Below are positions 1-64,000 of a stretch of 64,000 bases of DNA, piece by piece. Position 1 is the stretch's first letter. Every line of letters begins with the position of its first letter. Location of the stretch: the NCBI RefSeq assembly GCF_001672295.1, contig NZ_JXMS01000005.1:62001-126000 (forward strand). The letters run 5' to 3'. Position numbers and translations under genes: made by a program. Source of the stretch: Halodesulfovibrio spirochaetisodalis (lineage in GTDB: Bacteria > Desulfobacterota > Desulfovibrionia > Desulfovibrionales > Desulfovibrionaceae). The notes under the pieces were generated by a model, which searched no databases, was not told the origin of the DNA, and saw nothing but the letters and a program-made list of their open reading frames with translations.

Positions 1-198
1 CGTCGATACCGTGAATTAACTAATCTAGACGCACCCTGCTTACACAGCAATCCAGCATCTTTTAGACAAGCAGCCTACGACGAATACGGTTCGCAATGGC
101 GCAAGGTTCATGACCGAGCCGTCGTAATCCTTGCCCATGAACTCGGACATAATCGAGGTGAAGTCACTGCTAGCTATCTGGGATCGATACATGGGTAG
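1..198 (+). CDS. Integrase_1-type tyrosine recombinase, C-terminal fragment (5' end outside window)
   Basis: The first frame is open from the window edge to TAG at 196-198 and gives the last 65 residues of a protein. The tail ELGHNRGEVTASYLG has the Gly-His and the Tyr nine residues later that close the catalytic domain of tyrosine recombinases, and the segment RRYRELTNLDAP before it fits the phage-integrase family Integrase_1 (PF12835), recognised from memory. The ORF on the opposite strand (40-255) is its shadow. It lies in the same orientation as two further recombinase-like genes, so it is probably mobile-element cargo. The N-terminal part cannot be judged. Confidence 0.72.
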   Translation, partial: RRYRELTNLDAPCLHSNPASFRQAAYDEYGSQWRKVHDRAVVILAHELGHNRGEVTASYLGSIHG

Positions 199-340
199 CA
201 TCACAGCAAAAAACCACTGCACTGCATCAGTAATGCAGTGTGTTACATAAGTCATGGAACGCCGAGTGATCTTTTCTTAAAAAAATTTTTAAGTTATTTC
301 AGGTTGATGCAATAAAATATGCACTTATTTTTCAAATGCT

Positions 341-383
341 CTTGATTTTCAATCTGAAAAGCAGTCTATGCTTATCGATTGGG
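341..383 (+). repeat. Imperfect ~42-bp repeat, copy 1
   Basis: This copy begins CTTGATTTT and contains the exact 13-mer AGTCTATGCTTAT (363-375), followed by a GATTGG-like end. A second copy lies at 1495-1536. Each copy sits just upstream of a gene of the element, so a shared operator, or an arm/accessory site of the recombinases, is more likely than chance. Confidence 0.6.
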
Positions 384-419
384 CAAAAAAAATTAAAGCC
401 CACAAAAAAAGGAGTTTAT

Positions 420-1499
420 ATGAAAAAAAAATTATTAGCTGATTTATACATCATCTTTTCTGCAAAAGAATTTGCACCAAGTGTGGCAAAAAACAAAAAA
501 AGGACTGTCAGCAGTTTCAACAACATTCTAATAGAGAACAATCTTGATTTAACAACACTTAGCACTAAGCAAGCGGAAACACTTGTCGAAACTATGTGCG
601 CTGGGCTTAAGCCATCAACCTACAACAGGAAACTGACTGAGCTTTCTGCTATGTGGACTTGGCTTCTATCCATGGGATTAATCAAAGCCCAAAACCCTTT
701 TGCAACAATCAAAAGGAAAAAAGTTAATAGTAAAGCTCAATATGCACCGAAATCTGACGATGTCATCAATGCATTCAGTCTCGCGACTAAAGAAGAACAG
801 CTCATCATGCTTCTTTGTATGATTGTGAATGCAAGTAAAACAAATATGCGCTTTCTGCATTTTACAGATATCGACCAAGTAAACAATGTCATCAAGCTTC
901 GAACCCATAAACGTGGAACTCGAAACGCTCAAATTGAAGAAGTAGATATACCAGAATACATGGTTAATCTTCTTGTTGATTTCGCTATAAAAAACAAGCG
1001 CTATAGTGAACTTTTTTCAGCACACCCACTAGTGGCAGCAGACAGGAACAAGTTAAGGCCTCTTTGTAACGATGCAAAAATTAAATCGTTTACAATCGAC
1101 GCCCTGCGCACACTAAAAGCACGCTTTGCTTTGAACAATGACAATTGTCTAGACCTTATTCAAAAGCATCTCCGCCATTCAAGCCTGAGCACTACGAAGC
1201 TATTTGTGAAAAAAAACAAAGACGCTTCAACGCACTTGGCTGGTGAAAGCTTCGAGGAATTGATCGAAGGATGTCTGGTGACACATATTCTAGCGGTTTA
1301 TGGATCTACAACTAGCAAGTGTCCAATCCCATCTTCATGCGTAGCAATTCTTTACCGTGCACTGACCCACTTCCAAGAGCATCAAGTTGCATGGGAACAG
1401 CTTACTTCTGTGTATTATGATTTGCTTAAGCTTATCTTAAAACTAGCTTCTGCGAACAATATACGAAAAAAAGTTAAATATTTTAATGTAAGACCTTGA
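420..1499 (+). CDS. Tyrosine-recombinase-like protein with degenerate active site
   Basis: 359 residues. The ATG at 420 is preceded by GGAG at 411-414; the reading frame extends further upstream without a better start. The C-terminal half has the integrase fold signature and can be aligned with the intact integrase downstream. The first catalytic Arg (TGARRVE there) is Ser139 here (NASKTNM), the His of HxxR is Asp227, the Arg of that motif is kept as Arg230, the Arg-His pair is kept as R252-H253, and the Tyr nucleophile is Phe262 (TTKLFVKK). Three of five catalytic residues are therefore lost, yet the frame is intact over 1 kb. It is followed by an excisionase-like gene and an integrase in the same direction. 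A DNA-binding accessory or regulatory role is inferred; strand-exchange activity is unlikely. Confidence 0.7.
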   Translation: MKKKLLADLYIIFSAKEFAPSVAKNKKRTVSSFNNILIENNLDLTTLSTKQAETLVETMCAGLKPSTYNRKLTELSAMWTWLLSMGLIKAQNPFATIKRKKVNSKAQYAPKSDDVINAFSLATKEEQLIMLLCMIVNASKTNMRFLHFTDIDQVNNVIKLRTHKRGTRNAQIEEVDIPEYMVNLLVDFAIKNKRYSELFSAHPLVAADRNKLRPLCNDAKIKSFTIDALRTLKARFALNNDNCLDLIQKHLRHSSLSTTKLFVKKNKDASTHLAGESFEELIEGCLVTHILAVYGSTTSKCPIPSSCVAILYRALTHFQEHQVAWEQLTSVYYDLLKLILKLASANNIRKKVKYFNVRP

Positions 1500-1536
1500 T
1501 TTTTCATTATCAATGTAGTCTATGCTTATTGGTTAG
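1495..1536 (+). repeat. Imperfect ~42-bp repeat, copy 2
   Basis: Second copy of the element at 341-383. It overlaps the stop codon of the degenerate recombinase and carries the same 13-mer AGTCTATGCTTAT at 1517-1529. It lies about 120 bp upstream of the small HTH gene. Confidence 0.6.
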
Positions 1537-1658
1537 CACCAAAAAAGCGTTGTGCGAAGGACGAGTGTCCTAATCATTTCTTCTAATAAGGGGATCTTAT
1601 GAAACAAGTTTAAGTCGTACCTTGTATAATAAAACGGCACAGTAATGGAAATCTGCCT

Positions 1659-1922
1659 ATGTCAGACCCTAAGAACCTAACAACAAAAGAAGTTGCAACA
1701 TTATTAAATTGCTCAGAAAGCCTTGTAAGGCGTTCTGATATGAAAAAAAAGCTTTGTGCATTTTATATTGGTAAAAAAGCACTACGCTACCCTAAAGAAG
1801 CAGTTGATTCTTATATCAACGATCAAATGAAGTTGTCTTCAGCACATCATTCTGAAGATAAAATTAAAGTACAAAATACTCATCGTAGAAAAAAGTTGCA
1901 TTCAAAGTTCGATTTGTTTTAG
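1659..1922 (+). CDS. Small excisionase/MerR-type HTH protein
   Basis: 87 residues. Residues about 7-50 (LTTKEVATLLNCSESLVRR, then LRYPKEAVDSYI) match the helix-turn-helix-wing layout of excisionase-family (HTH_17) DNA-binding proteins. The C-terminus is basic. The ribosome-binding site is weak, so the start is uncertain. It is placed 46 bp before the integrase gene, as expected for a recombination directionality factor or element repressor. The family call is by motif; the role is inferred from context. Confidence 0.65.
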   Translation: MSDPKNLTTKEVATLLNCSESLVRRSDMKKKLCAFYIGKKALRYPKEAVDSYINDQMKLSSAHHSEDKIKVQNTHRRKKLHSKFDLF

Positions 1923-1968
1923 GCTGTTAGATAGGAATAAGCAGTTTTTCATATAAGGAAAAAACAAT

Positions 1969-3096
1969 ATGGCTTTCCAAATGAAAAACAAAAAATGGAA
2001 AGGACAAGTTCACTTCACCGACTGCAATGGAAAACTTCACAGAAAGACAAAGAATTTTGATCGCAAACGTGAAGCAATTCAATGGCAAAATGAAGAACGG
2101 AAAAGGTTAGAACTTGCGGATCAGGAGGCAGAAACAAGGCATAAAAACTTTAGTGAGCTTAAAGTTGGTGAATGGGCTGAAATGTACATAACGCACGCAT
2201 TCAATACATTCACAGACGAAAACTGCAAACTAGCAAAAGAAAAACAGCGTGCCTTCAAAAGGTTCTTTGAAACAAAAGTTGTTAATCCCAACATGCTAGT
2301 CGCTGATGTGCGCAAAAAAGACATTCTTGATGTTTTCAATATCCTCAAGCAACGCTATTCAGGGAAAAATGTTGATAGACAGATCAAGAATCTGAAAGCG
2401 GGCTGGAACTGGGGTATTGATTACTTAGAAATGCCAGAAGTAAATCCATTCTGTAGGCTTCCAAAGGCAGCGACAACAAAAGAAGAACCTCATTACATGC
2501 CGCCGCTTGAAGATATGCTTAAAGTATTGAAGCTGGCAGCAAAAAGCGATGAACCGCAGCACTACCTTGTACTGTTTACTTTACTTATGACCGGAGCTAG
2601 GCGCGTCGAAATGCGCCGCCTTACATGGGCTGATGTGAAGTTTATTGGTGAACAAATAGGTTTGCGTACCCGAAAAAGAAGAGACCGCATCGAAAGCTGT
2701 GACCTAATCCCAATGGCAACGGAACTAGCCACCAAACTAAAAGAATATAAACTGCAAGTAGGCAGCAAACGTTCTTATGTTTTTTCTGGGATACAACTTG
2801 AAGCAGGTCTTCACATGCGCTGGCTAAAAAAACTTTGTGCTGAAGCCCAAATCATCCCTTTTGGTGTTCATGGGATTCGAGCACTAGCAGGAACACTTGC
2901 TCATACAAATGGTGCGTGCCTTATGGATGTTAAGGAACTGCTTCGACACAAATCTACTCATCAAACAGACAAGTACTTACGCAAGCAGTACAGAAACAAT
3001 GCAGCTGTAGGTATTCTCAGTTCAGTGGCGGCAGAGGCTAGTATGAATAATGAAGTGAAAACGCTGGAAGAAAAAGGTGACGCAAATGTGGCTTAA
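1969..3096 (+). CDS. int: Tyrosine site-specific integrase of the tRNA-Glu element
   Basis: 375 residues, with AAGGAAAA about 10 bp before the ATG. An N-terminal arm-type DNA-binding region (about 1-70) and SAM-like core-binding domain (about 70-170) precede the catalytic domain. All catalytic residues are visible: Arg211 in TGARRVE, a basic hairpin RTRKRRDR, His301 and Arg304 in HGIR, Arg326-His327 and the nucleophile Tyr336. The gene ends about 95 bp from the 3' end of tRNA-Glu, the standard position of an integrase that uses a tRNA 3' end as attB. Integration is thus expected at that tRNA; the other att copy would lie left of the window. Confidence 0.9.
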   Translation: MAFQMKNKKWKGQVHFTDCNGKLHRKTKNFDRKREAIQWQNEERKRLELADQEAETRHKNFSELKVGEWAEMYITHAFNTFTDENCKLAKEKQRAFKRFFETKVVNPNMLVADVRKKDILDVFNILKQRYSGKNVDRQIKNLKAGWNWGIDYLEMPEVNPFCRLPKAATTKEEPHYMPPLEDMLKVLKLAAKSDEPQHYLVLFTLLMTGARRVEMRRLTWADVKFIGEQIGLRTRKRRDRIESCDLIPMATELATKLKEYKLQVGSKRSYVFSGIQLEAGLHMRWLKKLCAEAQIIPFGVHGIRALAGTLAHTNGACLMDVKELLRHKSTHQTDKYLRKQYRNNAAVGILSSVAAEASMNNEVKTLEEKGDANVA

Positions 3097-3149
3097 AAAT
3101 AGAAATTTGAAAACTTACACCTTGGGCTTACACCTCTATGGCTAAAAAC

Positions 3150-3183
3150 GTAAAAAAGCACTTACGCATGCGCGTAAGTGCTT
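3150..3183 (-). terminator. Hairpin terminator, minus strand, behind tRNA-Glu
   Basis: Perfect 12-bp arms at 3156-3167 and 3172-3183 with loop ATGC. Read on the minus strand the hairpin is followed by TTTTTTA, so it can end the transcript of tRNA-Glu. It lies on the element side of the attachment site, so the integrated element seems to supply the terminator. Confidence 0.7.
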
Positions 3184-3191
3184 GATATACT

Positions 3192-3269
3192 TGGCGTCCC
3201 CAGGGGGATTTGAACCCCCGTCGCCTGCGTGAAAGGCAGGTGTCCTGGGCCAGGCTAGACGATGGGGAC
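3192..3269 (-). tRNA. tRNA-Glu (anticodon UUC), CCA encoded
   Basis: The minus strand begins GTCCCCA and ends TGGGGAC-G-CCA, giving a full seven-pair acceptor stem. The anticodon stem CCTGC/GCAGG closes a loop reading CTTTCAC, anticodon TTC. The T-arm carries GGTTCAAATCC. This is the inferred integration target; the 3' end faces the integrase. Confidence 0.95.
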
Positions 3270-3407
3270 GCGTCGAAAATAGTAATTTTTTTCTAGCGAT
3301 GTATTATGCAAGGCTCGAGGAAAATTTATGTTCGAAGTGTAGATATCCCTACATGAGAATATAAATTTTTCGAAGTAACGAAGCAGAATGCATTGATAGA
3401 AAAAATT

Positions 3408-3482
3408 TGGCTGGGCTACAAGGACTCGAACCTTGATTAACGGAGCCAGAACCCGTCGTCCTGCCAATTGAACGATAGCCCA
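3408..3482 (-). tRNA. tRNA-Gln (anticodon CUG), CCA encoded
   Basis: The minus strand starts TGGGCTA and ends TAGCCCA-G-CCA. The anticodon loop reads TTCTGGC, anticodon CTG, and the T-arm carries GGTTCGAGTCC. It lies 138 bp upstream of tRNA-Glu on the same strand, so the two could be co-transcribed. Confidence 0.93.
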
Positions 3483-3639
3483 GCAAGTGAGAGGTGTTTT
3501 TATGGAAATTGCTTTTTCTTGTCAACTCAGAAATGCATTTAAATGAAATTTTCCTTCCCACCCCGCATTGCACTTCTACCAAATCCACCGTACACAATAC
3601 GCTCTACGCCACGGATTCAGGAATAAGGATACTTCCCAG

Positions 3640-4365
3640 ATGACCACAAAAAATAAATGCGCCACTGCGCAAACAGCCCAACAGTCATTGCAGCAATCAT
3701 CGTGTTTTATCAGCAATCATACTCAGTTAGATATAGACAGGACACGACGCACTGGTTGTCCTGAAGTTATCTTCTGTGAAGGTAAAACTCCTGAACAAAC
3801 TGCTGTCATATTTGAAAAGATGATTGAAGCGCATGGAGAATGCCTGGGAACTCGCGCCAACGAACAGCACTATCTTGCTGTCAAAAAGACATTTCCCTGC
3901 GTGCAGTTCGATCCCGTTTCCAGAGTATTGCGTCTGGAAAAAACAAACAAAGAACAGTGCGGCTGCGTCATTGTTATCAACGCAGGAACTTCTGATTATT
4001 CCATAGCAGAAGAAGCAGCACAAACAGCAGAGTTTCTCGGCAGTAACGTCATACGTCACTTTGACTGCGGAGTAGCTGGTGTACACCGTGCTTTTTCAGC
4101 AGCTCAAGACTTTCCCAAAGCATCCGCCATTGTTGCTGTTGCCGGTATGGATGGCGCCCTGCCAACGGTTGTGGCAGGACTCAGTCATGCACCGGTAATC
4201 GCTGTTCCAACCAGTATTGGCTATGGAACTGGACTTGGCGGGGTGGCGGCATTGATGACAATGCTTAACGGATGCGCACCTGGAGTATCCGTTGTTAACA
4301 TCGACAACGGTTTTGGTGCAGGATATCAGGCGCATATTATCAACTTTATGGCCATAAACCGATAA
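3640..4365 (+). CDS. larB: LarB-like nickel-pincer-nucleotide biosynthesis protein
   Basis: 241 residues from the ATG at 3640 (AAGGAT 10 bp upstream); the frame continues upstream to 3568 but without a better start. The C-terminal half is a PurE/AIR-carboxylase-like fold, with the LarB-type stretches INAGTSDYSIAEEA, FDCGVAGVHR and IGYGTGLGG. LarB carboxylates and hydrolyses nicotinic acid adenine dinucleotide in the first step of the cofactor used by lactate racemase and other LarA-like enzymes. LarC, LarE and LarA are not in the window. The N-terminal 30 residues are Gln/Thr-rich and probably disordered. Confidence 0.82.
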   Translation: MTTKNKCATAQTAQQSLQQSSCFISNHTQLDIDRTRRTGCPEVIFCEGKTPEQTAVIFEKMIEAHGECLGTRANEQHYLAVKKTFPCVQFDPVSRVLRLEKTNKEQCGCVIVINAGTSDYSIAEEAAQTAEFLGSNVIRHFDCGVAGVHRAFSAAQDFPKASAIVAVAGMDGALPTVVAGLSHAPVIAVPTSIGYGTGLGGVAALMTMLNGCAPGVSVVNIDNGFGAGYQAHIINFMAINR

Positions 4366-4719
4366 CACCACAAGCATCTCTGAACAACAGGTTGCCTCTA
4401 AAGTTGGCACACTATATAAAGAGAATACTCCAAAGTTGCCACACATCACCTTCTTCCGCGTATAAAAAACAGCCACATTCGTAACAAGTTATGTTTGGTT
4501 ACGAAGCATCTGGCGTGCGCTTTCTAAGACTTCTTCCCACTATAGCAACTTTTGAAATCAGATTTCCACTTACGAAATTTTATATTGGTACAACAGTTGC
4601 TTATGATGTCTCAAATTGTCTCTGGCTCTGCATCGACAAACTTACTGAATAATACAATTTAGAATGGGACGCATTGTCTTCACCATGAACAACACAGCAT
4701 TTATTTTCAATGGTTGATA
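4366..4719. other. Intergenic region with a 13-bp direct repeat
   Basis: No convincing gene. AAAGTTGGCACAC (4400-4412) and AAAGTTGCCACAC (4432-4444) are near-identical direct repeats 32 bp apart, possibly paired binding sites. The ORF on the minus strand (4096-4476) is a shadow of larB. Confidence 0.4.
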
Positions 4720-4866
4720 ATGTCATTCCGAAATCTTGCACTCAATCTTCTTACTGCTGAGAAGATTGGCTTCACCCCGCATCTTGAGCTACCAGAACCC
4801 AACGATGAAGTTTGTCTTTCCATCGAAAATCTGGCTCAAGCTCCCAAAAGCGGATTAATATTTTAG
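4720..4866 (+). CDS. Possible small ORF, 48 residues, unknown
   Basis: ATG at 4720 to TAG at 4864-4866, 17 bp before the AstA-like gene. The product begins MSFRNLALNLL and is acidic in the middle (LPEPNDEVCLSIENL). No strong ribosome-binding site is seen and no family is recognised. The composition looks protein-like, but this may be chance. Confidence 0.3.
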   Translation: MSFRNLALNLLTAEKIGFTPHLELPEPNDEVCLSIENLAQAPKSGLIF

Positions 4867-4883
4867 TACGAGTAGGATTAGCT

Positions 4884-5864
4884 ATGCGATTTATTGTGCG
4901 AGGAGCACGCCCGGAAGATCATGACGAACTATGTCGTCTTGCGAGTCAAGCACCGCTGCTGAACCTGCAAGCAAATCCGGACGTGCTTGCAAAACGCATT
5001 GAGACCAGTCAACAATCGTTTGCAGGCCTTCTGCCACCGGAAAAATCTGAATACCAGTTTGTATGTGAAGATCTTGCTACAAAACAGCTTGCCGGTGCTT
5101 CCAGCCTCTTCGGATCATACACATCAGCAGAGCGGCCCCAACACTATCTTGACGTGATAGATAATGACGGCACTCAAACCTACCGACGCGGTGTAGACAC
5201 TACACGCTATAGCGGACTGGGCGGCTTGCTCGTTGATGATATTTTCCGCAATACCCACTACAAGCTCGGCTCACAGCTGGGACATGTCCGCCTACTCTAC
5301 GCAGGAATAAAACCAGAGCGATTTACCGATACTTTTGTCCTTGAACTGCTGGGGAAAATCAACACAAAGGGACAATGTCACTTCTGGGATTGTTTCGGAA
5401 AAAAATTTACTGGAATGGAGTTTCCTGAAGCCTATAAACGTATTGCTGAAAATGACCGCAGCTTTTTAGATATGTTCCCGTATGAGTACGAACTGTCGTA
5501 CGGATGCGCCAAAGCACGCATCTGTGAAACTTCCGTATCTCTTTCATCCCGCGGGTCGCAACATCTTGCAAAAAAGCTGGGCTTTACGTTCCAGAACAGA
5601 GTAGACCCTGTTGACGGGGCTCTCTACTATAAGGCTGCACGTGAAGACCTTACACCACTGCAAAGTGGTGCATGGCACTCCGCATGTCGCGGAAGCATAA
5701 AAGGCGACATTCATCTGATGGCAACTGTCAATGAAAACGGCGAATTTTACGGAGCCATGGCTCATTGCGGGTTCCAGAACGGCACCGCCGTTATCCGTGA
5801 CAATATCTGCGAAGCGCTCAGGCTGAACGAAGACAGCAAGGTTTTCATAGCACCACGCTGTTAA
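4884..5864 (+). CDS. Arginine N-succinyltransferase (AstA)-like acyltransferase
   Basis: 326 residues from the ATG at 4884, preceded by GTAGGA; an in-frame ATG at 4812 lacks a good site. The N-terminus (RGARPEDHDELCRLA) is GNAT-like and the segments GGLLVDDIFR and FWDCFGKKFTGMEF match the AstA family (arginine/ornithine succinyltransferases, about 340 residues). The family uses succinyl-CoA to acylate arginine in the AST catabolic pathway. No other ast gene is nearby, so the substrate in this organism is open. A bidirectional terminator follows directly. Confidence 0.78.
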   Translation: MRFIVRGARPEDHDELCRLASQAPLLNLQANPDVLAKRIETSQQSFAGLLPPEKSEYQFVCEDLATKQLAGASSLFGSYTSAERPQHYLDVIDNDGTQTYRRGVDTTRYSGLGGLLVDDIFRNTHYKLGSQLGHVRLLYAGIKPERFTDTFVLELLGKINTKGQCHFWDCFGKKFTGMEFPEAYKRIAENDRSFLDMFPYEYELSYGCAKARICETSVSLSSRGSQHLAKKLGFTFQNRVDPVDGALYYKAAREDLTPLQSGAWHSACRGSIKGDIHLMATVNENGEFYGAMAHCGFQNGTAVIRDNICEALRLNEDSKVFIAPRC

Positions 5865-5877
5865 GCGCTCGCAATAA

Positions 5878-5915
5878 AAAAGGCTCCCGTTCCCTGGATT
5901 GGCGGGAGCCTTTTA
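5878..5915. terminator. Bidirectional terminator between convergent genes
   Basis: AAAAAAGGCTCCCG pairs with CGGGAGCCTTTTAT around a 13-nt loop (stem 5882-5910). A-tract on one side and T-tract on the other let it serve both the AstA-like gene and the convergent phosphatase gene. Confidence 0.85.
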
Positions 5916-5916
5916 T

Positions 5917-7875
5917 TTATTCAATACCGTTGTAACGCAGCACCAGCATGGTTATATCATCAGACTGCGGTGCTCCTTTACTGAACGCATCCACATTTCT
6001 TCGCACCTCATACAGCAGGTCACCGAGGCGAAGCGTGCTCTTCTCCTCCATCAACTGCAGTAAACGTGGTGTGCCATACAATGCCTTGTCATTGTCCATA
6101 GCTTCAGTCACTCCGTCAGTGTAGAGGAACAGTGTATCTCCCTTTTCAAGCTGCAGCTCAAACGGTGTATACGTACATCCTTCCATTCCACCGACAACAA
6201 GCCCGCTGACTCCTCTGACTTCTTGCGCAGTTCCATCATGCACCAGAACTGGTGGAAGGTGACCACCGCTAACAAATTCCATCTTACCAGTGCGGACATT
6301 TAATACACCGATAAACAAGGTTACAAACATGCTTTTCGGGTTATCCTGACTCAAGACATCATTAATCTTTTCCATTGCGCTATGTAATGGAACCTGCTCC
6401 TGCATTGTAGATCGGATCAGGGTCACAGTAACTGCCATATACAACGAGGCTGGGACGCCCTTATCTGAGACGTCTCCTACAACAAGGCAAAGATGATCAT
6501 CATCGATGAAAAAGAAGTCGTACAAATCTCCCCCGACTTCTTCGGCAGAGTCGAGTGCAGCATAGAGCGTAAATTCGGTACGATCTGGAAACGCAGGAAA
6601 TGTCTTTGGAAGCATGCCTTCCTGTATCTCACGTGCAACAGAAAGCTCACTTTGGATGCGTTCCTTTGCAGCAGTCGCATCCATCATGCTCTTTACACTG
6701 GTGTTCAGTTCTTTACACATAAACTGAATGGAACGAGCCAGATCCCCCACCTCATCGTTACGCCGTATAGGCAACTCAAGGGTAAGCTTATCAATGGCAG
6801 AATGATTGGTAAAATCCTGACGTGGCAATCGTCGGGCAAAACTGGAGAGTACTTCTATCGGTCTGGTAAGACGCTTCGCAGTGAATAACGCAAATATTAA
6901 AACGCAGGCAGCGATGACAGCAATAAGCTGCAGCTGCTGGTTAACCAGCATGCGTGCCGGCAGCTCAATTTCTGAAACTGGTGCTGCCACAAGCACATAC
7001 CAGTCCAACGCACGAACATACACAAATCTGAGCTCAATTTGTCCTACTCCGTCCTTCTGTATGCTCATCCGCTTCAATCCATTCTCTGCTGCTGCAATAA
7101 TTTTTTTCTGCAATAACGGACTAATCGCAGTGCTGGATGTATTAATCATCACATCACCGGAGCCGGAAAAAAGCGTTATATATCCAGTTCGATACACAGA
7201 AATCTTAGAAAAGGCACGATCAAGAGAGGAAATAATATTAGCAAGTTGTGTATCTACAATTGCTTGTATATCCGCCAGAGAAGCAAATACGCCAATAGTC
7301 CACCCTTTATCTGTGATAGGTAGAAAATAGACCACTGACTTCGCTTCCTGTGTTCCTCCTACATGCTGAAATACGGAAAACGCACCCTCCGGAGGTAACT
7401 TGTCCGGCTTTGCAACAGCTGCCAACTTGCGATTCTTCATGTCGGTAACATGATGCAATGAATACTCTGCATCCCTGTCTACACAACCGGACAACAGTGA
7501 ACCATTTTTATCATACAAATAGACTCGCGTAGCTGATTCTGGCTGTTCATTAAATGAATTAACCATTTTTATGGATGCCTCAGTATCACCTTCAGGCAAT
7601 TCATTTAAGAAAATTCGTATACGCCTTGCAGTTTGACGTAAGTTAGCCTTCCTTTCTGTAGCGGTTATAAATTTATCTGACAGTAGTTTTGAATAACTAC
7701 TATCTATATTTAACTCGACAAGCCGCATAATATTAGAAAGAGATCTCTCTTCTGCATTGCGCATTGCAACACTTGCACTTTCTTCTGTAAAGTAAATCAG
7801 CGGCAGTGCAGTTGCTGCAATAACAAGTGCCAGCAAAAACATCGTTCTTGTTCTAATTGATACTTTGTAATTCAT
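5917..7875 (-). CDS. Membrane sensor with Cache, HAMP and SpoIIE/RsbU-type phosphatase domains
   Basis: 652 residues. An N-terminal transmembrane helix (about 11-28) and a second at about 315-335 bracket a periplasmic Cache-like sensor region. A HAMP segment follows, then a PP2C-type SpoIIE domain (about 420-650) with AREIQEGMLPKTFP, the metal-binding VGGDLYDFF and VVGDVSDKGVPASLYMA. Such proteins dephosphorylate STAS anti-anti-sigma factors and so switch partner proteins. A STAS gene is divergently transcribed 105 bp away, the likely substrate. No RsbW-type kinase is in the window. Confidence 0.88.
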   Translation of the reverse strand: MNYKVSIRTRTMFLLALVIAATALPLIYFTEESASVAMRNAEERSLSNIMRLVELNIDSSYSKLLSDKFITATERKANLRQTARRIRIFLNELPEGDTEASIKMVNSFNEQPESATRVYLYDKNGSLLSGCVDRDAEYSLHHVTDMKNRKLAAVAKPDKLPPEGAFSVFQHVGGTQEAKSVVYFLPITDKGWTIGVFASLADIQAIVDTQLANIISSLDRAFSKISVYRTGYITLFSGSGDVMINTSSTAISPLLQKKIIAAAENGLKRMSIQKDGVGQIELRFVYVRALDWYVLVAAPVSEIELPARMLVNQQLQLIAVIAACVLIFALFTAKRLTRPIEVLSSFARRLPRQDFTNHSAIDKLTLELPIRRNDEVGDLARSIQFMCKELNTSVKSMMDATAAKERIQSELSVAREIQEGMLPKTFPAFPDRTEFTLYAALDSAEEVGGDLYDFFFIDDDHLCLVVGDVSDKGVPASLYMAVTVTLIRSTMQEQVPLHSAMEKINDVLSQDNPKSMFVTLFIGVLNVRTGKMEFVSGGHLPPVLVHDGTAQEVRGVSGLVVGGMEGCTYTPFELQLEKGDTLFLYTDGVTEAMDNDKALYGTPRLLQLMEEKSTLRLGDLLYEVRRNVDAFSKGAPQSDDITMLVLRYNGIE

Positions 7876-7980
7876 AACTCATAACATCTTCACATCATAA
7901 ACGATTAACAGACGCAGTTGACCTTTAACTTCCCTTACAATAGTATTTAAACATCCGTAAAGATTATATAGGAGTTTTTT

Positions 7981-8310
7981 ATGCAATTCGACGTTGTCAA
8001 AAAAGATAATTTTTTCATTTTACAGATAAGTGGCCGCATGGATGCTGTCCACTCCTCTGAATTTGAAAAAGAATGTGCAGCACTTTTTGAAAAAGGAATG
8101 TGCAACGCTGTCGTTGATATGGATAACGTAGAATACATCAGCTCTGCAGGACTCAGAAGCATACTGTTTCTTGCTAAAAAAATCCGCACAGGGTGTGGTG
8201 AAATACGTTTCTGCGGACTGCATGGAATAGTCGAAGAAGTATTCACCATTTCCGGATTCAAAGGTATGTTCCCCATTTTCGACACGTGCGATGCAGCACT
8301 CAAAAACTAA
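7981..8310 (+). CDS. STAS-domain anti-sigma factor antagonist
   Basis: 109 residues, a single STAS domain. The phosphorylatable Ser lies in VEYISSAGLRSILFLAKK, the conserved helix-cap motif of SpoIIAA/RsbV proteins. AGGAG precedes the ATG by 6 bp. It lies divergent to the RsbU-type phosphatase and 58 bp before a bEBP gene, suggesting a partner-switch module. The kinase partner is missing locally. Confidence 0.88.
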   Translation: MQFDVVKKDNFFILQISGRMDAVHSSEFEKECAALFEKGMCNAVVDMDNVEYISSAGLRSILFLAKKIRTGCGEIRFCGLHGIVEEVFTISGFKGMFPIFDTCDAALKN

Positions 8311-8368
8311 CTACATGCACTACACCCAGTAGTACTGCTTTCTATTATCCCTGCAAAAGGATTTCATC

Positions 8369-9613
8369 ATGCCCCTCTCCAACCCTGCAACGTATGAGCA
8401 ACTACTGGCTGTTTGCGATTCAATAGCTAAAGGCCATTACGATCAAGCTCGAAACTTGTACACGCTTACCGGAGCAGAAAATAATCCGGCGATGGTATCT
8501 GAACTTGCAGAAGCATTCGGACTTATGCTTGTTAAGCTTGAAGCACGAGAATTTCACTTAGAGCAGATTATCGAAGAACTGACAGCTACCCGCGACAAAC
8601 TGGAGCAGGCACGCGCATTACTGGCAAGTGAAAACACCTCATTAAAACGGGATCTTCAGGAAAAATACCAGCCAGTGAACATCATTGGTGCAAACAGCAA
8701 AATGCAGACAATACTCTCGCAGATTGACCGCGTTGCTGACACACCAGTTACCGTGCTGATAGCCGGAGAAACCGGAGCAGGCAAAGAACTTGTAGCAAAG
8801 ACTCTGCACTACTCAAGCATACGTGCCTCTGGTGCATATGTTGCGCTGAACTGTTCTGCTATCCCTGATACATTGTTGGAAAGTGAACTATTTGGGATTG
8901 AAAAAGGCGTTGCTTCCGGTGTCGGCGAAAGAATAGGCAGATTTGAGCAGGCCGACGGTGGTACTATTTTTCTTGATGAAATCGGTGACATGCCGCTTTC
9001 CAGTCAGGCAAAAATATTGCGCGTTATTGAAAACGGAGAAGTTGAACGAGTGGGGGGCAGAAAAACCATCAAAATCGATACCCGCCTTGTTGCAGCGACT
9101 CACAAAGACTTACGAACGATGGTGGAAGAAGGCACGTTCAGAGAAGATCTTTTTTACAGATTGAACGTCCTGAGACTCGAAATCCCGCCGTTACGCCAGC
9201 GCCCTGACGACATTCCCCTGCTTGTAAAGCATTTTCTTGAAAAATCAGTAGTACGTATGGGACGAGAAATCCGCGGTTTTTCTCAGCAAGCCATGAAAAC
9301 ACTTGTGGATTACAACTGGCCGGGAAACGTCCGTCAACTCGAAAACGAAGTCGCCCGCGCCGTTGTGCTTTCGCAGCATGAAACAATCGAGGTTGCCGAC
9401 CTGTCACCTGAACTGCAACTGGCCGCAGAGCATTTTGAAAAGAAAGCTTCTCTTTCCAATCTTGAACTTATGACACTCAAGGATGCTGAAATTCAGTTGA
9501 TTAAGATTGCGCTGAAGCAAGCAAAAGAGAACAAGTCAGAAGCTGCACGACTTCTGGGAATTTCACGGGAAGGGCTACGCAAAAAGCTTAAACGGCATGG
9601 GATAACGTCCTGA
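8369..9613 (+). CDS. Fis-family AAA+ transcriptional activator lacking the GAFTGA loop
   Basis: 414 residues. An N-terminal region of about 110 residues is helical with a coiled coil (about 65-105) and has no receiver or PAS signature. The AAA+ domain has Walker A GETGAGKE and Walker B GGTIFLDEIGD, and the arginine-finger region [12 protein letters not shown]. At the position of GAFTGA the sequence is GVASGV (residues 180-185). A Fis-type HTH (KSEAARLLGISREGLRKKL) closes the protein. GAFTGA contacts sigma-54 in classical bEBPs, so this one may act differently. It follows the STAS gene, which may be in the same operon. Confidence 0.85.
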   Translation: MPLSNPATYEQLLAVCDSIAKGHYDQARNLYTLTGAENNPAMVSELAEAFGLMLVKLEAREFHLEQIIEELTATRDKLEQARALLASENTSLKRDLQEKYQPVNIIGANSKMQTILSQIDRVADTPVTVLIAGETGAGKELVAKTLHYSSIRASGAYVALNCSAIPDTLLESELFGIEKGVASGVGERIGRFEQADGGTIFLDEIGDMPLSSQAKILRVIENGEVERVGGRKTIKIDTRLVAATHKDLRTMVEEGTFREDLFYRLNVLRLEIPPLRQRPDDIPLLVKHFLEKSVVRMGREIRGFSQQAMKTLVDYNWPGNVRQLENEVARAVVLSQHETIEVADLSPELQLAAEHFEKKASLSNLELMTLKDAEIQLIKIALKQAKENKSEAARLLGISREGLRKKLKRHGITS

Positions 9614-9689
9614 TCCACAATGATAAACAGCGTACTCCCGCTTTTTTCAACGCTCCAGCCAGAGACACATCTCAACCCCGCTAACGCTT

Positions 9690-10310
9690 TCAACTATGCC
9701 CTGAGGCTGCTTCCTCAGCCTTCTTCTGCGCATCTACAAATTGTTGCAACACTTCCAGCGTCTGCCTCACAACGTTTCTAAAAACAACATGATGACCTTG
9801 CGCTATCCGCCCGTCTATCATCATTTTACTTTTGACTGCACTCCGCTCTTCCGTACAAGGTAACACCTTGGCGGAAGACACAGGAACAAGGGTATGTAGC
9901 GGTTTAGGCAATGCAGGCTGATAAGGAGGCATCAATCTCAACGACGAAACGCCCTCCTTCTGTAGATTCTTCATCGTACCTTGCTCTTCTCTCTGCAGAA
10001 GACGCACTGCTGTAGACGCAACTGCGGCATAGCTTGCAGCAAACACGATAGAGGACACTTGATTACTTTTTCCTGCCGTGAAAAATTGAGGCATACTCCT
10101 CTCTGGTTGCACCTTGCGACCTTCTTGCACATTGTCAGATAACGCCATTCTGGAAAAAAGCTGCGCTAATGCTTCCACGTGCGATAACAGCTCACTTGCA
10201 CCGCCAAAATCCATAGGATTGGATGGCGGAGGAAGACAAGGAGACACAGATGATATCAACGTTGCGTCAGCTTCTGTTACTGAATATATTGAAACTACTT
10301 TTTCCTGCAT
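9690..10310 (-). CDS. Unknown protein downstream of LcrH/SycD-type chaperone
   Basis: 206 residues from the ATG at 10310, which has GAGGAA 7 bp upstream; a GTG at 10328 is possible but lacks this. No family is recognised. The sequence is rich in Ser, Ala and Pro, with one moderately hydrophobic stretch (SSIVFAASYAAVASTAV) and a Lys/Glu/Ala-rich C-terminal helix. It lies 21 bp behind a gene for a type III secretion-type chaperone, where a chaperone's secreted client is often found. A secreted substrate is therefore possible, but nothing in the sequence proves it. Confidence 0.6.
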   Translation of the reverse strand: MQEKVVSIYSVTEADATLISSVSPCLPPPSNPMDFGGASELLSHVEALAQLFSRMALSDNVQEGRKVQPERSMPQFFTAGKSNQVSSIVFAASYAAVASTAVRLLQREEQGTMKNLQKEGVSSLRLMPPYQPALPKPLHTLVPVSSAKVLPCTEERSAVKSKMMIDGRIAQGHHVVFRNVVRQTLEVLQQFVDAQKKAEEAASGHS

Positions 10311-10331
10311 GGTATTCCTCACTGGCACTAA

Positions 10332-10814
10332 TTAACCGTAAATCTCTTCAAGCATAATCTCAGCCCGTTTCCGCATAGGGGCATATTGCGGCTTTGTACC
10401 TGCCAGCTCAATAGCCAGACGCAATGCGTTATGTGCAGACTCCACATTGTTTTTCGCCAGCATACATTCTGCAGCATGCAAAAATGGTACGGGGTCATCA
10501 TCTCCCAACCCGCTGGCAATAATATAATACATTCCGGCAAGCTCGTGCTCACCTTTTGCATGAAAGCAGGATGCGATTCCCAAAACGTATTTATACTCTT
10601 TGGGGTTCAACATGGACAAAACACTAAATGTTTTTATGGCACCATCCAGCTGTCCTTCCTGAAGCTGATGATAGGCAACAGCATACATGGCTTCCATCTG
10701 CCCATCTGTAACTCCCAGCTCTTCCTTAAGAATAATATCACCACGCAGTGCACTCTCTGCCAAGGCTCCAACAGCCTGCACCGTAAACGGGACGTCGTCT
10801 ATTGATTGCGTCAT
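10332..10814 (-). CDS. LcrH/SycD-family (type III secretion class II) chaperone
   Basis: 160 residues made of about three TPR-like repeats (MYAVAYHQLQEGQLDGAIKTF, YVLGIASCFHAKGEHELAG, FLHAAECMLAKNNVESAHNAL). Length, the N-terminal helix and repeat spacing match SycD/LcrH chaperones, which bind the translocator proteins of type III secretion systems. GGAGACAGGA precedes the ATG. No injectisome gene lies in the window. A generic TPR protein is the alternative. Confidence 0.75.
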   Translation of the reverse strand: MTQSIDDVPFTVQAVGALAESALRGDIILKEELGVTDGQMEAMYAVAYHQLQEGQLDGAIKTFSVLSMLNPKEYKYVLGIASCFHAKGEHELAGMYYIIASGLGDDDPVPFLHAAECMLAKNNVESAHNALRLAIELAGTKPQYAPMRKRAEIMLEEIYG

Positions 10815-11566
10815 TCCTGTCTCCAGTATTCCATATAATACGCCAGTCCATCTAAACTTATTGTATGAACTGACTATGAAGAATTAGTTACCGTTTGATA
10901 ACAATTCCAATGTACCTATTTTAATTGCAGCAACCGGCTATCTTCTTTCCATCAATTCTATATAGATTTATTCTACCTACCAATAAACATCGCATGTTAC
11001 GTCTTAAAACATATTCCGCCTGCCGAGTAATGGCACTGTTCTGCTCTCTGTGCAGAACACACTTTCTATATTGCCGCTTAAAACATGACACTAGGTTATA
11101 CTATATAGCCACTCTTTATTGTTTTATTTTCTACAGAACCAGACAGAGTACATATTTAAAGAATATTAGCAGGTAGATACATAGCAACACCATGCCTCCT
11201 ACAAGCATACATTTGCCGCAACACGTTCTTGCCGCTGAAAAAACACCGTACTCTATGCATAGGGTTTACCTATATGCAGCACGGAACTGAGTTACGACAT
11301 TATCGAAACTTTACAACGCAATCACCTGCTATAATTATAGAAACATGCCAATTGCTTCTATCTGGTTAATATATTGTTGAAAGAACATTTACGTAGCCAC
11401 TTGCTTACTATATATAAATGGACAGATACGGTATGAATTTGTGTATCAGGAACTGCGTTAGAATATAATTTTTCTACAAATTCCTGCCTTCGTATACTAG
11501 GGGAACTCGAAGGCATACTGCACTCGTTCATAGATAAGCACCGTATGTCTGCAAATGGGAGTTTTA
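10815..11566. other. 750-bp intergenic region
   Basis: AT-rich, with short open frames on both strands but no convincing gene. An inverted repeat GTTCTGC-N7-GCAGAAC lies at 11038-11058 and could be an operator. Nothing else is recognised. Confidence 0.4.
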
Positions 11567-12178
11567 ATGAATAAAGACTGGACACCGGAACAATCAGAAA
11601 AGCGCCGTCTCATACTTGATGCAGCCCGTGAATTGTTTTCTAAAGAGGGTGTAGGCAATGTTTCCATGCGACGCATTGCTGCAAAAGTAAATTACAGTCC
11701 GGCACTCATCTACCGGTACGTAAAAAACAAAGAAGAACTGCTGGACCAGCTCCGCGCAGAAGGCTACCAACTTCTTCTTAACCGGCTATCACGCCTTGAG
11801 GTTAACCCTGACCCTATCCTGCATCTGTCAGATCTGGCCGTAGAATACGGCAGTTTTGGCGTTGACTACTGGGAATACTACGACCTCATGTTCCACATGC
11901 CTATCCAGCTCGCTGAAGACGGAACTGTACCCGTAAAAGGCTATGAGGCCGTACTCGGCATGGTTCGCAATGCTGTGGAACGAGCTATTGATGCCGGGCA
12001 CTTCCCCGACTGTACCGTGGAAGAGGCACTTTTTATGTCATGGTCTCAGATACATGGATTACTCAGCCTCTATATCTCAGGAAGAATGCCATTCCATGTA
12101 GGCGAAGATCGTGCAAAAACGCTTCTTAAGGAAATCCCGCGACACTTCTTACGTATTGTGGGAACCGGCAAAAAATAA
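11567..12178 (+). CDS. TetR/AcrR-family transcriptional regulator
   Basis: 203 residues. The ATG at 11567 has GGGAG 5 bp upstream. The N-terminal HTH reads ILDAARELFSKEG, VSMRRIAAKVNYSPALIYRY, the standard TetR DNA-binding domain (about 12-60). The C-terminal ligand domain (about 80-200) is not assignable to a ligand. It stands alone between two intergenic regions, so its target cannot be told from context. Confidence 0.88.
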   Translation: MNKDWTPEQSEKRRLILDAARELFSKEGVGNVSMRRIAAKVNYSPALIYRYVKNKEELLDQLRAEGYQLLLNRLSRLEVNPDPILHLSDLAVEYGSFGVDYWEYYDLMFHMPIQLAEDGTVPVKGYEAVLGMVRNAVERAIDAGHFPDCTVEEALFMSWSQIHGLLSLYISGRMPFHVGEDRAKTLLKEIPRHFLRIVGTGKK

Positions 12179-12301
12179 CACTAGTTAGCTTTCTATGATA
12201 CATATGCTCCCGTCCGGCCTTTTGCCGGCGCGAACTGTTCAGTTTTTTGCTGAACAGTACACTACTAAACGAGCATGGTATCAGTACTCGCCGTACAATA
12301 A

Positions 12302-12341
12302 AAAATCCGTTGAAGTCTTCTGTAAGACTTCAACGGATTTT
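12302..12341. terminator. Strong bidirectional terminator
   Basis: A perfect 18-bp stem (12302-12319 with 12324-12341) around loop CTGT, with an A-tract and T-tract at its ends. It separates the TetR gene from the convergent DUF4037 gene. A second hairpin with arms ACTGTTCAG/CTGAACAGT lies just upstream at 12234-12258. Confidence 0.88.
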
Positions 12342-12364
12342 ATGTATTCTACGAGCAACCTATG

Positions 12365-13318
12365 CTAACTGCATTGTATGCCGTGCAGCACAGGCAAGTT
12401 TCGAATTTGCGGATTTTCAATCTGACTTTGGATCATTTCCGCCTGAGCCATTAACCAGCTTTCTTTACTCCGGCTAAGCCCTTTTTTCTGTAAAAGAGTC
12501 ATCATATCAACACATACTTCTTCCACAGCTGCTTCTGCAGTTGCAACAATTCCTGCCCCCTGCTGCAAATTGAGCGAAAGAACATTGCTAAGTTTGCCGG
12601 CGATAAGATTGCCATCCGGTAAGTCTTTCATGCCACGAAAGGCCCATTTATAGAACGGCATGTACTTTCCGTGCATGAGGTACAATGCCCCTATTGTAGA
12701 CTCCACAAAACGGGAAGCAGCAAGAAACGCTGCCGCAGTATCATTACGCTTCAGCATGCGAAGCAAGTTATACTGGCCGCTCTGCGCCATTGTTGCAAAA
12801 CGCGCTGCGAGCTTTTTCTTCATGACATCCTGAGGATAAAAGTCCAACAGTGATTGCCTGAACGCGCTGAATTCACCTTCCGGATCAGCAAACACTTCTC
12901 CATTTGTGGCAACTGCAAGAAAATATTCCGGCACGGTGTACCATTGCTGCCAAGTTGAAAGCGGCTGACTGCTGTTTATGAAACGTCTGTAGAACCCTTC
13001 AATGGAAAATAACCCTACACGTCCGTTGCGGAACTTGGGTGCCATACGAACAGGGTATCCTTTGAACGTTGAAGGAAAACGGGCAAAAACAGGTTCTAGA
13101 AGCGGCTCCAACTTTACAGCCATCTGCTCTGGCGCCCAGACACAAATACCTGCTCCCCAGTCATGATCCTGTGAGTATTCATCATCAAAGCCGAAACACT
13201 CTGACCCTTCACCCACAAGCCCTACGGCAAGCTGGTTTACATAACTCGGCAGCTCATTATGAAGTATAGGCGCAGCTATTTCGGCATAAAATTCTCTGGA
13301 TAATGCTAACCCCTGCAT
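12365..13318 (-). CDS. DUF4037 nucleotidyltransferase-like protein
   Basis: 317 residues, GGGAGAG before the ATG. Residues about 35-55 contain GEGSECFGFDDEYSQDHDWG, whose Gly-Ser followed by spaced acidic residues resembles the metal-binding motif of DNA polymerase beta-type nucleotidyltransferases, as in DUF4037 proteins. The C-terminal two-thirds is helical. The substrate is unknown. It lies 23 bp downstream of a DUF4125 gene in the same orientation, a pairing that suggests joint function. Confidence 0.75.
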   Translation of the reverse strand: MQGLALSREFYAEIAAPILHNELPSYVNQLAVGLVGEGSECFGFDDEYSQDHDWGAGICVWAPEQMAVKLEPLLEPVFARFPSTFKGYPVRMAPKFRNGRVGLFSIEGFYRRFINSSQPLSTWQQWYTVPEYFLAVATNGEVFADPEGEFSAFRQSLLDFYPQDVMKKKLAARFATMAQSGQYNLLRMLKRNDTAAAFLAASRFVESTIGALYLMHGKYMPFYKWAFRGMKDLPDGNLIAGKLSNVLSLNLQQGAGIVATAEAAVEEVCVDMMTLLQKKGLSRSKESWLMAQAEMIQSQIENPQIRNLPVLHGIQCS

Positions 13319-13341
13319 GGCTCTCCCTTCTCTATGTAGTC

Positions 13342-13905
13342 CTATTGAAGTTTTTCACGCCTACGTGCTTCTAGCTCTTCAAGTGTGCCCATGCCCATTT
13401 TCTCGTAAAAATTAGCATACCGCTTTCTTGCAAGGTTTTCCCCACGCTGGAGGGCAGCATCAATACACGCCTGATACAGATCAAGGCTCCGCTCTGAGAC
13501 TGTTTCCATTTCTGCCGGAAAATACATATCAAAGCGTGCAAGAGATTGAGGGAACAACAAAGGAAACTCCTTGAGCAGCTGTTCCATCCAGACACGTTCT
13601 GTAACCGTAATTTTGCGCACTTTATCAATATTCGGAGAAACACACGGAATAAGGTTATCCATGCGGGCATATTTCTCCATCATCAGGTTACGTCCTGTGC
13701 GCTCTGCTTCAATAAGATCATCACGATATGACGCAATATATTCATCTGACAGCACAGAAAAAATCATCCAGCGCCACTTGCGGAACATATCCGGATTTTC
13801 CTGACAGGAGGCTGGGCCGCCCATATTTTTTGTGTTCAAGAACATAGCCAGTTCTCGTTCAATAACATCCGCAATACGTTCTTCTCTACCTACATCTTCA
13901 GTCAT
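13342..13905 (-). CDS. DUF4125 family protein
   Basis: 187 residues from the ATG at 13905 (GGAAGG 9 bp upstream; an in-frame GTG at 13911 is less well spaced). The stretch CQENPDMFRKWRWMIFSV, then YARMDNLIPC and the C-terminal RGENLARKRYANFYEKMG are recalled as DUF4125. The protein looks cytoplasmic and helical with several conserved-looking Arg, Trp and Cys residues. Function unknown; first gene of a two-gene unit with the DUF4037 protein. Confidence 0.7.
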   Translation of the reverse strand: MTEDVGREERIADVIERELAMFLNTKNMGGPASCQENPDMFRKWRWMIFSVLSDEYIASYRDDLIEAERTGRNLMMEKYARMDNLIPCVSPNIDKVRKITVTERVWMEQLLKEFPLLFPQSLARFDMYFPAEMETVSERSLDLYQACIDAALQRGENLARKRYANFYEKMGMGTLEELEARRREKLQ

Positions 13906-14249
13906 ATCCACATACCTTCCTGATGATTACCATGACCACACTATGTGTTGTATGCGTACAAGCGTCTGAAACACTTATTAGGAACCCTTACTAACTCAGG
14001 TACACCTAACGACATACATTGTGAAGAGGCCAACGGGAAATAATGATATTTTCATGAACAGGAGCGTAAAAACCACTTAAGCCGGTTCTGCTGCTCAGCA
14101 CACGTAGGAGCAACAAAACCGGCTTAGTCAAACGGGAGTTATGTACGGCATGAACCATGCCACATAAAATATTATAAACTGGTCACAGAAAGTATACGTA
14201 AAACACTTATTCTGTAATGAAAATCTCAATAGCCTTGCAGCGACCTCGT
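13906..14249. other. Intergenic region with a long hairpin
   Basis: A 10-bp stem pairs TAAGCCGGTT (14078-14087) with AACCGGCTTA (14117-14126); the 29-nt apical part can pair further (TGCTC with GAGCA). No T-tract follows, so a small RNA or processing hairpin is as likely as a terminator. No gene is seen. Confidence 0.4.
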
Positions 14250-14987
14250 TTATAATAAAAACTGTGCTGCGCTTCCGGCAATCTTCAAACCAAGAATCGC
14301 CATCAGCACAAAGAAAAATTTTCTGTACGATGCTTCGGAAATATATGCAGAACAATAAATTCCAAGCTTACTGCCGATTACCACAGCCGGTACTGATGCA
14401 GCATAAATCGTCAGAGCATAGGTATCTATATTTCCAACTGCCACTTGAGTGCCTACAATCAACACACCTGTAAGAATAAATCCGGCACTGATAATGGCCT
14501 TAACAGCATTCTTCGGACACCCGCAGTATGCAGTGTATACTGCAAGAGGCGGGCCGTTGAAGCTGAATGCCATTCCAAGAGAACTGGACATTACGCCTGC
14601 CACATATCCCCATGCGGGATTTACTACTCTGTCTTCCTTTGATTTAAAAACCAAACTCCAGATAGCGTAAAAGGCAACAAACGCTCCCATCCCGAACCGA
14701 AGTAATTGTTCGGGGACAAATTGCAGCGCATACGCGCTCAGCACCACTCCGGGTACCGCTCCGATAAGCAGCGGTTTTGTATACTTCCATTCAATGTGCT
14801 TACGGTAAATCCAGCCTGCATGGCAGTTCAGTGTAAGAACAATCATGGTTGCACTTGGTACAAGAACTGACACGTCCATCACATAACTGATGATCGGCAT
14901 CGCAACCATTGCTGCGCCAAATCCGGCAAGGCCGTTAATAAAGCCGCCGACAAACCACCCCATCGCAATAAAAAGAATATGTTCCAT
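14250..14987 (-). CDS. TauE/SafE-family membrane transporter, probable sulfite exporter
   Basis: 245 residues with about eight predicted transmembrane helices. The N-terminal FVGGFINGLAGFGAAMVAMP and internal SLGMAFSFNGPPLAVY are the two half-repeat signatures of TauE/SafE proteins. It is the last gene of the minus-strand isethionate operon, 23 bp after the sigma-54 regulator. Family members near sulfonate-degrading genes are proposed to export sulfite or sulfoacetate. Relief of excess sulfite from isethionate cleavage is inferred. Confidence 0.82.
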   Translation of the reverse strand: MEHILFIAMGWFVGGFINGLAGFGAAMVAMPIISYVMDVSVLVPSATMIVLTLNCHAGWIYRKHIEWKYTKPLLIGAVPGVVLSAYALQFVPEQLLRFGMGAFVAFYAIWSLVFKSKEDRVVNPAWGYVAGVMSSSLGMAFSFNGPPLAVYTAYCGCPKNAVKAIISAGFILTGVLIVGTQVAVGNIDTYALTIYAASVPAVVIGSKLGIYCSAYISEASYRKFFFVLMAILGLKIAGSAAQFLL

Positions 14988-15010
14988 CTCGTGATTATCC
15001 GACAGGAAAA

Positions 15011-16405
15011 CTACTGCTTCATCTTACGGAAAATAGTAGTTCTGTTTACTTTCAGAACTTCGGAAGCTTTGTTGACGGAACCATAGGTATCAAGCGCTTG
15101 CTGAATAACACGTCGTTCAAGCTCTGCCATGATCTCTTTCAACGATTTACCCTGATCTTTGGAATCAAGCTCCACATTCGGCAGACAGTCCATAGGGTGT
15201 CTGGAATTGATGGACGGTGGCAGATCATTTGCGGAAATCTCTGAATGCTCAAGAGTAACCACAAGGCTCTGAACAAGGTTTTCCAATTCACGGATGTTAC
15301 CAGGCCAGCGGTATTTCAACAGCAGCTGCATGGCATCACGGGCGCATGTGATATCTTTCTTATATTTCTCTCCGTAGATAGAGAGGAAATGTTCAACAAG
15401 ACCCGGAATCATTTCTGTACGCTCACGAAGCGGTGGAATATCCACAACAGCAACACGCAGACGGTAGAACAAGTCGCTACGGAAATTCCCTTTGCGGACT
15501 TCTTCTTCAAGATTGCGGTTTGTTGCAGCGATAATGCGAACATCCACTTTTTTCGCAACAGAAGCACCTACTCGGACAACTTCCTGATCCTGCAGAACAC
15601 GCAACAGCTTTGCCTGCATGGAAAGGGGCAATTCACCTATTTCATCAAGAAATACGGTACCGCGGTTCGCCATTTCAAAATGGCCAGGCTTTCCTTTGGA
15701 TGTCGCACCGGTAAATGCGCCAGGAGCATAGCCGAACAGTTCAGATTCAATAAGATTTTCAGAAATACTGCCACAGTCAACCTTCAGAAACATTTCGTCC
15801 CTGCGCGGGCTGCTGTCATGGGCAAGACGCGCAAACCAGTCTTTACCCACACCTGTTTCACCAAGCAAAAGCATGGTGGCGTCAGTTTCGGCAATACGTT
15901 TAATAAGAGAAACAAGCTGCTGCACCTGAGAATCATAGAACATATTATCAGGATTATTATCTGTAGAATCCTGAGAGGTCAGGTGTGCAAGCTGCTTTGA
16001 GAAAAGAGAAATTTGTTCTTTTTGCTGCGCAATCTGCTTACGCATTTGCCCGATAAGGGTAATGTCGCGTGCAAGTGTTACAACAAGGATGAGTTCACCG
16101 TCATCGTCAAAAACAGGAAAGCCGCGTAAAACAAGGCGCTTGCCGGTTTTAAGCTGCTGTACGACGGTTGCGGGCTTACCCGTTTTTACTATCTCTGGGT
16201 TCAGGACTGCATCAAAGATGCCACTGTCTTTCAGGTACCGGACATCCTTACCACGCAATTCACCTTCCGTCAGACCGGTGAGGCGTTCATACATGGAGTT
16301 AACGAACAGCGTCTTGCCGTCCTTATCCGTAATATAGATGCCATCGTCCAATACTTCAAAAACGTGCCGGACAGAGGCTCCGATTTTATCCAGATAGGTA
16401 TCCAT
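15011..16405 (-). CDS. PAS-domain sigma-54-dependent activator of the isethionate locus
   Basis: 464 residues. An N-terminal PAS domain (about 10-120, [17 protein letters not shown]) and a short coiled coil precede the AAA+ domain with Walker [10 protein letters not shown], the intact loop GAFTGA, Walker [11 protein letters not shown], and [12 protein letters not shown] Fis-type HTH ([22 protein letters not shown]) ends the protein. It lies between the activase and exporter genes of the isethionate operon, while sigma-54 promoters precede dctP and islA. It is thus the best candidate for binding the TGTTGCAACA sites between them. What the PAS domain senses is unknown. Confidence 0.88.
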
Positions 16406-16428
16406 ACCCTTCTCCCTGAGATACTGCC

Positions 16429-16470
16429 TGTGCGGGCTGACATTCAGCCCGCATAGACAGGTACTTTAAA
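16429..16470 (-). terminator. Hairpin between islB and the regulator gene
   Basis: TGCGGGCTGA (16431-16440) and TCAGCCCGCA (16444-16453) pair around a 3-nt loop, with CCTGT/ACAGG extending the stem. Only a short TTTTAAA-like tract is near on the minus-strand side, so it may attenuate or stabilise rather than terminate. Confidence 0.45.
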
Positions 16471-16515
16471 ACAGGTTTCCCCCGAAGTGCGAAGGTACTT
16501 TCCTTACATTGAATA

Positions 16516-17430
16516 TTAACCGATTTGCTTAGCAATCTCCACGAGAGGTAAGAACACTTCGTTAGCGAGAGATACTTCGCCCATTGGGTACTCACGACCT
16601 AAGTTCGTGTACTTCTGAGTACCAAGGCGGTGGTATGCGAGCAATTCATATTCAACGTCAAGGTCTTTGATGAAATCAACGATTGCCTGAATGTCTTCAG
16701 GAGTATCATTAAAGCCCGGGATAACCGGTGTGCGAATGCGGATTTTAAGCTTTGGATGAGCTTCGCGCAGCGCTTTAATGTTCTTCAGGAGAAGTTCGTT
16801 GGTTACACCGCAAAATTCTTTGTGCTTCTCAGGATCCATGCTTTTGATGTCCATCATCACGTAGTTCAGGTACTTTCCTGCTTCTACGAGAGTTTCTGTC
16901 TGAACATGACCGCATGTTTCAACTGCTGTTTTAATGTAACGGCGTTTTGCTTCTTTAAGCAAGGCAATAGCAAACTTAGGCTGAGCAAAAGGCTCGCCGC
17001 CACCAAGGGTAAGACCACCACCGGAACGTGCGTAGAACATGGCGTCTTTTTCTACGGAATCGATGGCTTTCTTTACTGTCATCTCTTCACCGTAGCTAAT
17101 CAGTGCGCCAGCAGGACACGCCTCGGCACACGCCATACAGTTAGTGCAGGTATCCCAGTTTACAGCAATTTTATCGTCATCGCCCTGAGTAAGAGAGCCG
17201 GCTGTGCAAACTTCAGCACAGCGCAGGCACTTTGAAAGAGTCAGGCACTTGCCTGAGTTGTAGGCAAGCTCCGGCTTAAACGATTGTGATTCCGGGTTAC
17301 TACACCACTTACAAGAAAGGGGACACCCCTTCAGGAAAACAACTGTGCGAATGCCCGGACCATCATGGACAGAATATTTCTGAATGTTAAAGACTTGACC
17401 AGTTGTTTCTAAAATTTCTTTTTGAGTCAT
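16516..17430 (-). CDS. islB: Radical SAM activating enzyme for the glycyl radical C-S lyase (IslB/IseH-like)
   Basis: 304 residues. The N-terminal radical SAM motif is CPLSCKWC (CxxxCxxC), inside the activase signature SVHDGPGIRTVVFLKGC. An inserted bacterioferredoxin-like region (about 55-100) has two four-Cys clusters, including CTNCMACAEACP. GGGEPFAQP and DIKSMD follow as in other glycyl radical activases. The enzyme uses SAM and [4Fe-4S] clusters to abstract hydrogen from the Gly of its partner. It is in the operon with the TRAP transporter, and the only glycyl radical enzyme nearby is IslA. Confidence 0.88.
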   Translation of the reverse strand: MTQKEILETTGQVFNIQKYSVHDGPGIRTVVFLKGCPLSCKWCSNPESQSFKPELAYNSGKCLTLSKCLRCAEVCTAGSLTQGDDDKIAVNWDTCTNCMACAEACPAGALISYGEEMTVKKAIDSVEKDAMFYARSGGGLTLGGGEPFAQPKFAIALLKEAKRRYIKTAVETCGHVQTETLVEAGKYLNYVMMDIKSMDPEKHKEFCGVTNELLLKNIKALREAHPKLKIRIRTPVIPGFNDTPEDIQAIVDFIKDLDVEYELLAYHRLGTQKYTNLGREYPMGEVSLANEVFLPLVEIAKQIG

Positions 17431-17467
17431 TGTAGTAATCCTGTAATTTAAGCAGTTTGCCCGATTC

Positions 17468-17505
17468 GAAAAAACGGACGCCCGTATAGGCGCACGAGCG
17501 TCCGT
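17468..17505 (-). terminator. Attenuator-like terminator between dctQM and islB
   Basis: ACGGACGC (17474-17481) pairs with GCGTCCGT (17498-17505). On the minus strand the hairpin is followed by TTTTTTCG, so it meets the form of an intrinsic terminator inside the operon and would lower expression of islB and later genes. Confidence 0.65.
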
Positions 17506-17512
17506 CCAAGAG

Positions 17513-19375
17513 TTAGTCTACAAAAAGCAAAGGAATTGCCGGACAGTAAGTAATGAGCAAGAGAACCGCGATCATGAGGCCAACCAGCGGCATTGCCACT
17601 TTGGAAAGCTTTTCGATCTTAGCATCGGCAACACCACTCGCAACAAAGAGGTTTACACCTACAGGCGGGGTTACGAAGCCAACAGCAAGGTTAACAACCA
17701 TTACAATACCGAAGTGGACAGGATCTACACCGACCTTCATAACGATAGGTAAAAGGATCGGGGTAAGAATAACGATAGCTGCAAGAGCTTCCATGAAGGT
17801 ACCAACAATCAGAAGCAGAATGTTGATGAGGAAGAGAATCATCAGCTTGTTGCTGGTGAGGCTCATCATCGCATTTGCAATTGTTGTAGGAACCTGCTCA
17901 ATGGTCATGATGTTACCAAAAATGGTAGCCATAGCCATCAGTACGATTACGATCGCAGATGTGGAACAAGCTTCCATGAAGCTTGGTACCAGGTTGGTGA
18001 AGTTAAGTTCGCGGTATACGAACACACCAACAACAAGACCGTAAAACGCTGCAAGCGCTGCTGCTTCGGTAGGAGTCATGATACCACCGTAAATACCACC
18101 AAGGATAATTACTGGAACCATGAGTGCCCACTTGGCATCCCAGAACGCACGCATGAAAGTGGATGCATTACGTTCACGCTGTTCGCCTTTCCAACCACGT
18201 TTTCTGGAGTAAATGTAAGCGTAGGTCATAAGAGCAAGACCGGTAAGAACCCCCGGTACAATACCACCCATGAAGAGCTTACCAATGGATACCTGAGCAG
18301 ATACACCATATACAACAAACGGGTTAGAAGGCGGAATCATTACGCCGATAGCACCGGACGCAGCAACGATCGCTGCTGCAAAGAGCTTATCGTATCCGCG
18401 CTCAACCATCGCCGGAATGGTCAAAGAACCAATCGCTGCTACAGTCGCAGGACCGGAGCCGGAGATAGCTGCGAAGAACATACAAGTAGCAATAGTAGCC
18501 AGTGCCATACCGCCGTGCAAAGAACCAAGCATTTCATCAGCAAGGTTCAAAAGGCGTTTGGAAAGGCCACCAGCACCCATGAACACACCCGCTGCAATAA
18601 AGAACGGGATAGCCATGATCGGGAAACTGTCGATTGATGTGAATGTAATCTGTGCAACATATTCAATCGGCAGAGTTCCTGTTGCGTAAATGGTTGCAGT
18701 CGCTGCGAGACCAAGGCCGATGGAAATCGGTACACCAATTACGAGGAAAAGAAGGAAGTAACCGAACAAAACCGGAAGGGTGTTCAGATCTTCACTGATA
18801 AGAACCGGAGCTGCAATAGCTGCTGTGAATGCAACACCGAGAAGAGTATCAACCAGACCACATTCTTTTGCCTGAGCATATAAGTCCTGAAGCAGACGGA
18901 TGCCCATCAGCGCAAAGCCGATCGGAAGAATGAGGTAAGGAATAAAGTAGCTCATGTTTGTAGCTGGTGCCACCTGTGGATACTCAAGGAGCATCTCAAG
19001 ATGGTTCAAGCCCATGTAGAACACAACAGCAACAAGAATCAGGAAGCACAGATCTACTACAACCCAGCTCATTTTCTGCAGTCGAGCAGGGAGCCGATCG
19101 TATACGATGTCTACACGAATATTGTTGCGGTTCTTAATAGCTACCGGAATAGCAAGATATGAAATCCAAATAAAAATGAAACGAGCGAGCTCTTCAGTCC
19201 AAATTGCCGCACTGGCATCGGATGAAAAGTACGCTCCAATATATCTATAGAAAGTCTGAAAAGTAATAATGAGAATGATGCTGAGCATCCCCGTAAAAAG
19301 AAACGGTTTCTCAAAATTGTCGTCCAGCCATGCAAGCCAGGACTTCTTTTCTGCTGTCTGGGAAAGAGTTGTCAT
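17513..19375 (-). CDS. TRAP transporter fused small and large membrane subunits (DctQ-DctM)
   Basis: 620 residues. The first 165 or so have four helices and match DctQ (FEKPFLFTGMLSIILIITF, then IWTEELARFIFIW). The rest has about twelve helices and is DctM, with GIPISIGLGLAAT-like and GGIYGGIMTPTEAAA motifs and the end CPAIPLLF. TRAP transporters import organic acids and sulfonates with Na+ or H+. It sits between dctP and the activase gene. Fusion of Q and M is known in the family. The substrate isethionate is inferred from the neighbouring lyase. Confidence 0.9.
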   Translation of the reverse strand: MTTLSQTAEKKSWLAWLDDNFEKPFLFTGMLSIILIITFQTFYRYIGAYFSSDASAAIWTEELARFIFIWISYLAIPVAIKNRNNIRVDIVYDRLPARLQKMSWVVVDLCFLILVAVVFYMGLNHLEMLLEYPQVAPATNMSYFIPYLILPIGFALMGIRLLQDLYAQAKECGLVDTLLGVAFTAAIAAPVLISEDLNTLPVLFGYFLLFLVIGVPISIGLGLAATATIYATGTLPIEYVAQITFTSIDSFPIMAIPFFIAAGVFMGAGGLSKRLLNLADEMLGSLHGGMALATIATCMFFAAISGSGPATVAAIGSLTIPAMVERGYDKLFAAAIVAASGAIGVMIPPSNPFVVYGVSAQVSIGKLFMGGIVPGVLTGLALMTYAYIYSRKRGWKGEQRERNASTFMRAFWDAKWALMVPVIILGGIYGGIMTPTEAAALAAFYGLVVGVFVYRELNFTNLVPSFMEACSTSAIVIVLMAMATIFGNIMTIEQVPTTIANAMMSLTSNKLMILFLINILLLIVGTFMEALAAIVILTPILLPIVMKVGVDPVHFGIVMVVNLAVGFVTPPVGVNLFVASGVADAKIEKLSKVAMPLVGLMIAVLLLITYCPAIPLLFVD

Positions 19376-19404
19376 TATTTCTCCTAGTGCAGAACCGTAA
19401 TGTA

Positions 19405-19435
19405 AAACGGGGCAGACCTGAAGCCTGCCCCATTA
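19405..19435 (-). terminator. Intercistronic hairpin between dctP and dctQM
   Basis: GGGGCAG (19409-19415) and CTGCCCC (19425-19431) pair, with GTTTTA following on the minus strand. A weak terminator or 3'-end stabiliser here would raise the binding protein over the membrane subunits. Confidence 0.55.
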
Positions 19436-19441
19436 ACGGAA

Positions 19442-20467
<1,026 letters not shown>

Positions 20468-20521
20468 TTAAAAAAAACCAGCGCATCCATAAAGCCGTTA
20501 AGATGCACTGCCGATTATAAA

Positions 20522-20537
20522 AGCAATACCAATGCCA
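20522..20537 (-). promoter_or_regulatory. Sigma-54 promoter of the dctP operon
   Basis: On the minus strand the sequence reads TGGCATTGGTATTGCT, with GG and GC separated by exactly 10 bp as required for -24/-12 elements. It ends about 70 bp before the dctP start. Promoter identity is by motif only. Confidence 0.75.
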
Positions 20538-20795
20538 ATGGGCATTTTTTTAGCTACAATTTGTGATTTTTCGTGCAAGCTAGTTCAGCGCTTTTTTGCC
20601 TCCATATCATCACAAACTGATAAAAGAAGTTCAAAAATTCAATATAACACTCCATAATACATCATTTTTTCAAAAACAGAACAAGCAAACAGTTAAGACT
20701 GTAAATCGAGCTGACCGCCGCCCTAAATTGTACTTACGTTCTAGGCTGTGCAAGCGCTCAAATTCATCCTTCAGGGACAAAAAAGCCCCTCTCAA

Positions 20796-20988
20796 GTTGC
20801 AAAAACGCCAGTTCAAGGTTTCATATCTGCAACACAAAGCCGCGAAAGCCTTTTATATCAGGATACTGAGAAGAACAAAAACGCTTGTTGCAGAGATGCA
20901 TCCCCAGGTGCAATGTTGCAACAATGCACAACCATCTTTTCAGCAGCAAGGAGCCCCATAAAAAGCCGACACGAACAGCCATGCAACA
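20796..20988. promoter_or_regulatory. TGTTGCAACA site cluster A (dctP side)
   Basis: Sites: GTTGCAA 20796-20802, TGCAACA 20828-20834, TGTTGCA 20886-20892, full palindrome TGTTGCAACA 20914-20923, TGCAACA 20982-20988. The full site sits inside a 22-bp near-perfect palindrome at 20908-20929 (GTGCA at one end, TGCAC at the other; only one symmetric pair mismatches). The cluster begins about 260 bp upstream of the dctP sigma-54 promoter, a normal enhancer distance. Confidence 0.7.
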
Positions 20989-21292
20989 ATCTGAAATAAA
21001 ACGTTATTGAAGAAAAACAATACACAAAACGCCTTCAGCCACCGCTCTCATTTCGCCCTTTTGCACTTTTTTTCACAATAATAACTGACCTTTCTCACAT
21101 GACCGCCCCAAGTACGAAGACGACCATATTCGCTCACGAGCCCTCTTGCAGACCTCAGCAATATAAATAAGACTGACTGAACATACAGTCAACTCACTAC
21201 GCACTCTATCATTATATATAGAGCAAAAGCCTTCACCTATTACCATACTTTTCATTTAATTTCAGAATGTTACTTGGAACCCCACAAAACCA

Positions 21293-21397
21293 TGTTGCAA
21301 CGATGCAAATCATGAACGACAGTAGCAGATATGCAACAATCCATAACATACTGTTTTTACAGAACTGCACAAAGTAGGTTTTCCACATGTTGCAACA
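21293..21397. promoter_or_regulatory. TGTTGCAACA site cluster B (islA side)
   Basis: Sites: TGTTGCAACG 21293-21302, TGCAACA 21332-21338 and the perfect TGTTGCAACA at 21388-21397. The cluster ends about 290 bp upstream of the islA sigma-54 promoter. Together with cluster A it frames a 300-bp centre without sites, so each promoter appears to own one cluster. Confidence 0.7.
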
Positions 21398-21690
21398 ACG
21401 CAACGGTTTTATGCTATTTTTGCAAAGCATTAGAACCTCTGCCACCCTGCACGCCTTTTTCACGAGCTATTTTTCACAAAGAATACTACCTTTGAACATT
21501 TCTCACGGATACAGCTTCTCCGTGCTCAGGAAATATCCACGCAAGCCCAAACCCCGCTTTATTCAATAGGATTGAGGCAGTAATTCAATTTTTTTGAATC
21601 TCTTTTGCCGATTATTCACACCTCCGCCAAGACATCGAGTTCATGTTTTTCGCTACTTTTCTAAGAAAAAAGCACTCCGACTGCCTATGT

Positions 21691-21706
21691 TGGCATCACC
21701 TTTGCT
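21691..21706 (+). promoter_or_regulatory. Sigma-54 promoter of islA
   Basis: TGGCATCACCTTTGCT has GG and GC separated by exactly 10 bp. It lies about 200 bp before the islA start, leaving a long untranslated leader. Motif-based call. Confidence 0.75.
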
Positions 21707-21904
21707 CTAAGAGAAACACAGGGCGCGGCTCTCTCAGAAGCAACCATACGAATCGCTGATATTAGCTTTTGAAGAACGCACTCTTACTAATGAGAATCCA
21801 AATTTACTGCTGCTGAGCACACAGCGGCCGCAGCATTTTTTAACCCACAGGTACTGCACAGAAAACTGTGCCACCTACTTGAACCTAATTCACAGGAGTC
21901 AGTT

Positions 21905-24385
21905 ATGTCTTGTTGTGTATCACCTCACGAACAGCGTCTGCTCGATAAAATTGAAGGCAAAGAAGATATCTACCGCGCATCCCACCCGCGTGTATTCAAA
22001 ATCCTCGAAACCTTCGACAACGTTCGTCCAATCATCGACATTGAGCGTGCTAAATACTTCACCGAGTCCATGAAAGAGACCGAAGGTGAAATGCTCTGCC
22101 TGCGTTGGGCAAAAGCAATGAAGCACATTGCTGAGAACATCACTGTTTACATCGACGACGACAACCTCATTTGTGGTCGTGGTGGTGTAAAAGGCCGTTA
22201 CGGTCTGCTCTACCCTGAACTCGATGGTGACTTCCTCGACATCGCTGTTGAAGATCTCCCTAACCGTACTGAATCTCCTTTCTCTATTTCTGCAGAAGAC
22301 GCAAAAGTAGTTGTTGAAGAGATCGCTCCTTACTGGAAAGGTAAAACTTACCACGAAGCTCTCAACAAATCTTTCCCAGAAGAAGTACACAAACTTACTT
22401 ACGATGATCCAGAAGGTCTTGCTTCCCGCTTCATCGTTAACGAAACTTCTTCTTTCCGTTCTTCCATTCAGTGGGTTCACGACTACGAAAAAATCCTCAA
22501 GCGTGGTTTTGGTGGCATTAAAGCAGAAGCTCTCGAAAAAATCGAAGCTCTCGATCCGCTTTCCCCAATCGACAACGTTGAGAAAAAACCTTTCCTCGAG
22601 TCCATCGTAATCGTTTGTGACGCTGTTATCACTTGGGCACGTCGTCACTCCGAGCTCGCAGCTGAGTACGCTAAGAAAGAATCTGATCCAGTACGTAAAG
22701 CTGAACTCGAAAAAATGGCTGAAATTTGTGCTCACGTTCCTGAGCACCCAGCTCGTACTTTCCACGAAGCTGTTCAGTCCCAGTGGTTCACTCAGATGTT
22801 CTCCCGTATCGAGCAGAAAACAGGTACAATCGTATCTAACGGCCGTATGGACCAGTACTTCTACCCTTACTACCAGGCTGACGTAGAAGCTGGCATCCTC
22901 GACGACGAGAAAGCTCTTGAACTCCTCGAGTGTCTCTGGGTTGGTATGGCACAGTTCATCGACCTCTACGTTTCCCCTACCGGCGGCGCATTCAACGAAG
23001 GCTACGCTCACTGGGAAGCTGTAACTATCGGTGGTCAGACTCCAGAAGGTCGCGACGCAACCAACGAACTGACTTACCTCTTCCTTAAATCAAAACGTGA
23101 ATTCCCGCTTCACTACCCTGACCTTGCAGCGCGTATTCACTCTTGCTCTCCTGAGCGCTACCTCGCAGACGTTGCTGAAACCATTAAGGACGGCTCCGGC
23201 TTCCCTAAACTCATCAACGACGAAGAAGTAGTACCTCTTTACGTTTCCAAAGGTGCAACCTTTGAAGAAGCTTACGACTACGCTGTTTCCGGTTGTACCG
23301 AAGCGCGTATGCCTAACCGCGACACATACACTTCCGGTGGTGCATACATCAACTTCGTAGCAGCTCTCGAAATGGTTCTGCACAACGGTAAAATGCTCAA
23401 GCACGGCGACCAGGTTCTCGGTCTCGAAACCGGTGACCCTCTCTCCTTCGAAACTTGGGAAGAGTTCTTTGCTGCATACGAAAAACAGCATCATCACTTC
23501 CTCAAGACTGCATTCTACCAGCAGTACGTAATCAACAACCTTCGTGCTAAGCACTTTGCACAGCCAATGGGCTCTGCAATGCACGACCTCTGCATGAAGC
23601 ATTGCCTCGACCTGCACACCCCGCAGATCCCAGAAGGCATCAACATGGGTTACTTCGAGCACATGGGTCTTGGTACTCTCGTAGACTCCCTCTGCGCTAT
23701 TAAGAAACTCGTATTCGAAGACAAAAAACTCACAATGAAAGAAGTTATCGAAGCTTGTGATTGCAACTTCGAAGGCAAAGAAGACGTACGTCAGCTCCTC
23801 ATGACTGCTCCTTGCTACGGCAACGACGATGAGTACGCTGATGAAGTAGCTAACAAAATTGACTCCTTCAACGTTCTCTACGGCCAGAAATACGCTAAAG
23901 AACTCGGCATGCACAACGACGTTCGTTACGTACCATTCACCTCCCACGTACCATTCGGTAAAGTAGTTGGTGCATCTCCTAACGGTCGTCTTGCTTGGAC
24001 TCCGCTTTCTGACGGTTCTTCTGCATCTCACGGTGCTGACAAAAACGGTCCTACTGCGGTTCTCCTTTCCAACTACACTTCTAAGAACTACGGCCACCGC
24101 GATCGCGCTGCTCGTATGCTGAACATCAAGTTCACTCCTAAGTGTGTTGAAGGTGAAGAAGGTACAGAAAAACTCGTTTCCTTCATCCGTACATTCTGCG
24201 ACCTCAAACTGTGGCACGTACAGTTCAACGTTATCAACAAAGATACTCTCGTTGCTGCACAGCAGGATCCAGAAAAATACCGTAACCTTATCGTTCGTAT
24301 CGCAGGTTACTCTGCATACTTCGTAGATCTCTCTCCAGATCTCCAGAACGACCTCATCGCACGTACTGCTCACGAATCTGTTTAG
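21905..24385 (+). CDS. islA: Glycyl radical isethionate sulfite-lyase (IslA/IseG)
   Basis: 826 residues; AGGAG 9 bp before the ATG. The N-terminal PFL-like barrel ends in the active-site loop with Cys464 and Glu466 ([10 protein letters not shown]), the thiyl-radical Cys and general-base Glu of the dehydratase/lyase branch. The glycyl radical loop is RIAGYSAYF with Gly801. Homology of the whole sequence to the isethionate C-S lyases of Bilophila and Desulfovibrio is by recall. The reaction splits isethionate into acetaldehyde and sulfite in the cytoplasm. Codon use is strongly biased, which points to very high expression. It diverges from the activase-transporter operon. The related 2,3-dihydroxypropanesulfonate lyase HpsG is the main alternative; no DHPS-specific neighbours are seen. 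Confidence 0.82.
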
Positions 24386-24409
24386 TATCGCGCATTAGAT
24401 GAAATAATG

Positions 24410-24441
24410 AGCCCCGACACGAAAGTGTCGGGGCTTTTTTA
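24410..24441 (+). terminator. Intrinsic terminator of islA
   Basis: AGCCCCGACAC (24410-24420) and GTGTCGGGGCT (24425-24435) form an 11-bp stem with a GAAA tetraloop, followed by TTTTTT. Confidence 0.92.
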
Positions 24442-24508
24442 TTACCCTGAAAATACTGGCTTTATCTCTCTTGATTTTCCCGTCTTTCTACGCAATATAA
24501 TGAGAAGG

Positions 24509-24525
24509 CGTAACAAAATGTTACA
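24509..24525. promoter_or_regulatory. TGTAA-N7-TTACA operator before the AcoR-like gene
   Basis: CGTAACAAAATGTTACA is a near-palindromic 17-mer 30 bp upstream of the activator's ATG. The same pattern occurs three more times before the symporter gene, so autoregulation by the encoded activator is likely. Confidence 0.7.
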
Positions 24526-24554
24526 TACTCTATGCCATTCGGGGGGAGAACCAG

Positions 24555-26615
24555 ATGCCGTACCAAAATTCACCACGTACTCCTGTGCCTGACAAAGATT
24601 TTTTTGTTAGCACAGAACTTAATGCACAGCGCTATGCGCAAATTATCCAGAAATCACATTCTCGGTCTAAAGCAATGGGAATTGACCCCAATCAAACAGC
24701 TTCCCCGGAAAAGTACAAACTTAGCCCAGAGCAACTGCAACTACGCATAAAAGCAAGCCAGCCTTTCTACGACCTTGTCACAACTCAAATGTCCACTCTG
24801 TACCAAATTTTAAAGGGTTCAGGATTCTGTATGGCTGTAGCTGATGCTGACGGATATGTGCTGCACTCCCTTGGCGACAAACAAATTCTGGAACATTACA
24901 AGAAGGGAAATTGCATGCCCGGATACCTATGGACTGAAAAGGCTGTAGGTACGTGCGGTATAGGTCTGGCGCTCAAGGAAGGCATTCCTATCCAGATCTC
25001 CGGCAAAGAAATGTTCTGTAAACGAGCGCACAATATTACGAACTCTGCAACGCCAGTATACGACAACAACGGTAAGCTTCTTGGTGCAATAGCTCTTAGC
25101 GGGCATGCAGACAAAGTACACCTGCATACACTCGGGATGGTAATCCTTACTGCCAAAGCTATCCGCTCACAGATCGGTGAAATAGAAAAGGCACGGGAAA
25201 TTGCTGTCCGCAACACCTACATGACAGCTTTGATGGAATCTGACCAACGAGGTATCATTGCTCTCAACGATGCCGGCGAGATTATGCAGATCAATCGAAA
25301 AGCAAATGCGCTCCTTGGTCTCGACCAAGGCGTTGTTCCCAATACGTTGTCCGAATCTGAACGTTCCATCCCGCAAATCAATATAGCAAATCTCACCCGT
25401 ACCCGCTTAGACTGGCAACAAGTGCTCCAGTCAAAATCAGGTTTTACAGAAAGAGAAGTAACCTTTATTCGAGGTGATTCTCGATTCCCGCTTGTCTGCA
25501 CACTAGACCCGGTTACCATGCCTGACGGAGAACATGCCGGAGGGATTCTGCTTGTTATGGAGCATGACAGAATGCTGCAGCTGGCAAATGAGATTGCCGG
25601 CTCACAAGCCCGCTTTACATTTGAGTCAATTCTTGGATCAAGTGCCCCGCTAGAAGAGGCTAAAAAAGTTGCCAGAACTGCTGCCAGAGGTGATGCTTCA
25701 GTGCTTTTATGCGGGGAAACCGGAACCGGTAAGGAGTTATTTGCACAAGCAATTCATAATGCCAGTCCAAGAAGCAACAAGCCTTTTGTTGTCATTAACT
25801 GTGGAGCAATCCCCAACGAACTGCTTGAAAGTGAACTCTTTGGCTATGTGGAAGGAGCGTTTACAGGTGCACTAAAAGGCGGACGCCCCGGTAAATTTGA
25901 ACTGGCAGACGGCGGCACCCTTTTTCTGGATGAAATAGGTGATATGCCACTCGATATGCAGGTGAAAATTCTTCGGGCTCTTCAATCCGGTGAAGTAAAC
26001 CGAGTTGGTGACATACAGCCGATCAAAGTAGATTTGCGCATTATTGCAGCTACGAATGTCGATCTGGACAGTGCGATCAGCAGAGGCTCCTTTCGCGAAG
26101 ACCTCTTTTATCGAATCAGCACACTCGCCATTACCATTCCACCGCTTCGCGAACGAGGTCATGATGTTCTGACACTAGCAGAAACATTTCTGCGCCGAAT
26201 TCGACCTAGCCTTGGCAAACCTGATTTAGAATACAGCCCAAAGGCATCACAATCTCTCACACAAGCCCCGTGGCAAGGGAATATCCGCCAACTGGAAAAT
26301 GCAGTTGAGCGCGCAGTAAATGTCTGTGAAGAAAATTTTATTACGCCCGAAGATCTTGGACTGGAATATACCAACAAAGAGGGATCTGATCAGGATACCT
26401 TGGCCGCCAGACAAGTGCAGGAACTGAGTCTTCCCGCAGAAGTTACCAATCTAAATCCGAACAGTAATGCCATGTTAGGAGAGATGGAACACGCACTTAT
26501 AAAACGTTTGATAGAAGAACATGCAGGTAACATCAGCCAGATAGCCCGAGTGATGGGAGTCAGCCGCCCCACTCTTTATAGAAAACTAAAAAAATACCAT
26601 ATTGCTTCTTGCTAG
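24555..26615 (+). CDS. AcoR-like sigma-54-dependent activator with GAF and PAS domains
   Basis: 686 residues; a GGGGGAGAA site precedes the ATG. An N-terminal region with a GAF-like domain (about 75-210, [30 protein letters not shown]) is followed by a PAS domain (about 225-340), the AAA+ domain with Walker [15 protein letters not shown] and Walker [12 protein letters not shown], and a Fis HTH ([21 protein letters not shown]). The layout matches AcoR/DhaR activators. Although adjacent to islA, it shares its operator pattern with the downstream SSS-RidA-dehydrogenase genes, which are its probable targets. Confidence 0.88.
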
Positions 26616-26650
26616 TGTAACGTTTTATTACATGTAATAAAACATTACAC
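26615..26650. promoter_or_regulatory. Abutting pair of TGTAA-N7-TTACA operators
   Basis: Two 17-mers, 26616-26632 and 26633-26649, abut exactly and together form a 36-bp inverted repeat with one mismatched pair. The repeat overlaps the stop codon of the activator gene. It might also fold as a hairpin in RNA, but recurrence of the 17-mer elsewhere favours protein binding. Confidence 0.75.
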
Positions 26651-26734
26651 ATTGAGCAGTTGCTCAAAAAATATAACCAACAGTCTAAGAACAGGGCTTC
26701 TACGCCCTGTTTTTATATTGAACATGCTTTCAAC

Positions 26735-26751
26735 TGTAATATTTTGTTACA
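26735..26751. promoter_or_regulatory. Third TGTAA-N7-TTACA operator before the symporter gene
   Basis: TGTAATATTTTGTTACA, 83 bp upstream of the -24 element. Together with the pair at 26615-26650 it forms an enhancer-like array. Confidence 0.72.
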
Positions 26752-26817
26752 CTTTTACAAGCCAACAACAATCCTGCAAACATTATACATATCAAATAGT
26801 TAACTAAAAATAACGCA

Positions 26818-26833
26818 TGGTACGCTCCTTGCT
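26818..26833 (+). promoter_or_regulatory. Sigma-54 promoter of the symporter-dehydrogenase genes
   Basis: TGGTACGCTCCTTGCT has the GG-N10-GC spacing of -24/-12 promoters and lies about 100 bp before the symporter ATG, downstream of three operators. Confidence 0.78.
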
Positions 26834-26936
26834 CATTGCAGATGCAGTCTTTGGATAGAGCTTTTTATTATCTCACTATTCTGCCATTTGCTGACGACTG
26901 TTATGTCGCTTAGCAACTAAACAATGAGGAGTATGC

Positions 26937-28385
26937 ATGGGACTTCACTGGTTAGACATGATCGTTGTATTTTTATACTTCGGGCTTGTCATTTGGATGG
27001 GTATCTACACCATGAGCAAAGTCGAAAATTTCGACGATTATGCTGTTGCCGGACGTAGTGTACCAACTGCTATTTTGTTCGCTACAATTGCAGCTACACT
27101 ATGCGGTGGTGGAGCTACAATTGGCCGTATCGCCTTTATGCACAAGACAGGAATTATTGTTTTTGCCGGTCTTATAGGCGTTGTTTTAAACCAATTCTGG
27201 TCCGGTTTCTTTATCGCAGGAAAAGTGCGGGAAGCTGGTAAAAACATTTACAGTATTGGTGACATATTTGGTCTGTACTACGGTCGTGCAGGACGCCTTT
27301 TCTCAAGTATCGTAGCGTTCTTATTCTGCCTCGCCCTGTTCGGAGTACAGATTCTTGCGATGGGTCGCATTCTTCAGACTGCCACCGGCATGGATCTCAT
27401 TCCGGCTGCAATTCTTTCTTCCGTTATCACAGTTGCCTACACTTGGTCAGGTGGCATGCTTGCAGTAGTCTTAACCGATGCTGTCCAATACGTTGTTCTC
27501 GCAGTAGGTATTTCCTTGTGTGGTATTCTGGCTATGAACAATGCCGGTGGATACGATCACATAATGGAAGTACTGAATAATGCGCCGGAAATGGCTACAA
27601 AGCTCCAGCTTTTTGCGGACTGGACCCCAATGCAGTTTTTGGGATTGTTCCTTGCGTTCCTGCTCGGTGAGTTCTGTGCTCCGTACTTTATTCAACGCTA
27701 CGCAACGGCAAAGTCCGCTAAGGATTCTAAAAAAGGCGTTCTCATCTTTGCTGGCTATTACGGCTTCTTTCTTGCGACAACAGCTGGTATCGGTCTTGCC
27801 TCCCTCGTATTACAGCCCAATGTAGAACCGGGTCTTGCAATGACCAATCTCGTACGAGACACCCTGCCAATGGGACTTGCCGGTATCGTATTTGGTGCGT
27901 TGCTCGCGGCTGTCATGTCAACAGGTGACTCCTTTATCAACACAGCAGCTGTTATATACACCCGTGACATCTACAATGAATTCGTAAACCCGAAAGCATC
28001 TCAGAGCACCCTGTTAAAGCAATCCCGCTGGGCTACTCTGATTATCGGTAGTGGTTCCATCGCTGTTGCTGTTCTTTTCCAGGATGTTTTCGGACTCATG
28101 ATCTACGTATTCAAACTCTGGCCTTCAGCCATTTTGCCTCCATTGCTCATAGCGCTCTCAGGTAAAATAGGAACCATCAAAATCTCTCCATACGCAGGGG
28201 CACCTGCTATTATTGCCGGCCTCGCAACCTGTCTCATCTGGGGTGATAAAGTACTGCATGATCCATTTGGCATTCCTGCCAACCTTGCAGGAATTGTAGC
28301 CAACTGTTCAGTCTTATTCATCATTCATATGGCTACCAAAAACAAAGAGCCTAAAGGTGCATTTGTACCTGAGCACCTTATTTAG
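26937..28385 (+). CDS. Sodium:solute symporter (SSS family)
   Basis: 482 residues with about 12-13 transmembrane helices. Typical SSS features are YFGLVIWMGIYTMSKVENFDDYAVAGRSVPT near the N-terminus (given here only as a landmark: residues 14-44), AYTWSGGMLAVVLTDAVQY and ALLAAVMSTGDSFINTAAVI with the Na+-site Ser/Thr region. AATGAGGAG precedes the ATG. The family imports amino acids, pantothenate, proline or other small solutes with Na+. Its substrate is probably that of the dehydrogenase encoded downstream. Confidence 0.9.
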   Translation: MGLHWLDMIVVFLYFGLVIWMGIYTMSKVENFDDYAVAGRSVPTAILFATIAATLCGGGATIGRIAFMHKTGIIVFAGLIGVVLNQFWSGFFIAGKVREAGKNIYSIGDIFGLYYGRAGRLFSSIVAFLFCLALFGVQILAMGRILQTATGMDLIPAAILSSVITVAYTWSGGMLAVVLTDAVQYVVLAVGISLCGILAMNNAGGYDHIMEVLNNAPEMATKLQLFADWTPMQFLGLFLAFLLGEFCAPYFIQRYATAKSAKDSKKGVLIFAGYYGFFLATTAGIGLASLVLQPNVEPGLAMTNLVRDTLPMGLAGIVFGALLAAVMSTGDSFINTAAVIYTRDIYNEFVNPKASQSTLLKQSRWATLIIGSGSIAVAVLFQDVFGLMIYVFKLWPSAILPPLLIALSGKIGTIKISPYAGAPAIIAGLATCLIWGDKVLHDPFGIPANLAGIVANCSVLFIIHMATKNKEPKGAFVPEHLI

Positions 28386-28393
28386 GAGGATAT

Positions 28394-28510
28394 ATGGAAG
28401 TTATCGTAAAGTACCTTATCTATGCCTCCTTTGCCCTCAATATCATTTGTGGAGCATGGGTTGCCGTTAACGTCTTCTCCTGGCTGAAAAGCTTAGACAA
28501 GAAGGATTAA
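28394..28510 (+). CDS. Small symporter accessory membrane protein (38 residues)
   Basis: ATG at 28394 with a perfect AGGAGG (28385-28390) that overlaps the symporter stop codon. The product MEVIVKYLIYASFALNIICG... has one transmembrane helix (about 5-30) and a charged C-terminus ending in KKD. Tiny one-helix proteins encoded directly behind SSS permeases are known as symporter small accessory proteins. A role in assembly or stability of the symporter is inferred. Confidence 0.8.
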   Translation: MEVIVKYLIYASFALNIICGAWVAVNVFSWLKSLDKKD

Positions 28511-28520
28511 GTGAACACAG

Positions 28521-28541
28521 GCCGCCTGTTCTACAGGCGGC
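28521..28541 (+). repeat. Hairpin between accessory protein and ridA
   Basis: GCCGCCTGT and ACAGGCGGC pair around TCT. No T-tract follows, so it is more likely an mRNA processing or stability hairpin than a terminator. Confidence 0.5.
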
Positions 28542-28701
28542 TCTATGTAGCAACTCTGCTTTTGATTGCCTCATTTCTATGAAGCAATCTAGCGGCGCCT
28601 GTGTTCAGCAACACCCTACGCTACGCCAGTGCACAAGCGCCGCTACTTTGCTGGGTTCAATACCAAGCCCCGCCTCCGGCACAATAAAAAAGGATTATAG
28701 C

Positions 28702-29076
28702 ATGTCTGTAATTATACGACACGGCACACACCCAAGGCTTCCTGTTTCCAACGCTGTAGAAGCAAACGGATGGCTCTATGTTACCGGCCAAGTTCCACGC
28801 GACGCAGAAGGCAACCTTCTGGCAGGAAACATGACGGAGCAAGCCCGTCTAACGCTCTCCAACCTGAAGCAAGTTATAGAAAGCGCCAACTATACAACAA
28901 AGGACATCGTACGCATCGGGGTCTGGATAGATGACCCTCGTGACTTTCCGGAATTTAATAGTGTTTTTGCAGATTTTTTTGACATTGAGCATGCACCGGC
29001 ACGTGTCACTATCCAAAGTTCCATGATGTGCGACTGTAAAGTAGAAGTAGACGCAATCGCTTACAAAGCACCGTAA
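28702..29076 (+). CDS. ridA: RidA-family enamine/imine deaminase
   Basis: 124 residues from the ATG at 28702 (AAAAAGGAT upstream); the frame is open further 5' but without a start signal. Motifs are SNAVEANGWLYVTGQVPRD, the segment VRIGVWIDDPRDFPEFN and HAPARVTIQSSM containing the Arg that binds the carboxylate of the substrate. RidA hydrolyses reactive 2-imino/enamine acids to keto acids. Its place between an amino-acid-type symporter and an amino/imino-acid dehydrogenase fits removal of the imine product. Confidence 0.88.
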   Translation: MSVIIRHGTHPRLPVSNAVEANGWLYVTGQVPRDAEGNLLAGNMTEQARLTLSNLKQVIESANYTTKDIVRIGVWIDDPRDFPEFNSVFADFFDIEHAPARVTIQSSMMCDCKVEVDAIAYKAP

Positions 29077-29241
29077 TGCACTGATGTACTTGGAAATAGA
29101 GAGACAGGCAGCAACTGCCAGTAATTTTGATTTCTCGTTTACTTACCATCTCAGGATTTGGGAACTGCACCGCAAATCTGATCTGCTGCTAAACCATATA
29201 ATAAGTAGATACGATGTTATTGCAGGAAAAAGGATCGCATA

Positions 29242-30357
29242 ATGCGACAGAATTTTGATGTGCTCATTGTGGGCGGCGGCGTTACAGGTGCTGCCGTGGG
29301 CTACGGACTTGCTAAAAAAGGCATTAGCGTCGGTGTAGTGGATGCTACACCTTCTGTTGACCGGGCTTCGCGAAGCAACATGGGACTTATCTGGTGTCAA
29401 TCTAAAGCACTTGGCAACAGAAACTATGTTGAATGGTGCTTTTCTTCTTCCAAGCTATTCAAAAGCTTAGCCAGCGAACTGAAAAAAACTTCCGGCATTG
29501 ATATTGAATACACTGAATCCGGCGGCCTTATTCCCTGTCTTGGTGAAGAAGAATTTACCAAACGCAGTGATTACCTTGATGCACTTCGCAAAGAAGCAGG
29601 CGAAAAAGGCTACCCCGGAACAATGCTGACTCGTGACGAACTTCAAGCAAAGCTTCCAAATATTACTTTTGGCACCAACGTTACAGGTGCAACATGGTGC
29701 GCAGAAGATGGCTTAGTCGAACCACTCAAACTTATGTTCGCCCTCCGGCATGGCATGGAACACCTTGGCGGAACACTTATCCCGAACACCAATGTCATCG
29801 ATATTGCCAAGACAGAATCCGGTTACCTTATCACAACTGATGATGGTGAAATTGAATGTACTCGTCTGGTACTCGCAGCTGGACTAGGCAATCGTCAGCT
29901 TGCCGGTAAATTCAACGTAACGGTGCCTGTTGTCCCAAACAAGGGTCAGGTATTTCTTACCGAACGCGTGCCAGACATCCTGCCTTCACCACTTCTTGGA
30001 ATCACACGTACACGTGGCGGTACTATCATGATCGGCTTCGAACATGAGTACGTAGGAACCGATACGTCACTTCATACAGAAAAATTTTGTCACGTAGCTA
30101 AATGGGCAACAGACATCTGGCCTGCTCTTGCAGACCTTCGCATTATCCGTACATGGAGCTGTTTGCGAGTATGGCCGAAAGATGGTTTCCCGATTTATGA
30201 CAAAATTCCGGGGCATGAAAATGCTTTCATCTTAAATGCTCATAGTGCCGTAACCCTTGCAGCCGTTCATATTGCTGAATTGCCTGACTTCATAATGGGC
30301 AAAGAGATTTGCAAAACAGCAGCTGATTTCACGCTTTCACGTTTCGACGAGAAGTAG
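29242..30357 (+). CDS. DAO-type FAD-dependent amino/imino-acid dehydrogenase subunit (HcnC/OoxB-like)
   Basis: 371 residues. The FAD-binding motif DVLIVGGGVTGAAVGYGLAK begins at residue 6, followed by the DAO-fold landmarks NMGLIWCQSK, EDGLVEPLKLMFAL and the C-terminal WPKDGFPIYDKIPG. GGATCGCATA precedes the ATG. In the HcnABC, octopine/nopaline oxidase and D-hydroxyproline dehydrogenase families this subunit carries the substrate-oxidising FAD. It is followed by genes for the ferredoxin-like and second flavoprotein subunits, so a heterotrimer is expected. The substrate is not given by the sequence. Confidence 0.85.
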   Translation: MRQNFDVLIVGGGVTGAAVGYGLAKKGISVGVVDATPSVDRASRSNMGLIWCQSKALGNRNYVEWCFSSSKLFKSLASELKKTSGIDIEYTESGGLIPCLGEEEFTKRSDYLDALRKEAGEKGYPGTMLTRDELQAKLPNITFGTNVTGATWCAEDGLVEPLKLMFALRHGMEHLGGTLIPNTNVIDIAKTESGYLITTDDGEIECTRLVLAAGLGNRQLAGKFNVTVPVVPNKGQVFLTERVPDILPSPLLGITRTRGGTIMIGFEHEYVGTDTSLHTEKFCHVAKWATDIWPALADLRIIRTWSCLRVWPKDGFPIYDKIPGHENAFILNAHSAVTLAAVHIAELPDFIMGKEICKTAADFTLSRFDEK

Positions 30358-30385
30358 CTCGCCGTAGTTTTATTTGGAGCTTTTC

Positions 30386-30679
30386 ATGTCCACAAATATA
30401 TCAACCACCTTAGATACTGTTACAATATTCTTTGAAGGCAAGTCCCTGACAGTTCCCGCTGATATTTCTGTTGCTGCAGCTGTACTCGGGCCGGGGCACG
30501 CTGGTCACACTGGGAAAAACCCAGTTATGGACGATAATCGCGCGCCAGTATGTCTCATGGGAGTCTGCTTTGAATGCATGATGGAAATTGACGGCATCCC
30601 TAATCAGCAATCCTGCCTCATCACTGTGAGAGAAGGAATGAAGGTTAAACGGCAGAACACTCTCAGGGAGAAATACTAA
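30386..30679 (+). CDS. [2Fe-2S] ferredoxin-like subunit of the dehydrogenase (HcnA-like)
   Basis: 97 residues, TTGGAG before the ATG at 30386. The Cys cluster CLMGVCFECMMEIDG plus a later Cys in NQQSCLI is the C-x4-C-x2-C...C pattern of the small subunit in HcnABC-type dehydrogenases. It would pass electrons between the two flavoprotein subunits. Its stop overlaps the next start (TAATG). Confidence 0.87.
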   Translation: MSTNISTTLDTVTIFFEGKSLTVPADISVAAAVLGPGHAGHTGKNPVMDDNRAPVCLMGVCFECMMEIDGIPNQQSCLITVREGMKVKRQNTLREKY

Positions 30680-32061
30680 TGCAGGAACAATACGACGTAC
30701 TTGTTATCGGTGCAGGGCCTGCAGGTCTTTCAGCTGCGAGCACTGCTGCTGAAAATGGTCTGGATGTTATTCTTCTTGATGAGCAAGATTCACCGGGCGG
30801 ACAAATTTATCGTTCTGTTTCCGGTAAAAAAAGTTACAGCCGCTTCCTTTCCAAAGAAGACCGTAATGACGGACTCAATCTTGTTGACCGCTTTACCAAA
30901 AGCGGGGCTGTCTATCTTCCCAAAACAACCGTCTGGGATGTATCGCACGATGGGGTATTATGCAGCAGCGATGGTGAATCAAGAGAGATCAAAGCTCAAT
31001 ACATCATGGTTGCAACCGGAGCAATGGAGCGCCCTGTACCTTTCAAAGGGTGGACCACACCTGGGGTCATGAGCGCAGGTTCAGCAGATCTTCTCTACAA
31101 AAGTTCCGGCATCGTACCGCACGGCCCTGTTGTGCTTGCGGGAAACGGCCCCCTTATTCCACTCGTTGCAAACCATCTCAATGAGTTGGGTGTTGAAATT
31201 GCAGGCATTCTAAATACAAGCCCATTCCAGAATAAACCGAAGTCAATGCTGCGTATTCCACTTGCAATTGCAGACATCCCTTTCCTTTTTAAGGGGCTCA
31301 AAATGATGGGAGCCATGTTCCTTGGCGGTGCAAAGCAGTACCATAATGTGACTGAGATAGAAGCAAAGGGAAACGGTCAACTTAATCAGGTATCTTTTGT
31401 ACATCGCGGGCAACATAAAACACTTAATGCTGCTACGCTGCTTGTTCATGAAGGAATGCTTCCGCGCACGCATATAACACGCATGCTGAACCTTGAGCAC
31501 AAGTGGGATCGCGTCCAACGCTATTGGTATGCAAAAACAGACACATTTGGTCGCTCCAGTAATAACGCTATCTATGTTGTAGGTGACGGCCAAAAAGTTC
31601 ACGGCGTGAATGCTGCAACAGCCAAAGGCGAACTTGCCGGTATTGATGTGGCACGCCGCCTGAATGTTCTCTGCGAAAGTGCTGCACAACTGCAAATTGC
31701 TCCTGTAAAGAGACGCCTCTATAAAGCTCTCGCACCACGTGGCTTTGTTGATGCCTTTTTCGCTCCCCGAAAAAACCTTTTTACGATGGTAGACGAGGTT
31801 GTAGTGTGCCGATGTGAAGGCGTAACCGCAGGCGACATCCGTCAAGCCATCAAGGAAGGATGCCACGACGTGAATGAAATCAAATTACGTACCCGATGCG
31901 GCATGGGACCATGTCAGGGACGTATGTGCGGTAGTGCGCTCGCAGAGATTACCGCTGCAACATTACAAACAGAAGTACCAAATGTTGGTGCATTACATAT
32001 TCGACCGCCAATTCGTCCGGTAACCGTTCGCGAATTGCGCGATTTTCCTAGCGCAACGTAA
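30679..32061 (+). CDS. FAD/NAD(P)-dependent oxidoreductase subunit with BFD-like [2Fe-2S] domain (HcnB-like)
   Basis: 460 residues. A Rossmann motif DVLVIGAGPAGLSAASTAAE starts the protein, with DEQDSPGGQIYR and ATGAMERPVPFKGWTTPGV as in HcnB/OoxA/SoxA-type subunits. The C-terminal part has the Cys pattern VVCRCEGVT...RCGMGPCQGRMC of a bacterioferredoxin-associated [2Fe-2S] domain (about 375-425). It overlaps the previous gene by one base, which indicates translational coupling. Probable electron exit route of the amino/imino-acid dehydrogenase. Confidence 0.87.
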   Translation: MQEQYDVLVIGAGPAGLSAASTAAENGLDVILLDEQDSPGGQIYRSVSGKKSYSRFLSKEDRNDGLNLVDRFTKSGAVYLPKTTVWDVSHDGVLCSSDGESREIKAQYIMVATGAMERPVPFKGWTTPGVMSAGSADLLYKSSGIVPHGPVVLAGNGPLIPLVANHLNELGVEIAGILNTSPFQNKPKSMLRIPLAIADIPFLFKGLKMMGAMFLGGAKQYHNVTEIEAKGNGQLNQVSFVHRGQHKTLNAATLLVHEGMLPRTHITRMLNLEHKWDRVQRYWYAKTDTFGRSSNNAIYVVGDGQKVHGVNAATAKGELAGIDVARRLNVLCESAAQLQIAPVKRRLYKALAPRGFVDAFFAPRKNLFTMVDEVVVCRCEGVTAGDIRQAIKEGCHDVNEIKLRTRCGMGPCQGRMCGSALAEITAATLQTEVPNVGALHIRPPIRPVTVRELRDFPSAT

Positions 32062-32569
32062 CCGCGAGGATCTCCATAGATTATCAGAAACTTTTCGATA
32101 CTCCACCATATTTGCAGCGAATTAGTGGCTCCTCTATAGACCTCATGAAGACAACCGGCGCAATCTTTTCGCTGCATTCCGAAATAGTTTCGGATAACGG
32201 TTACAAAGCCAAGGGCACATGGAGTGATTCTTCCGCAAAACCGGCACGAGCGCTTTAGAAGCTTCGTGTCGGTCACTCCTTTACTACATTACCATTCATT
32301 ATTAACTGTACACGCGATGCTAAGGCAACACTCGACTCTGTTCTTTTAAGTAGACAACATATTTCTGGTATCCTAGCATCTAATACTAACAACAAGTTGG
32401 AATAGCTAAAGCGAAACAATTCGCTAAGCAACTTCTGGTTGAAGCTTGCGACAGAACAACCAGCATACTTTTACCGGAAAACACAGCAAGCGCATTCAGG
32501 GTCTGTGTTTTTCGCAGGCAGTAGTTTTGTAATTCGATCTCTACTGCTTACCTTTGCAAGGAAGAAAAC
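32062..32569. other. 508-bp intergenic region with two hairpins
   Basis: A hairpin with outer arms AAGTTG (32394-32399) and CAACTT (32429-32434) and inner arms AGCGAA/TTCGCT is followed at once by CTGGTT...AACCAG. They lie 130 bp before the NTF2-like gene and could be its leader or a small RNA. A Cys-containing minus-strand ORF (31914-32276) has no supporting signals. Confidence 0.35.
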
Positions 32570-32947
32570 ATGCAAGCTGAAATCAAAGAAATTATCGACT
32601 TTTTAGAAACGTACTTCATCATGTTATATGAAGGTGATGCAGAAACCATGGAAAAAGTTTTCCATGAAGGTGCACACATTTCTTTTGTAGATAACGGTGA
32701 AGTAACCATTGCTGGTCGTGACGTGCTCAAACAGCGTATCGCCAGCCGTACTTCCTCCAAGGAAGCCGGTGTAGCACGCGAAGACAACATTCTTTCTATT
32801 GATTTTATCAATGAAAACTACGCAATGGTTAAAGTGAACCTTGTTATTGTTGACCGTCTCTTTACCGATTACCTTTCCCTCATCAAGAATGATGGAAAAT
32901 GGATTATTGTTTCCAAAACATTCTATTCCGAGCCGCTTGCTAAGTAA
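32570..32947 (+). CDS. NTF2-like/SnoaL-type small protein
   Basis: 125 residues with the alpha+beta cone fold pattern: an N-terminal helix (IIDFLETYFIMLYEGDAETM), then strands ending WIIVSKTFYSEP. Such proteins (nuclear transport factor 2-like, lumazine-binding-like) have diverse or unknown roles. GCAAGGAAG precedes the ATG. It is monocistronic, with a terminator at 33046-33078. Confidence 0.7.
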   Translation: MQAEIKEIIDFLETYFIMLYEGDAETMEKVFHEGAHISFVDNGEVTIAGRDVLKQRIASRTSSKEAGVAREDNILSIDFINENYAMVKVNLVIVDRLFTDYLSLIKNDGKWIIVSKTFYSEPLAK

Positions 32948-33045
32948 GCAGACAGCAAGGACAAATTTGTTTCTGACGTAAGAGCCGTTATCAACTCTTA
33001 CAAATTCTGTTCTGTCGCAATATTCAGCCGGAACATACGGCATCA

Positions 33046-33078
33046 AAAAAGGTGGAGTAATTAATACTCCACCTTTTT
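33046..33078. terminator. Bidirectional terminator
   Basis: AAAAAGGTGGAGT (33046-33058) and ACTCCACCTTTTT (33066-33078) pair around AATTAAT, with A- and T-tracts at the ends. Confidence 0.9.
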
Positions 33079-33256
33079 CAGGTTGATAATAATCTCACAA
33101 CTGCGCGCAACACTTCAAAAAAGCAGACACGCCAGATGTCGTAGCTGCGTCGTCCCCAACTGCTTTGTATTCCTTTCACGGCGTAAATGTATTCAAGGAA
33201 GGTAAGGGACTATCACCAGCCTCTTTTTTCGTGGTTGATATCAAACCAGCATGGTC

Positions 33257-34423
33257 TTACTTGGCACAGCAATACTGTTTCCATGCCTGTGCTACAATCA
33301 ATGTGGCAAGAACAGCCCGTTCAGGAACAGTGCTGGTGACAAGGTATTCATCTACAGAATGCAACTTGCCGCCGATAGGTCCGATGCCGTCAATCACAGG
33401 TATGCCTGTCTGGGAAATAAAGTTTGCATCTGACCCACCGCCACATTGCGCGCACTGAATATCAAAGCCGTGCTCCTGCCCAATTTCTTTGATCATGTCA
33501 TAGAGTCCGAGAATAGCATCATTCGTTACCATGGATGGTCGCGCTGTGATGGTTCGAACAGTACATGTTGTTCCGCAGCAAAAAGGATTCGCGGCAAGTT
33601 CCTGAACTGTCTGCCAGACGGTGTCTCCGCACTCCTTTTGTGTATACCGGAACTCGACAATAGCCCGTGCCTTTTCAGCGACAGTATTAGCACCTATGCC
33701 GCCCTCAATTTTACCGACATTCACGCTGGTTCCCTGCGAAAGATCATTCAATGCTTCATACGCCTGAACCTGATGGGCGAGTTCAAGGATAGCACTTGCT
33801 TTGTCGTCTCCGGCACTACCAGCATGACACGCCTTTCCGGTTACTTCCAGCTCAAAGGTCATACGGCCTTTTCTACCAATAACCAGCTCTCCGCCCGCTT
33901 TCGTGGATTCAAGAACAAACGCCACAAAGCTGTTACGTGCTTCCTGCAAAATCAGCTCAGAAGAATTTGTCGAACCGGTCTCTTCATCTGAATTGCAGAT
34001 GAAAGCAATGGACATATCCTGCAGCAAGCCAAGGGTATCCAGAGCCTTCAGCACATAAACCCCTTCAACAAGCCCGCACTTCATATCGGCAACGCCCGGG
34101 CCGTAAAAATTGGTTTCATCGCGCGTGAATTCAGTAAATCCAAGTTCCGGAGGGAATACGGTATCCATATGCCCGCACATAAGAATTCCTTTTACTCCAT
34201 TTCTGTGCAGCTGCGTCTCGATGACAAGGTTATCGCCCACATTATCGCGCTTTTCCCTGCGCACATGCAGCCCCATTTTTTCACATTCTCTTTGAATAAC
34301 ATCAGCAACCGCATCAACACCGGACTTATTGCCTGTATAACTGTTTATAGAGACAAGTTCTTTCAGCAGCGAAACCATTTCCTGTTCGTGTTCAGCAATG
34401 AACGATTGTACTTTCTTAATCAC
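33257..34423 (-). CDS. M20-family metallopeptidase (carboxypeptidase G2/ArgE-like)
   Basis: 388 residues. Zinc ligands are visible in CGHMDTVFP, GPGVADMKCG and NSDEETGS (with the catalytic Glu), and the dimerisation domain begins with RKGRMTFELEVTGKACHAG. No signal peptide is present, so it is cytoplasmic, where M20 enzymes hydrolyse N-acyl or small peptide bonds. It diverges from a peptide ABC transporter operon, which suggests processing of imported peptides. Confidence 0.87.
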   Translation of the reverse strand: MIKKVQSFIAEHEQEMVSLLKELVSINSYTGNKSGVDAVADVIQRECEKMGLHVRREKRDNVGDNLVIETQLHRNGVKGILMCGHMDTVFPPELGFTEFTRDETNFYGPGVADMKCGLVEGVYVLKALDTLGLLQDMSIAFICNSDEETGSTNSSELILQEARNSFVAFVLESTKAGGELVIGRKGRMTFELEVTGKACHAGSAGDDKASAILELAHQVQAYEALNDLSQGTSVNVGKIEGGIGANTVAEKARAIVEFRYTQKECGDTVWQTVQELAANPFCCGTTCTVRTITARPSMVTNDAILGLYDMIKEIGQEHGFDIQCAQCGGGSDANFISQTGIPVIDGIGPIGGKLHSVDEYLVTSTVPERAVLATLIVAQAWKQYCCAK

Positions 34424-34536
34424 GTCGAATACCTTACTTTTTTGTAATTTTCAGCAAGACAGATATTGCTTTTTTATGTATTAGGGTCTGGCAGGCATGA
34501 AATACAAAGCGCCTAACAGCGCCGACTTATGCGGTT

Positions 34537-34568
34537 TTTTGAGAGTTTCTTGATTCTCAAAATTTTTT
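34537..34568 (+). terminator. Terminator-like hairpin in the dppA leader
   Basis: TTTTGAGA (34537-34544) and TCTCAAAA (34555-34562) pair and TTTTTT follows. It lies 50 bp before the binding-protein gene, so it could act as an attenuator; the stem is AT-rich and modest. Confidence 0.4.
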
Positions 34569-34618
34569 CCCGTATGGTCACTTGTTTTTGAGTGAGACTA
34601 ACAAGCAAGGAGAGATTT

Positions 34619-36190
34619 ATGCGTAATAAATTTATGGCTCTTGTCACCGTCTGTATGCTTCTGCTCGTATGCGCCGCGGGTGCATCAGCTGAGACGCTGA
34701 CTATTGGTCTGAAAGGTGAACCTACCTCTCTTGATCCCCATTTCCATAACGTGAATGCAAACAACGAACAGGCTATTTATGTTTTTGACAAGCTCATCCG
34801 TCAGGATTCACGTCAGAACCTCATGCCGGGACTCGCTGTTTCCTGGATTCCTGTAAGCGATAATGTTTGGGAATTTGAACTCCGTAAAGGTGTTACATTC
34901 CATGACGGCTCCCCATTTACCGCTGAAGACGTAAAGTTCACTATCGAACGTATTCCAACTGTACCTAACAGCCCGTCTTCTTTCACCGGTATGGTCAGCG
35001 CTATCAAAAAAATTGAAATTGTTGACCCGCACACCATCCGTTTCCACACAGAGGGCCCTGCACCGCTCTTGCCACGTAACATGGCGACTTTTAACGTAGT
35101 ATCTAAAAAATACGGCAAAGGTGCAAGCACTGCTGACTTCAACTCCGGAAAAGCTGCTATCGGTACCGGCCCATACAAGCTGGTGGAATGGAAGCGTGGT
35201 GATCACATTACCTACAAGCGCAACGATAACTACTGGGGTGTGAAACAGCCTTGGGAAACTATTATTGCCAAGCCTATTACAAATGACGGCACCCGTGTAG
35301 CTGCTCTTAAGTCCGGCGATGTTGACATTATCAACTTCGTACCGCCTGCAGACGTGGCTCACCTGTCCAAGGATTCTAAGCTTACGCTTTCCAAGTCTCC
35401 TTCCACACGTCTTATCTACCTGCACCTTGATTCTGACCGTAATGACACCCCTATGGTGACTGACAACAACGGTAAAAAAATCAAAAACCCAATGAAAGAC
35501 GTACGCGTACGTAAAGCAATTTCTAAAGCAATCAACCGTAAAGCAATTGCTGCCCGCATCATGGACGGCCTTGCTGTTCCTGCAGCACAGATGCTTCCTG
35601 AAGGTTACGAAGGCACCAGTAAAACACTGAAGCCTGAAGCATACGACCCTAAAGGCGCCAAGGCTCTGCTTGCTGAAGCAGGCTACCCTGATGGATTCAA
35701 AATTACTATCCACGGCCCGAACGACCGTTACGTAAACGACGGCGACATTGCACAGGCTGTTGCACAGATGCTCACAAAAGTTGGCATTAAAACAGAAGTA
35801 AACACCATGCCTAAGAGCGTTTACTTCGGCAAAGCTTCTGCTCTGGAATTCAGCCTCATGCTCGTTGGCTGGGCAACTGACACCGGTGAACACTCCAACT
35901 GTCTCGGTGCTCTGCTCCACACTTACGACAAAGATAAAGGTTTCGGCTCTGCAAACCGCGGTCGTTACTCCAACCCGAAAGTAGACAAGCTGCTCGAACA
36001 GGCTCTTGTTACTGTTGACCCTGCCAGACACAATGCTCTGCTTGTTGAAGCAGTTGAGACTGGTATGAACGACATCGGTATCGTGCCTATCCACTATCAG
36101 GTAAACGTGTGGGCAATGAAAAAAGGTCTCGACTACAATGGTCGTACCGACGGCTACACCCTTCCGCGCGAAGTAAGTGAAACCAAATAA
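34619..36190 (+). CDS. Peptide ABC transporter substrate-binding protein (SBP family 5)
   Basis: 523 residues from the ATG at 34619 (AAGGAGAG upstream). Signal peptide MRNKFMALVTVCMLLLVCAA, cleavage after about ASA at 24. Family 5 landmarks are LTIGLKGEPTSLDPHFHN, WEFELRKGVTFHDGSPFTAEDVK split over residues 80-105, and GTGPYKLVEWKRGD. It captures di- or oligopeptides, or nickel or glutathione in relatives, in the periplasm. Codon use is biased, indicating strong expression. It is the first gene of a five-gene operon. Confidence 0.9.
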   Translation: MRNKFMALVTVCMLLLVCAAGASAETLTIGLKGEPTSLDPHFHNVNANNEQAIYVFDKLIRQDSRQNLMPGLAVSWIPVSDNVWEFELRKGVTFHDGSPFTAEDVKFTIERIPTVPNSPSSFTGMVSAIKKIEIVDPHTIRFHTEGPAPLLPRNMATFNVVSKKYGKGASTADFNSGKAAIGTGPYKLVEWKRGDHITYKRNDNYWGVKQPWETIIAKPITNDGTRVAALKSGDVDIINFVPPADVAHLSKDSKLTLSKSPSTRLIYLHLDSDRNDTPMVTDNNGKKIKNPMKDVRVRKAISKAINRKAIAARIMDGLAVPAAQMLPEGYEGTSKTLKPEAYDPKGAKALLAEAGYPDGFKITIHGPNDRYVNDGDIAQAVAQMLTKVGIKTEVNTMPKSVYFGKASALEFSLMLVGWATDTGEHSNCLGALLHTYDKDKGFGSANRGRYSNPKVDKLLEQALVTVDPARHNALLVEAVETGMNDIGIVPIHYQVNVWAMKKGLDYNGRTDGYTLPREVSETK

Positions 36191-36360
36191 CATAACCAGA
36201 ACATAATGCTGCGGTTCTGCTGCCGCATACAAACGACATCCGTGCCCCTGACCGGACAACGCCTCCGATTCAGGATAATGCAGACAAAACAGTGTTCAGC
36301 CTTTTCGTCTGGATACCCAAGAATGCACTGCGCGGCATGCCATGTTTAATGACTACACCT

Positions 36361-36395
36361 GAAGGGGCGTGAACATCACGCCCCTTCAGCCTGTT
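36361..36395 (+). terminator. Hairpin between binding-protein and permease genes
   Basis: GAAGGGGCGTG (36361-36371) and CACGCCCCTTC (36377-36387) pair around AACAT, followed by AGCCTGTTTTTT. As an intercistronic partial terminator it would make binding protein exceed permease. Confidence 0.75.
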
Positions 36396-36432
36396 TTTTA
36401 CCCCTTTTGGCTTTTTTGGAGCGTCATCCTTT

Positions 36433-37407
36433 ATGCTCGCTTTCCTCATACGTCGCATTTCGCAGAGCGCTGTCGTTCTGCTTGTCATGTCCCTGCTGGT
36501 ATTCGTGGGAGTATTCTACATCGGTAACCCTATCGATATCTTAATCGCACCGGATGCAACTCCGGCAGAATACGCCCGTGCAGTTCACGAGCTGGGACTG
36601 GATAAACCACTGTGGGAACAGTACACCATCTTTTTAAAAGGTGCGCTGCACGGTGATTTCGGCAACTCTTTTGTGTACAACGAACCAGCTCTCAAGGTTA
36701 TTCTTGATCGCCTTCCTGCCACACTGGAACTCGCCTTTACTGCTATGTTTATTGCTGTAATTTTCGGTATTCCACTCGGTATGGTTGCCGGTATGAAAGC
36801 AAACAACTGGATTGGTCGAAACATTATGCGTTTCTCCATTCTCGGTTTCAGTCTCCCTACATTCTGGGTGGGGCTTATGCTTATCATCATATTCTCAGTA
36901 CAGCTTAACTGGCTGCCCTCGGGGGGGCGCGGCGAAACAGTCATGCTTCTCGGCATACCTGTCAGCTTCCTTACCTTAAGTGGCCTTGCGCATCTTATTT
37001 TGCCGGCTACAAACCTCGCCCTGTTCAAAACGTCTCTTGCAATCCGCCTTACCCGCGCCGGTGTGCAGGAAAACATGCAGATGGACTATGTTAAGTTTGC
37101 CCGCGCAAAAGGCTTGTCCGAAACACGGGTTATCGGTCTGCACGTTATGAAAAACATTATGATCCCTGTTATCACGGTTCTCGGAATGGAGTTCGGTAGC
37201 CTTATCGCTTTTGCAGTAGTTACCGAAACCATCTTTGCATGGCCGGGAATGGGTAAACTGGTCATCGATTCCATCGGCGTACTTGATCGCCCGATTATTG
37301 TTGCCTACCTGCTCATTACCGTAACAATGTTCATCATCATCAATCTGGTTGTGGACATTCTCTACTCCATTCTTGACCCTCGCGTCCGCCTCGGTCAGGA
37401 ACGATAA
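36433..37407 (+). CDS. Peptide ABC transporter permease, DppB-like
   Basis: 324 residues with six transmembrane helices. The first, LIRRISQSAVVLLVMSLLVF, and the EAA-loop region FARAKGLSETRVIGLHVMKN near residue 220 are those of DppB/OppB permeases. It lies 17 bp upstream of the DppC gene. Confidence 0.92.
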   Translation: MLAFLIRRISQSAVVLLVMSLLVFVGVFYIGNPIDILIAPDATPAEYARAVHELGLDKPLWEQYTIFLKGALHGDFGNSFVYNEPALKVILDRLPATLELAFTAMFIAVIFGIPLGMVAGMKANNWIGRNIMRFSILGFSLPTFWVGLMLIIIFSVQLNWLPSGGRGETVMLLGIPVSFLTLSGLAHLILPATNLALFKTSLAIRLTRAGVQENMQMDYVKFARAKGLSETRVIGLHVMKNIMIPVITVLGMEFGSLIAFAVVTETIFAWPGMGKLVIDSIGVLDRPIIVAYLLITVTMFIIINLVVDILYSILDPRVRLGQER

Positions 37408-37423
37408 CCGCAAGGACTCTGAT

Positions 37424-38347
37424 ATGTCAGAACATACTACTGAAGCTGTCGTTCAGGCTCCGGCGGTTCAAGATGAATCCCTGATCCTCGAGGCAGTAAA
37501 AGAATTTTTTGAAAACCGCGTCGCTGCAGTCGGCCTTGTCATTTTTATTATAATGATCGGCGTTGCGCTGTTTGCGCCGTACATTACCCCACAGAACCCA
37601 TATGACCTTATGTCCATTGATATTATGGACGGAAAACTTGCACCAGGCTCCAAATCATTTGATGGTTCCGTCACATACTGGCTCGGCACAGACAGTCAGG
37701 GACGCGATATGTTCAGCTCCATTCTATACGGACTGCGTATTTCTCTGGGGGTCGGCGTGGTTTCCACCATTATTGCGCTGGTTATTGGTGCAGTTATCGG
37801 CTTGTGGGCTGCGTTTGTCGGTGGCAAGACTGACTCTGTCATCATGCGTATTGTAGATCTTCAGCTCAGCTTTCCGGCTATTCTTGTGGCGCTTATTCTG
37901 CTGGCTATTCTTGGTAAGGGTGTGGATAAAATTATCCTCGCGCTTATCCTTGTCCAGTGGGCGTACTATGCCCGTGCTATCCGCTCCAACGTTATTGTCG
38001 AGCGAAGTAAAGAGTATGTGGAGGCTGCAAAATGTCTTGCACTTCCGCAACGCAGAATCATGTTCTCACACGTTCTGCCCAACTGTACTCCTGAGCTTAT
38101 TGTAATCTCTACAGTTAAAGTGGCGAGTGCCATCGCGCTTGAAGCGACCCTTTCATTCCTCGGTCTCGGCATGCCTATCACCGAGCCGTCATTAGGTTTG
38201 CTTATTTCCAACGGTTTTAAATACCTGCAAAGCGGATACTACTGGATCAGCTTTTATCCGGGCGTTGCCCTGCTTATCCTTATTGTAAGCATCAACCTTG
38301 TTGGTGACAGATTACGCGATGTATTGAATCCGAGGTTAAAACGATGA
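37424..38347 (+). CDS. Peptide ABC transporter permease, DppC-like
   Basis: 307 residues from the ATG at 37424. An N-terminal cytoplasmic extension precedes the OppC-like helix FFENRVAAVGLVIFIIMIGV, then LGTDSQGRDMFSSILYGLRI and the EAA loop EAAKCLALPQRRIMFSHVLP. Its 3' end overlaps the ATPase gene by 4 bp (ATGA). Confidence 0.92.
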   Translation: MSEHTTEAVVQAPAVQDESLILEAVKEFFENRVAAVGLVIFIIMIGVALFAPYITPQNPYDLMSIDIMDGKLAPGSKSFDGSVTYWLGTDSQGRDMFSSILYGLRISLGVGVVSTIIALVIGAVIGLWAAFVGGKTDSVIMRIVDLQLSFPAILVALILLAILGKGVDKIILALILVQWAYYARAIRSNVIVERSKEYVEAAKCLALPQRRIMFSHVLPNCTPELIVISTVKVASAIALEATLSFLGLGMPITEPSLGLLISNGFKYLQSGYYWISFYPGVALLILIVSINLVGDRLRDVLNPRLKR

Positions 38348-39309
38348 GCACTCCACTTCTTGAAATTTCTAATCTTAAAACGCACTTTTTCACCCGCGCT
38401 GGTGTAGCAAAAGCTGTTAACGGCATCTCGCTTACCATCAACAAAGGTGAGGTCGTAGGTATTGTTGGTGAGTCCGGCAGCGGTAAATCTGTAACCGGAT
38501 TTTCCATTATGGGGCTTGTTGACGAACCGGGTCGCGTTGTGGGCGGTTCCATCAAGTTCAAAGGACGTGAGCTCCTGACTCAAAGCGTGGAGGAATGGCG
38601 TAATTTCCGTGGAAACGAAGTTGCCATGATCTTTCAGGATCCAATGATGACCCTGAATCCGGTTCTGCGAATTGATACCCAGATGATTGAAGCAGTACGT
38701 ACCCACGAAAAAGTAAGCAAAGCAGAAGCACGTAAACGTGCGGTCGAAGCTTTGGCAATGGTGGGTATTCCTTCTCCTGAAGAACGTGTTAAAGCGTATC
38801 CGCACCAGTTCTCCGGTGGTATGCGCCAGCGTGTTGCCATTGCAACCGGTCTGCTTAACCGTCCTGACCTGATTATCGCTGATGAGCCCACAACGGCTCT
38901 CGACGTAACTATTCAGAGTCAGATCCTGTCTGAAATGCAGACCCTTTGCCGCAAAACTGGCATGTCTCTCATGTGGGTAACACATGACCTGACTGTTATT
39001 GCTGGCCTTGCGAACAGAGTGGCTGTTATGTACGCAGGCAAGATTATCGAAGAAGGTGCTGTGGAAGATGTGCTTGATAAGCCACTTCATCCGTACACCG
39101 AAGGTCTTGTCGGGTCTGTGCCGAGCAAGAACCACAGAGGCGAACCACTCTACCAGATTCCGGGCATGACACCTTCTCTTATCAATCTTCCTGAAGGCTG
39201 TTCGTTCCGTATGCGTTGTCCAAAGGCTACAGAAAAATGTCACTGTGAACCGCCTGTTACAGAGACAGCCAACGGACGCCGTGTCTGCTGCTTCCACCCG
39301 AACTTGTAG
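38344..39309 (+). CDS. Peptide ABC transporter ATP-binding protein, DppD-like
   Basis: 321 residues. Walker [10 protein letters not shown]-loop [10 protein letters not shown], signature FSGGMRQRV, Walker [13 protein letters not shown] and the His switch VTHD are all intact. The C-terminus has the Cys-rich oligopeptide-transporter extension [14 protein letters not shown] that may hold a metal or Fe-S cluster. Confidence 0.93.
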
Positions 39310-39318
39310 GAAACAATT

Positions 39319-40326
39319 ATGAGCGATACCAATAAACCTTATCTTCGATGCGAAGGTCTGAGCCGCGCTTTCGTCAAAAAGCTCGATTTAGCAGGCCGTA
39401 TTGCCCGTTCCCTTGGTTCCAACTTACGTGAGGAACGGGTACAGGCAGTTGATTCCGTAGACCTTTCTGTCATGCCGGGCGAAGTGCTTGGTCTTGTGGG
39501 CGAATCCGGTTGTGGTAAATCAACATTGGGCCGCATGCTCTGCGGTATTCTGCCACGGAGTGAAGGAAAGATTTACTACAAAGGGCAGGACATAGACAGC
39601 CTTTCTGCGCAAGAAATCAAGAACTACAATATTAATGTTCAGATGATCTTTCAGGACCCTTTCGCGTCCTTGAACCCGCGTAAACGTGTCCGGAATATTA
39701 TTGGAGAAGCTCCGCTTTTCCATAAGCTGACAACATCTTCTGAGCTGGATGACTATCTTGCCAAAGTAATGCTGCGCTGCGGACTTGACCCGTCATACAC
39801 ACATCGCTACCCGCATCAGTTCTCAGGCGGTCAGCGACAGCGTATCGGCATTGCCCGTGCTATGGCTGTACAGCCTGAATGCCTTGTCTGTGATGAATCT
39901 GTTGCAGCGCTGGATGTTTCCATTCAGGCACAGATTCTGAACTTGTTTATGGAACTGCGTAATGAGCTGAACCTGACGTGTCTGTTCATCAGCCACGACC
40001 TTGGAGTTGTGGAGCATATCTCTGACAGAATCGCAGTGATGTACCTTGGACGTGTTGTTGAAGTTGCTCCTGTTGAGGATATCTTCAACTCTCCGTTCCA
40101 CCCGTACACCAAAGCACTGCTTGATGAAGTTCCAAGACTTGATCGCCGCGGCGTCGACTTTACTCCGCTTGCAGGTGAAATCCCTTCCCCGCTTGATCCG
40201 CCATCCGGTTGCCACTTCCACCCTCGATGTCCGCACGTAATGGATATCTGTAAAAAAGAAGCACCCGTTGATATGGAAATTGCCCCTGGTCGCAGGGCAT
40301 GTTGCCATCTGGCTACTATGCGATAA
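39319..40326 (+). CDS. Peptide ABC transporter ATP-binding protein, DppF-like
   Basis: 335 residues. Walker A GESGCGKS, Q-loop FQDPFASLNP, signature FSGGQRQRI and His switch ISHD are intact. Walker B is CDESVAALD, where the usual Pro after DE is Ser; the catalytic Asp-Glu is kept. The C-terminal Cys-rich extension reads CHFHPRCPHVMDIC. Last gene of the operon. Confidence 0.92.
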   Translation: MSDTNKPYLRCEGLSRAFVKKLDLAGRIARSLGSNLREERVQAVDSVDLSVMPGEVLGLVGESGCGKSTLGRMLCGILPRSEGKIYYKGQDIDSLSAQEIKNYNINVQMIFQDPFASLNPRKRVRNIIGEAPLFHKLTTSSELDDYLAKVMLRCGLDPSYTHRYPHQFSGGQRQRIGIARAMAVQPECLVCDESVAALDVSIQAQILNLFMELRNELNLTCLFISHDLGVVEHISDRIAVMYLGRVVEVAPVEDIFNSPFHPYTKALLDEVPRLDRRGVDFTPLAGEIPSPLDPPSGCHFHPRCPHVMDICKKEAPVDMEIAPGRRACCHLATMR

Positions 40327-40361
40327 TATTTTATAATTCCTTTCAGACTATAATAAGCGTT

Positions 40362-40394
40362 AAACGGCTCTGTAATAACAGAGCCGTTTTTTTT
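40362..40394 (+). terminator. Intrinsic terminator of the peptide transporter operon
   Basis: AAACGGCTCTGT (40362-40373) and ACAGAGCCGTTT (40378-40389) pair around AATA and run into a T-tract. Confidence 0.92.
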
Positions 40395-40821
40395 TGCATA
40401 ACGTATCTTTTTCATACGAAAGGAAATGATCACATGAAGTGACACTGCAATACTATTTACACGTCCTCCAACCACACAAAACAAATAGTTTACTTTATGT
40501 GCACCATACTTTTTTTACATTTTTTACAATTACTACTGTCTTCTTATAATGATCACCCCCATTAAAACAATAGCGCACGGCTTATCACTCACCATTTTTC
40601 TTTACGAAATTTATGCAGTTATAACAGTATGTAAAGTTGTAAAACATGCTTCATGCCCCTTAAGACATAATATTGTCCACCGAAGAGAATTGAGAGAACA
40701 CTTTAGTAAATGAGAGAACATACTCACTACGCAATACGTTGTATTTATTTGTCATACGTAATTCTACAATCTGCCTTACTCTCGTAATGAATACTTTCTA
40801 GCCTCATTTGACGGAGGAGCT
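40395..40821. other. 430-bp intergenic region with a phased direct repeat
   Basis: TGAGAGAACA occurs at 40691-40700 and again at 40711-40720, exactly 20 bp apart or about two helical turns, 110 bp before the chemoreceptor gene. No gene is seen. Confidence 0.45.
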
Positions 40822-42951
40822 ATGCAATTCAAATCACTCAAGACTAAACTTCTGTTTATTATTTCAGGAAGTTCTACTGTATTCATCGGAGCTTTACTCG
40901 CTGTCACGATCAACTTTACACGTACTGCAACTATTGAAGCTGCCAGAGTCATTACACAGGATGCAGCAGAGAAGCAGGCATTACTTGTTAAGCAGGAATT
41001 TGACGACGGCTTTGCAGTGGCGCGTACACTGGCAAATACAGTTGAAGGATTACTTGCGTACAACAATTCACCTGACCGTGAGCGTTTTTCCAGCATCATG
41101 CAGCAGGTCGCTATCAAACAAAGCAAATTGTACGGCGTATGGATGGCGACCGAGCCTCAGCTTTTCGATGGAAGAGATGCACAATTTGCAAATGACGGAA
41201 AGTTCAGCGCTGCTGACGGGCGATTCATTCCCTACTGGAGTAAGTCAGATGGTGCACTGGCATTAGCCCCTTGCACTGACCTTAACGGTGAATGGTATAC
41301 CTACAGCAGGGACACCAAAGAAGAAGCCGCCACCGTCGTTACAGAATACACAAGTACTGGGGGTTCCAAATACAGTGTATCCAGCCTTTCCATACCTGTT
41401 CTTGTAAACGGCAAGGCAATAGGTGTTGTTGGTGTGGATTTATCTGCGGATTTCCTCAAAAACATTGTGAACAACATCAAGGCATTCAACGGGAACTGCA
41501 AAATGAGCCTCATCGCGTCTGACGGCACCATCCAAGCGGCAACTCAAGCCCCGGAACTGCTTGGAACACCGTACGCAGATCTGATTCAAGACGGCAGCGC
41601 GTTACTGCAAAATGCAATGCGCGGCAGCGTTACCATCAGCGAAACTGATACAGACTTACGGGTGCTGGTTCCTGTTACTCTGGGTAATGCCCATAAGAAC
41701 TGGGTTGTTTCCTTATCTGTCCCTATGGACATTGTCCTTGCCAAAGCAGACCAGATTACCAATACACTGCTCATCACAGGTGTCGCCGGCCTCCTCATTG
41801 CACTGGCAGCTATTATGTATCTTGTCCGGATAATCTCCAACCCGATCATTGAAACCTCTTCAGTCATTACTAAAATTGCTGAAGGCGATTTATCTGTTCG
41901 CTGCCACCCGCACGGGCAAGATGAAATTGCAGACATGCAGCATGCTGTAAACAGCATGGCTGAAACTCTTGGGAAAAATATAGAAGAAATTGAACATAAT
42001 CTGGAAGAAGTGCAACTTCGTTCAGAAGAGGCTGAACAAGCAACGGCAAAAGCCGAACAAGCGCAGCAGGAAGCAACAGAGGCGCACCGGAATGGTCAGC
42101 TTGCAGCAGCAGGCCAGCTTGAAGTCCTTGTGCAGAACCTGACCACTGTTTCTTCAGAGCTAACAACACAAATTCAAACCACGTCTGAAGGCGTTGCTCA
42201 GCAAGATACGCGAAACAGTGAAACAGCCACGGCTATGGAAGAAATGAACAGTACCATTCTGGAAGTCTCGCGCAACGCTTCTGAAGCTGCCACAAGTGTG
42301 GAAGCAGTCTCCCATGAGGCACAATCCGGTCTGGTTGTTGTTGAAAAATCTGTTTCCACAATCCAGAACGTCCATTCCCTCAGCGAACATCTGAAAAAAG
42401 AAATGGGACAGCTGGGTGAACAGGTTGAATCTATCAGCGATATTCTTAATGTCATCAGTGACATTGCAGACCAGACGAACCTGTTGGCACTGAACGCTGC
42501 CATTGAAGCTGCACGGGCAGGTGATGCCGGACGAGGATTTGCTGTTGTTGCTGATGAAGTACGTAAGCTTGCGGAAAACACCATGGAAGCAACCAGCCGT
42601 GTTGGAACTGCTATCCAAACCATTCAGTCCGGTACACAGCAGAACATTGATGCCATGTCCAACACTGCTGTCGCTGTTGAAGAGGCAACTCAGCTTGTTA
42701 CAGAATCCGGTGAAGCTTTTGACCGTATTGTATCCAAAGTTACCCCTGCAACAGATCAGGTTCGGGCGATCGCCACTGCTGCGGAACAGCAATCAGCAGC
42801 AAGCGAAGAAATTACTCAGGCAATAGATGAAATAAGTCACATCTCCACAGTCACTGCTGACAAAATGCAGCAGGCAGAAACCTCGGTCTGCACACTGGGG
42901 GATGTATCTGACTCACTTAAAAATATGATGCACAATCTGCAACAAGGATAG
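40822..42951 (+). CDS. Methyl-accepting chemotaxis protein with periplasmic dCache domain
   Basis: 709 residues. A first transmembrane helix (about 9-30), a periplasmic dCache sensor (about 35-310, with [23 protein letters not shown] and VVGVDLS), a second helix (about 312-335), HAMP, a coiled coil with Glu/Gln-rich heptads, and the signalling hairpin tip [19 protein letters not shown]. dCache domains often bind amino acids or related metabolites. It follows the peptide transporter, so a peptide or amino-acid ligand is possible. Confidence 0.92.
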
Positions 42952-42961
42952 CGCATACATA

Positions 42962-43002
42962 GCAAAGCCCCTGCCAACTTCATCCTCCGGCAGGGGCTTT
43001 GC
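42962..43002. terminator. Terminator between chemoreceptor and MocR genes
   Basis: GCAAAGCCCCTGCC (42962-42975) pairs with GGCAGGGGCTTTGC (42989-43002). T-tracts are short, but the stem is strong and lies between convergent genes. Confidence 0.75.
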
Positions 43003-43038
43003 CTATCAGCATATTGTAACGTCCAATACGTTGGATAA

Positions 43039-44481
43039 TTATGAGCTCTGATCAATCTGTTGCTGAGCAAGGTTCCCGATAGTCTTCAGCCCCGCCTGCA
43101 TCTCCTCGTTCCAAAAACCTACACAGGAAAGACGAACAAAGTTTGTAAAACTCTCGCTCGTAGAAAAGATAGCACCGGGCGCAATACTAATATTATGCTT
43201 TTTCGCATCAAAAAACAGCTTTGTCCCATCAACCTTTTTAGGCAGCTCCACCCATAACACTCCACCGCCTTTCGGCTGTGTCGCTCTTGTTCCCTCAGGG
43301 AAATATTCCGGCAGGAACTGCTGCATGACTGCTCTCTGGTTTTGAATAGCAGTGCGCAACTTTCGTAAATGCCTGTCATACATACCCTCTTCCAGATACG
43401 TTCCAACAGCAAGCTGCAAAGGAGTTGTGCAGGAAACATTTGTTGTCGCCTTAATTTCCAGCGCCTTATCCAGTTTCTTTCCCGGAAGCATATATCCAAC
43501 CCTGAAACCGGCTGAAATAGTTTTGGAGAATGATGAACAGTGAATAACATTCCCTGTTGTATCGTACGATTTAAGCGGACGCGGTCGCGCCTCCATATCA
43601 CAGTACAAATCACCTGAAACATCATCTTCAATCAGTGGAATGTTGTGACTGTCACATAATTCTACAATAGCCTGCTTGGCCTCATCTGGAATTACCGCCC
43701 CGTCAGGGTTATTAAAATTGGGTGCCAGAATACACGCAGCAATATTAAAACTGGAAAAGGCTCTGTCCAAATCCCGCGGAGAAACGCCGTGCGTAGGGCT
43801 GGATGCCACTTCAATAGCTCTCAGCCCAAGGTTTTCAAGCAACTGTAAAAAGCAAAAATACGTTGGGGACTGAATAACAACACTGTCCCCCGGACGGGTT
43901 GTAGAACGAAGAGCAAGATACAGTGCTTCCATTGCACCAAAGGTTACAAGGACATCGTTACCGGTAACTCGGCACCCGTGTTCCTGCATACGCCAGCCAA
44001 TCTGTTTACGTAGCAGCGAATTGCCCTGAATGGACTCATACCCCATCACATCCTGTCCGTATGTTCTGAGGACTGAATTCATAATCCGAGCCATTGCCTT
44101 ATGCGGAAGCAAAGAGCTGTCTGCACAAATACAGCCGAACGGAAGCATGTCCTTTTCACCCACAATCCCGAGTACTGTCTGGATAAGCTGTATCCTGCTC
44201 AGCTTACCCATCTGAACATCATGTTCCGGTGACTCAGGGATAGGTAGCGGAGCAGTCTTTTGACGAACGTAATATCCAGAACGCGGGCGAGCTTCGATTA
44301 TCCCTTTTTTCTCCAGTTCCATATAGGCATGCGTGACTGTTGCCAGAGATACGTGCATTTTCTGGCTTATCTCACGGAGCGAAGGAAGCTTCTCACCTAC
44401 CGCAAATCTGCCCGAGTCAATCATATCACGCAAATAATGTTCAAGATTCTGGTACTTAAAATCTTTGGATACTGCCTGCAT
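43039..44481 (-). CDS. MocR/GntR-type regulator with aminotransferase domain
   Basis: 480 residues. An N-terminal GntR winged helix (about 10-75, GEKLPSLREISQKMHVSLATVTHAY split by spacing) is followed by a fold-type I aminotransferase domain with NNPDGAVIP-type text and the PLP Lys in HCSSFSKTISAGFRVGYM. MocR proteins sense PLP or amino compounds and regulate nearby genes. It is divergent from azlCD with 120 bp between them, so it probably controls these transporter genes. Confidence 0.9.
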   Translation of the reverse strand: MQAVSKDFKYQNLEHYLRDMIDSGRFAVGEKLPSLREISQKMHVSLATVTHAYMELEKKGIIEARPRSGYYVRQKTAPLPIPESPEHDVQMGKLSRIQLIQTVLGIVGEKDMLPFGCICADSSLLPHKAMARIMNSVLRTYGQDVMGYESIQGNSLLRKQIGWRMQEHGCRVTGNDVLVTFGAMEALYLALRSTTRPGDSVVIQSPTYFCFLQLLENLGLRAIEVASSPTHGVSPRDLDRAFSSFNIAACILAPNFNNPDGAVIPDEAKQAIVELCDSHNIPLIEDDVSGDLYCDMEARPRPLKSYDTTGNVIHCSSFSKTISAGFRVGYMLPGKKLDKALEIKATTNVSCTTPLQLAVGTYLEEGMYDRHLRKLRTAIQNQRAVMQQFLPEYFPEGTRATQPKGGGVLWVELPKKVDGTKLFFDAKKHNISIAPGAIFSTSESFTNFVRLSCVGFWNEEMQAGLKTIGNLAQQQIDQSS

Positions 44482-44602
44482 AGCTCACCTGTCTGTTTTT
44501 CAGCAATCTGTACTTATCGTTTTTTGTAAAATCTGCATCTGTCATGTTGTCAGATTTTGTGTTTCTATTCAAGCAGATCGAAGCACACAAAAGGAAGAAA
44601 AT

Positions 44603-45340
44603 ATGCAAAGCGAAGCAATTGAAAACACAGCCACTTCTATCGTGAGCACAACCAGTACCTTGCGCGCCGATATAGCGGACGGCATCAAACAATCCATTCC
44701 CATCATTATCGGATTTATTCCTGTCGGCTTTGCATTCGGCGTCCTGGCTACTAAGAATGGGGTTCCCGGCTATCTAACAGTTCTCATGTCTATTCTTGTA
44801 TTAGCAGGATCATCACAGTTTATTGCTGTCAGTCTGTTTGCAGCCGCCATGTCGCCTATCACAATCATCATCACAACGTTTATTGTAAATCTGCGGCACT
44901 TCCTTATGTCAGCTGCCATAGCTCCGCATCTTTCAAAAATGAGTTTAACACGCAAGCTGTTATTCAGTTTTCAGCTCATTGATGAAAGCTTCGCCATTCA
45001 TATGGCTAACATTGACCGGAATCACTTCGGAGAAGTGCAGGCAATCACGCTGAACTGCATCGCGCATTTCTGCTGGTCATTCGGCACGCTACTCGGAGTC
45101 TATGGCTCACACCTGATAACGGACATCAAACCTCTTGGATTTGATTACGCACTTCCGTCCATGTTCGTTCTCCTGCTCATCTGGCAGATGAAATCAAACA
45201 TGCATGCCATTGTTGCGTTTCTATCTGCCATAACAGCTGTCTTGCTCTACCTTGCCGGTGTTGAACAGTTGTGTGTAATCCTTGCTGCTATTATCGGCGC
45301 AACAACAGGAGTAGTGTTATGCAGTATTCGCACGAAATAA
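44603..45340 (+). CDS. azlC: AzlC-family branched-chain amino acid exporter subunit
   Basis: 245 residues from the ATG at 44603 (AAAAGGAAG upstream); the open frame extends to 44465 without a start signal. The AzlC signature SIPIIIGFIPVGFAFGVLA and FIVNLRHFLMSAAIAPHL are present, with about seven membrane helices. With AzlD it exports branched-chain amino acids or their analogues. The gene overlaps azlD by 22 bp. Confidence 0.9.
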   Translation: MQSEAIENTATSIVSTTSTLRADIADGIKQSIPIIIGFIPVGFAFGVLATKNGVPGYLTVLMSILVLAGSSQFIAVSLFAAAMSPITIIITTFIVNLRHFLMSAAIAPHLSKMSLTRKLLFSFQLIDESFAIHMANIDRNHFGEVQAITLNCIAHFCWSFGTLLGVYGSHLITDIKPLGFDYALPSMFVLLLIWQMKSNMHAIVAFLSAITAVLLYLAGVEQLCVILAAIIGATTGVVLCSIRTK

Positions 45341-45654
45341 TTTTTCTCACTATCGTAGGCATGATGGCTGTAACATATATCCCTCGTCTGTTGCCAATTG
45401 CCTTACTTTCAAACAAACAATTTCCTGAAGTTGTGACCCGTTGGCTCAGCTTTGTACCGGCAGCAATTCTCAGTGCCTTGCTGGCCCCTTCTCTCTTCAT
45501 TCAGGACGGTTCACTTTCATTTTCTTTTGACAATAAATACCTGTGGTCTTCCATCCCAGTCTTTATTGTTGCCATGCGCACAAAAAGCTTTTTTGGAACA
45601 ATCCTCACAGGAATGATCGTTATTGCCGGATGGCGCTATGTTCTGTCTATGTAA
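45319..45654 (+). CDS. azlD: AzlD-family small transporter subunit
   Basis: 111 residues with four membrane helices; TYIPRLLPIALLS and RWLSFVPAAILSALLAP are AzlD-typical. The 22-bp overlap with azlC implies translational coupling. Confidence 0.9.
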   Translation: MQYSHEIIFLTIVGMMAVTYIPRLLPIALLSNKQFPEVVTRWLSFVPAAILSALLAPSLFIQDGSLSFSFDNKYLWSSIPVFIVAMRTKSFFGTILTGMIVIAGWRYVLSM

Positions 45655-45789
45655 GTAGCCTCAACATTTTGTTATTTGTCACCCATCCGTCAAATTGCAG
45701 TGCATGAACACCTCGGATTCACCCAATCCGTCCCTTTCGTTAACCAGATAGTCATGCGGACTCTCGCCATGTTTATGCATGCAATCTTG

Positions 45790-45832
45790 TAAGCCTTGCC
45801 AACAGATATGTTGGCAAGGCTTACTTGTTTTT
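45790..45832 (+). terminator. Intrinsic terminator after azlCD
   Basis: TAAGCCTTGCCAAC (45790-45803) and GTTGGCAAGGCTTA (45810-45823) pair perfectly, followed by CTTGTTTTTT. The rest of the gap to 46007 holds an operator candidate at 45965-45985 and no gene. Confidence 0.88.
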
Positions 45833-45964
45833 TACGAGCAGAAACCAGAATCCGACTCAAAAAATCTTCATTTTTTCTTAAGAACCTATAGATTATATCT
45901 ACGGAAAAACACTGTTCAGTTCTAACGCAGGGTTGACTTTACAAATCAGCCTTCGTAAAAATCC

Positions 45965-45985
45965 ATGACCATGACTAACGGTCAT
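45965..45985. promoter_or_regulatory. Inverted repeat ATGACC-N9-GGTCAT before the TetR gene
   Basis: The repeat lies 22 bp before the likely start of the TetR-family gene, where an autoregulatory operator is expected. Confidence 0.55.
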
Positions 45986-46007
45986 TTTGTGAATTTTGAT
46001 TCACAGC

Positions 46008-46634
46008 ATGATCAAGCGAGAAAATTACACCTTGAAGTACAAAACAACACGACATGAAAAAGCGGAAAAAGCAGCCCGCGACCGAATCCAGAAAAGTGGC
46101 ATTCATATCCTTAAAACAATTGGATTAAAATGTTTCACCATGGCTAAGGTTGCAGAGCATGCTGAAATTGCAAAAGGCTCTTTGTACAGGCATTTTTCCA
46201 GTAAAGAAGAGTTATTGCTCTCCATTTTAGACTGCTATTATGAGCCGCTGAATCAAATAATTTTTGATATTTACAAAAAGGATATCGAACCGCTTGAGAA
46301 AATCCGGCAATACCTCATTGCCTCGTTCAAGCACTGTGAATATGCTCCCGAGTTATTTTGTGAACTTCACGGCGCTTTCGGTCAGCTTACAGAGATTGAT
46401 CTCAAAACCAGACGATCAACGTACTGGGACGTAATAAGAGTCATCATCAAAACTCTTGAAGACGGCATACAAAGCAAGCAATTTCGACCGCTCAATGCTG
46501 AACTGACGGCTTATTACCTTACAGACGCGACTGAAGGCTCTATAGTGCGACGCATCCTGACCCGATGCACACACTCGCCAGAAGAAGAAATACGAGAAAT
46601 ATTTGCTTTAGTTGAAAACGGAATCAGTAAATAA
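46008..46634 (+). CDS. TetR/AcrR-family transcriptional regulator
   Basis: 208 residues from the ATG at 46008; a TTG at 45996 in frame is an alternative and neither has a good ribosome-binding site. The HTH reads MAKVAEHAEIAKGSLYRHFSS (residue range about 45-65). The C-terminal domain (YYEPLNQIIFDIYKKDIEP on) resembles TetR_C groups that regulate efflux. No adjacent target gene is in the same transcript; azlCD lies upstream. Confidence 0.86.
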   Translation: MIKRENYTLKYKTTRHEKAEKAARDRIQKSGIHILKTIGLKCFTMAKVAEHAEIAKGSLYRHFSSKEELLLSILDCYYEPLNQIIFDIYKKDIEPLEKIRQYLIASFKHCEYAPELFCELHGAFGQLTEIDLKTRRSTYWDVIRVIIKTLEDGIQSKQFRPLNAELTAYYLTDATEGSIVRRILTRCTHSPEEEIREIFALVENGISK

Positions 46635-46772
46635 CCTTACTGTTTCAAACGAACGCGGCCTGACCTCTGCCTTCGTATAATATGGATACTGCGTGTAATT
46701 TGACCAGTACACCAGCTTCCATTTGACAGATGATACACACTTTATTCTATTTTTACTTAGCTGGACTTACAC

Positions 46773-47438
46773 ATGAACAACAGCTCTCTCAGACCAATAC
46801 GCCTCCTTGTTGTAGACAACCACGAAATTTTTCGAATAGGACTGCGTGAAAGCCTTTCCAAGCATGCTGACATGTCCATTGTTGGTGAAGCATCCAATGG
46901 AAACGATGCCCTTGCTCAGGCAAAATTACTCACTCCAGACGTTATCCTTATGAATATCAGCATGCCTGTCATGGACGGCGTGCAGACAAGTCAGGAGCTC
47001 AAAAAGCTTAACCTGTCCAGCAGGATCATTATCCTGACCAATAACACATCTGGAGACATTGTTTTCTCAGCCATCAAGTCCGGTGCCATGGGCTACCTTC
47101 TTAAAGACATTGCGGCTGAAGAACTCGCCCAGTACATTCGCAAGGTAAATCAGGGAGAACCTGCGTTTACACCATCTATTGCTCTTGAAGCACTTTCCAT
47201 TATTGCTACTCCGGGTGAGCCTAAGCATGTTGAATCTCATCCGCTCACTCCAAGAGAAGTAGAAATTCTGCAGCTTGTTGCTGAAGGGAAAGGAAACAAG
47301 ACAATTGCTACAGAGCTTACTGTGAGCGAAGCTACTGTAAGCACACATATGAACAACATTCTTACCAAGCTTCATCTGTCAAACAGAGTGCAGGCAACTC
47401 TGTACGCTCTGCGTAAGGGACTTTCCACACTTACCTAA
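46773..47438 (+). CDS. NarL/FixJ-type regulator with pseudo-receiver domain
   Basis: 221 residues. The receiver domain (about 8-125) keeps the Thr (IIILTNN) and Lys (GYLLKDIA) of the switch but the phosphoacceptor Asp is Asn (VILMNISMPVMDG), and the acidic pair near the N-terminus reads VVDNHE, one Asp replaced by Asn. The C-terminal LuxR-type HTH (LTPREVEILQLVAEGKGNKT) is intact. It is an orphan with no histidine kinase nearby. Phosphorylation-independent activity is therefore expected. Confidence 0.88.
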   Translation: MNNSSLRPIRLLVVDNHEIFRIGLRESLSKHADMSIVGEASNGNDALAQAKLLTPDVILMNISMPVMDGVQTSQELKKLNLSSRIIILTNNTSGDIVFSAIKSGAMGYLLKDIAAEELAQYIRKVNQGEPAFTPSIALEALSIIATPGEPKHVESHPLTPREVEILQLVAEGKGNKTIATELTVSEATVSTHMNNILTKLHLSNRVQATLYALRKGLSTLT

Positions 47439-47556
47439 CCGTGGCAACAGACTGCTTCTTCACCCTGACAGCTACAACGGATCAAACCAGCTGGTTATCT
47501 AGCTCCTCGATCCCTTTTATCATACTATACAGTACGGTGGCCTATCTCACCGATCA

Positions 47557-47597
47557 CCAAAAAGCCCTGCTACAGAATTTGTAGCAGGGCTTTTTGG
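47557..47597. terminator. Strong hairpin terminator after the NarL-type gene
   Basis: A 17-bp perfect stem, 47557-47573 with 47581-47597, around a 7-nt loop; A-tract and T-tract are inside the stem ends. Confidence 0.88.
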
Positions 47598-47625
47598 CGT
47601 GTTCCAATGCCTCCTGATGATGACT

Positions 47626-47659
47626 CAACAAAAAAGGGGTGCCCAAATGGGCACCCCTT
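47626..47659 (-). terminator. Terminator of the porin gene (minus strand)
   Basis: AAGGGGTGCCC (47634-47644) and GGGCACCCCTT (47649-47659) pair around AAAT; on the minus strand TTTTTGTT follows the stem. Confidence 0.88.
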
Positions 47660-47704
47660 GGAGTGGCTGTTGCACACTGACTTTGTGAAAACGAAGCTTC
47701 TAGA

Positions 47705-48922
47705 TTAGAAGTTGTATTTTGCGCCTACAGCAGCTTTGAAAACGTTGTCTACGTCTTTTGCAGTGCCTTTGTCGAAATCAGTACCTGCGTAAGCGAGGTC
47801 GAAGATGAAGTCGAGGTTAGGGTATGCAGCGTAAACAGTTACGAAGTCAAATTCGTAAGCGGAGTCGTCGTCGCCCCAGCTTTCGATGTCTTTAGAGCTG
47901 TCGTTGGTACCACGGAGGTAGGTAGCGCGAACAGTGTGAGTTACGTTTTCGATGAAAGTGATTTCAGAAGCCTGGAGGGAAACACCCCATTTACCGATAG
48001 CGCTGCCGAAGGTAGCATCAGTAGAGGTAGCAGCTGCACCGTAACCTACGAGAGTAGTTGGAGCTGCGTTGAGGTTGTTGTCGCCACCAGCGAATGGCAT
48101 GATGCCTTCGCCGTCGCTGTCGTTACCGGAACCGTACCAAGCAACGAATGCAGGAACTGCGAAGTCAGTTGCGTAAGCAGCTTTACCAGCGAGGAAGTAA
48201 CCAGCGTCGAGGCTAGTAGATTTACCGTATACACCGTCGAATGCGAGGGTGAGGTTTTCTACTGGAGCAGCTTCAACAGCGATACCGTACCACTGAGTTT
48301 CTTTGCCGTTAGCAACTGGGGACTGTTTGCCGTTGTTAGCAAACATGAAGTATGGGCTTACAGAAACAACACCGAGATCTGCGGAGAGGATACCACCGAA
48401 GAGGTCAGTTGTAGATTTAGAAGTTGTGCCTTTGTAAGGACGTGCGAAGAAGCCAGTAACGTTAACGTTACCAACTGGTGCGCTAGCTACGATACCAGCA
48501 ACGTCGTTACCGAGAACTGGGGAGCCCATTACAGCACCTGGGAGAGAAAGACCCTGGATACCGGAACGTACTTTAACAACAGTGCTTGGAAGCATGAAAG
48601 TCATGTAAGCACGTTTGGTTTCGATGTTAACACCGTCAGCACCGAGACCACCACCGGAACCGCCGCCAACTTTGCCGTTCTGCTTACCCCAAGTCTGGTC
48701 GATTTCGAAGAATACGGTACCGGAGAGGGACTCAGAAGCAACGATGTCGATCTGGGAACGGAAACGCTGGGAGAAGTCGTTAGTTTTCTTACCAGCGTCA
48801 ATGCTCTGGTAATCGTAACCTGTGTAGAGGTAACCAGTAGCTTTAAACTCAGCAGCAGATGCGCCAAAAGCAGCACCAAGCACCATGCATGCAGCAAGTG
48901 CGAGAACGATAATACGTTTCAT
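47705..48922 (-). CDS. Major outer-membrane porin of Desulfovibrio type
   Basis: 405 residues from the ATG at 48922 (AAGAAGGAA upstream); an in-frame ATG 24 bp earlier is less likely. Signal peptide MKRIIVLALAACMVLGAAFG, cleavage near ASA-AEF. The mature protein begins FKATGYLYTGYDYQS, alternates in beta-strand fashion and ends AAVGAKYNF with the terminal Phe needed for BAM assembly. Strong codon bias (a 334-residue antisense frame is open) and a dedicated terminator indicate high expression. Confidence 0.85.
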   Translation of the reverse strand: MKRIIVLALAACMVLGAAFGASAAEFKATGYLYTGYDYQSIDAGKKTNDFSQRFRSQIDIVASESLSGTVFFEIDQTWGKQNGKVGGGSGGGLGADGVNIETKRAYMTFMLPSTVVKVRSGIQGLSLPGAVMGSPVLGNDVAGIVASAPVGNVNVTGFFARPYKGTTSKSTTDLFGGILSADLGVVSVSPYFMFANNGKQSPVANGKETQWYGIAVEAAPVENLTLAFDGVYGKSTSLDAGYFLAGKAAYATDFAVPAFVAWYGSGNDSDGEGIMPFAGGDNNLNAAPTTLVGYGAAATSTDATFGSAIGKWGVSLQASEITFIENVTHTVRATYLRGTNDSSKDIESWGDDDSAYEFDFVTVYAAYPNLDFIFDLAYAGTDFDKGTAKDVDNVFKAAVGAKYNF

Positions 48923-49596
48923 AAAATTTTTCCTTCTTAAATTCACTAAATGTCCAAAGTCAGTGGCTGTTCAATTTTTTGTACCCAATGGGTAAAAAAT
49001 ATACAGCCGAAGATGAAACTCTTGTTACAAGGTGGCTCCACACTATTCTTTCGCGGCTAACGAAGACAATGCGACCCTGCGGTGAGTTTCATATATGAAA
49101 AAGAGTGGCTAAGCTCTTAGTCATGCAAAGGAAACGTTCTCGAGAATTTTCCCCAAAACGCAAAAACAATTTTTTTAACCCTTATGTTTTCAGAAATATA
49201 GCCGAAAACATATAATAGAACTAAACATCGTTTTCTCTGGTTCTGGTCTATCACGCTCCTGCGTTTTTGCATCATCAATTACCTTGATTTGACTAAAGTC
49301 AATTCTAGTACTTTTTCATGATACAACTAGACCAAAACACGTAGACATACTCCTTGTAAACCGCATTATCACTACATTCAGCAGGACTATCATCACGCAG
49401 CACAACTTTCCCCAGCTAAAAAAATGCACAGCTTTTAAGTTGACAACACAACTTTTTTTTACATCTAATTTCTTACATCCCCCGCAGTAGTGTACTCCTG
49501 CACGTTTCCATCTTGTCCATATGGACTTTGCCATGTAATGCAGGGACACGCTTTTACTGACTCGAGACATTCCCTATTATTGACTGGAGTTCCCCC
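48923..49596. other. 670-bp intergenic region between divergent genes
   Basis: Contains the palindromes TACCCAATGGGTA (48982-48994) close to the porin start and TTGACTAAAGTCAA (49289-49302). Either could be an operator. A minus-strand frame at 49316-49570 has no supporting feature. Confidence 0.4.
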
Positions 49597-50688
49597 GTGT
49601 TATCTTCCGTAAAAAAAATTTTCGCTCAAGCTCCCCAGCCATCCTCACTAGATCAAGCCCTGACGGCGTACAACAGAGAAGAATATGAACAAGCTATTTC
49701 TCTGTTTGAATCACTAGCAAGAGACAGAACCCCGAAGGCGTTGTACTACCTTGGTACCTGTTATTACTGGGGTCTGGGTACTGAAAAAAATCAGGAAAAA
49801 GGTTTACGCCTTTTCATTGCAGCAGCCGAGCAAGGCTACTATCAGGCGCAAATGGAACTGGGCTACATTTACCGCCACGGGCACGGCGTAGATGCAGACA
49901 GTAAAACATCTCTCCAGTGGTACGATCGCGCACGTGTCACAGGACAGCCGGACGCTATTGCAGAAGTTGCCCGCTGTTATGAATACGGAGACGGCATCGA
50001 GCAAAGCATTCCCCGCGCGCTCGAACTGTACTCCCTTGCAGCAGAAGGCGGAAATGCCATGGCGCAGTTTGCGCTTGGCTGTTTTCATACAAAAGGTGTT
50101 GATGTTGATTATGATCTGGCTACAGCTTTTTATTGGTTTAAGCGCGCCGCAGACCAGCACTACGAAGAAGCATATATTCATGTAGCAGCATGCTATGCCC
50201 GTGGTGAAGGTGTTGAGTCCGACCTTAACAGAGCAATCATCTGGTACGCCAAGGCCGCGGAATACGGTGATCCTGTTGCCCAGAATAATATGGGCTACTA
50301 CTACACAACAGGTACAGGTGTGGTTAAGGACGAAGGAAAAGCCACATTCTGGTATTACCATGCCGCCAGACAAGGACATGCCATTGCGCAGTACAACCTT
50401 GCAGAACGCTACCGGACAGGTAATTCCGTCGGACAAGACCTCGCCGAAGCCGCATTTTTGTATCTTGAAGCTGCAAAGCAAGGTGATAAAGATGCACAAT
50501 TCCGCATCGCCATGTGCTATAAGTATGGTGAAGGTGTAGAAAAAGATACAAAGCAATTTGTGTACTGGATCGAAAAAGCAGCACGCCAAGGCCAGCGCGC
50601 AGCTCTTAATGAAATCAGTACGTATAAATCACCAGAGATCCCCCCGAAGAGCGCAGTACGCGACTCTTCGCCTCTGAGAGCCGAATAA
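49597..50688 (+). CDS. Sel1-repeat (TPR-like) protein
   Basis: 363 residues from a GTG at 49597 with GGAG 8 bp upstream. About eight Sel1 repeats of 36 residues run from residue 45 to 345 (for example AIIWYAKAAEYGDPVAQNNM, then GYYYTTGTGV). No signal peptide is seen. Sel1 proteins are scaffolds in signalling or stress complexes; the partner here is unknown. A terminator follows. Confidence 0.9.
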   Translation: MLSSVKKIFAQAPQPSSLDQALTAYNREEYEQAISLFESLARDRTPKALYYLGTCYYWGLGTEKNQEKGLRLFIAAAEQGYYQAQMELGYIYRHGHGVDADSKTSLQWYDRARVTGQPDAIAEVARCYEYGDGIEQSIPRALELYSLAAEGGNAMAQFALGCFHTKGVDVDYDLATAFYWFKRAADQHYEEAYIHVAACYARGEGVESDLNRAIIWYAKAAEYGDPVAQNNMGYYYTTGTGVVKDEGKATFWYYHAARQGHAIAQYNLAERYRTGNSVGQDLAEAAFLYLEAAKQGDKDAQFRIAMCYKYGEGVEKDTKQFVYWIEKAARQGQRAALNEISTYKSPEIPPKSAVRDSSPLRAE

Positions 50689-50693
50689 AAAAC

Positions 50694-50733
50694 AAAACGT
50701 GCACGTATTTCAAAATACGTGCACGTTTTTTAA
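50694..50733 (+). terminator. Terminator of the Sel1-repeat gene
   Basis: AAAACGTGCACGTATTT (50694-50710) and AAATACGTGCACGTTTT (50713-50729) pair, followed by TTAATT. A T-tract is part of the stem end. Confidence 0.85.
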
Positions 50734-50888
50734 TTAATGATAAACCGCACATTGCGACGTTGCTTTGAAAGAATCAAATACGCTCAATGGCTACGATGCT
50801 TCGCTTGCTTAAGCATCTCTTGTGCTTTGCGCTGCACAGAGTTACTCAAGCTCTCCAATAAATTTTATCAACAGCCTCAAGTTATGAC

Positions 50889-51338
50889 TTATGCGACAGC
50901 AACCTTGATGATCACCTTGTGAATTTCACCATCTGATATCAACGGCATGTGTGCATCTTCCGGAAAAAATATTGCATATGCTCCAGACTGAACAGTGCTC
51001 CAGCTTACCGGTTCCTCATCATAAAAAAAGACATCAGGATACTCTTCCGGCTCTTCTGCAACGGAACTCATCGTACTGCGAGCTTTCCAGCCCATCTTTT
51101 CAGTACCTTGCAGCACAAACTGAATATCAATATATTCATTATGCGCTTCCATTTTTGCTTCAGTGGCCTTCTTTCCCTGCCCACGAAAGACAGTAGCAAA
51201 AACAGTGCGCCCATCTATTTCATACTGCCCGTCAGGTAGCGTCGCCAAATCAGTGCGTCGCATAAACTCAAACGCAGTTGCAAAATGTGGTGAGAGGCAT
51301 TCATAGGTATCTATGTTTTCGAGAATATCTACAATCAT
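50889..51338 (-). CDS. YhcH/YjgK/YiaL-family cupin-like protein
   Basis: 149 residues. Metal-ligand candidates are in MEAHNEYIDIQFVLQG, FPEDAHMPL and EIHKVIIKV, the three motif blocks of the YhcH/YjgK/YiaL (DUF386) family. Members are linked to sugar isomer handling, such as sialic acid anomerisation. No sugar genes are adjacent, so its substrate is open. Confidence 0.88.
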   Translation of the reverse strand: MIVDILENIDTYECLSPHFATAFEFMRRTDLATLPDGQYEIDGRTVFATVFRGQGKKATEAKMEAHNEYIDIQFVLQGTEKMGWKARSTMSSVAEEPEEYPDVFFYDEEPVSWSTVQSGAYAIFFPEDAHMPLISDGEIHKVIIKVAVA

Positions 51339-51465
51339 TCATCTGTTCCTTATCGTAAAAAGATAGCCTGCTGCACCCTGCCTCAAACAACATGCAGAAT
51401 CAACACACCTCTCTTCACTCAAAACTACCTGCTATTCACTGGTAGACTACATCCAAACAACTTTT

Positions 51466-51939
51466 TTATTTCCACTCACCTGACTGCTTAACAGTAGCAT
51501 TCCGTAATTCTATGCGCATAACACATGTCCCACGTACAGACGCAGCCGGCATTTCTCCCGCATGCCCGTAGTACTTTACACATATTTTATTGAGCACATC
51601 TCTTTTGTCTGTTTCATTTTCGATAAATGTCACAGCACCTTCCGCCATAACGCACTGGTACGAAAAGTCACTTTTACAAATATTCCCGGCAACAGCCGAA
51701 GGTATCAAGGCTCCTTCGCGGGTAGCCTCAAAAAAGACCACAGGGTTCTGCTTAAGGATATCTATTTTCTTCCCAGCCTTTGCACAATGCACCCAAACAG
51801 TCGTCCCTTCATGGGCAAAATTTAATGGCACCACATAAGGGGTATTCTCCACACACATTGCCAACCGGCAAACTGAAACACTGCTCAGCACCCTTTCAAT
51901 GCTTTCCGGGCTGGTAATATCTCCATCACTCTTTCGCAT
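51466..51939 (-). CDS. PNPOx-like flavin-binding (NimA-type) protein
   Basis: 157 residues with a split beta-barrel pattern: CRLAMCVENTPYVVPLNFAH, then GKKIDILKQNPVVFFEA and YQCVMAEGAVTFIE. These are the FMN-binding segments of pyridoxamine 5'-phosphate oxidase-related proteins such as NimA. A real PNPOx activity is unlikely at this length. The gene is monocistronic. Confidence 0.85.
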   Translation of the reverse strand: MRKSDGDITSPESIERVLSSVSVCRLAMCVENTPYVVPLNFAHEGTTVWVHCAKAGKKIDILKQNPVVFFEATREGALIPSAVAGNICKSDFSYQCVMAEGAVTFIENETDKRDVLNKICVKYYGHAGEMPAASVRGTCVMRIELRNATVKQSGEWK

Positions 51940-52424
51940 TAGTCCCTCCTGCTATCAAATTACTCACTTCTCTGGACGAGCATCCATGCTTTTATGCATT
52001 AAAGATAATTGCAACTATTTTAGAGTTCCTCCGCCAGACCTATGTCTAAAAAGACATAGGTCTCAAATTACTACAGACCCGCACATTGCAGCGTCATTTC
52101 GAAAAAGTCAGGCGCTCACAATTGCCTCTATATGCATCCCTCCTGACATCTTCTCATTATTGGTACTGCAGCTTGGTCTCAATTCTACAAAAAAACGTTT
52201 TCAACAGCCCCTATCTTCTACATGCGTCCAACAACCAACTGCCGCTATGTTTTATTTAACACAAGCACATAAAAACACTCACGACCACTCTTGAATACCC
52301 CGTATTTAAAGGAGTTACACATCTTGGTGTCAAATAGAACCTAATTCTTTTTCCCTTACCCTTTTTAGCAATTTGTTATATCCAATCGAGCATAACAACA
52401 CAAAGTTTCACACAGGGAAGAACT
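51940..52424. other. 485-bp intergenic region with a 12-bp perfect inverted repeat
   Basis: AGACCTATGTCT (52036-52047) and AGACATAGGTCT (52052-52063) form a perfect repeat around AAAA. No T-tract follows on either strand. No gene is supported. Confidence 0.5.
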
Positions 52425-52823
52425 ATGACAACGGGTGCTCCTACAATGCGTATTCATCTTTGGCTCGAAACCTCAGCCGGGGTTCTTATGGGGCAAGGAC
52501 GATTACAGCTGCTCGAATACATACAGCATACAGGCTCGCTCAGTGCTGCTGCCAAGGCACTTGGAATGTCGTACCGGGCAGCATGGGGTAAAATAAAAGC
52601 ATCTGAACAAATTCTCGGAGTCAAGCTGCTGGAGCAACAAGCAGGTAAAGGTTCTTCTGCCCAGCTCAGCACAGCCGCAAAACACCTCATCACCTCGTAT
52701 AGGGAATGGCTTTCCAGTGTCGAAGAATATGCTCTGGCATCAGCAACAGAGCATTTTGGATATGCACCGGATAAATATTGGTCGATAAAAGACCTGCCTC
52801 CTCCAGCCATTTCAAAGGACTAA
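52425..52823 (+). CDS. ModE N-terminal-type winged helix protein without molybdate-binding domain
   Basis: 132 residues, GGGAAGAACT before the ATG. The HTH (LLEYIQHTGSLSAAAKALGM, then SYRAAWGKIKASEQILG) is the DNA-binding domain of ModE, and the usual C-terminal MOP/TOBE domains are absent. It lies about 200 bp before a Mo/W formate dehydrogenase gene in the same direction. Control of that cluster is inferred; molybdate sensing is not possible through a TOBE domain here. Confidence 0.82.
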   Translation: MTTGAPTMRIHLWLETSAGVLMGQGRLQLLEYIQHTGSLSAAAKALGMSYRAAWGKIKASEQILGVKLLEQQAGKGSSAQLSTAAKHLITSYREWLSSVEEYALASATEHFGYAPDKYWSIKDLPPPAISKD

Positions 52824-52940
52824 TATATATTTTTCATACAGTGGATTGTGTCGGCATGGACCGGACACACGGACAGGAGAGGTGCGTCCATCACAATGCT
52901 AATACTAACATATTGAATTAAAATATTTTTATTGCAAAAA

Positions 52941-52962
52941 AATCATGCAACATGTGATGATT
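52941..52962. promoter_or_regulatory. Inverted repeat AATCAT-N10-ATGATT before fdhA
   Basis: Located 60 bp before the fdhA start in the gap after the ModE-like gene. A possible operator; which protein binds it is unknown. Confidence 0.4.
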
Positions 52963-53021
52963 TGCCCTGAACACTGTATGTACGCAGTGCTGTTTTTTTA
53001 TCTGCAACAGGAGGTCGACGC

Positions 53022-56000
53022 ATGAGTTATACGCGGCGAGGATTCCTTAAACTCACAGGCGCAGGGGTAGCATGTCTGTCTCTGAGCCAGCTGGGATTTG
53101 ATTTGACGGAAGCGCGAGCCTACGCGACTTCCCTCAAAACTAAAGGTGCAAAGGAAGTCATTACGATTTGTCCTTTCTGCTCTGTAAGCTGCCACATCAT
53201 CGCCCATGTCCGCGATGGCAAGCTTATCAGCACAGAGGGTGATCCGGACTTCCCTATCAACGAAGGTGCACTGTGCGCTAAAGGTGCCGCACTGCTTTCC
53301 ATGTCACGTAACGAGCACAGAATTAAAAAGCCTCTGTACCGTGCTCCGTACAGTGAAAAATGGGAAGAAAAAGACTGGGACTGGGTACTGAGCAAAATTG
53401 CCCGCAGGGTCAAAGACACTCGAGACAAAGAACTTATTGAAAAGAATGATAAGGGACAGACAGTCAACCGTCTGGACTCCATGTTCCTGCTTGGTACTTC
53501 GCATGCCAGCAACGAAGAGTGTGCCCTTATTCACCAAGCAATGCGCGGCCTCGGTGTTGTCCACATGGACCACCAGGCACGTATCTGACACAGCGCAACT
53601 GTAGCGGCTCTGGGAGAGTCGTTCGGACGTGGTGCTATGACAAACCACTGGATCGACATCAAGAATGCCGATTCCATCCTTATCATCGGCAGTAATGCCG
53701 CTGAACACCATCCTGTTTCCTTTAAATGGGTATTGAGAGCGAAAGATGCAGGGGCAACAGTAATGCATGTTGATCCTAAATTCTCCCGTACCTCAGCCCG
53801 TTCCGATTTCCATGTACCTATCCGCTCGGGCACAGATATCGCGTTCATGGGCGGTATGATCAACTATGTGCTTGAAAACGGCAGGTACTACAAAGACTAC
53901 GTGGTGGACTACACAAACGCCTCATACATTGTGAGTGAGGGATTTGAATTTAACGACGGCCTGTTCAGCGGTTACGATCCGAAGAGTCGTACCTATGACC
54001 AAAGCTCGTGGAAATTCGACCTTGATTCCAAGGGAGTTCCTAAAAAGGATCCTTCTCTTAAACATCCGCGTTGTGTTTTCAATCTGCTGAAAAAACACTT
54101 CTCACGATACAACATCGAAAACGTATCTTCAGTGACAGGTGTATCCAAAGACAACCTGCAGAAAGTGTATTCCACCTTCAGCTCCACCGGTACCCCGGAT
54201 AAAGCCGGTACCATTATGTACGCCCTTGGCTGGACCCAGCACACTGTAGGCGTACAGAACATCCGCAGTGCAGCTATCCTCCAGCTGCTTCTCGGTAATA
54301 TTGGTGTGGCTGGCGGCGGTATTAACGCCCTTCGCGGTGAGCCGAATGTTCAGGGGTCTACTGACCACACTCTGCTCTATCATATTATTCCGGGCTACAT
54401 GGCTATGCCGCGTGCCGACTGGCAGACTTATGATGCATACAATAAAGCCAATACCCCTGTTTCAACCGATCCCCATAGTGCCAACTGGTGGCAGCATAAG
54501 CCGAAATACTTCACCAGTCTGCTGAAGGGCTGGTACGGCGAAAATGCTACTGCGAAAAACGGATACTGTTACGGTCTGCTTCCAAAAATTGAAAAAGGCG
54601 CAGACCACTCCTACATGTTCCTGTTCGACCGCATGTACAACAATGAGATTACCGGTGGTTTCATCATTGGCCTGAACCCGATGAACAGTGTGCCGAACTC
54701 GAACAAAGTACGTAAGGCGCTGGATAATCTGGACTGGCTGGTAACGCAGGAGCTGCACCACTCAGAAACAACAGACAACTGGCACCGTCCCGGTGTTGAC
54801 CCTAAAAAAGTCAAAACCGAAGTCTTCCTCCTGCCGTCTGCACACCGTGTAGAAAAAGAAGGCACAGTAACCAACTCCGGTCGCTGGCTCGGCTGGCATG
54901 ACAAAGCCATTGAGCCGGAAGCAGACGCACGCTCCTTCGGTGCTGCATTTGTACCGATGATGAATGAAGTACGTGCACTGTACAAAGAGGAAGGCGGCAA
55001 ACTGCCGGAAGCAATTACCTTGCTTAACTGGCCGAAGACATACAATCCCGAGTACTGGACACGCCTTATCAACGGCCAGTTCACCAAGGACACCGTAGTC
55101 AAAGGCACAAAGTACAAAAAAGGACAGCAGGTTCCATCCTTTACCGCGTTGAGTGATGACGGCTCCACCATGTCTCTTAACTGGCTGTACACCGGAAGCT
55201 ACACAGAAGAAGGCGGAAACAAAGCCAAACGTCGTAATCCTCAGCAAACAAAAATGCAGGCAAATATCGGCCTGTACCCGAACTGGGCTTGGTGCTGGCC
55301 TGTAAACCGCCGTATCCTCTACAACAGAGCTTCCGTAAATGCAGACGGTATGCCGCTTAACCCTAAAAAGGCCGTTATCAAATGGGACGGTAAAAAATGG
55401 GTAGGCGATGTGCCGGACGGCGGCTGGAAACCTCTTTCCAGTGGTAAAGGCAAGCATCCGTTCATCATGAGCAAACATGGACACGGACAGATTTTCGGCC
55501 CGGGAAGAAAAGACGGTCCAATTCCGGAACACTACGAACCGGTAGAAACACCTATTGATTCGCATCCGTTCTCTAAACAGCTCAGCAGTCCGGTCTACAA
55601 GTTTGTGGACAGTTCCATGGATAAACTTGCCAAACCTGCTGACCCGAACTTCCCTATTGTTCTCACCACATACAGCCTTACAGAACACTGGTGTGGCGGT
55701 GGTGAAACACGAAACGTGCCGAACCTGCTTGAAGCCGAACCTCAACTGTACGTTGAGATGAGCCCTGAGCTGGCAGAAGAAAAAGGCATTGCAAACGGTG
55801 ACGGTGTCATCGTGGAAAGTATTCGCGGTAAAGTTGAAGCCATTGCAATGGTAACAGTGCGTATGCGTCCGCTAAAAGTAAAAGGCAAAACTGTCCATCT
55901 TGTGGGCATGCCGTTCTGCTTCGGCTGGACCACACCGGGAACAGGTGATTCTACGAACAGGCTTACTCCTTCTGTAGGTGATCCGAATACAACTATCCCA

Positions 56001-56063
56001 GAATACAAGGCTAGTTGCGTCAATATCCGTAAAGCAGACAAGCTTACTGAAATTGAAATGTAG
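53022..56063 (+). CDS. fdhA: Periplasmic selenocysteine formate dehydrogenase, catalytic subunit FdhA
   Basis: 1013 residues when TGA at 53586-53588 (codon 189) is read as selenocysteine. The N-terminus carries the twin-arginine motif TRRGFLKLTG, so export is by Tat. The [4Fe-4S] Cys set is CPFCSVSC plus a Cys in ALCAKG. The text around Sec, HMDHQARI-U-HSATVAAL, then FGRGAMTNHW, is that of FdnG/FdhA enzymes, where Sec ligates Mo or W. Reading continues in frame to the end with molybdopterin-binding landmarks (GWTQHTVGVQNIRS, GGINALRGEPNVQG). It oxidises formate in the periplasm. A partner FdhB follows by 45 bp; GGAGG precedes the ATG. Confidence 0.93.
53586..53630 (+). other. UGA selenocysteine codon with SECIS-like hairpin
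   Basis: TGA at 53586-53588 is in the same frame on both sides. About 20 bases downstream, GGCTCT and AGAGTC pair (with one G-U) around GGG, within a larger stem region, as expected for a bacterial SECIS read by SelB. The fold is by eye only. Confidence 0.8.
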
Positions 56064-56108
56064 ATCATCCGTTTGCTGCACAGGCAGCAACAGTAAAGGA
56101 GCAAGAAC

Positions 56109-56837
56109 ATGTCAAAAGCCTTTCTTATAGACACCACACGGTGCACGGCTTGTCGGGGCTGCCAGCTTGCTTGCAAAGAATGGTACGAGCTTCCGGCAAA
56201 TAAAACCAAGCAGGTGGGCACTCATCAGAATCCACCTGATTTGAACGCAAACAACTATAAATTGGTGCGCTTCAACGAGCATCTGGACGGAGAGACCATC
56301 ACATGGAACTTCTTCCCGGATCAGTGCCGTCACTGTATCGAACCACCTTGTCAGGGTGCGGCTGATACAGTGGAAGAAGGTGCCGTTATCAAAGATGAAG
56401 CCACAGGCGCAGTTATCTTTACGGACAAAATGGCGCAATTCTCCACCGAGGATCTGGATTACGTTCGGGAATCATGCCCGTACGATATCCCTCGTTGGGA
56501 TGCGAAAACAAAACGTCCTGCCAAGTGCGTCATGTGTATAGACAGAGTTCGTGAAGGAATGCTTCCGGCATGTGTACTTGCATGCCCTACAGGCACCATG
56601 AACTTTGGAGAACGCAGCGAAATGCTGGCTCTTGCTAAAGAGCGTCTTGCAAAAGTCAAAAAGGATCATCCCAACGCCATGCTGGCAGATCAGGAAGATG
56701 TCAGTGTCATCTACCTGCTTGCTGAAGCACCGGAACGCTACCATACCAAAGCGGTAGCTCAAGCTCCTGCGCGTAACACACGCAAGCAGCTTTTTGCTTC
56801 CGTGCGTTCCTCTTTGACATCTGTATCTAAATCCTAG
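56109..56837 (+). CDS. fdhB: Formate dehydrogenase iron-sulfur subunit FdhB
   Basis: 242 residues. Ferredoxin-type Cys clusters are TRCTACRGCQLACKEW, CRHCIEPPCQ, RESCPYDIP and KCVMCIDRVREGMLPACVLACP, enough for three or four [4Fe-4S] clusters. It lacks its own signal peptide and is probably co-exported with FdhA through Tat. No cytochrome c3 or membrane subunit gene is adjacent, so this is the FdhAB form that passes electrons to soluble periplasmic cytochromes. Confidence 0.92.
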   Translation: MSKAFLIDTTRCTACRGCQLACKEWYELPANKTKQVGTHQNPPDLNANNYKLVRFNEHLDGETITWNFFPDQCRHCIEPPCQGAADTVEEGAVIKDEATGAVIFTDKMAQFSTEDLDYVRESCPYDIPRWDAKTKRPAKCVMCIDRVREGMLPACVLACPTGTMNFGERSEMLALAKERLAKVKKDHPNAMLADQEDVSVIYLLAEAPERYHTKAVAQAPARNTRKQLFASVRSSLTSVSKS

Positions 56838-56854
56838 CTATTGAAGAACTGTAA

Positions 56855-56876
56855 GGAGCGGCCTTCGGGTCGCTCC
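56855..56876 (+). terminator. UUCG hairpin between fdhB and fdhE
   Basis: GGAGCGGCC and GGTCGCTCC pair around TTCG, a very stable tetraloop. No T-tract follows, so it is more likely an mRNA processing or stability hairpin separating structural from maturation genes. Confidence 0.55.
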
Positions 56877-56898
56877 CTATCCTGTACAGGAGACATAC

Positions 56899-57834
56899 AT
56901 GCCAAACGTTGCCCCTTCTTCCAGCGCCCCTCTTTCGGTAGCGCAAACCATCCATACCGCATGTGAACGCCACCCTGCGCTTGCTCCACTTATTGAGCAT
57001 TTTTCTGAACTGTATTCTATCCGTGCAGAACTCATTGCATCGCTTGCCGAACAACTGGCAAAGGACACAAACTGTCCAGTACCGGTAATCAACGAAGAAA
57101 AACTACAACACGGTGTACCGGTTCTTTCCGACAGCAACGCAACATGGGCAGCTTCCTGTTATCCAAAGCTCAAGGAAACAGTATTCGTTCATCTAAAAAA
57201 CATTTCTTCTCTGGAATCTTCAATTACGCTTTTCGAACAAGCTATTGATACACAGCAGCTCTCACTTGAATCACTATTTGACGCGCTGCTGAATTCCAAT
57301 GAGTCTATGTTACAAGCACAGGCGAAGAAAGCCAATATTGAATACGCAGTCTTCATCTTTATATCTCAGCAAATGCTCAGTTGTCTGCTGAGTGCTTACG
57401 TACACGTACATAAAGAAACTGTACAAAATATTTTCTGGCGTGAAGCGTACTGTCCGGTATGCGGTTCTTTCCCTGATATCAGTATCCTCCAACGCCCAGA
57501 TGCAGACCAGTCAGAATTTCTCGCGGGCGGGGGTGGTAAAAAAATGCTGCACTGCTCCACCTGCTCACATCAGTGGCACTTCCGCCGAGGCACCTGCCCT
57601 GCATGTAACAACGACGAAGCCGGTGCCATCCACTACTTTCATGTAGATGGAAACACTGGAGAGCGTGTTGAATACTGCAACAGCTGCAACACCTACCTCA
57701 ACAATATTGACCTGCGAAACACCACTGCGACGCCCGACCTTTCAGTAGCACCGCTTACACTGATTCATCTGGATATGCAGGCTGCACAAAAACAGCTCAC
57801 TCCTCTTGTCCGTACTCTTTGGAACACCTTCTAG
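56899..57834 (+). CDS. fdhE: Formate dehydrogenase maturation protein FdhE
   Basis: 311 residues; AGGAGACATAC before the ATG. The C-terminal half has four rubredoxin-like CxxC pairs (CPVCGSFPD, CSTCSH, CPACNNDE and CNSCNTYL), as in FdhE, which binds the Tat-exported catalytic subunit and helps cofactor insertion. It is followed by fdhD after 16 bp. Confidence 0.9.
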   Translation: MPNVAPSSSAPLSVAQTIHTACERHPALAPLIEHFSELYSIRAELIASLAEQLAKDTNCPVPVINEEKLQHGVPVLSDSNATWAASCYPKLKETVFVHLKNISSLESSITLFEQAIDTQQLSLESLFDALLNSNESMLQAQAKKANIEYAVFIFISQQMLSCLLSAYVHVHKETVQNIFWREAYCPVCGSFPDISILQRPDADQSEFLAGGGGKKMLHCSTCSHQWHFRRGTCPACNNDEAGAIHYFHVDGNTGERVEYCNSCNTYLNNIDLRNTTATPDLSVAPLTLIHLDMQAAQKQLTPLVRTLWNTF

Positions 57835-57850
57835 TGTAACAGGAAACCGT

Positions 57851-58729
57851 ATGACAACACTTTCCGCAGCTTCAACGTCCTCTCCGCTCCGGCAAATGCT
57901 TACCCGTACAATACTCCGGTATCGCGAACAAAAAGCACATCCGTCTGATGATCAGATTCTTATAGAACATCCCCTTGTCATCAGTATCAACGGGGTGCCC
58001 ATAGCCAGACTGGAGTGTACACCGGGTAACGAGGTTGCTCTGGCGTTTGGATTCTGTATTACCGAACAGCTTGTTACCCATCCGGAACAACTGTCTCTTC
58101 TTTATCATAAGACGCTCCCTGAAGAAGCCGAAGTCGCTCTTGCAATGAAGGGCGGCAAAGACCGTGTGTATCAATTACTGCAAAACAAGGGCGTCCGTAT
58201 CAGCAGTTCCTGCTATCAAAACAGCTCCTGCATGTGCTCATCAGATTTTGCAACCGTTGATAATGACTTTGTTCTTACCCCTGCCCAGATTCATTCACTG
58301 CAAAAAGAATCCGAGGCATGTCAGGAGCTTTTCAGAAACACCGGCGCAACACATTTTTGTGCGCTGTACGATAAGCACCTTTCTCTTATTGCCTACAGTG
58401 AAGACGTGGGACGCCACAACGCGCTTGATAAATCCATCGGGCAGACCATGCTGTCCGGCTATCTTGCTGACATCCGTCTTATTCTGCTTTCCTCACGTGT
58501 CAGTCATGAAATGGTACGCAAATCAGCAGCAGTTAACGCTCAGGTAGTTGCTGGATTTTCCGCTGTGACAAGCTCTGCAATACAACTGGCAGAACAGACC
58601 AACAGAACTCTTCTCGGCTTTGTACGCAACGGCAGAATGAACATTTACTCCCACAGCGAACGCCTCGGGCTCTCATCGCCAGAGCCACATGTTATGGCGG
58701 ACGCACTTCCTGTTACCTACGTTTCATAA
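57851..58729 (+). CDS. fdhD: Sulfur carrier FdhD-like protein with unusual Cys loop
   Basis: 292 residues from the ATG at 57851 (AACAGGAAACC upstream). Family landmarks are PLVISINGVPIARLECTP, ALAFGFCITEQL, SEDVGRHNALDKSIG and LLSSRVSHEMVRKSA. FdhD moves sulfur from IscS to the Mo-bis-MGD cofactor of formate dehydrogenase. The Cys loop, CxxC in E. coli FdhD, is Cys121-YQNSS-Cys127-Met-Cys129 here. This is an unusual arrangement, though three Cys remain. Confidence 0.9.
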   Translation: MTTLSAASTSSPLRQMLTRTILRYREQKAHPSDDQILIEHPLVISINGVPIARLECTPGNEVALAFGFCITEQLVTHPEQLSLLYHKTLPEEAEVALAMKGGKDRVYQLLQNKGVRISSSCYQNSSCMCSSDFATVDNDFVLTPAQIHSLQKESEACQELFRNTGATHFCALYDKHLSLIAYSEDVGRHNALDKSIGQTMLSGYLADIRLILLSSRVSHEMVRKSAAVNAQVVAGFSAVTSSAIQLAEQTNRTLLGFVRNGRMNIYSHSERLGLSSPEPHVMADALPVTYVS

Positions 58730-58758
58730 CCCACAACATTACCAACTGGAGCAACGTA

Positions 58759-60432
58759 ATGGCTCAAGCTCACGACCTCTCCACTGCTTTTAAAAACATA
58801 GGTGCCCACACCTTTGATGAATTTATAGATATGGCCACACTTTTCCACAATTATCCTGCTCCGGGTCTGCTTATAGGCGGCTACATGGTGGAAGAAGCTC
58901 GCAAGCACATGCCGGAAGGAACATTGTACGAAGCCATTTCAGAGACCACGTGGTGTCTGCCGGACGCAATCCAGATGCTTACTCCCTGTACCATCGGCAA
59001 CGGCTGGATGAATGTACTCAATCTCGGCAGATACGCCATGAGCCTGTATGACAAACATACAGGGGAAGGGGTGCGCGTCTGGCTGGACATCACAAAAATC
59101 CCTCAAGACTCAGAAATTCTGGTTTGGCTCATGAAAGAAAAGCCGAAACAGGAACAGGACTCAGACAGGTTACGCAAAGAAATAGGATGGTACGGAGCAG
59201 ATATTCTCTCCTCTACCCCCATCACTATCCCTAAACCGAAGCTGATTAAACGCAGCAAAGGTTCCATTATTCCCTGCTCCTCATGCGGAGAGCCATACCC
59301 TTCCGCCCACGGTGCAGTATGCAGAGCCTGTCAGGGAGAATCCCCGTATGCTGGATGTGCCACACTTACTACGCCAGAAGACATTGTCTTTCCGGTACCG
59401 GAACAATTACGGACTATCCCTGCAGACACGGCCATAGGCAAAAATGCAGTGCATGACATGACCAGCATCGTACCGGGAACAAGCAAGGGGGCTGCCTTTA
59501 AACGCGGTGACACCTTTGGCGCAGGGGACTTATGTCGCCTTCAACAAATGGGCAAAAACAACGTCTACATTGCGGAGTCAGAGATAGGCAACGATTGGGT
59601 ACATGAAGATACCTGTGCAAAAGCCTTTTCCAAAGCCATGTGCGGCACTGGTGTGTGCCCTAAAGACGCTCCTCATGAAGGGAAAGTAACCCTGATGGCT
59701 GATCGTAATGGTTTGTTACGAGTCAATACCGAGGGCATGAAGCGGTTTAATATGTGCGCAGGGGTAATGGCTGCATCACGCAACGGCAACACGCTGGTAC
59801 GCAAAGGAACCGACATCGCCGGTACCCGGGCTATCCCACTCTATCTGCAGCGCCCTCAATTTGAACAGGCCTTGCAACGGCTTCAAGAAAAACCGCTTTT
59901 TGAAGTTCTTCCGCTCGTCACAGCAAAAGCCGGTGTCCTCATAACTGGTGACGAAGTGTACAACGGGGTTATTGAAGACAAGTTCCATAACATTATCCAC
60001 AAAAAACTCCTTGCACTGGGAGGGGATATTCAGTGCTCAACTATTGTGCCGGATGACCGCACGGCAATATCTAATGCTGCTCAGGAGTTTGTTCAGGCAG
60101 GCTGCAATATCATCATAACCACGGCAGGACTTTCTGTTGATCCAGATGACGTGACACGACAAGGACTTATTGATGCGGGCGCGCGTAATCTTCTTTATGG
60201 TGCTCCAATTCTCCCCGGCGCAATGACACTTGTAGGAAAAATCGGATCTATCCCGTTGCTGGGGGTACCTGCGTGTGCCTTATTCTTTACACACACCAGT
60301 CTCGACCTTCTTCTACCCCGTTTATTAGCAGGAATTGAAATAACCAGAGAAGAACTTGCAGCTATGGGAGAAGGCAGCATGTGTATGAATTGTGCAAACT
60401 GCTCATTCCCTAAATGTCCGTTCGGTAAATAA
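58759..60432 (+). CDS. FmdE-domain protein fused to MoCF/MogA-type molybdopterin-binding domain
   Basis: 557 residues. The N-terminal FmdE-type region (about 20-200, TLFHNYPAPGLLIGGYMV, CTIGNGWMNVLNLG) ends with a zinc-finger-like CSSCGEPYPSAHGAVCRACQ. A middle region follows, then a molybdopterin-binding domain (about 390-530) with GVLITGDEVYNGVIEDKF and ITTAGLSVDPDDVT. The last residues are Cys-rich (CMNCANCSFPKCPFGK). It ends the fdh maturation operon, 29 bp after fdhD, and probably acts in cofactor handling. The Cys-rich tail could bind an Fe-S cluster. Confidence 0.85.
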   Translation: MAQAHDLSTAFKNIGAHTFDEFIDMATLFHNYPAPGLLIGGYMVEEARKHMPEGTLYEAISETTWCLPDAIQMLTPCTIGNGWMNVLNLGRYAMSLYDKHTGEGVRVWLDITKIPQDSEILVWLMKEKPKQEQDSDRLRKEIGWYGADILSSTPITIPKPKLIKRSKGSIIPCSSCGEPYPSAHGAVCRACQGESPYAGCATLTTPEDIVFPVPEQLRTIPADTAIGKNAVHDMTSIVPGTSKGAAFKRGDTFGAGDLCRLQQMGKNNVYIAESEIGNDWVHEDTCAKAFSKAMCGTGVCPKDAPHEGKVTLMADRNGLLRVNTEGMKRFNMCAGVMAASRNGNTLVRKGTDIAGTRAIPLYLQRPQFEQALQRLQEKPLFEVLPLVTAKAGVLITGDEVYNGVIEDKFHNIIHKKLLALGGDIQCSTIVPDDRTAISNAAQEFVQAGCNIIITTAGLSVDPDDVTRQGLIDAGARNLLYGAPILPGAMTLVGKIGSIPLLGVPACALFFTHTSLDLLLPRLLAGIEITREELAAMGEGSMCMNCANCSFPKCPFGK

Positions 60433-60492
60433 TCCGGAAAATGGATTTAGAATGGCAAGGTATTCAACGGCACGCTGAAAACCTACCCGGAG

Positions 60493-60518
60493 AAGGGGCT
60501 CAGACGTCTGAGCCCCTT
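60493..60518 (+). terminator. Intrinsic terminator of the fdh cluster
   Basis: A 26-bp perfect palindrome, AAGGGGCTCAGAC with its complement, followed by TTGATCG. The T-tract is short. Confidence 0.7.
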
Positions 60519-60576
60519 TGATCGAAGTAAACTCAACTCGAGTTTTCTATCGGGGAGACCGGCAAGCCGGCCTGTG

Positions 60577-60667
60577 CTTCTATCTCTGATTCATCCTAAT
60601 CGCTGCCGGAGTAGCTACGTCAAGGGGGGGATTCTGAAGGCGTAACCGGCAACACCAGAGATAGAAG
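60577..60667. other. Unidentified structured element (possible small RNA)
   Basis: CTTCTATCTCTG (60577-60588) and CAGAGATAGAAG (60656-60667) form a perfect 12-bp closing stem. A second stem TGCCGG/CCGGCA (60604-60609 with 60646-60651) lies inside it. A further small hairpin, CCGGC/GCCGG at 60559-60570, precedes the element. No tRNA, SRP or recognised riboswitch consensus fits. Confidence 0.55.
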
Positions 60668-60679
60668 AATGGACAAAAA

Positions 60680-61648
60680 TTAAAACGTGTATGAAAGATT
60701 CACTGTTCCACCAAAAGCATTTTTCGGTTTGCTTTTATTTCCCACTTTATGCCCGTCCTTGTCATACAAGCGCATGCTACGTGCAAAATGGTACTCAGGG
60801 CCGACTGTGATCAACATATTTTCAGTTATGCTCCAATCTGCATACAGACCTACGAAACTTCCTTCGATATCCGCAAACCCGTTACGTTCTGCTGCACTTG
60901 TTGAAGACAGTTTGTAGCGCCCTCCGGTAGAACCGTATTCCGCTCTGAACGTCCACTCTTCATTCAGCGTATATTCCACAATCGCTTCAGGGAAACCGAG
61001 CGCCACGAGCCATGTGTCATCAGCATATTGGAGGCCGATATACGGCATAAATTCAGTTTTAACACCGTTTCTACCCACACCTCCACCAACAGAAAGCGTA
61101 ATGTTATCCGTTATCGCATATCCGACCAGTCCCATTGCCGAATATTCCATGGAGTCTGAAGTAATAGTTGTTTCAAAATTAGAACTTACCCCTAAATTTG
61201 CTGCCAAAAACCATGTATCGTTAATTTCGTAGGGAATATTCAGCCCTACACCCATAGAATTGAGATACTTCCATGGATCATGAGACTTATCCCGCCCGAA
61301 GCTAAGCTTCTCTGTATCTGTCCATGAATATCGGGTTTGTTGAAATTCAAAACTCAACATCTTGTATGCAGCAAGAAAGCCTATGCCCCCCTGTGTAAAT
61401 GCCGCCCCTGAATTATTAAACTCTGACTTCGCAACGTAATTGCCGTTGGCAGAGAATTGAAGGCCCAGCCCGTCATCATCTTCTACCTCTTGAATTTTAT
61501 CGTAATTCAGATTTCTGAACTGCTCATCTTCAAGTTCCGTATCTTCTGCAACAGCAGGAAGTGCCATAGATATGCTTATTAAAATACACACTGCATACCA
61601 TAACAATCCCTTTCTTGATTTTAGCAAGCCCACACTACTGCTCCTCAT
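60680..61648 (-). CDS. Predicted outer-membrane beta-barrel protein
   Basis: 322 residues from the ATG at 61648; an in-frame ATG at 61678 is an alternative. A signal peptide (LLWYAVCILISISMALPAVA, within the first 40 residues) precedes an acidic linker (EDTELEDEQF) and a beta-barrel with repeated aromatic ends, such as YAITDNITLSVGGGVGRNG. The protein ends GGTVNLSYTF with the terminal Phe. It is recalled as a DUF6268-like outer-membrane protein. Its role is unknown; an RND efflux operon is divergent 300 bp away. Confidence 0.7.
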   Translation of the reverse strand: MRSSSVGLLKSRKGLLWYAVCILISISMALPAVAEDTELEDEQFRNLNYDKIQEVEDDDGLGLQFSANGNYVAKSEFNNSGAAFTQGGIGFLAAYKMLSFEFQQTRYSWTDTEKLSFGRDKSHDPWKYLNSMGVGLNIPYEINDTWFLAANLGVSSNFETTITSDSMEYSAMGLVGYAITDNITLSVGGGVGRNGVKTEFMPYIGLQYADDTWLVALGFPEAIVEYTLNEEWTFRAEYGSTGGRYKLSSTSAAERNGFADIEGSFVGLYADWSITENMLITVGPEYHFARSMRLYDKDGHKVGNKSKPKNAFGGTVNLSYTF

Positions 61649-61975
61649 TATTGCATTGAATGTTTGTCTACGATTCAAGAAAGCGTAGCAGCAGTATCGT
61701 TATGGAATGGTTATGAAAAATGTTTAGTTCAAAAACATTACAGCCTCTCGAATTCTACCTTTTTCATGGAATGTATCCTTATAAACAGCCCAACGATTGT
61801 CACCGAACGTAAATTTTGAATTGTATAATCTAACCACAGGTAAACATTGTTCTCTCCTTTTAACCATGCATTAACAACCGGCCTGATAGATAATCACATA
61901 CTGAAACGCCACGAGCCCCAATACCGTCTGGTTACGGAGTTCATTTTTTACTTATGTCGGGACACAACATTCGCC

Positions 61976-63415
61976 ATGATGAAGTTACCATTCTCTAAAT
62001 GGACTGTTCTTTTCTTTGTATACACAATAGTTACGCTCACTGGTTGCGCCTCTCGACTCAACCTCACGGAGCAGCAAGCAGCGTTCTCTCAGCAACTGCC
62101 CAACGCATGGCACGAGGCTGCCGCTACCATAGGAACAGCTGCGCACCTTGAGGAACTAACAGCAAATCCAGAGCTTAAAGCACTTATCGAAGAAGCACTC
62201 AAAGCAAACCCCAATATTACTGCTACTGCGTACCGCCTGCGCGCATCCGGCCTGCTTCTCAGCATTCCAGCCTCCAGCCTGCTGCCTTCTGTCACCCTCG
62301 GAGGCAAAGCAACCCGCACGCATACCAAAGACGGCGAAACAGACTCATACTCTGCAACGGGAACTATTCAGTGGGAAATTGATTTATGGGGAAGACTGGC
62401 GGATCAATACGACGCGGAGCTTTTGGGTGTTTCAGCAAGCAAGCAAGATTATATTGCTGCTCGTAATGCCCTTATTGTCCGTGTAATCCAAGGGTGGGTC
62501 ACACTCTCTTCTCAAAAACTTGCCGTAGAAATCCAGCAACGCAGAATCAAAGCGTTGAAAGATACAGAAGATATTGCGCTCGACAGATACAATATGGGCA
62601 TAGGTCAACCACAGGATCTTGCCACAGCAAAGGCCAATACAGAGAGTGCAAAACAGGTACTTATTCAAAAAATGCTTGCTGTAAGCAAAGCCAAAAGAAC
62701 TCTTGAAATACTTCTTGGAAGATACCCTGCAGGAATCATTAAAGGGCAGGCAACGCTGCCAGTACTGGCCTCTCCTGTGGTCAACATGCCTTCTTCTGTG
62801 CTTACAGCCAGACCGGACATTCAGTCTGCGTGGCTCAAAGTGCGGCAAAGTGACAAAAGCGTTGCCGCAGCCAACAAAGCGATGCTTCCGTCTTTCACGC
62901 TTTCTGCCGACCTTGGCTACTCTTCCAATGCGTTTAACCAGCTCGCTTCCGGTCCTTCTGTCTGGAATCTGGTCAGCTCAGTCAGTCAGCCCCTTTTTAT
63001 GGGCGGAAAACTAATTAACACCGCACAAGCACGCTCTGAGGAATGCAAGGCGGCATGGGAAGACTACCGGAAAGTGGTTCTAAATGCGGCTGTTGAAGTA
63101 GAAAATGCGCTGGAAGCAGAGTCTAACCTGCAACAGCAGGAAGCATTCCTTGAATCCTCTCTGAAGTATGCGCGTCAGAGCCGCATAAACTATGAGCAGC
63201 AGTACCGTGAAGGGCTGACGGATATTCTGAACCTGCTCACCGCAAAAAACAATGAACTGAATACTGAGGCGCAATTACTCGACGTTCGAACTTCACGAGT
63301 GAACAACCGGATGACACTTGCAATTGCGGCAGGACTCAGCAGCCAAAAACATACCCCGAATGTCCCGACACCTTTTTTTACCAGCAGTATTAAGGAAAAC
63401 ACCTATGAAAATTAA
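61976..63415 (+). CDS. RND efflux outer-membrane factor lipoprotein (NodT family)
   Basis: 479 residues from the ATG at 61976 (or 61979). A lipobox LTGC ends the signal peptide (residues about 5-22), so it is a lipoprotein. The OMF landmarks are LIEEALKANPNITATAYRL, QWEIDLWGRLADQYDA, and LTARPDIQSAWLKVRQ, followed by VSQPLFMGGKLINTAQ. It forms the trimeric channel of a tripartite pump. It overlaps the fusion-protein gene by 11 bp. Confidence 0.9.
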   Translation: MMKLPFSKWTVLFFVYTIVTLTGCASRLNLTEQQAAFSQQLPNAWHEAAATIGTAAHLEELTANPELKALIEEALKANPNITATAYRLRASGLLLSIPASSLLPSVTLGGKATRTHTKDGETDSYSATGTIQWEIDLWGRLADQYDAELLGVSASKQDYIAARNALIVRVIQGWVTLSSQKLAVEIQQRRIKALKDTEDIALDRYNMGIGQPQDLATAKANTESAKQVLIQKMLAVSKAKRTLEILLGRYPAGIIKGQATLPVLASPVVNMPSSVLTARPDIQSAWLKVRQSDKSVAAANKAMLPSFTLSADLGYSSNAFNQLASGPSVWNLVSSVSQPLFMGGKLINTAQARSEECKAAWEDYRKVVLNAAVEVENALEAESNLQQQEAFLESSLKYARQSRINYEQQYREGLTDILNLLTAKNNELNTEAQLLDVRTSRVNNRMTLAIAAGLSSQKHTPNVPTPFFTSSIKENTYEN

Positions 63416-64000
63416 ATATCTCACTCTGCTGTTAGGTCTGACCATGCTGGCTCTCACCACCGCTGCATGTTTCTGGATTATTTCAACACCGGTTAAGCCC
63501 GCACTTACAGAAGAAAAAACAGTGCCACACCCTGTTTCCATTATCCGCGTAAACTCTGCGCCTCACACTGCGTCCGTCGTGGCATACGGGCAGGTTGTAC
63601 CGTACAGAAAAACGGACATTGTTTCCGCTGTATCCGGACGTGTTGTTCAGCGCAGCGCAGCTTTTGATAAAGGAATGCGGGTAACAAAAGGGGAACTTCT
63701 GGCTACTGTTGAAGATGTTGCCTACCGATCTGCGGTTTCCTTGCAACAAAAAGAACTTGCAGACGCCAAGTTAGCTCTTTTACAGGAAGAGCGCAGAGCG
63801 CTGCAGGCTAAGAAAGATTGGAAGCGGATGGGGAACGGAGCTGAGCCGACATCTGCACTTGTACTTCATCAGCCACAGCTGGAAGCAGCTCAGGCTCGAT
63901 TGGCAGCAGCAAAAGCATCTCTTGCCACTGCACAGAACAATCTTGAAAACACCCGTATTACAGCACCATATGATGCAGCTATCATCAGCCGTAAGGTAGC
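63405..64000 (+). CDS. RND efflux membrane-fusion protein (HlyD/AcrA family), 3' end outside window
   Basis: ATG at 63405 with TAAGGAAAAC upstream; 198 codons are in the window. An N-terminal membrane anchor (LTLLLGLTMLALTTAACF) is followed by the start of a lipoyl domain (VVPYRKTDIVSAVSGRVVQ), a coiled-coil hairpin (LQQKELADAKLALLQEERR, then AAQARLAAAKASLATAQNNL) and the return strand TRITAPYDAAIISRKV (given without its first residues). Coupled to the NodT-type gene by an 11-bp overlap; the RND pump gene is expected to follow. Confidence 0.88.
   Translation, partial: MKIKYLTLLLGLTMLALTTAACFWIISTPVKPALTEEKTVPHPVSIIRVNSAPHTASVVAYGQVVPYRKTDIVSAVSGRVVQRSAAFDKGMRVTKGELLATVEDVAYRSAVSLQQKELADAKLALLQEERRALQAKKDWKRMGNGAEPTSALVLHQPQLEAAQARLAAAKASLATAQNNLENTRITAPYDAAIISRKV

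Follow-up and report, generated by a model that had tools for sequence, protein, structure and literature searches.

The window analysed here, a stretch of 64,000 nucleotides of Halodesulfovibrio spirochaetisodalis, carries a gap of 1452 bp (20453–21904) between two divergent genes, dctP on the minus strand (start 20452) and islA on the plus strand (start 21905). A preliminary description of this gap reported two clusters of palindromes between two sigma-54 promoters and read them as a bidirectional enhancer of an isethionate regulon. The question is what these palindromes are, which protein would bind them, and where else the same sites occur. The genes and promoters concerned are as follows.

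14250–14987, minus strand: TauE/SafE-type exporter, next gene in the operon after EBP1 (domain match)
15011–16405, minus strand: EBP1, PAS-sigma54 AAA+-HTH activator, candidate IslR (PF00158, PF25601, HTH_50/HTH_8)
16516–17430, minus strand: islB, radical SAM activase (NCBIfam sulfopropanediol dehydratase activating enzyme, above cut-off)
17513–19375, minus strand: fused DctQM TRAP permease (family/domain matches)
19442–20452, minus strand: dctP, TRAP solute-binding protein (family/domain matches)
20522–20537, minus strand: sigma-54 promoter of the dctP operon, TGGCATTGGTATTGCT
21691–21706, plus strand: sigma-54 promoter of islA, TGGCATCACCTTTGCT
21905–24385, plus strand: islA, isethionate sulfite-lyase, glycyl radical enzyme (closest PDB matches 5ymr and 7kq3)
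24555–26615, downstream of islA: EBP2, GAF-PAS sigma-54 activator

The minus-strand order is dctP, fused dctQM, the IslB-type activase, EBP1 and the TauE-type exporter. In the translation of EBP1 the GAFTGA loop is readable, and a sigma-54 AAA+ domain and a Fis-type helix-turn-helix are present. The glycyl radical enzyme was identified by its closest solved relatives, with PDB bit scores of 1552 for 5ymr (which we take to be the IslA of D. vulgaris), 1442 for 7kq3 (named isethionate sulfite-lyase in the PDB listing) and 1228 for 6lon (presumably HpsG). The NCBIfam model NF048011, for (2S)-3-sulfopropanediol dehydratase (HpsG), scores the same enzyme at 1571 bits with a cut-off of 1000. HpsG by this label alone was rejected, since 5ymr and 7kq3 outscore 6lon, and the genes are isethionate genes as had been proposed. 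Since NF048011 exceeds its cut-off on IslA, automatic annotation may mislabel IslA enzymes.

Two sets of genomes were used for comparison. IslA relatives were encoded in 263 stretches, of which the best 80, from species genomes, were used as loci (L numbers); the window IslA matches that of L016 at 97%. Ten genomes of the genus, own included, were also compared (G numbers). IslA is present in G000, G022, G024, G027, G028 and G025, and EBP1 occurs at 97% identity or more in the first five of these and at 54% in G025; it was not found in G023, G026, G029 and G030. The dctP promoter reads TGGCAY-N5-TTGCT at the same position in five of five genus genomes (own included) and forms a conserved island when the window is aligned with L016. 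That of islA is identical in five of five genomes with IslA at 95% or more (own plus four); a search for its pattern in G025, whose IslA is 77% identical, gave no match.

The pattern on which the preliminary description was built, TGTTGCAACA, occurs exactly at 20914 and 21388 in the gap, with a one-mismatch copy at 21293. Two exact copies compare with a mean of 0.005, and none of 2000 dinucleotide shuffles reached two. When up to two mismatches were allowed, the four copies observed were unremarkable (mean 1.48; 131 of 2000 shuffles reached four). TTGCA-N4-TGCAA with at most one mismatch was found seven times in the gap against 0.23 expected, a number seen in none of 2000 dinucleotide shuffles. 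The eight sites reported earlier hence do not hold for TGTTGCAACA itself, with its two exact copies, and do hold in substance for this dyad, with its seven.

The form of the motif was derived from other loci. Regions upstream of isl genes at 46 EBP1-linked loci, with the window and L016 left out, were searched for dyads having halves of 4 or 5 bases and spacers of 0–20, the expectation being taken from base composition. TGCA-N4-TGCA ranked first (49 against 0.58 expected) and GTTGC-N6-GCAAC second (18 against 0.03). The symmetric matrix from those loci reads GTTGCA-WWWW-TGCAAC, and on the training loci themselves it gave 4.47 sites/kb upstream of isl genes against 0.29/kb elsewhere. This derivation skipped regions with an isl gene ending just upstream on the same strand, by which L086 was hidden. 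The predicted motif is the 16-bp dyad GTTGCA-N4-TGCAAC, and TGTTGCAACA is a single half-site of it plus spacer bases. As a motif TGTTGCAACA was rejected, because relatives vary the spacer bases and keep the half-sites.

With the matrix trained without the window or L016, seven strong sites (two of them overlapping) and one weak site were found, in two arrays. They are listed without strand, bit scores being given at 14-mer starts, 1 bp inside the 16-mer coordinates.

20796–20811: weak dyad, end of array 1 (start 20797, 10.0 bits)
20818–20833: dyad, array 1 (start 20819, 16.9 bits)
20887–20902: dyad, array 1 (start 20888, 15.0 bits)
20907–20930: two overlapping dyads, array 1 (starts 20908 and 20916, 19.2 and 17.1 bits)
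21294–21309: dyad, array 2 (start 21295, 15.3 bits)
21322–21337: dyad, array 2 (start 21323, 16.9 bits)
21356–21371: marginal match, probably no site (7.3 bits; nothing of at least 4.5 bits at the counterpart place in L016)
21389–21404: dyad, array 2 (start 21390, 17.3 bits)

The shuffles and the independent matrix confirm that the palindromes are real. The 22-bp near-palindrome described before is the overlapping pair at 20908–20929, a place that holds a single strong site in each of the other four genus genomes. The two-cluster layout and the promoter distances had also been given correctly: array 1 lies about 270–385 bp upstream of the dctP promoter (271–382 bp) and array 2 about 300–400 bp upstream of the islA promoter (301–396 bp). 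Arrays of several sites, placed upstream of two sigma-54 promoters that are themselves conserved, have the character of an enhancer. A single shared bidirectional enhancer is unsupported, since the two arrays are ~390 bp apart and in this genus each is closer to its own promoter. What stands of the earlier interpretation is therefore the enhancer, the isethionate genes, the candidate binder and the use of a motif for searching; the form of the motif and the single shared enhancer do not.

Read from left to right, the sites of the window are spaced by 22, 69 and 20 bp in array 1 and by 28 and 67 bp in array 2. This layout is matched fully, to within one base, in G022, G027 and G028. The place at 20797 has a site of at least 9.5 bits in four of the five genus genomes; in G024 the outermost array-1 site is absent at 9.5 bits and there is one additional 10.2-bit match. 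G025 has a different layout, with spacings of 133 and 52, and L016 has sites at corresponding positions, mostly with different spacers. Arrays recur at isl loci of other lineages; the two-array layout is not general, since at some loci where dctP and islA diverge (e.g., L043, L051, L058) a single array separates the two genes. The 73 spacings measured in other lineages favour 18–22, 41–45, 51–54 and 61–68 bp, values similar to whole turns of the helix. Helical phasing gave R of 0.43 at 10.5 and 0.56 at 11.5; the periodicity is broad and, on the 34 unique values, not significant, so strict helical phasing was dropped and only the recurrent spacings are claimed.

Conservation was also examined base by base. 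Among the five genus genomes (own included), mean pairwise identity was 0.850 for half-sites and 0.575 for spacers, compared with 0.879 for the promoters and 0.468 for the remainder of 20560–21680. When the seven-site template was slid to 508 other positions, the maximum identity was 0.700. The least conserved site is the outermost weak one at 20797; at 21295 the spacer is conserved too.

We then asked which protein accompanies the sites. An EBP1 relative lies in the fetched stretch at 47 of the 80 loci (best 80 of 263). Twenty-one loci were checked across the whole genome; EBP1 is elsewhere in the genome for 8 more loci and was not found for 11, and 14 loci are cut by contig ends. An ortholog was counted at 43% identity or more over full length and as absent at 40% or less or with the AAA+ domain only, a cut set after seeing the identities; absence rests partly on draft genomes. 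All operon heads were used for this count, so that L086 was no longer hidden. Two or more sites scoring at least 11 bits were present at 49 of 55 loci with an ortholog (41 of 47 with EBP1 in the stretch, 8 of 8 with it elsewhere) and at 0 of 11 loci without one; this comparison leaves out the 14 contig-end loci without a known activator, 10 of which have at least two sites. Outside the training set the counts were 8 of 8 against 0 of 11. Fisher's test for the co-occurrence gives 1e-8, uncorrected for kinship among loci that are not independent. The likely binder of the isl arrays is probably EBP1 (15011–16405), i.e., IslR; the co-occurrence of its ortholog with the sites bears out the earlier proposal of the PAS-sigma54 protein.

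The correspondence has exceptions. No site of at least 11 bits was found upstream of the isl genes at the EBP1-linked loci L024, L052 and L078, and L025, L093 and L095 have one site each; L069 has one site, though no EBP1 ortholog was found there. In most readable EBP1 orthologs the recognition helix is (N/D/S)R(S/T)T(I/V/L/M)FRK, and the best relatives in L069, L091 and L094, which lack an ortholog, read QST(V/I)V(R/K)K. The best relative in L090 has the helix DRSTCFRK, yet there are no sites. Recognition helices were compared for 15 of the 20 own-genome activators listed as matches; one of these, a response-regulator activator, has DRRTLFRK, so the helix alone does not settle specificity.

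Classical sigma-54 enhancers of the NtrC/NifA type consist of multiple dyads 100–400 bp upstream of -24/-12 promoters and bind several activator dimers. The multi-dyad layout found here is similar; the motif and the partner protein differ. Motif, arrays, promoters, conservation and co-occurrence are evident in the sequences, and from these we infer the following route. The Fis-type helix-turn-helix of EBP1 would bind the GTTGCA-N4-TGCAAC dyads, several bound dimers would assemble an AAA+ ring, a sulfonate-related signal would reach the PAS domain, and by looping the ring would contact sigma-54 polymerase on the promoters of dctP and islA. EBP1 would act in trans as well, on arrays at a microcompartment operon and its divergent amidohydrolase gene, an Fe-alcohol dehydrogenase (Fe-ADH) gene and a VTT/UspA operon. 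We regard it as likely that the arrays are upstream activating sequences of EBP1 (IslR), with EBP1 probably also acting in trans on the matching arrays. Uptake, C-S cleavage and acetaldehyde handling would then be switched on together, and one switch may control the whole isethionate pathway. A knockout of islR in D. alaskensis abolishes growth on isethionate (PMC6386719).

The trans arrays came from searches of the own genome. The 16-mer with one mismatch occurs at 20 places against 13 for a reversed-pattern control, and a looser pattern gave 23 single sites against 41 in that control. Single-site counts carry little information, given 20 against 13. Six of the 20 one-mismatch places fall in the window, and the 20 form 10 pairs within 150 bp, with ~0.016 expected under random placement. 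A motif frequency equal to chance had been named beforehand as evidence against the idea; single sites are weakly above or below the control and close pairs far above expectation, so that the criterion was misleading for single sites. Outside the window, the one-mismatch places with close neighbours form candidate arrays at two loci. A VTT-domain gene and two UspA genes have three upstream sites and the promoter TGGCATCCCTGTTGCT. Two strong sites 130 bp apart (L141:7287–7430) lie upstream of alanine dehydrogenase (Ald), where no recognisable sigma-54 promoter was found; they are perhaps another use of the motif. A matrix scan around further single pattern matches contributed three sites between the microcompartment operon and the divergent amidohydrolase gene, three upstream of the Fe-ADH gene, and a pair on contig C23. 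In this sense the motif serves, as predicted, for finding further candidate members. The amidohydrolase and VTT promoters read TGGCAY-N5-TTGCT in five of five genomes, and those of Fe-ADH and EutQ have a variant -24, with T for the first G of GG.

The microcompartment operon lies on a separate contig (C7), unlinked to islA. It encodes EutQ-, phosphotransacetylase-, PduS- and PduT-like proteins, an EutE-like aldehyde dehydrogenase and an actin-like protein (presumably of the EutJ type), with further small shell-like reading frames seen by eye; none of the genes inspected was recognised as encoding a signature enzyme. Fe-ADH was considered as SarD and rejected, having 264 bits against a cut-off of 700; a SarD above cut-off is encoded on contig C2.

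Within the genus, arrays and activator are present or absent together, across few comparable orthologs: Fe-ADH and VTT could be compared with one negative genome, Ald with three (and G025), and EutQ with none. Only the five genomes whose EBP1 is at least 97% identical have the EutQ-type gene, each time preceded by three or four sites, and the amidohydrolase has an array and a sigma-54 promoter upstream in five genomes. The Fe-ADH ortholog has three or four sites in each of the five EBP1 genomes, and that of G029 has none; among 13 Fe-ADH paralogs, 12 have no sites and one has a single 10.9-bit match. For the VTT gene, three sites and a sigma-54 promoter are found in the five EBP1 genomes and neither in G029. 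Ald has two sites of at least 17 bits in four of the five and one in G022, and nothing above 11 bits upstream in G023, G025, G026 and G030. PduS-like relatives at 41–46% occur in G023, G025, G029 and G030, so genes of the PduS type are found outside the EBP1 genomes as well.

The competing explanation that survives best, which we consider unlikely, accepts EBP1 for the isl arrays and assigns those at the microcompartment, Fe-ADH, VTT and Ald genes to another factor, for example the response-regulator sigma-54 activator at L157:7845–9629 (C7). Its gene shares contig C7 with the Fe-ADH gene and the microcompartment operon, at ~16 kb from the latter, and has a hybrid kinase gene and a second TRAP operon as neighbours. 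The recognition helix of the protein, VDRRTLFRKMKQ, is very similar to that of EBP1, and the gap that separates the kinase gene from this TRAP operon contains a 19.3-bit isl-type site (L157 13833). The Ald sites without a sigma-54 promoter also speak for it. So does the Fe-ADH promoter of the EBP1-less G029 (L169), where TTGCAC/T-N5-TTGCT is retained without activator and sites, and where something else may drive Fe-ADH. The same kinase–TRAP gap, however, holds three GRGAC-N6-GTCYC dyads (L157:13882–14024, 62 and 65 bp apart), which we take as the regulator's own since they occur in none of six other regulatory regions tested (isl, microcompartment, Fe-ADH, VTT, Ald). Moreover, where EBP1 is missing the sites are missing too, for Fe-ADH and VTT in G029 and for Ald (above 11 bits) in G023, G026 and G030.

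Other lineages also speak against a second factor, in that separate arrays of the motif stand before amidohydrolase (Amh) or EutQ genes near islA. Among the best 80 of 263 loci, Amh is near islA at 44 and a PduS-like gene at 18. At least two sites (12 bits) precede Amh or EutQ at L054, L064, L073, L074, L076, L077 and L078, at least one of them lying more than 750 bp from any isl gene start. L078, which has no isl-upstream site of at least 11 bits, has two sites before its EutQ-like gene. In D. vulgaris the amidohydrolase DVU2820 was placed under DVU2827 (Kazakov et al., PMC4641369). The kinase, response-regulator activator and GRGAC dyads of L157 make up a probable separate regulatory system beside one IslR-type site.

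Less probable still, in our judgement, is that the isl arrays themselves are bound by another activator, either EBP2 (24555–26615) or the activator of the taurine locus (C2, 39% identical to EBP1). Each is a sigma-54 activator encoded in the own genome. Among the matches listed, a full-length EBP1 relative at 38–39% occurs in the five genomes that have EBP1 and SarD, so that co-occurrence within the genus cannot separate EBP1 from the taurine-locus activator. The taurine promoter also has one dyad-like element 144–145 bp upstream in five of five genomes, scoring 6.9–14.7 bits with the EBP1 matrix. Against this, L016 is the one locus among the best 80 of 263 with EBP2 next to islA, apart from a 40% match in L091, and across those 80 loci the sites follow EBP1. 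The taurine locus has its own TGGCACAAGG-N-TTGCT promoter in five of five genomes, no array of the isl motif and an invariant different dyad, TGAGAA-N4-TTCTCA, and its activator has the helix SQSTIVRK compared with NRTTIFRK in EBP1. Both proteins were judged unlikely binders on the grounds that EBP2 is rarely beside islA and that the taurine dyad and helix differ. The taurine branch seems separately regulated, since it has a different invariant dyad and no isl-motif array, as is also reported for Bilophila (PMC8667426); some cross-recognition may nevertheless occur.

A reading of the palindromes as functionless repeats, due to chance or base composition, has in its favour genome-wide single matches near or below the control, and is practically dismissed by 0 of 2000 shuffles, the clustering, half-sites conserved where spacers are not, and co-occurrence outside the training set.

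With EBP1 (IslR) retained as the probable binder, the arrays can be set beside known systems. It is already known that DVU2827 sites were predicted in D. vulgaris, namely at DVU2822–2825 and at the amidohydrolase DVU2820 (Kazakov 2015, PMC4641369), and that islR is essential in D. alaskensis for growth on isethionate. The relevant part of Kazakov 2015 gives conserved sigma-54 promoters in five Desulfovibrionales and calls DVU2822–2825, which includes C4-dicarboxylate transport genes, a pyruvate formate-lyase operon; the word 'isethionate' is absent from its main text. DVU2824 is, we infer, an IslA-type enzyme. As here, predicted activator sites and sigma-54 promoters would stand at an IslA-type operon and an amidohydrolase, and our amidohydrolase would be a second target and a candidate counterpart of DVU2820. 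Unlike the candidate regulon here, the DVU2827 regulon entry has no microcompartment, alcohol dehydrogenase or VTT/Usp member. Like candidate EBP1, islR of D. alaskensis G20 is a predicted regulator of isethionate genes (Peck et al. 2019, PMC6386719); the passages on islR give no binding motif, and one is given here. Among main texts, no paper on the motif besides Kazakov 2015 was found.

The cluster of Bilophila wadsworthia, as described in the sections on it by Burrichter et al. 2021 (PMC8667426), shares with our set the gene kinds IslAB, PAS regulator, aldehyde dehydrogenase, EutN and other shell proteins, PduT, PduS and amidohydrolase. In Bilophila these genes sit together in one cluster; in our genome the microcompartment operon lies on a different contig from islA, to which shared sites alone join it. 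The same source describes isl clusters of two Desulfovibrio strains without shell genes, and reasons from them that encapsulation seems not strictly necessary. In our comparison ten additional genomes with islA (nine Desulfovibrio/Nitratidesulfovibrio, plus L039) yielded no PduS relative, so the microcompartment part is not universal. Motif arrays are present in former-Deltaproteobacteria sulfate reducers and in Firmicutes (e.g., L074, L076, L081, L084, L085).

We are inclined, with some reserve, to a broader reading, in which the IslR array is a portable module that in Halodesulfovibrio-type marine sulfate reducers unites uptake, C-S cleavage, an unlinked acetaldehyde microcompartment, Fe-ADH and VTT/Usp, and so replaces the gene cluster of Bilophila, the module and its activator being common to former Deltaproteobacteria and Firmicutes. 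If this is true, isethionate would induce microcompartments in sulfate reducers whose isl cluster is shell-less. It becomes testable whether isethionate-derived acetaldehyde is handled in a microcompartment even where no shell genes lie beside islA. New here are the motif, the array layout in sulfate reducers and Firmicutes and the unlinked microcompartment operon with the same sites; the motif is a usable candidate for binding by the regulator of a main route from sulfonates to hydrogen sulfide.

Some further observations were made. Rfam applied to L141 and L142 gave tRNA alone. Single sites occur elsewhere in the own genome on C1, C3 (19.6 bits), C7 (77131), C12, C22, C34, C38 and others; a pair on C23 (L108:1481–1515; 12.5 and 14.7 bits, 21 bp apart) follows an open frame, and the two sites of a pair on C21 are a single inverted repeat. 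The taurine locus (L286:786–8153, C2) comprises alanine dehydrogenase, a class-III aminotransferase, SarD, an amino-acid permease and a divergent PAS-sigma54 activator, and SarD is above cut-off in the same five genomes as EBP1, beside the nearest own-genome paralog of EBP1. TGAGAA-N4-TTCTCA and the element at -144, upstream of the L286 promoter at 6241, are candidate sites of the taurine activator. After islA, the window at 24555–32061 encodes the GAF-PAS sigma-54 activator, a sodium symporter, a RidA-like protein and an amino-acid-oxidase-like set, a gene set found beside islA in L016 only (best 80 of 263 loci).

Blocks of 10–15 bp between the arrays and the promoters are invariant in the five genomes, at 20562–20571, 21469–21479 and 21554–21568. 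A CRP/FNR-like element was sought between arrays and promoters, and matches were near shuffle expectation (15 with three mismatches or fewer). The only match near the pattern was the one at the microcompartment operon, where an inverted repeat TTGTG-N8-CACAA, which we take to be of the CRP/FNR type, lies between array and promoter in five of five genomes (L143:5806–6640, C7), ~285 bp upstream of the EutQ-like gene.
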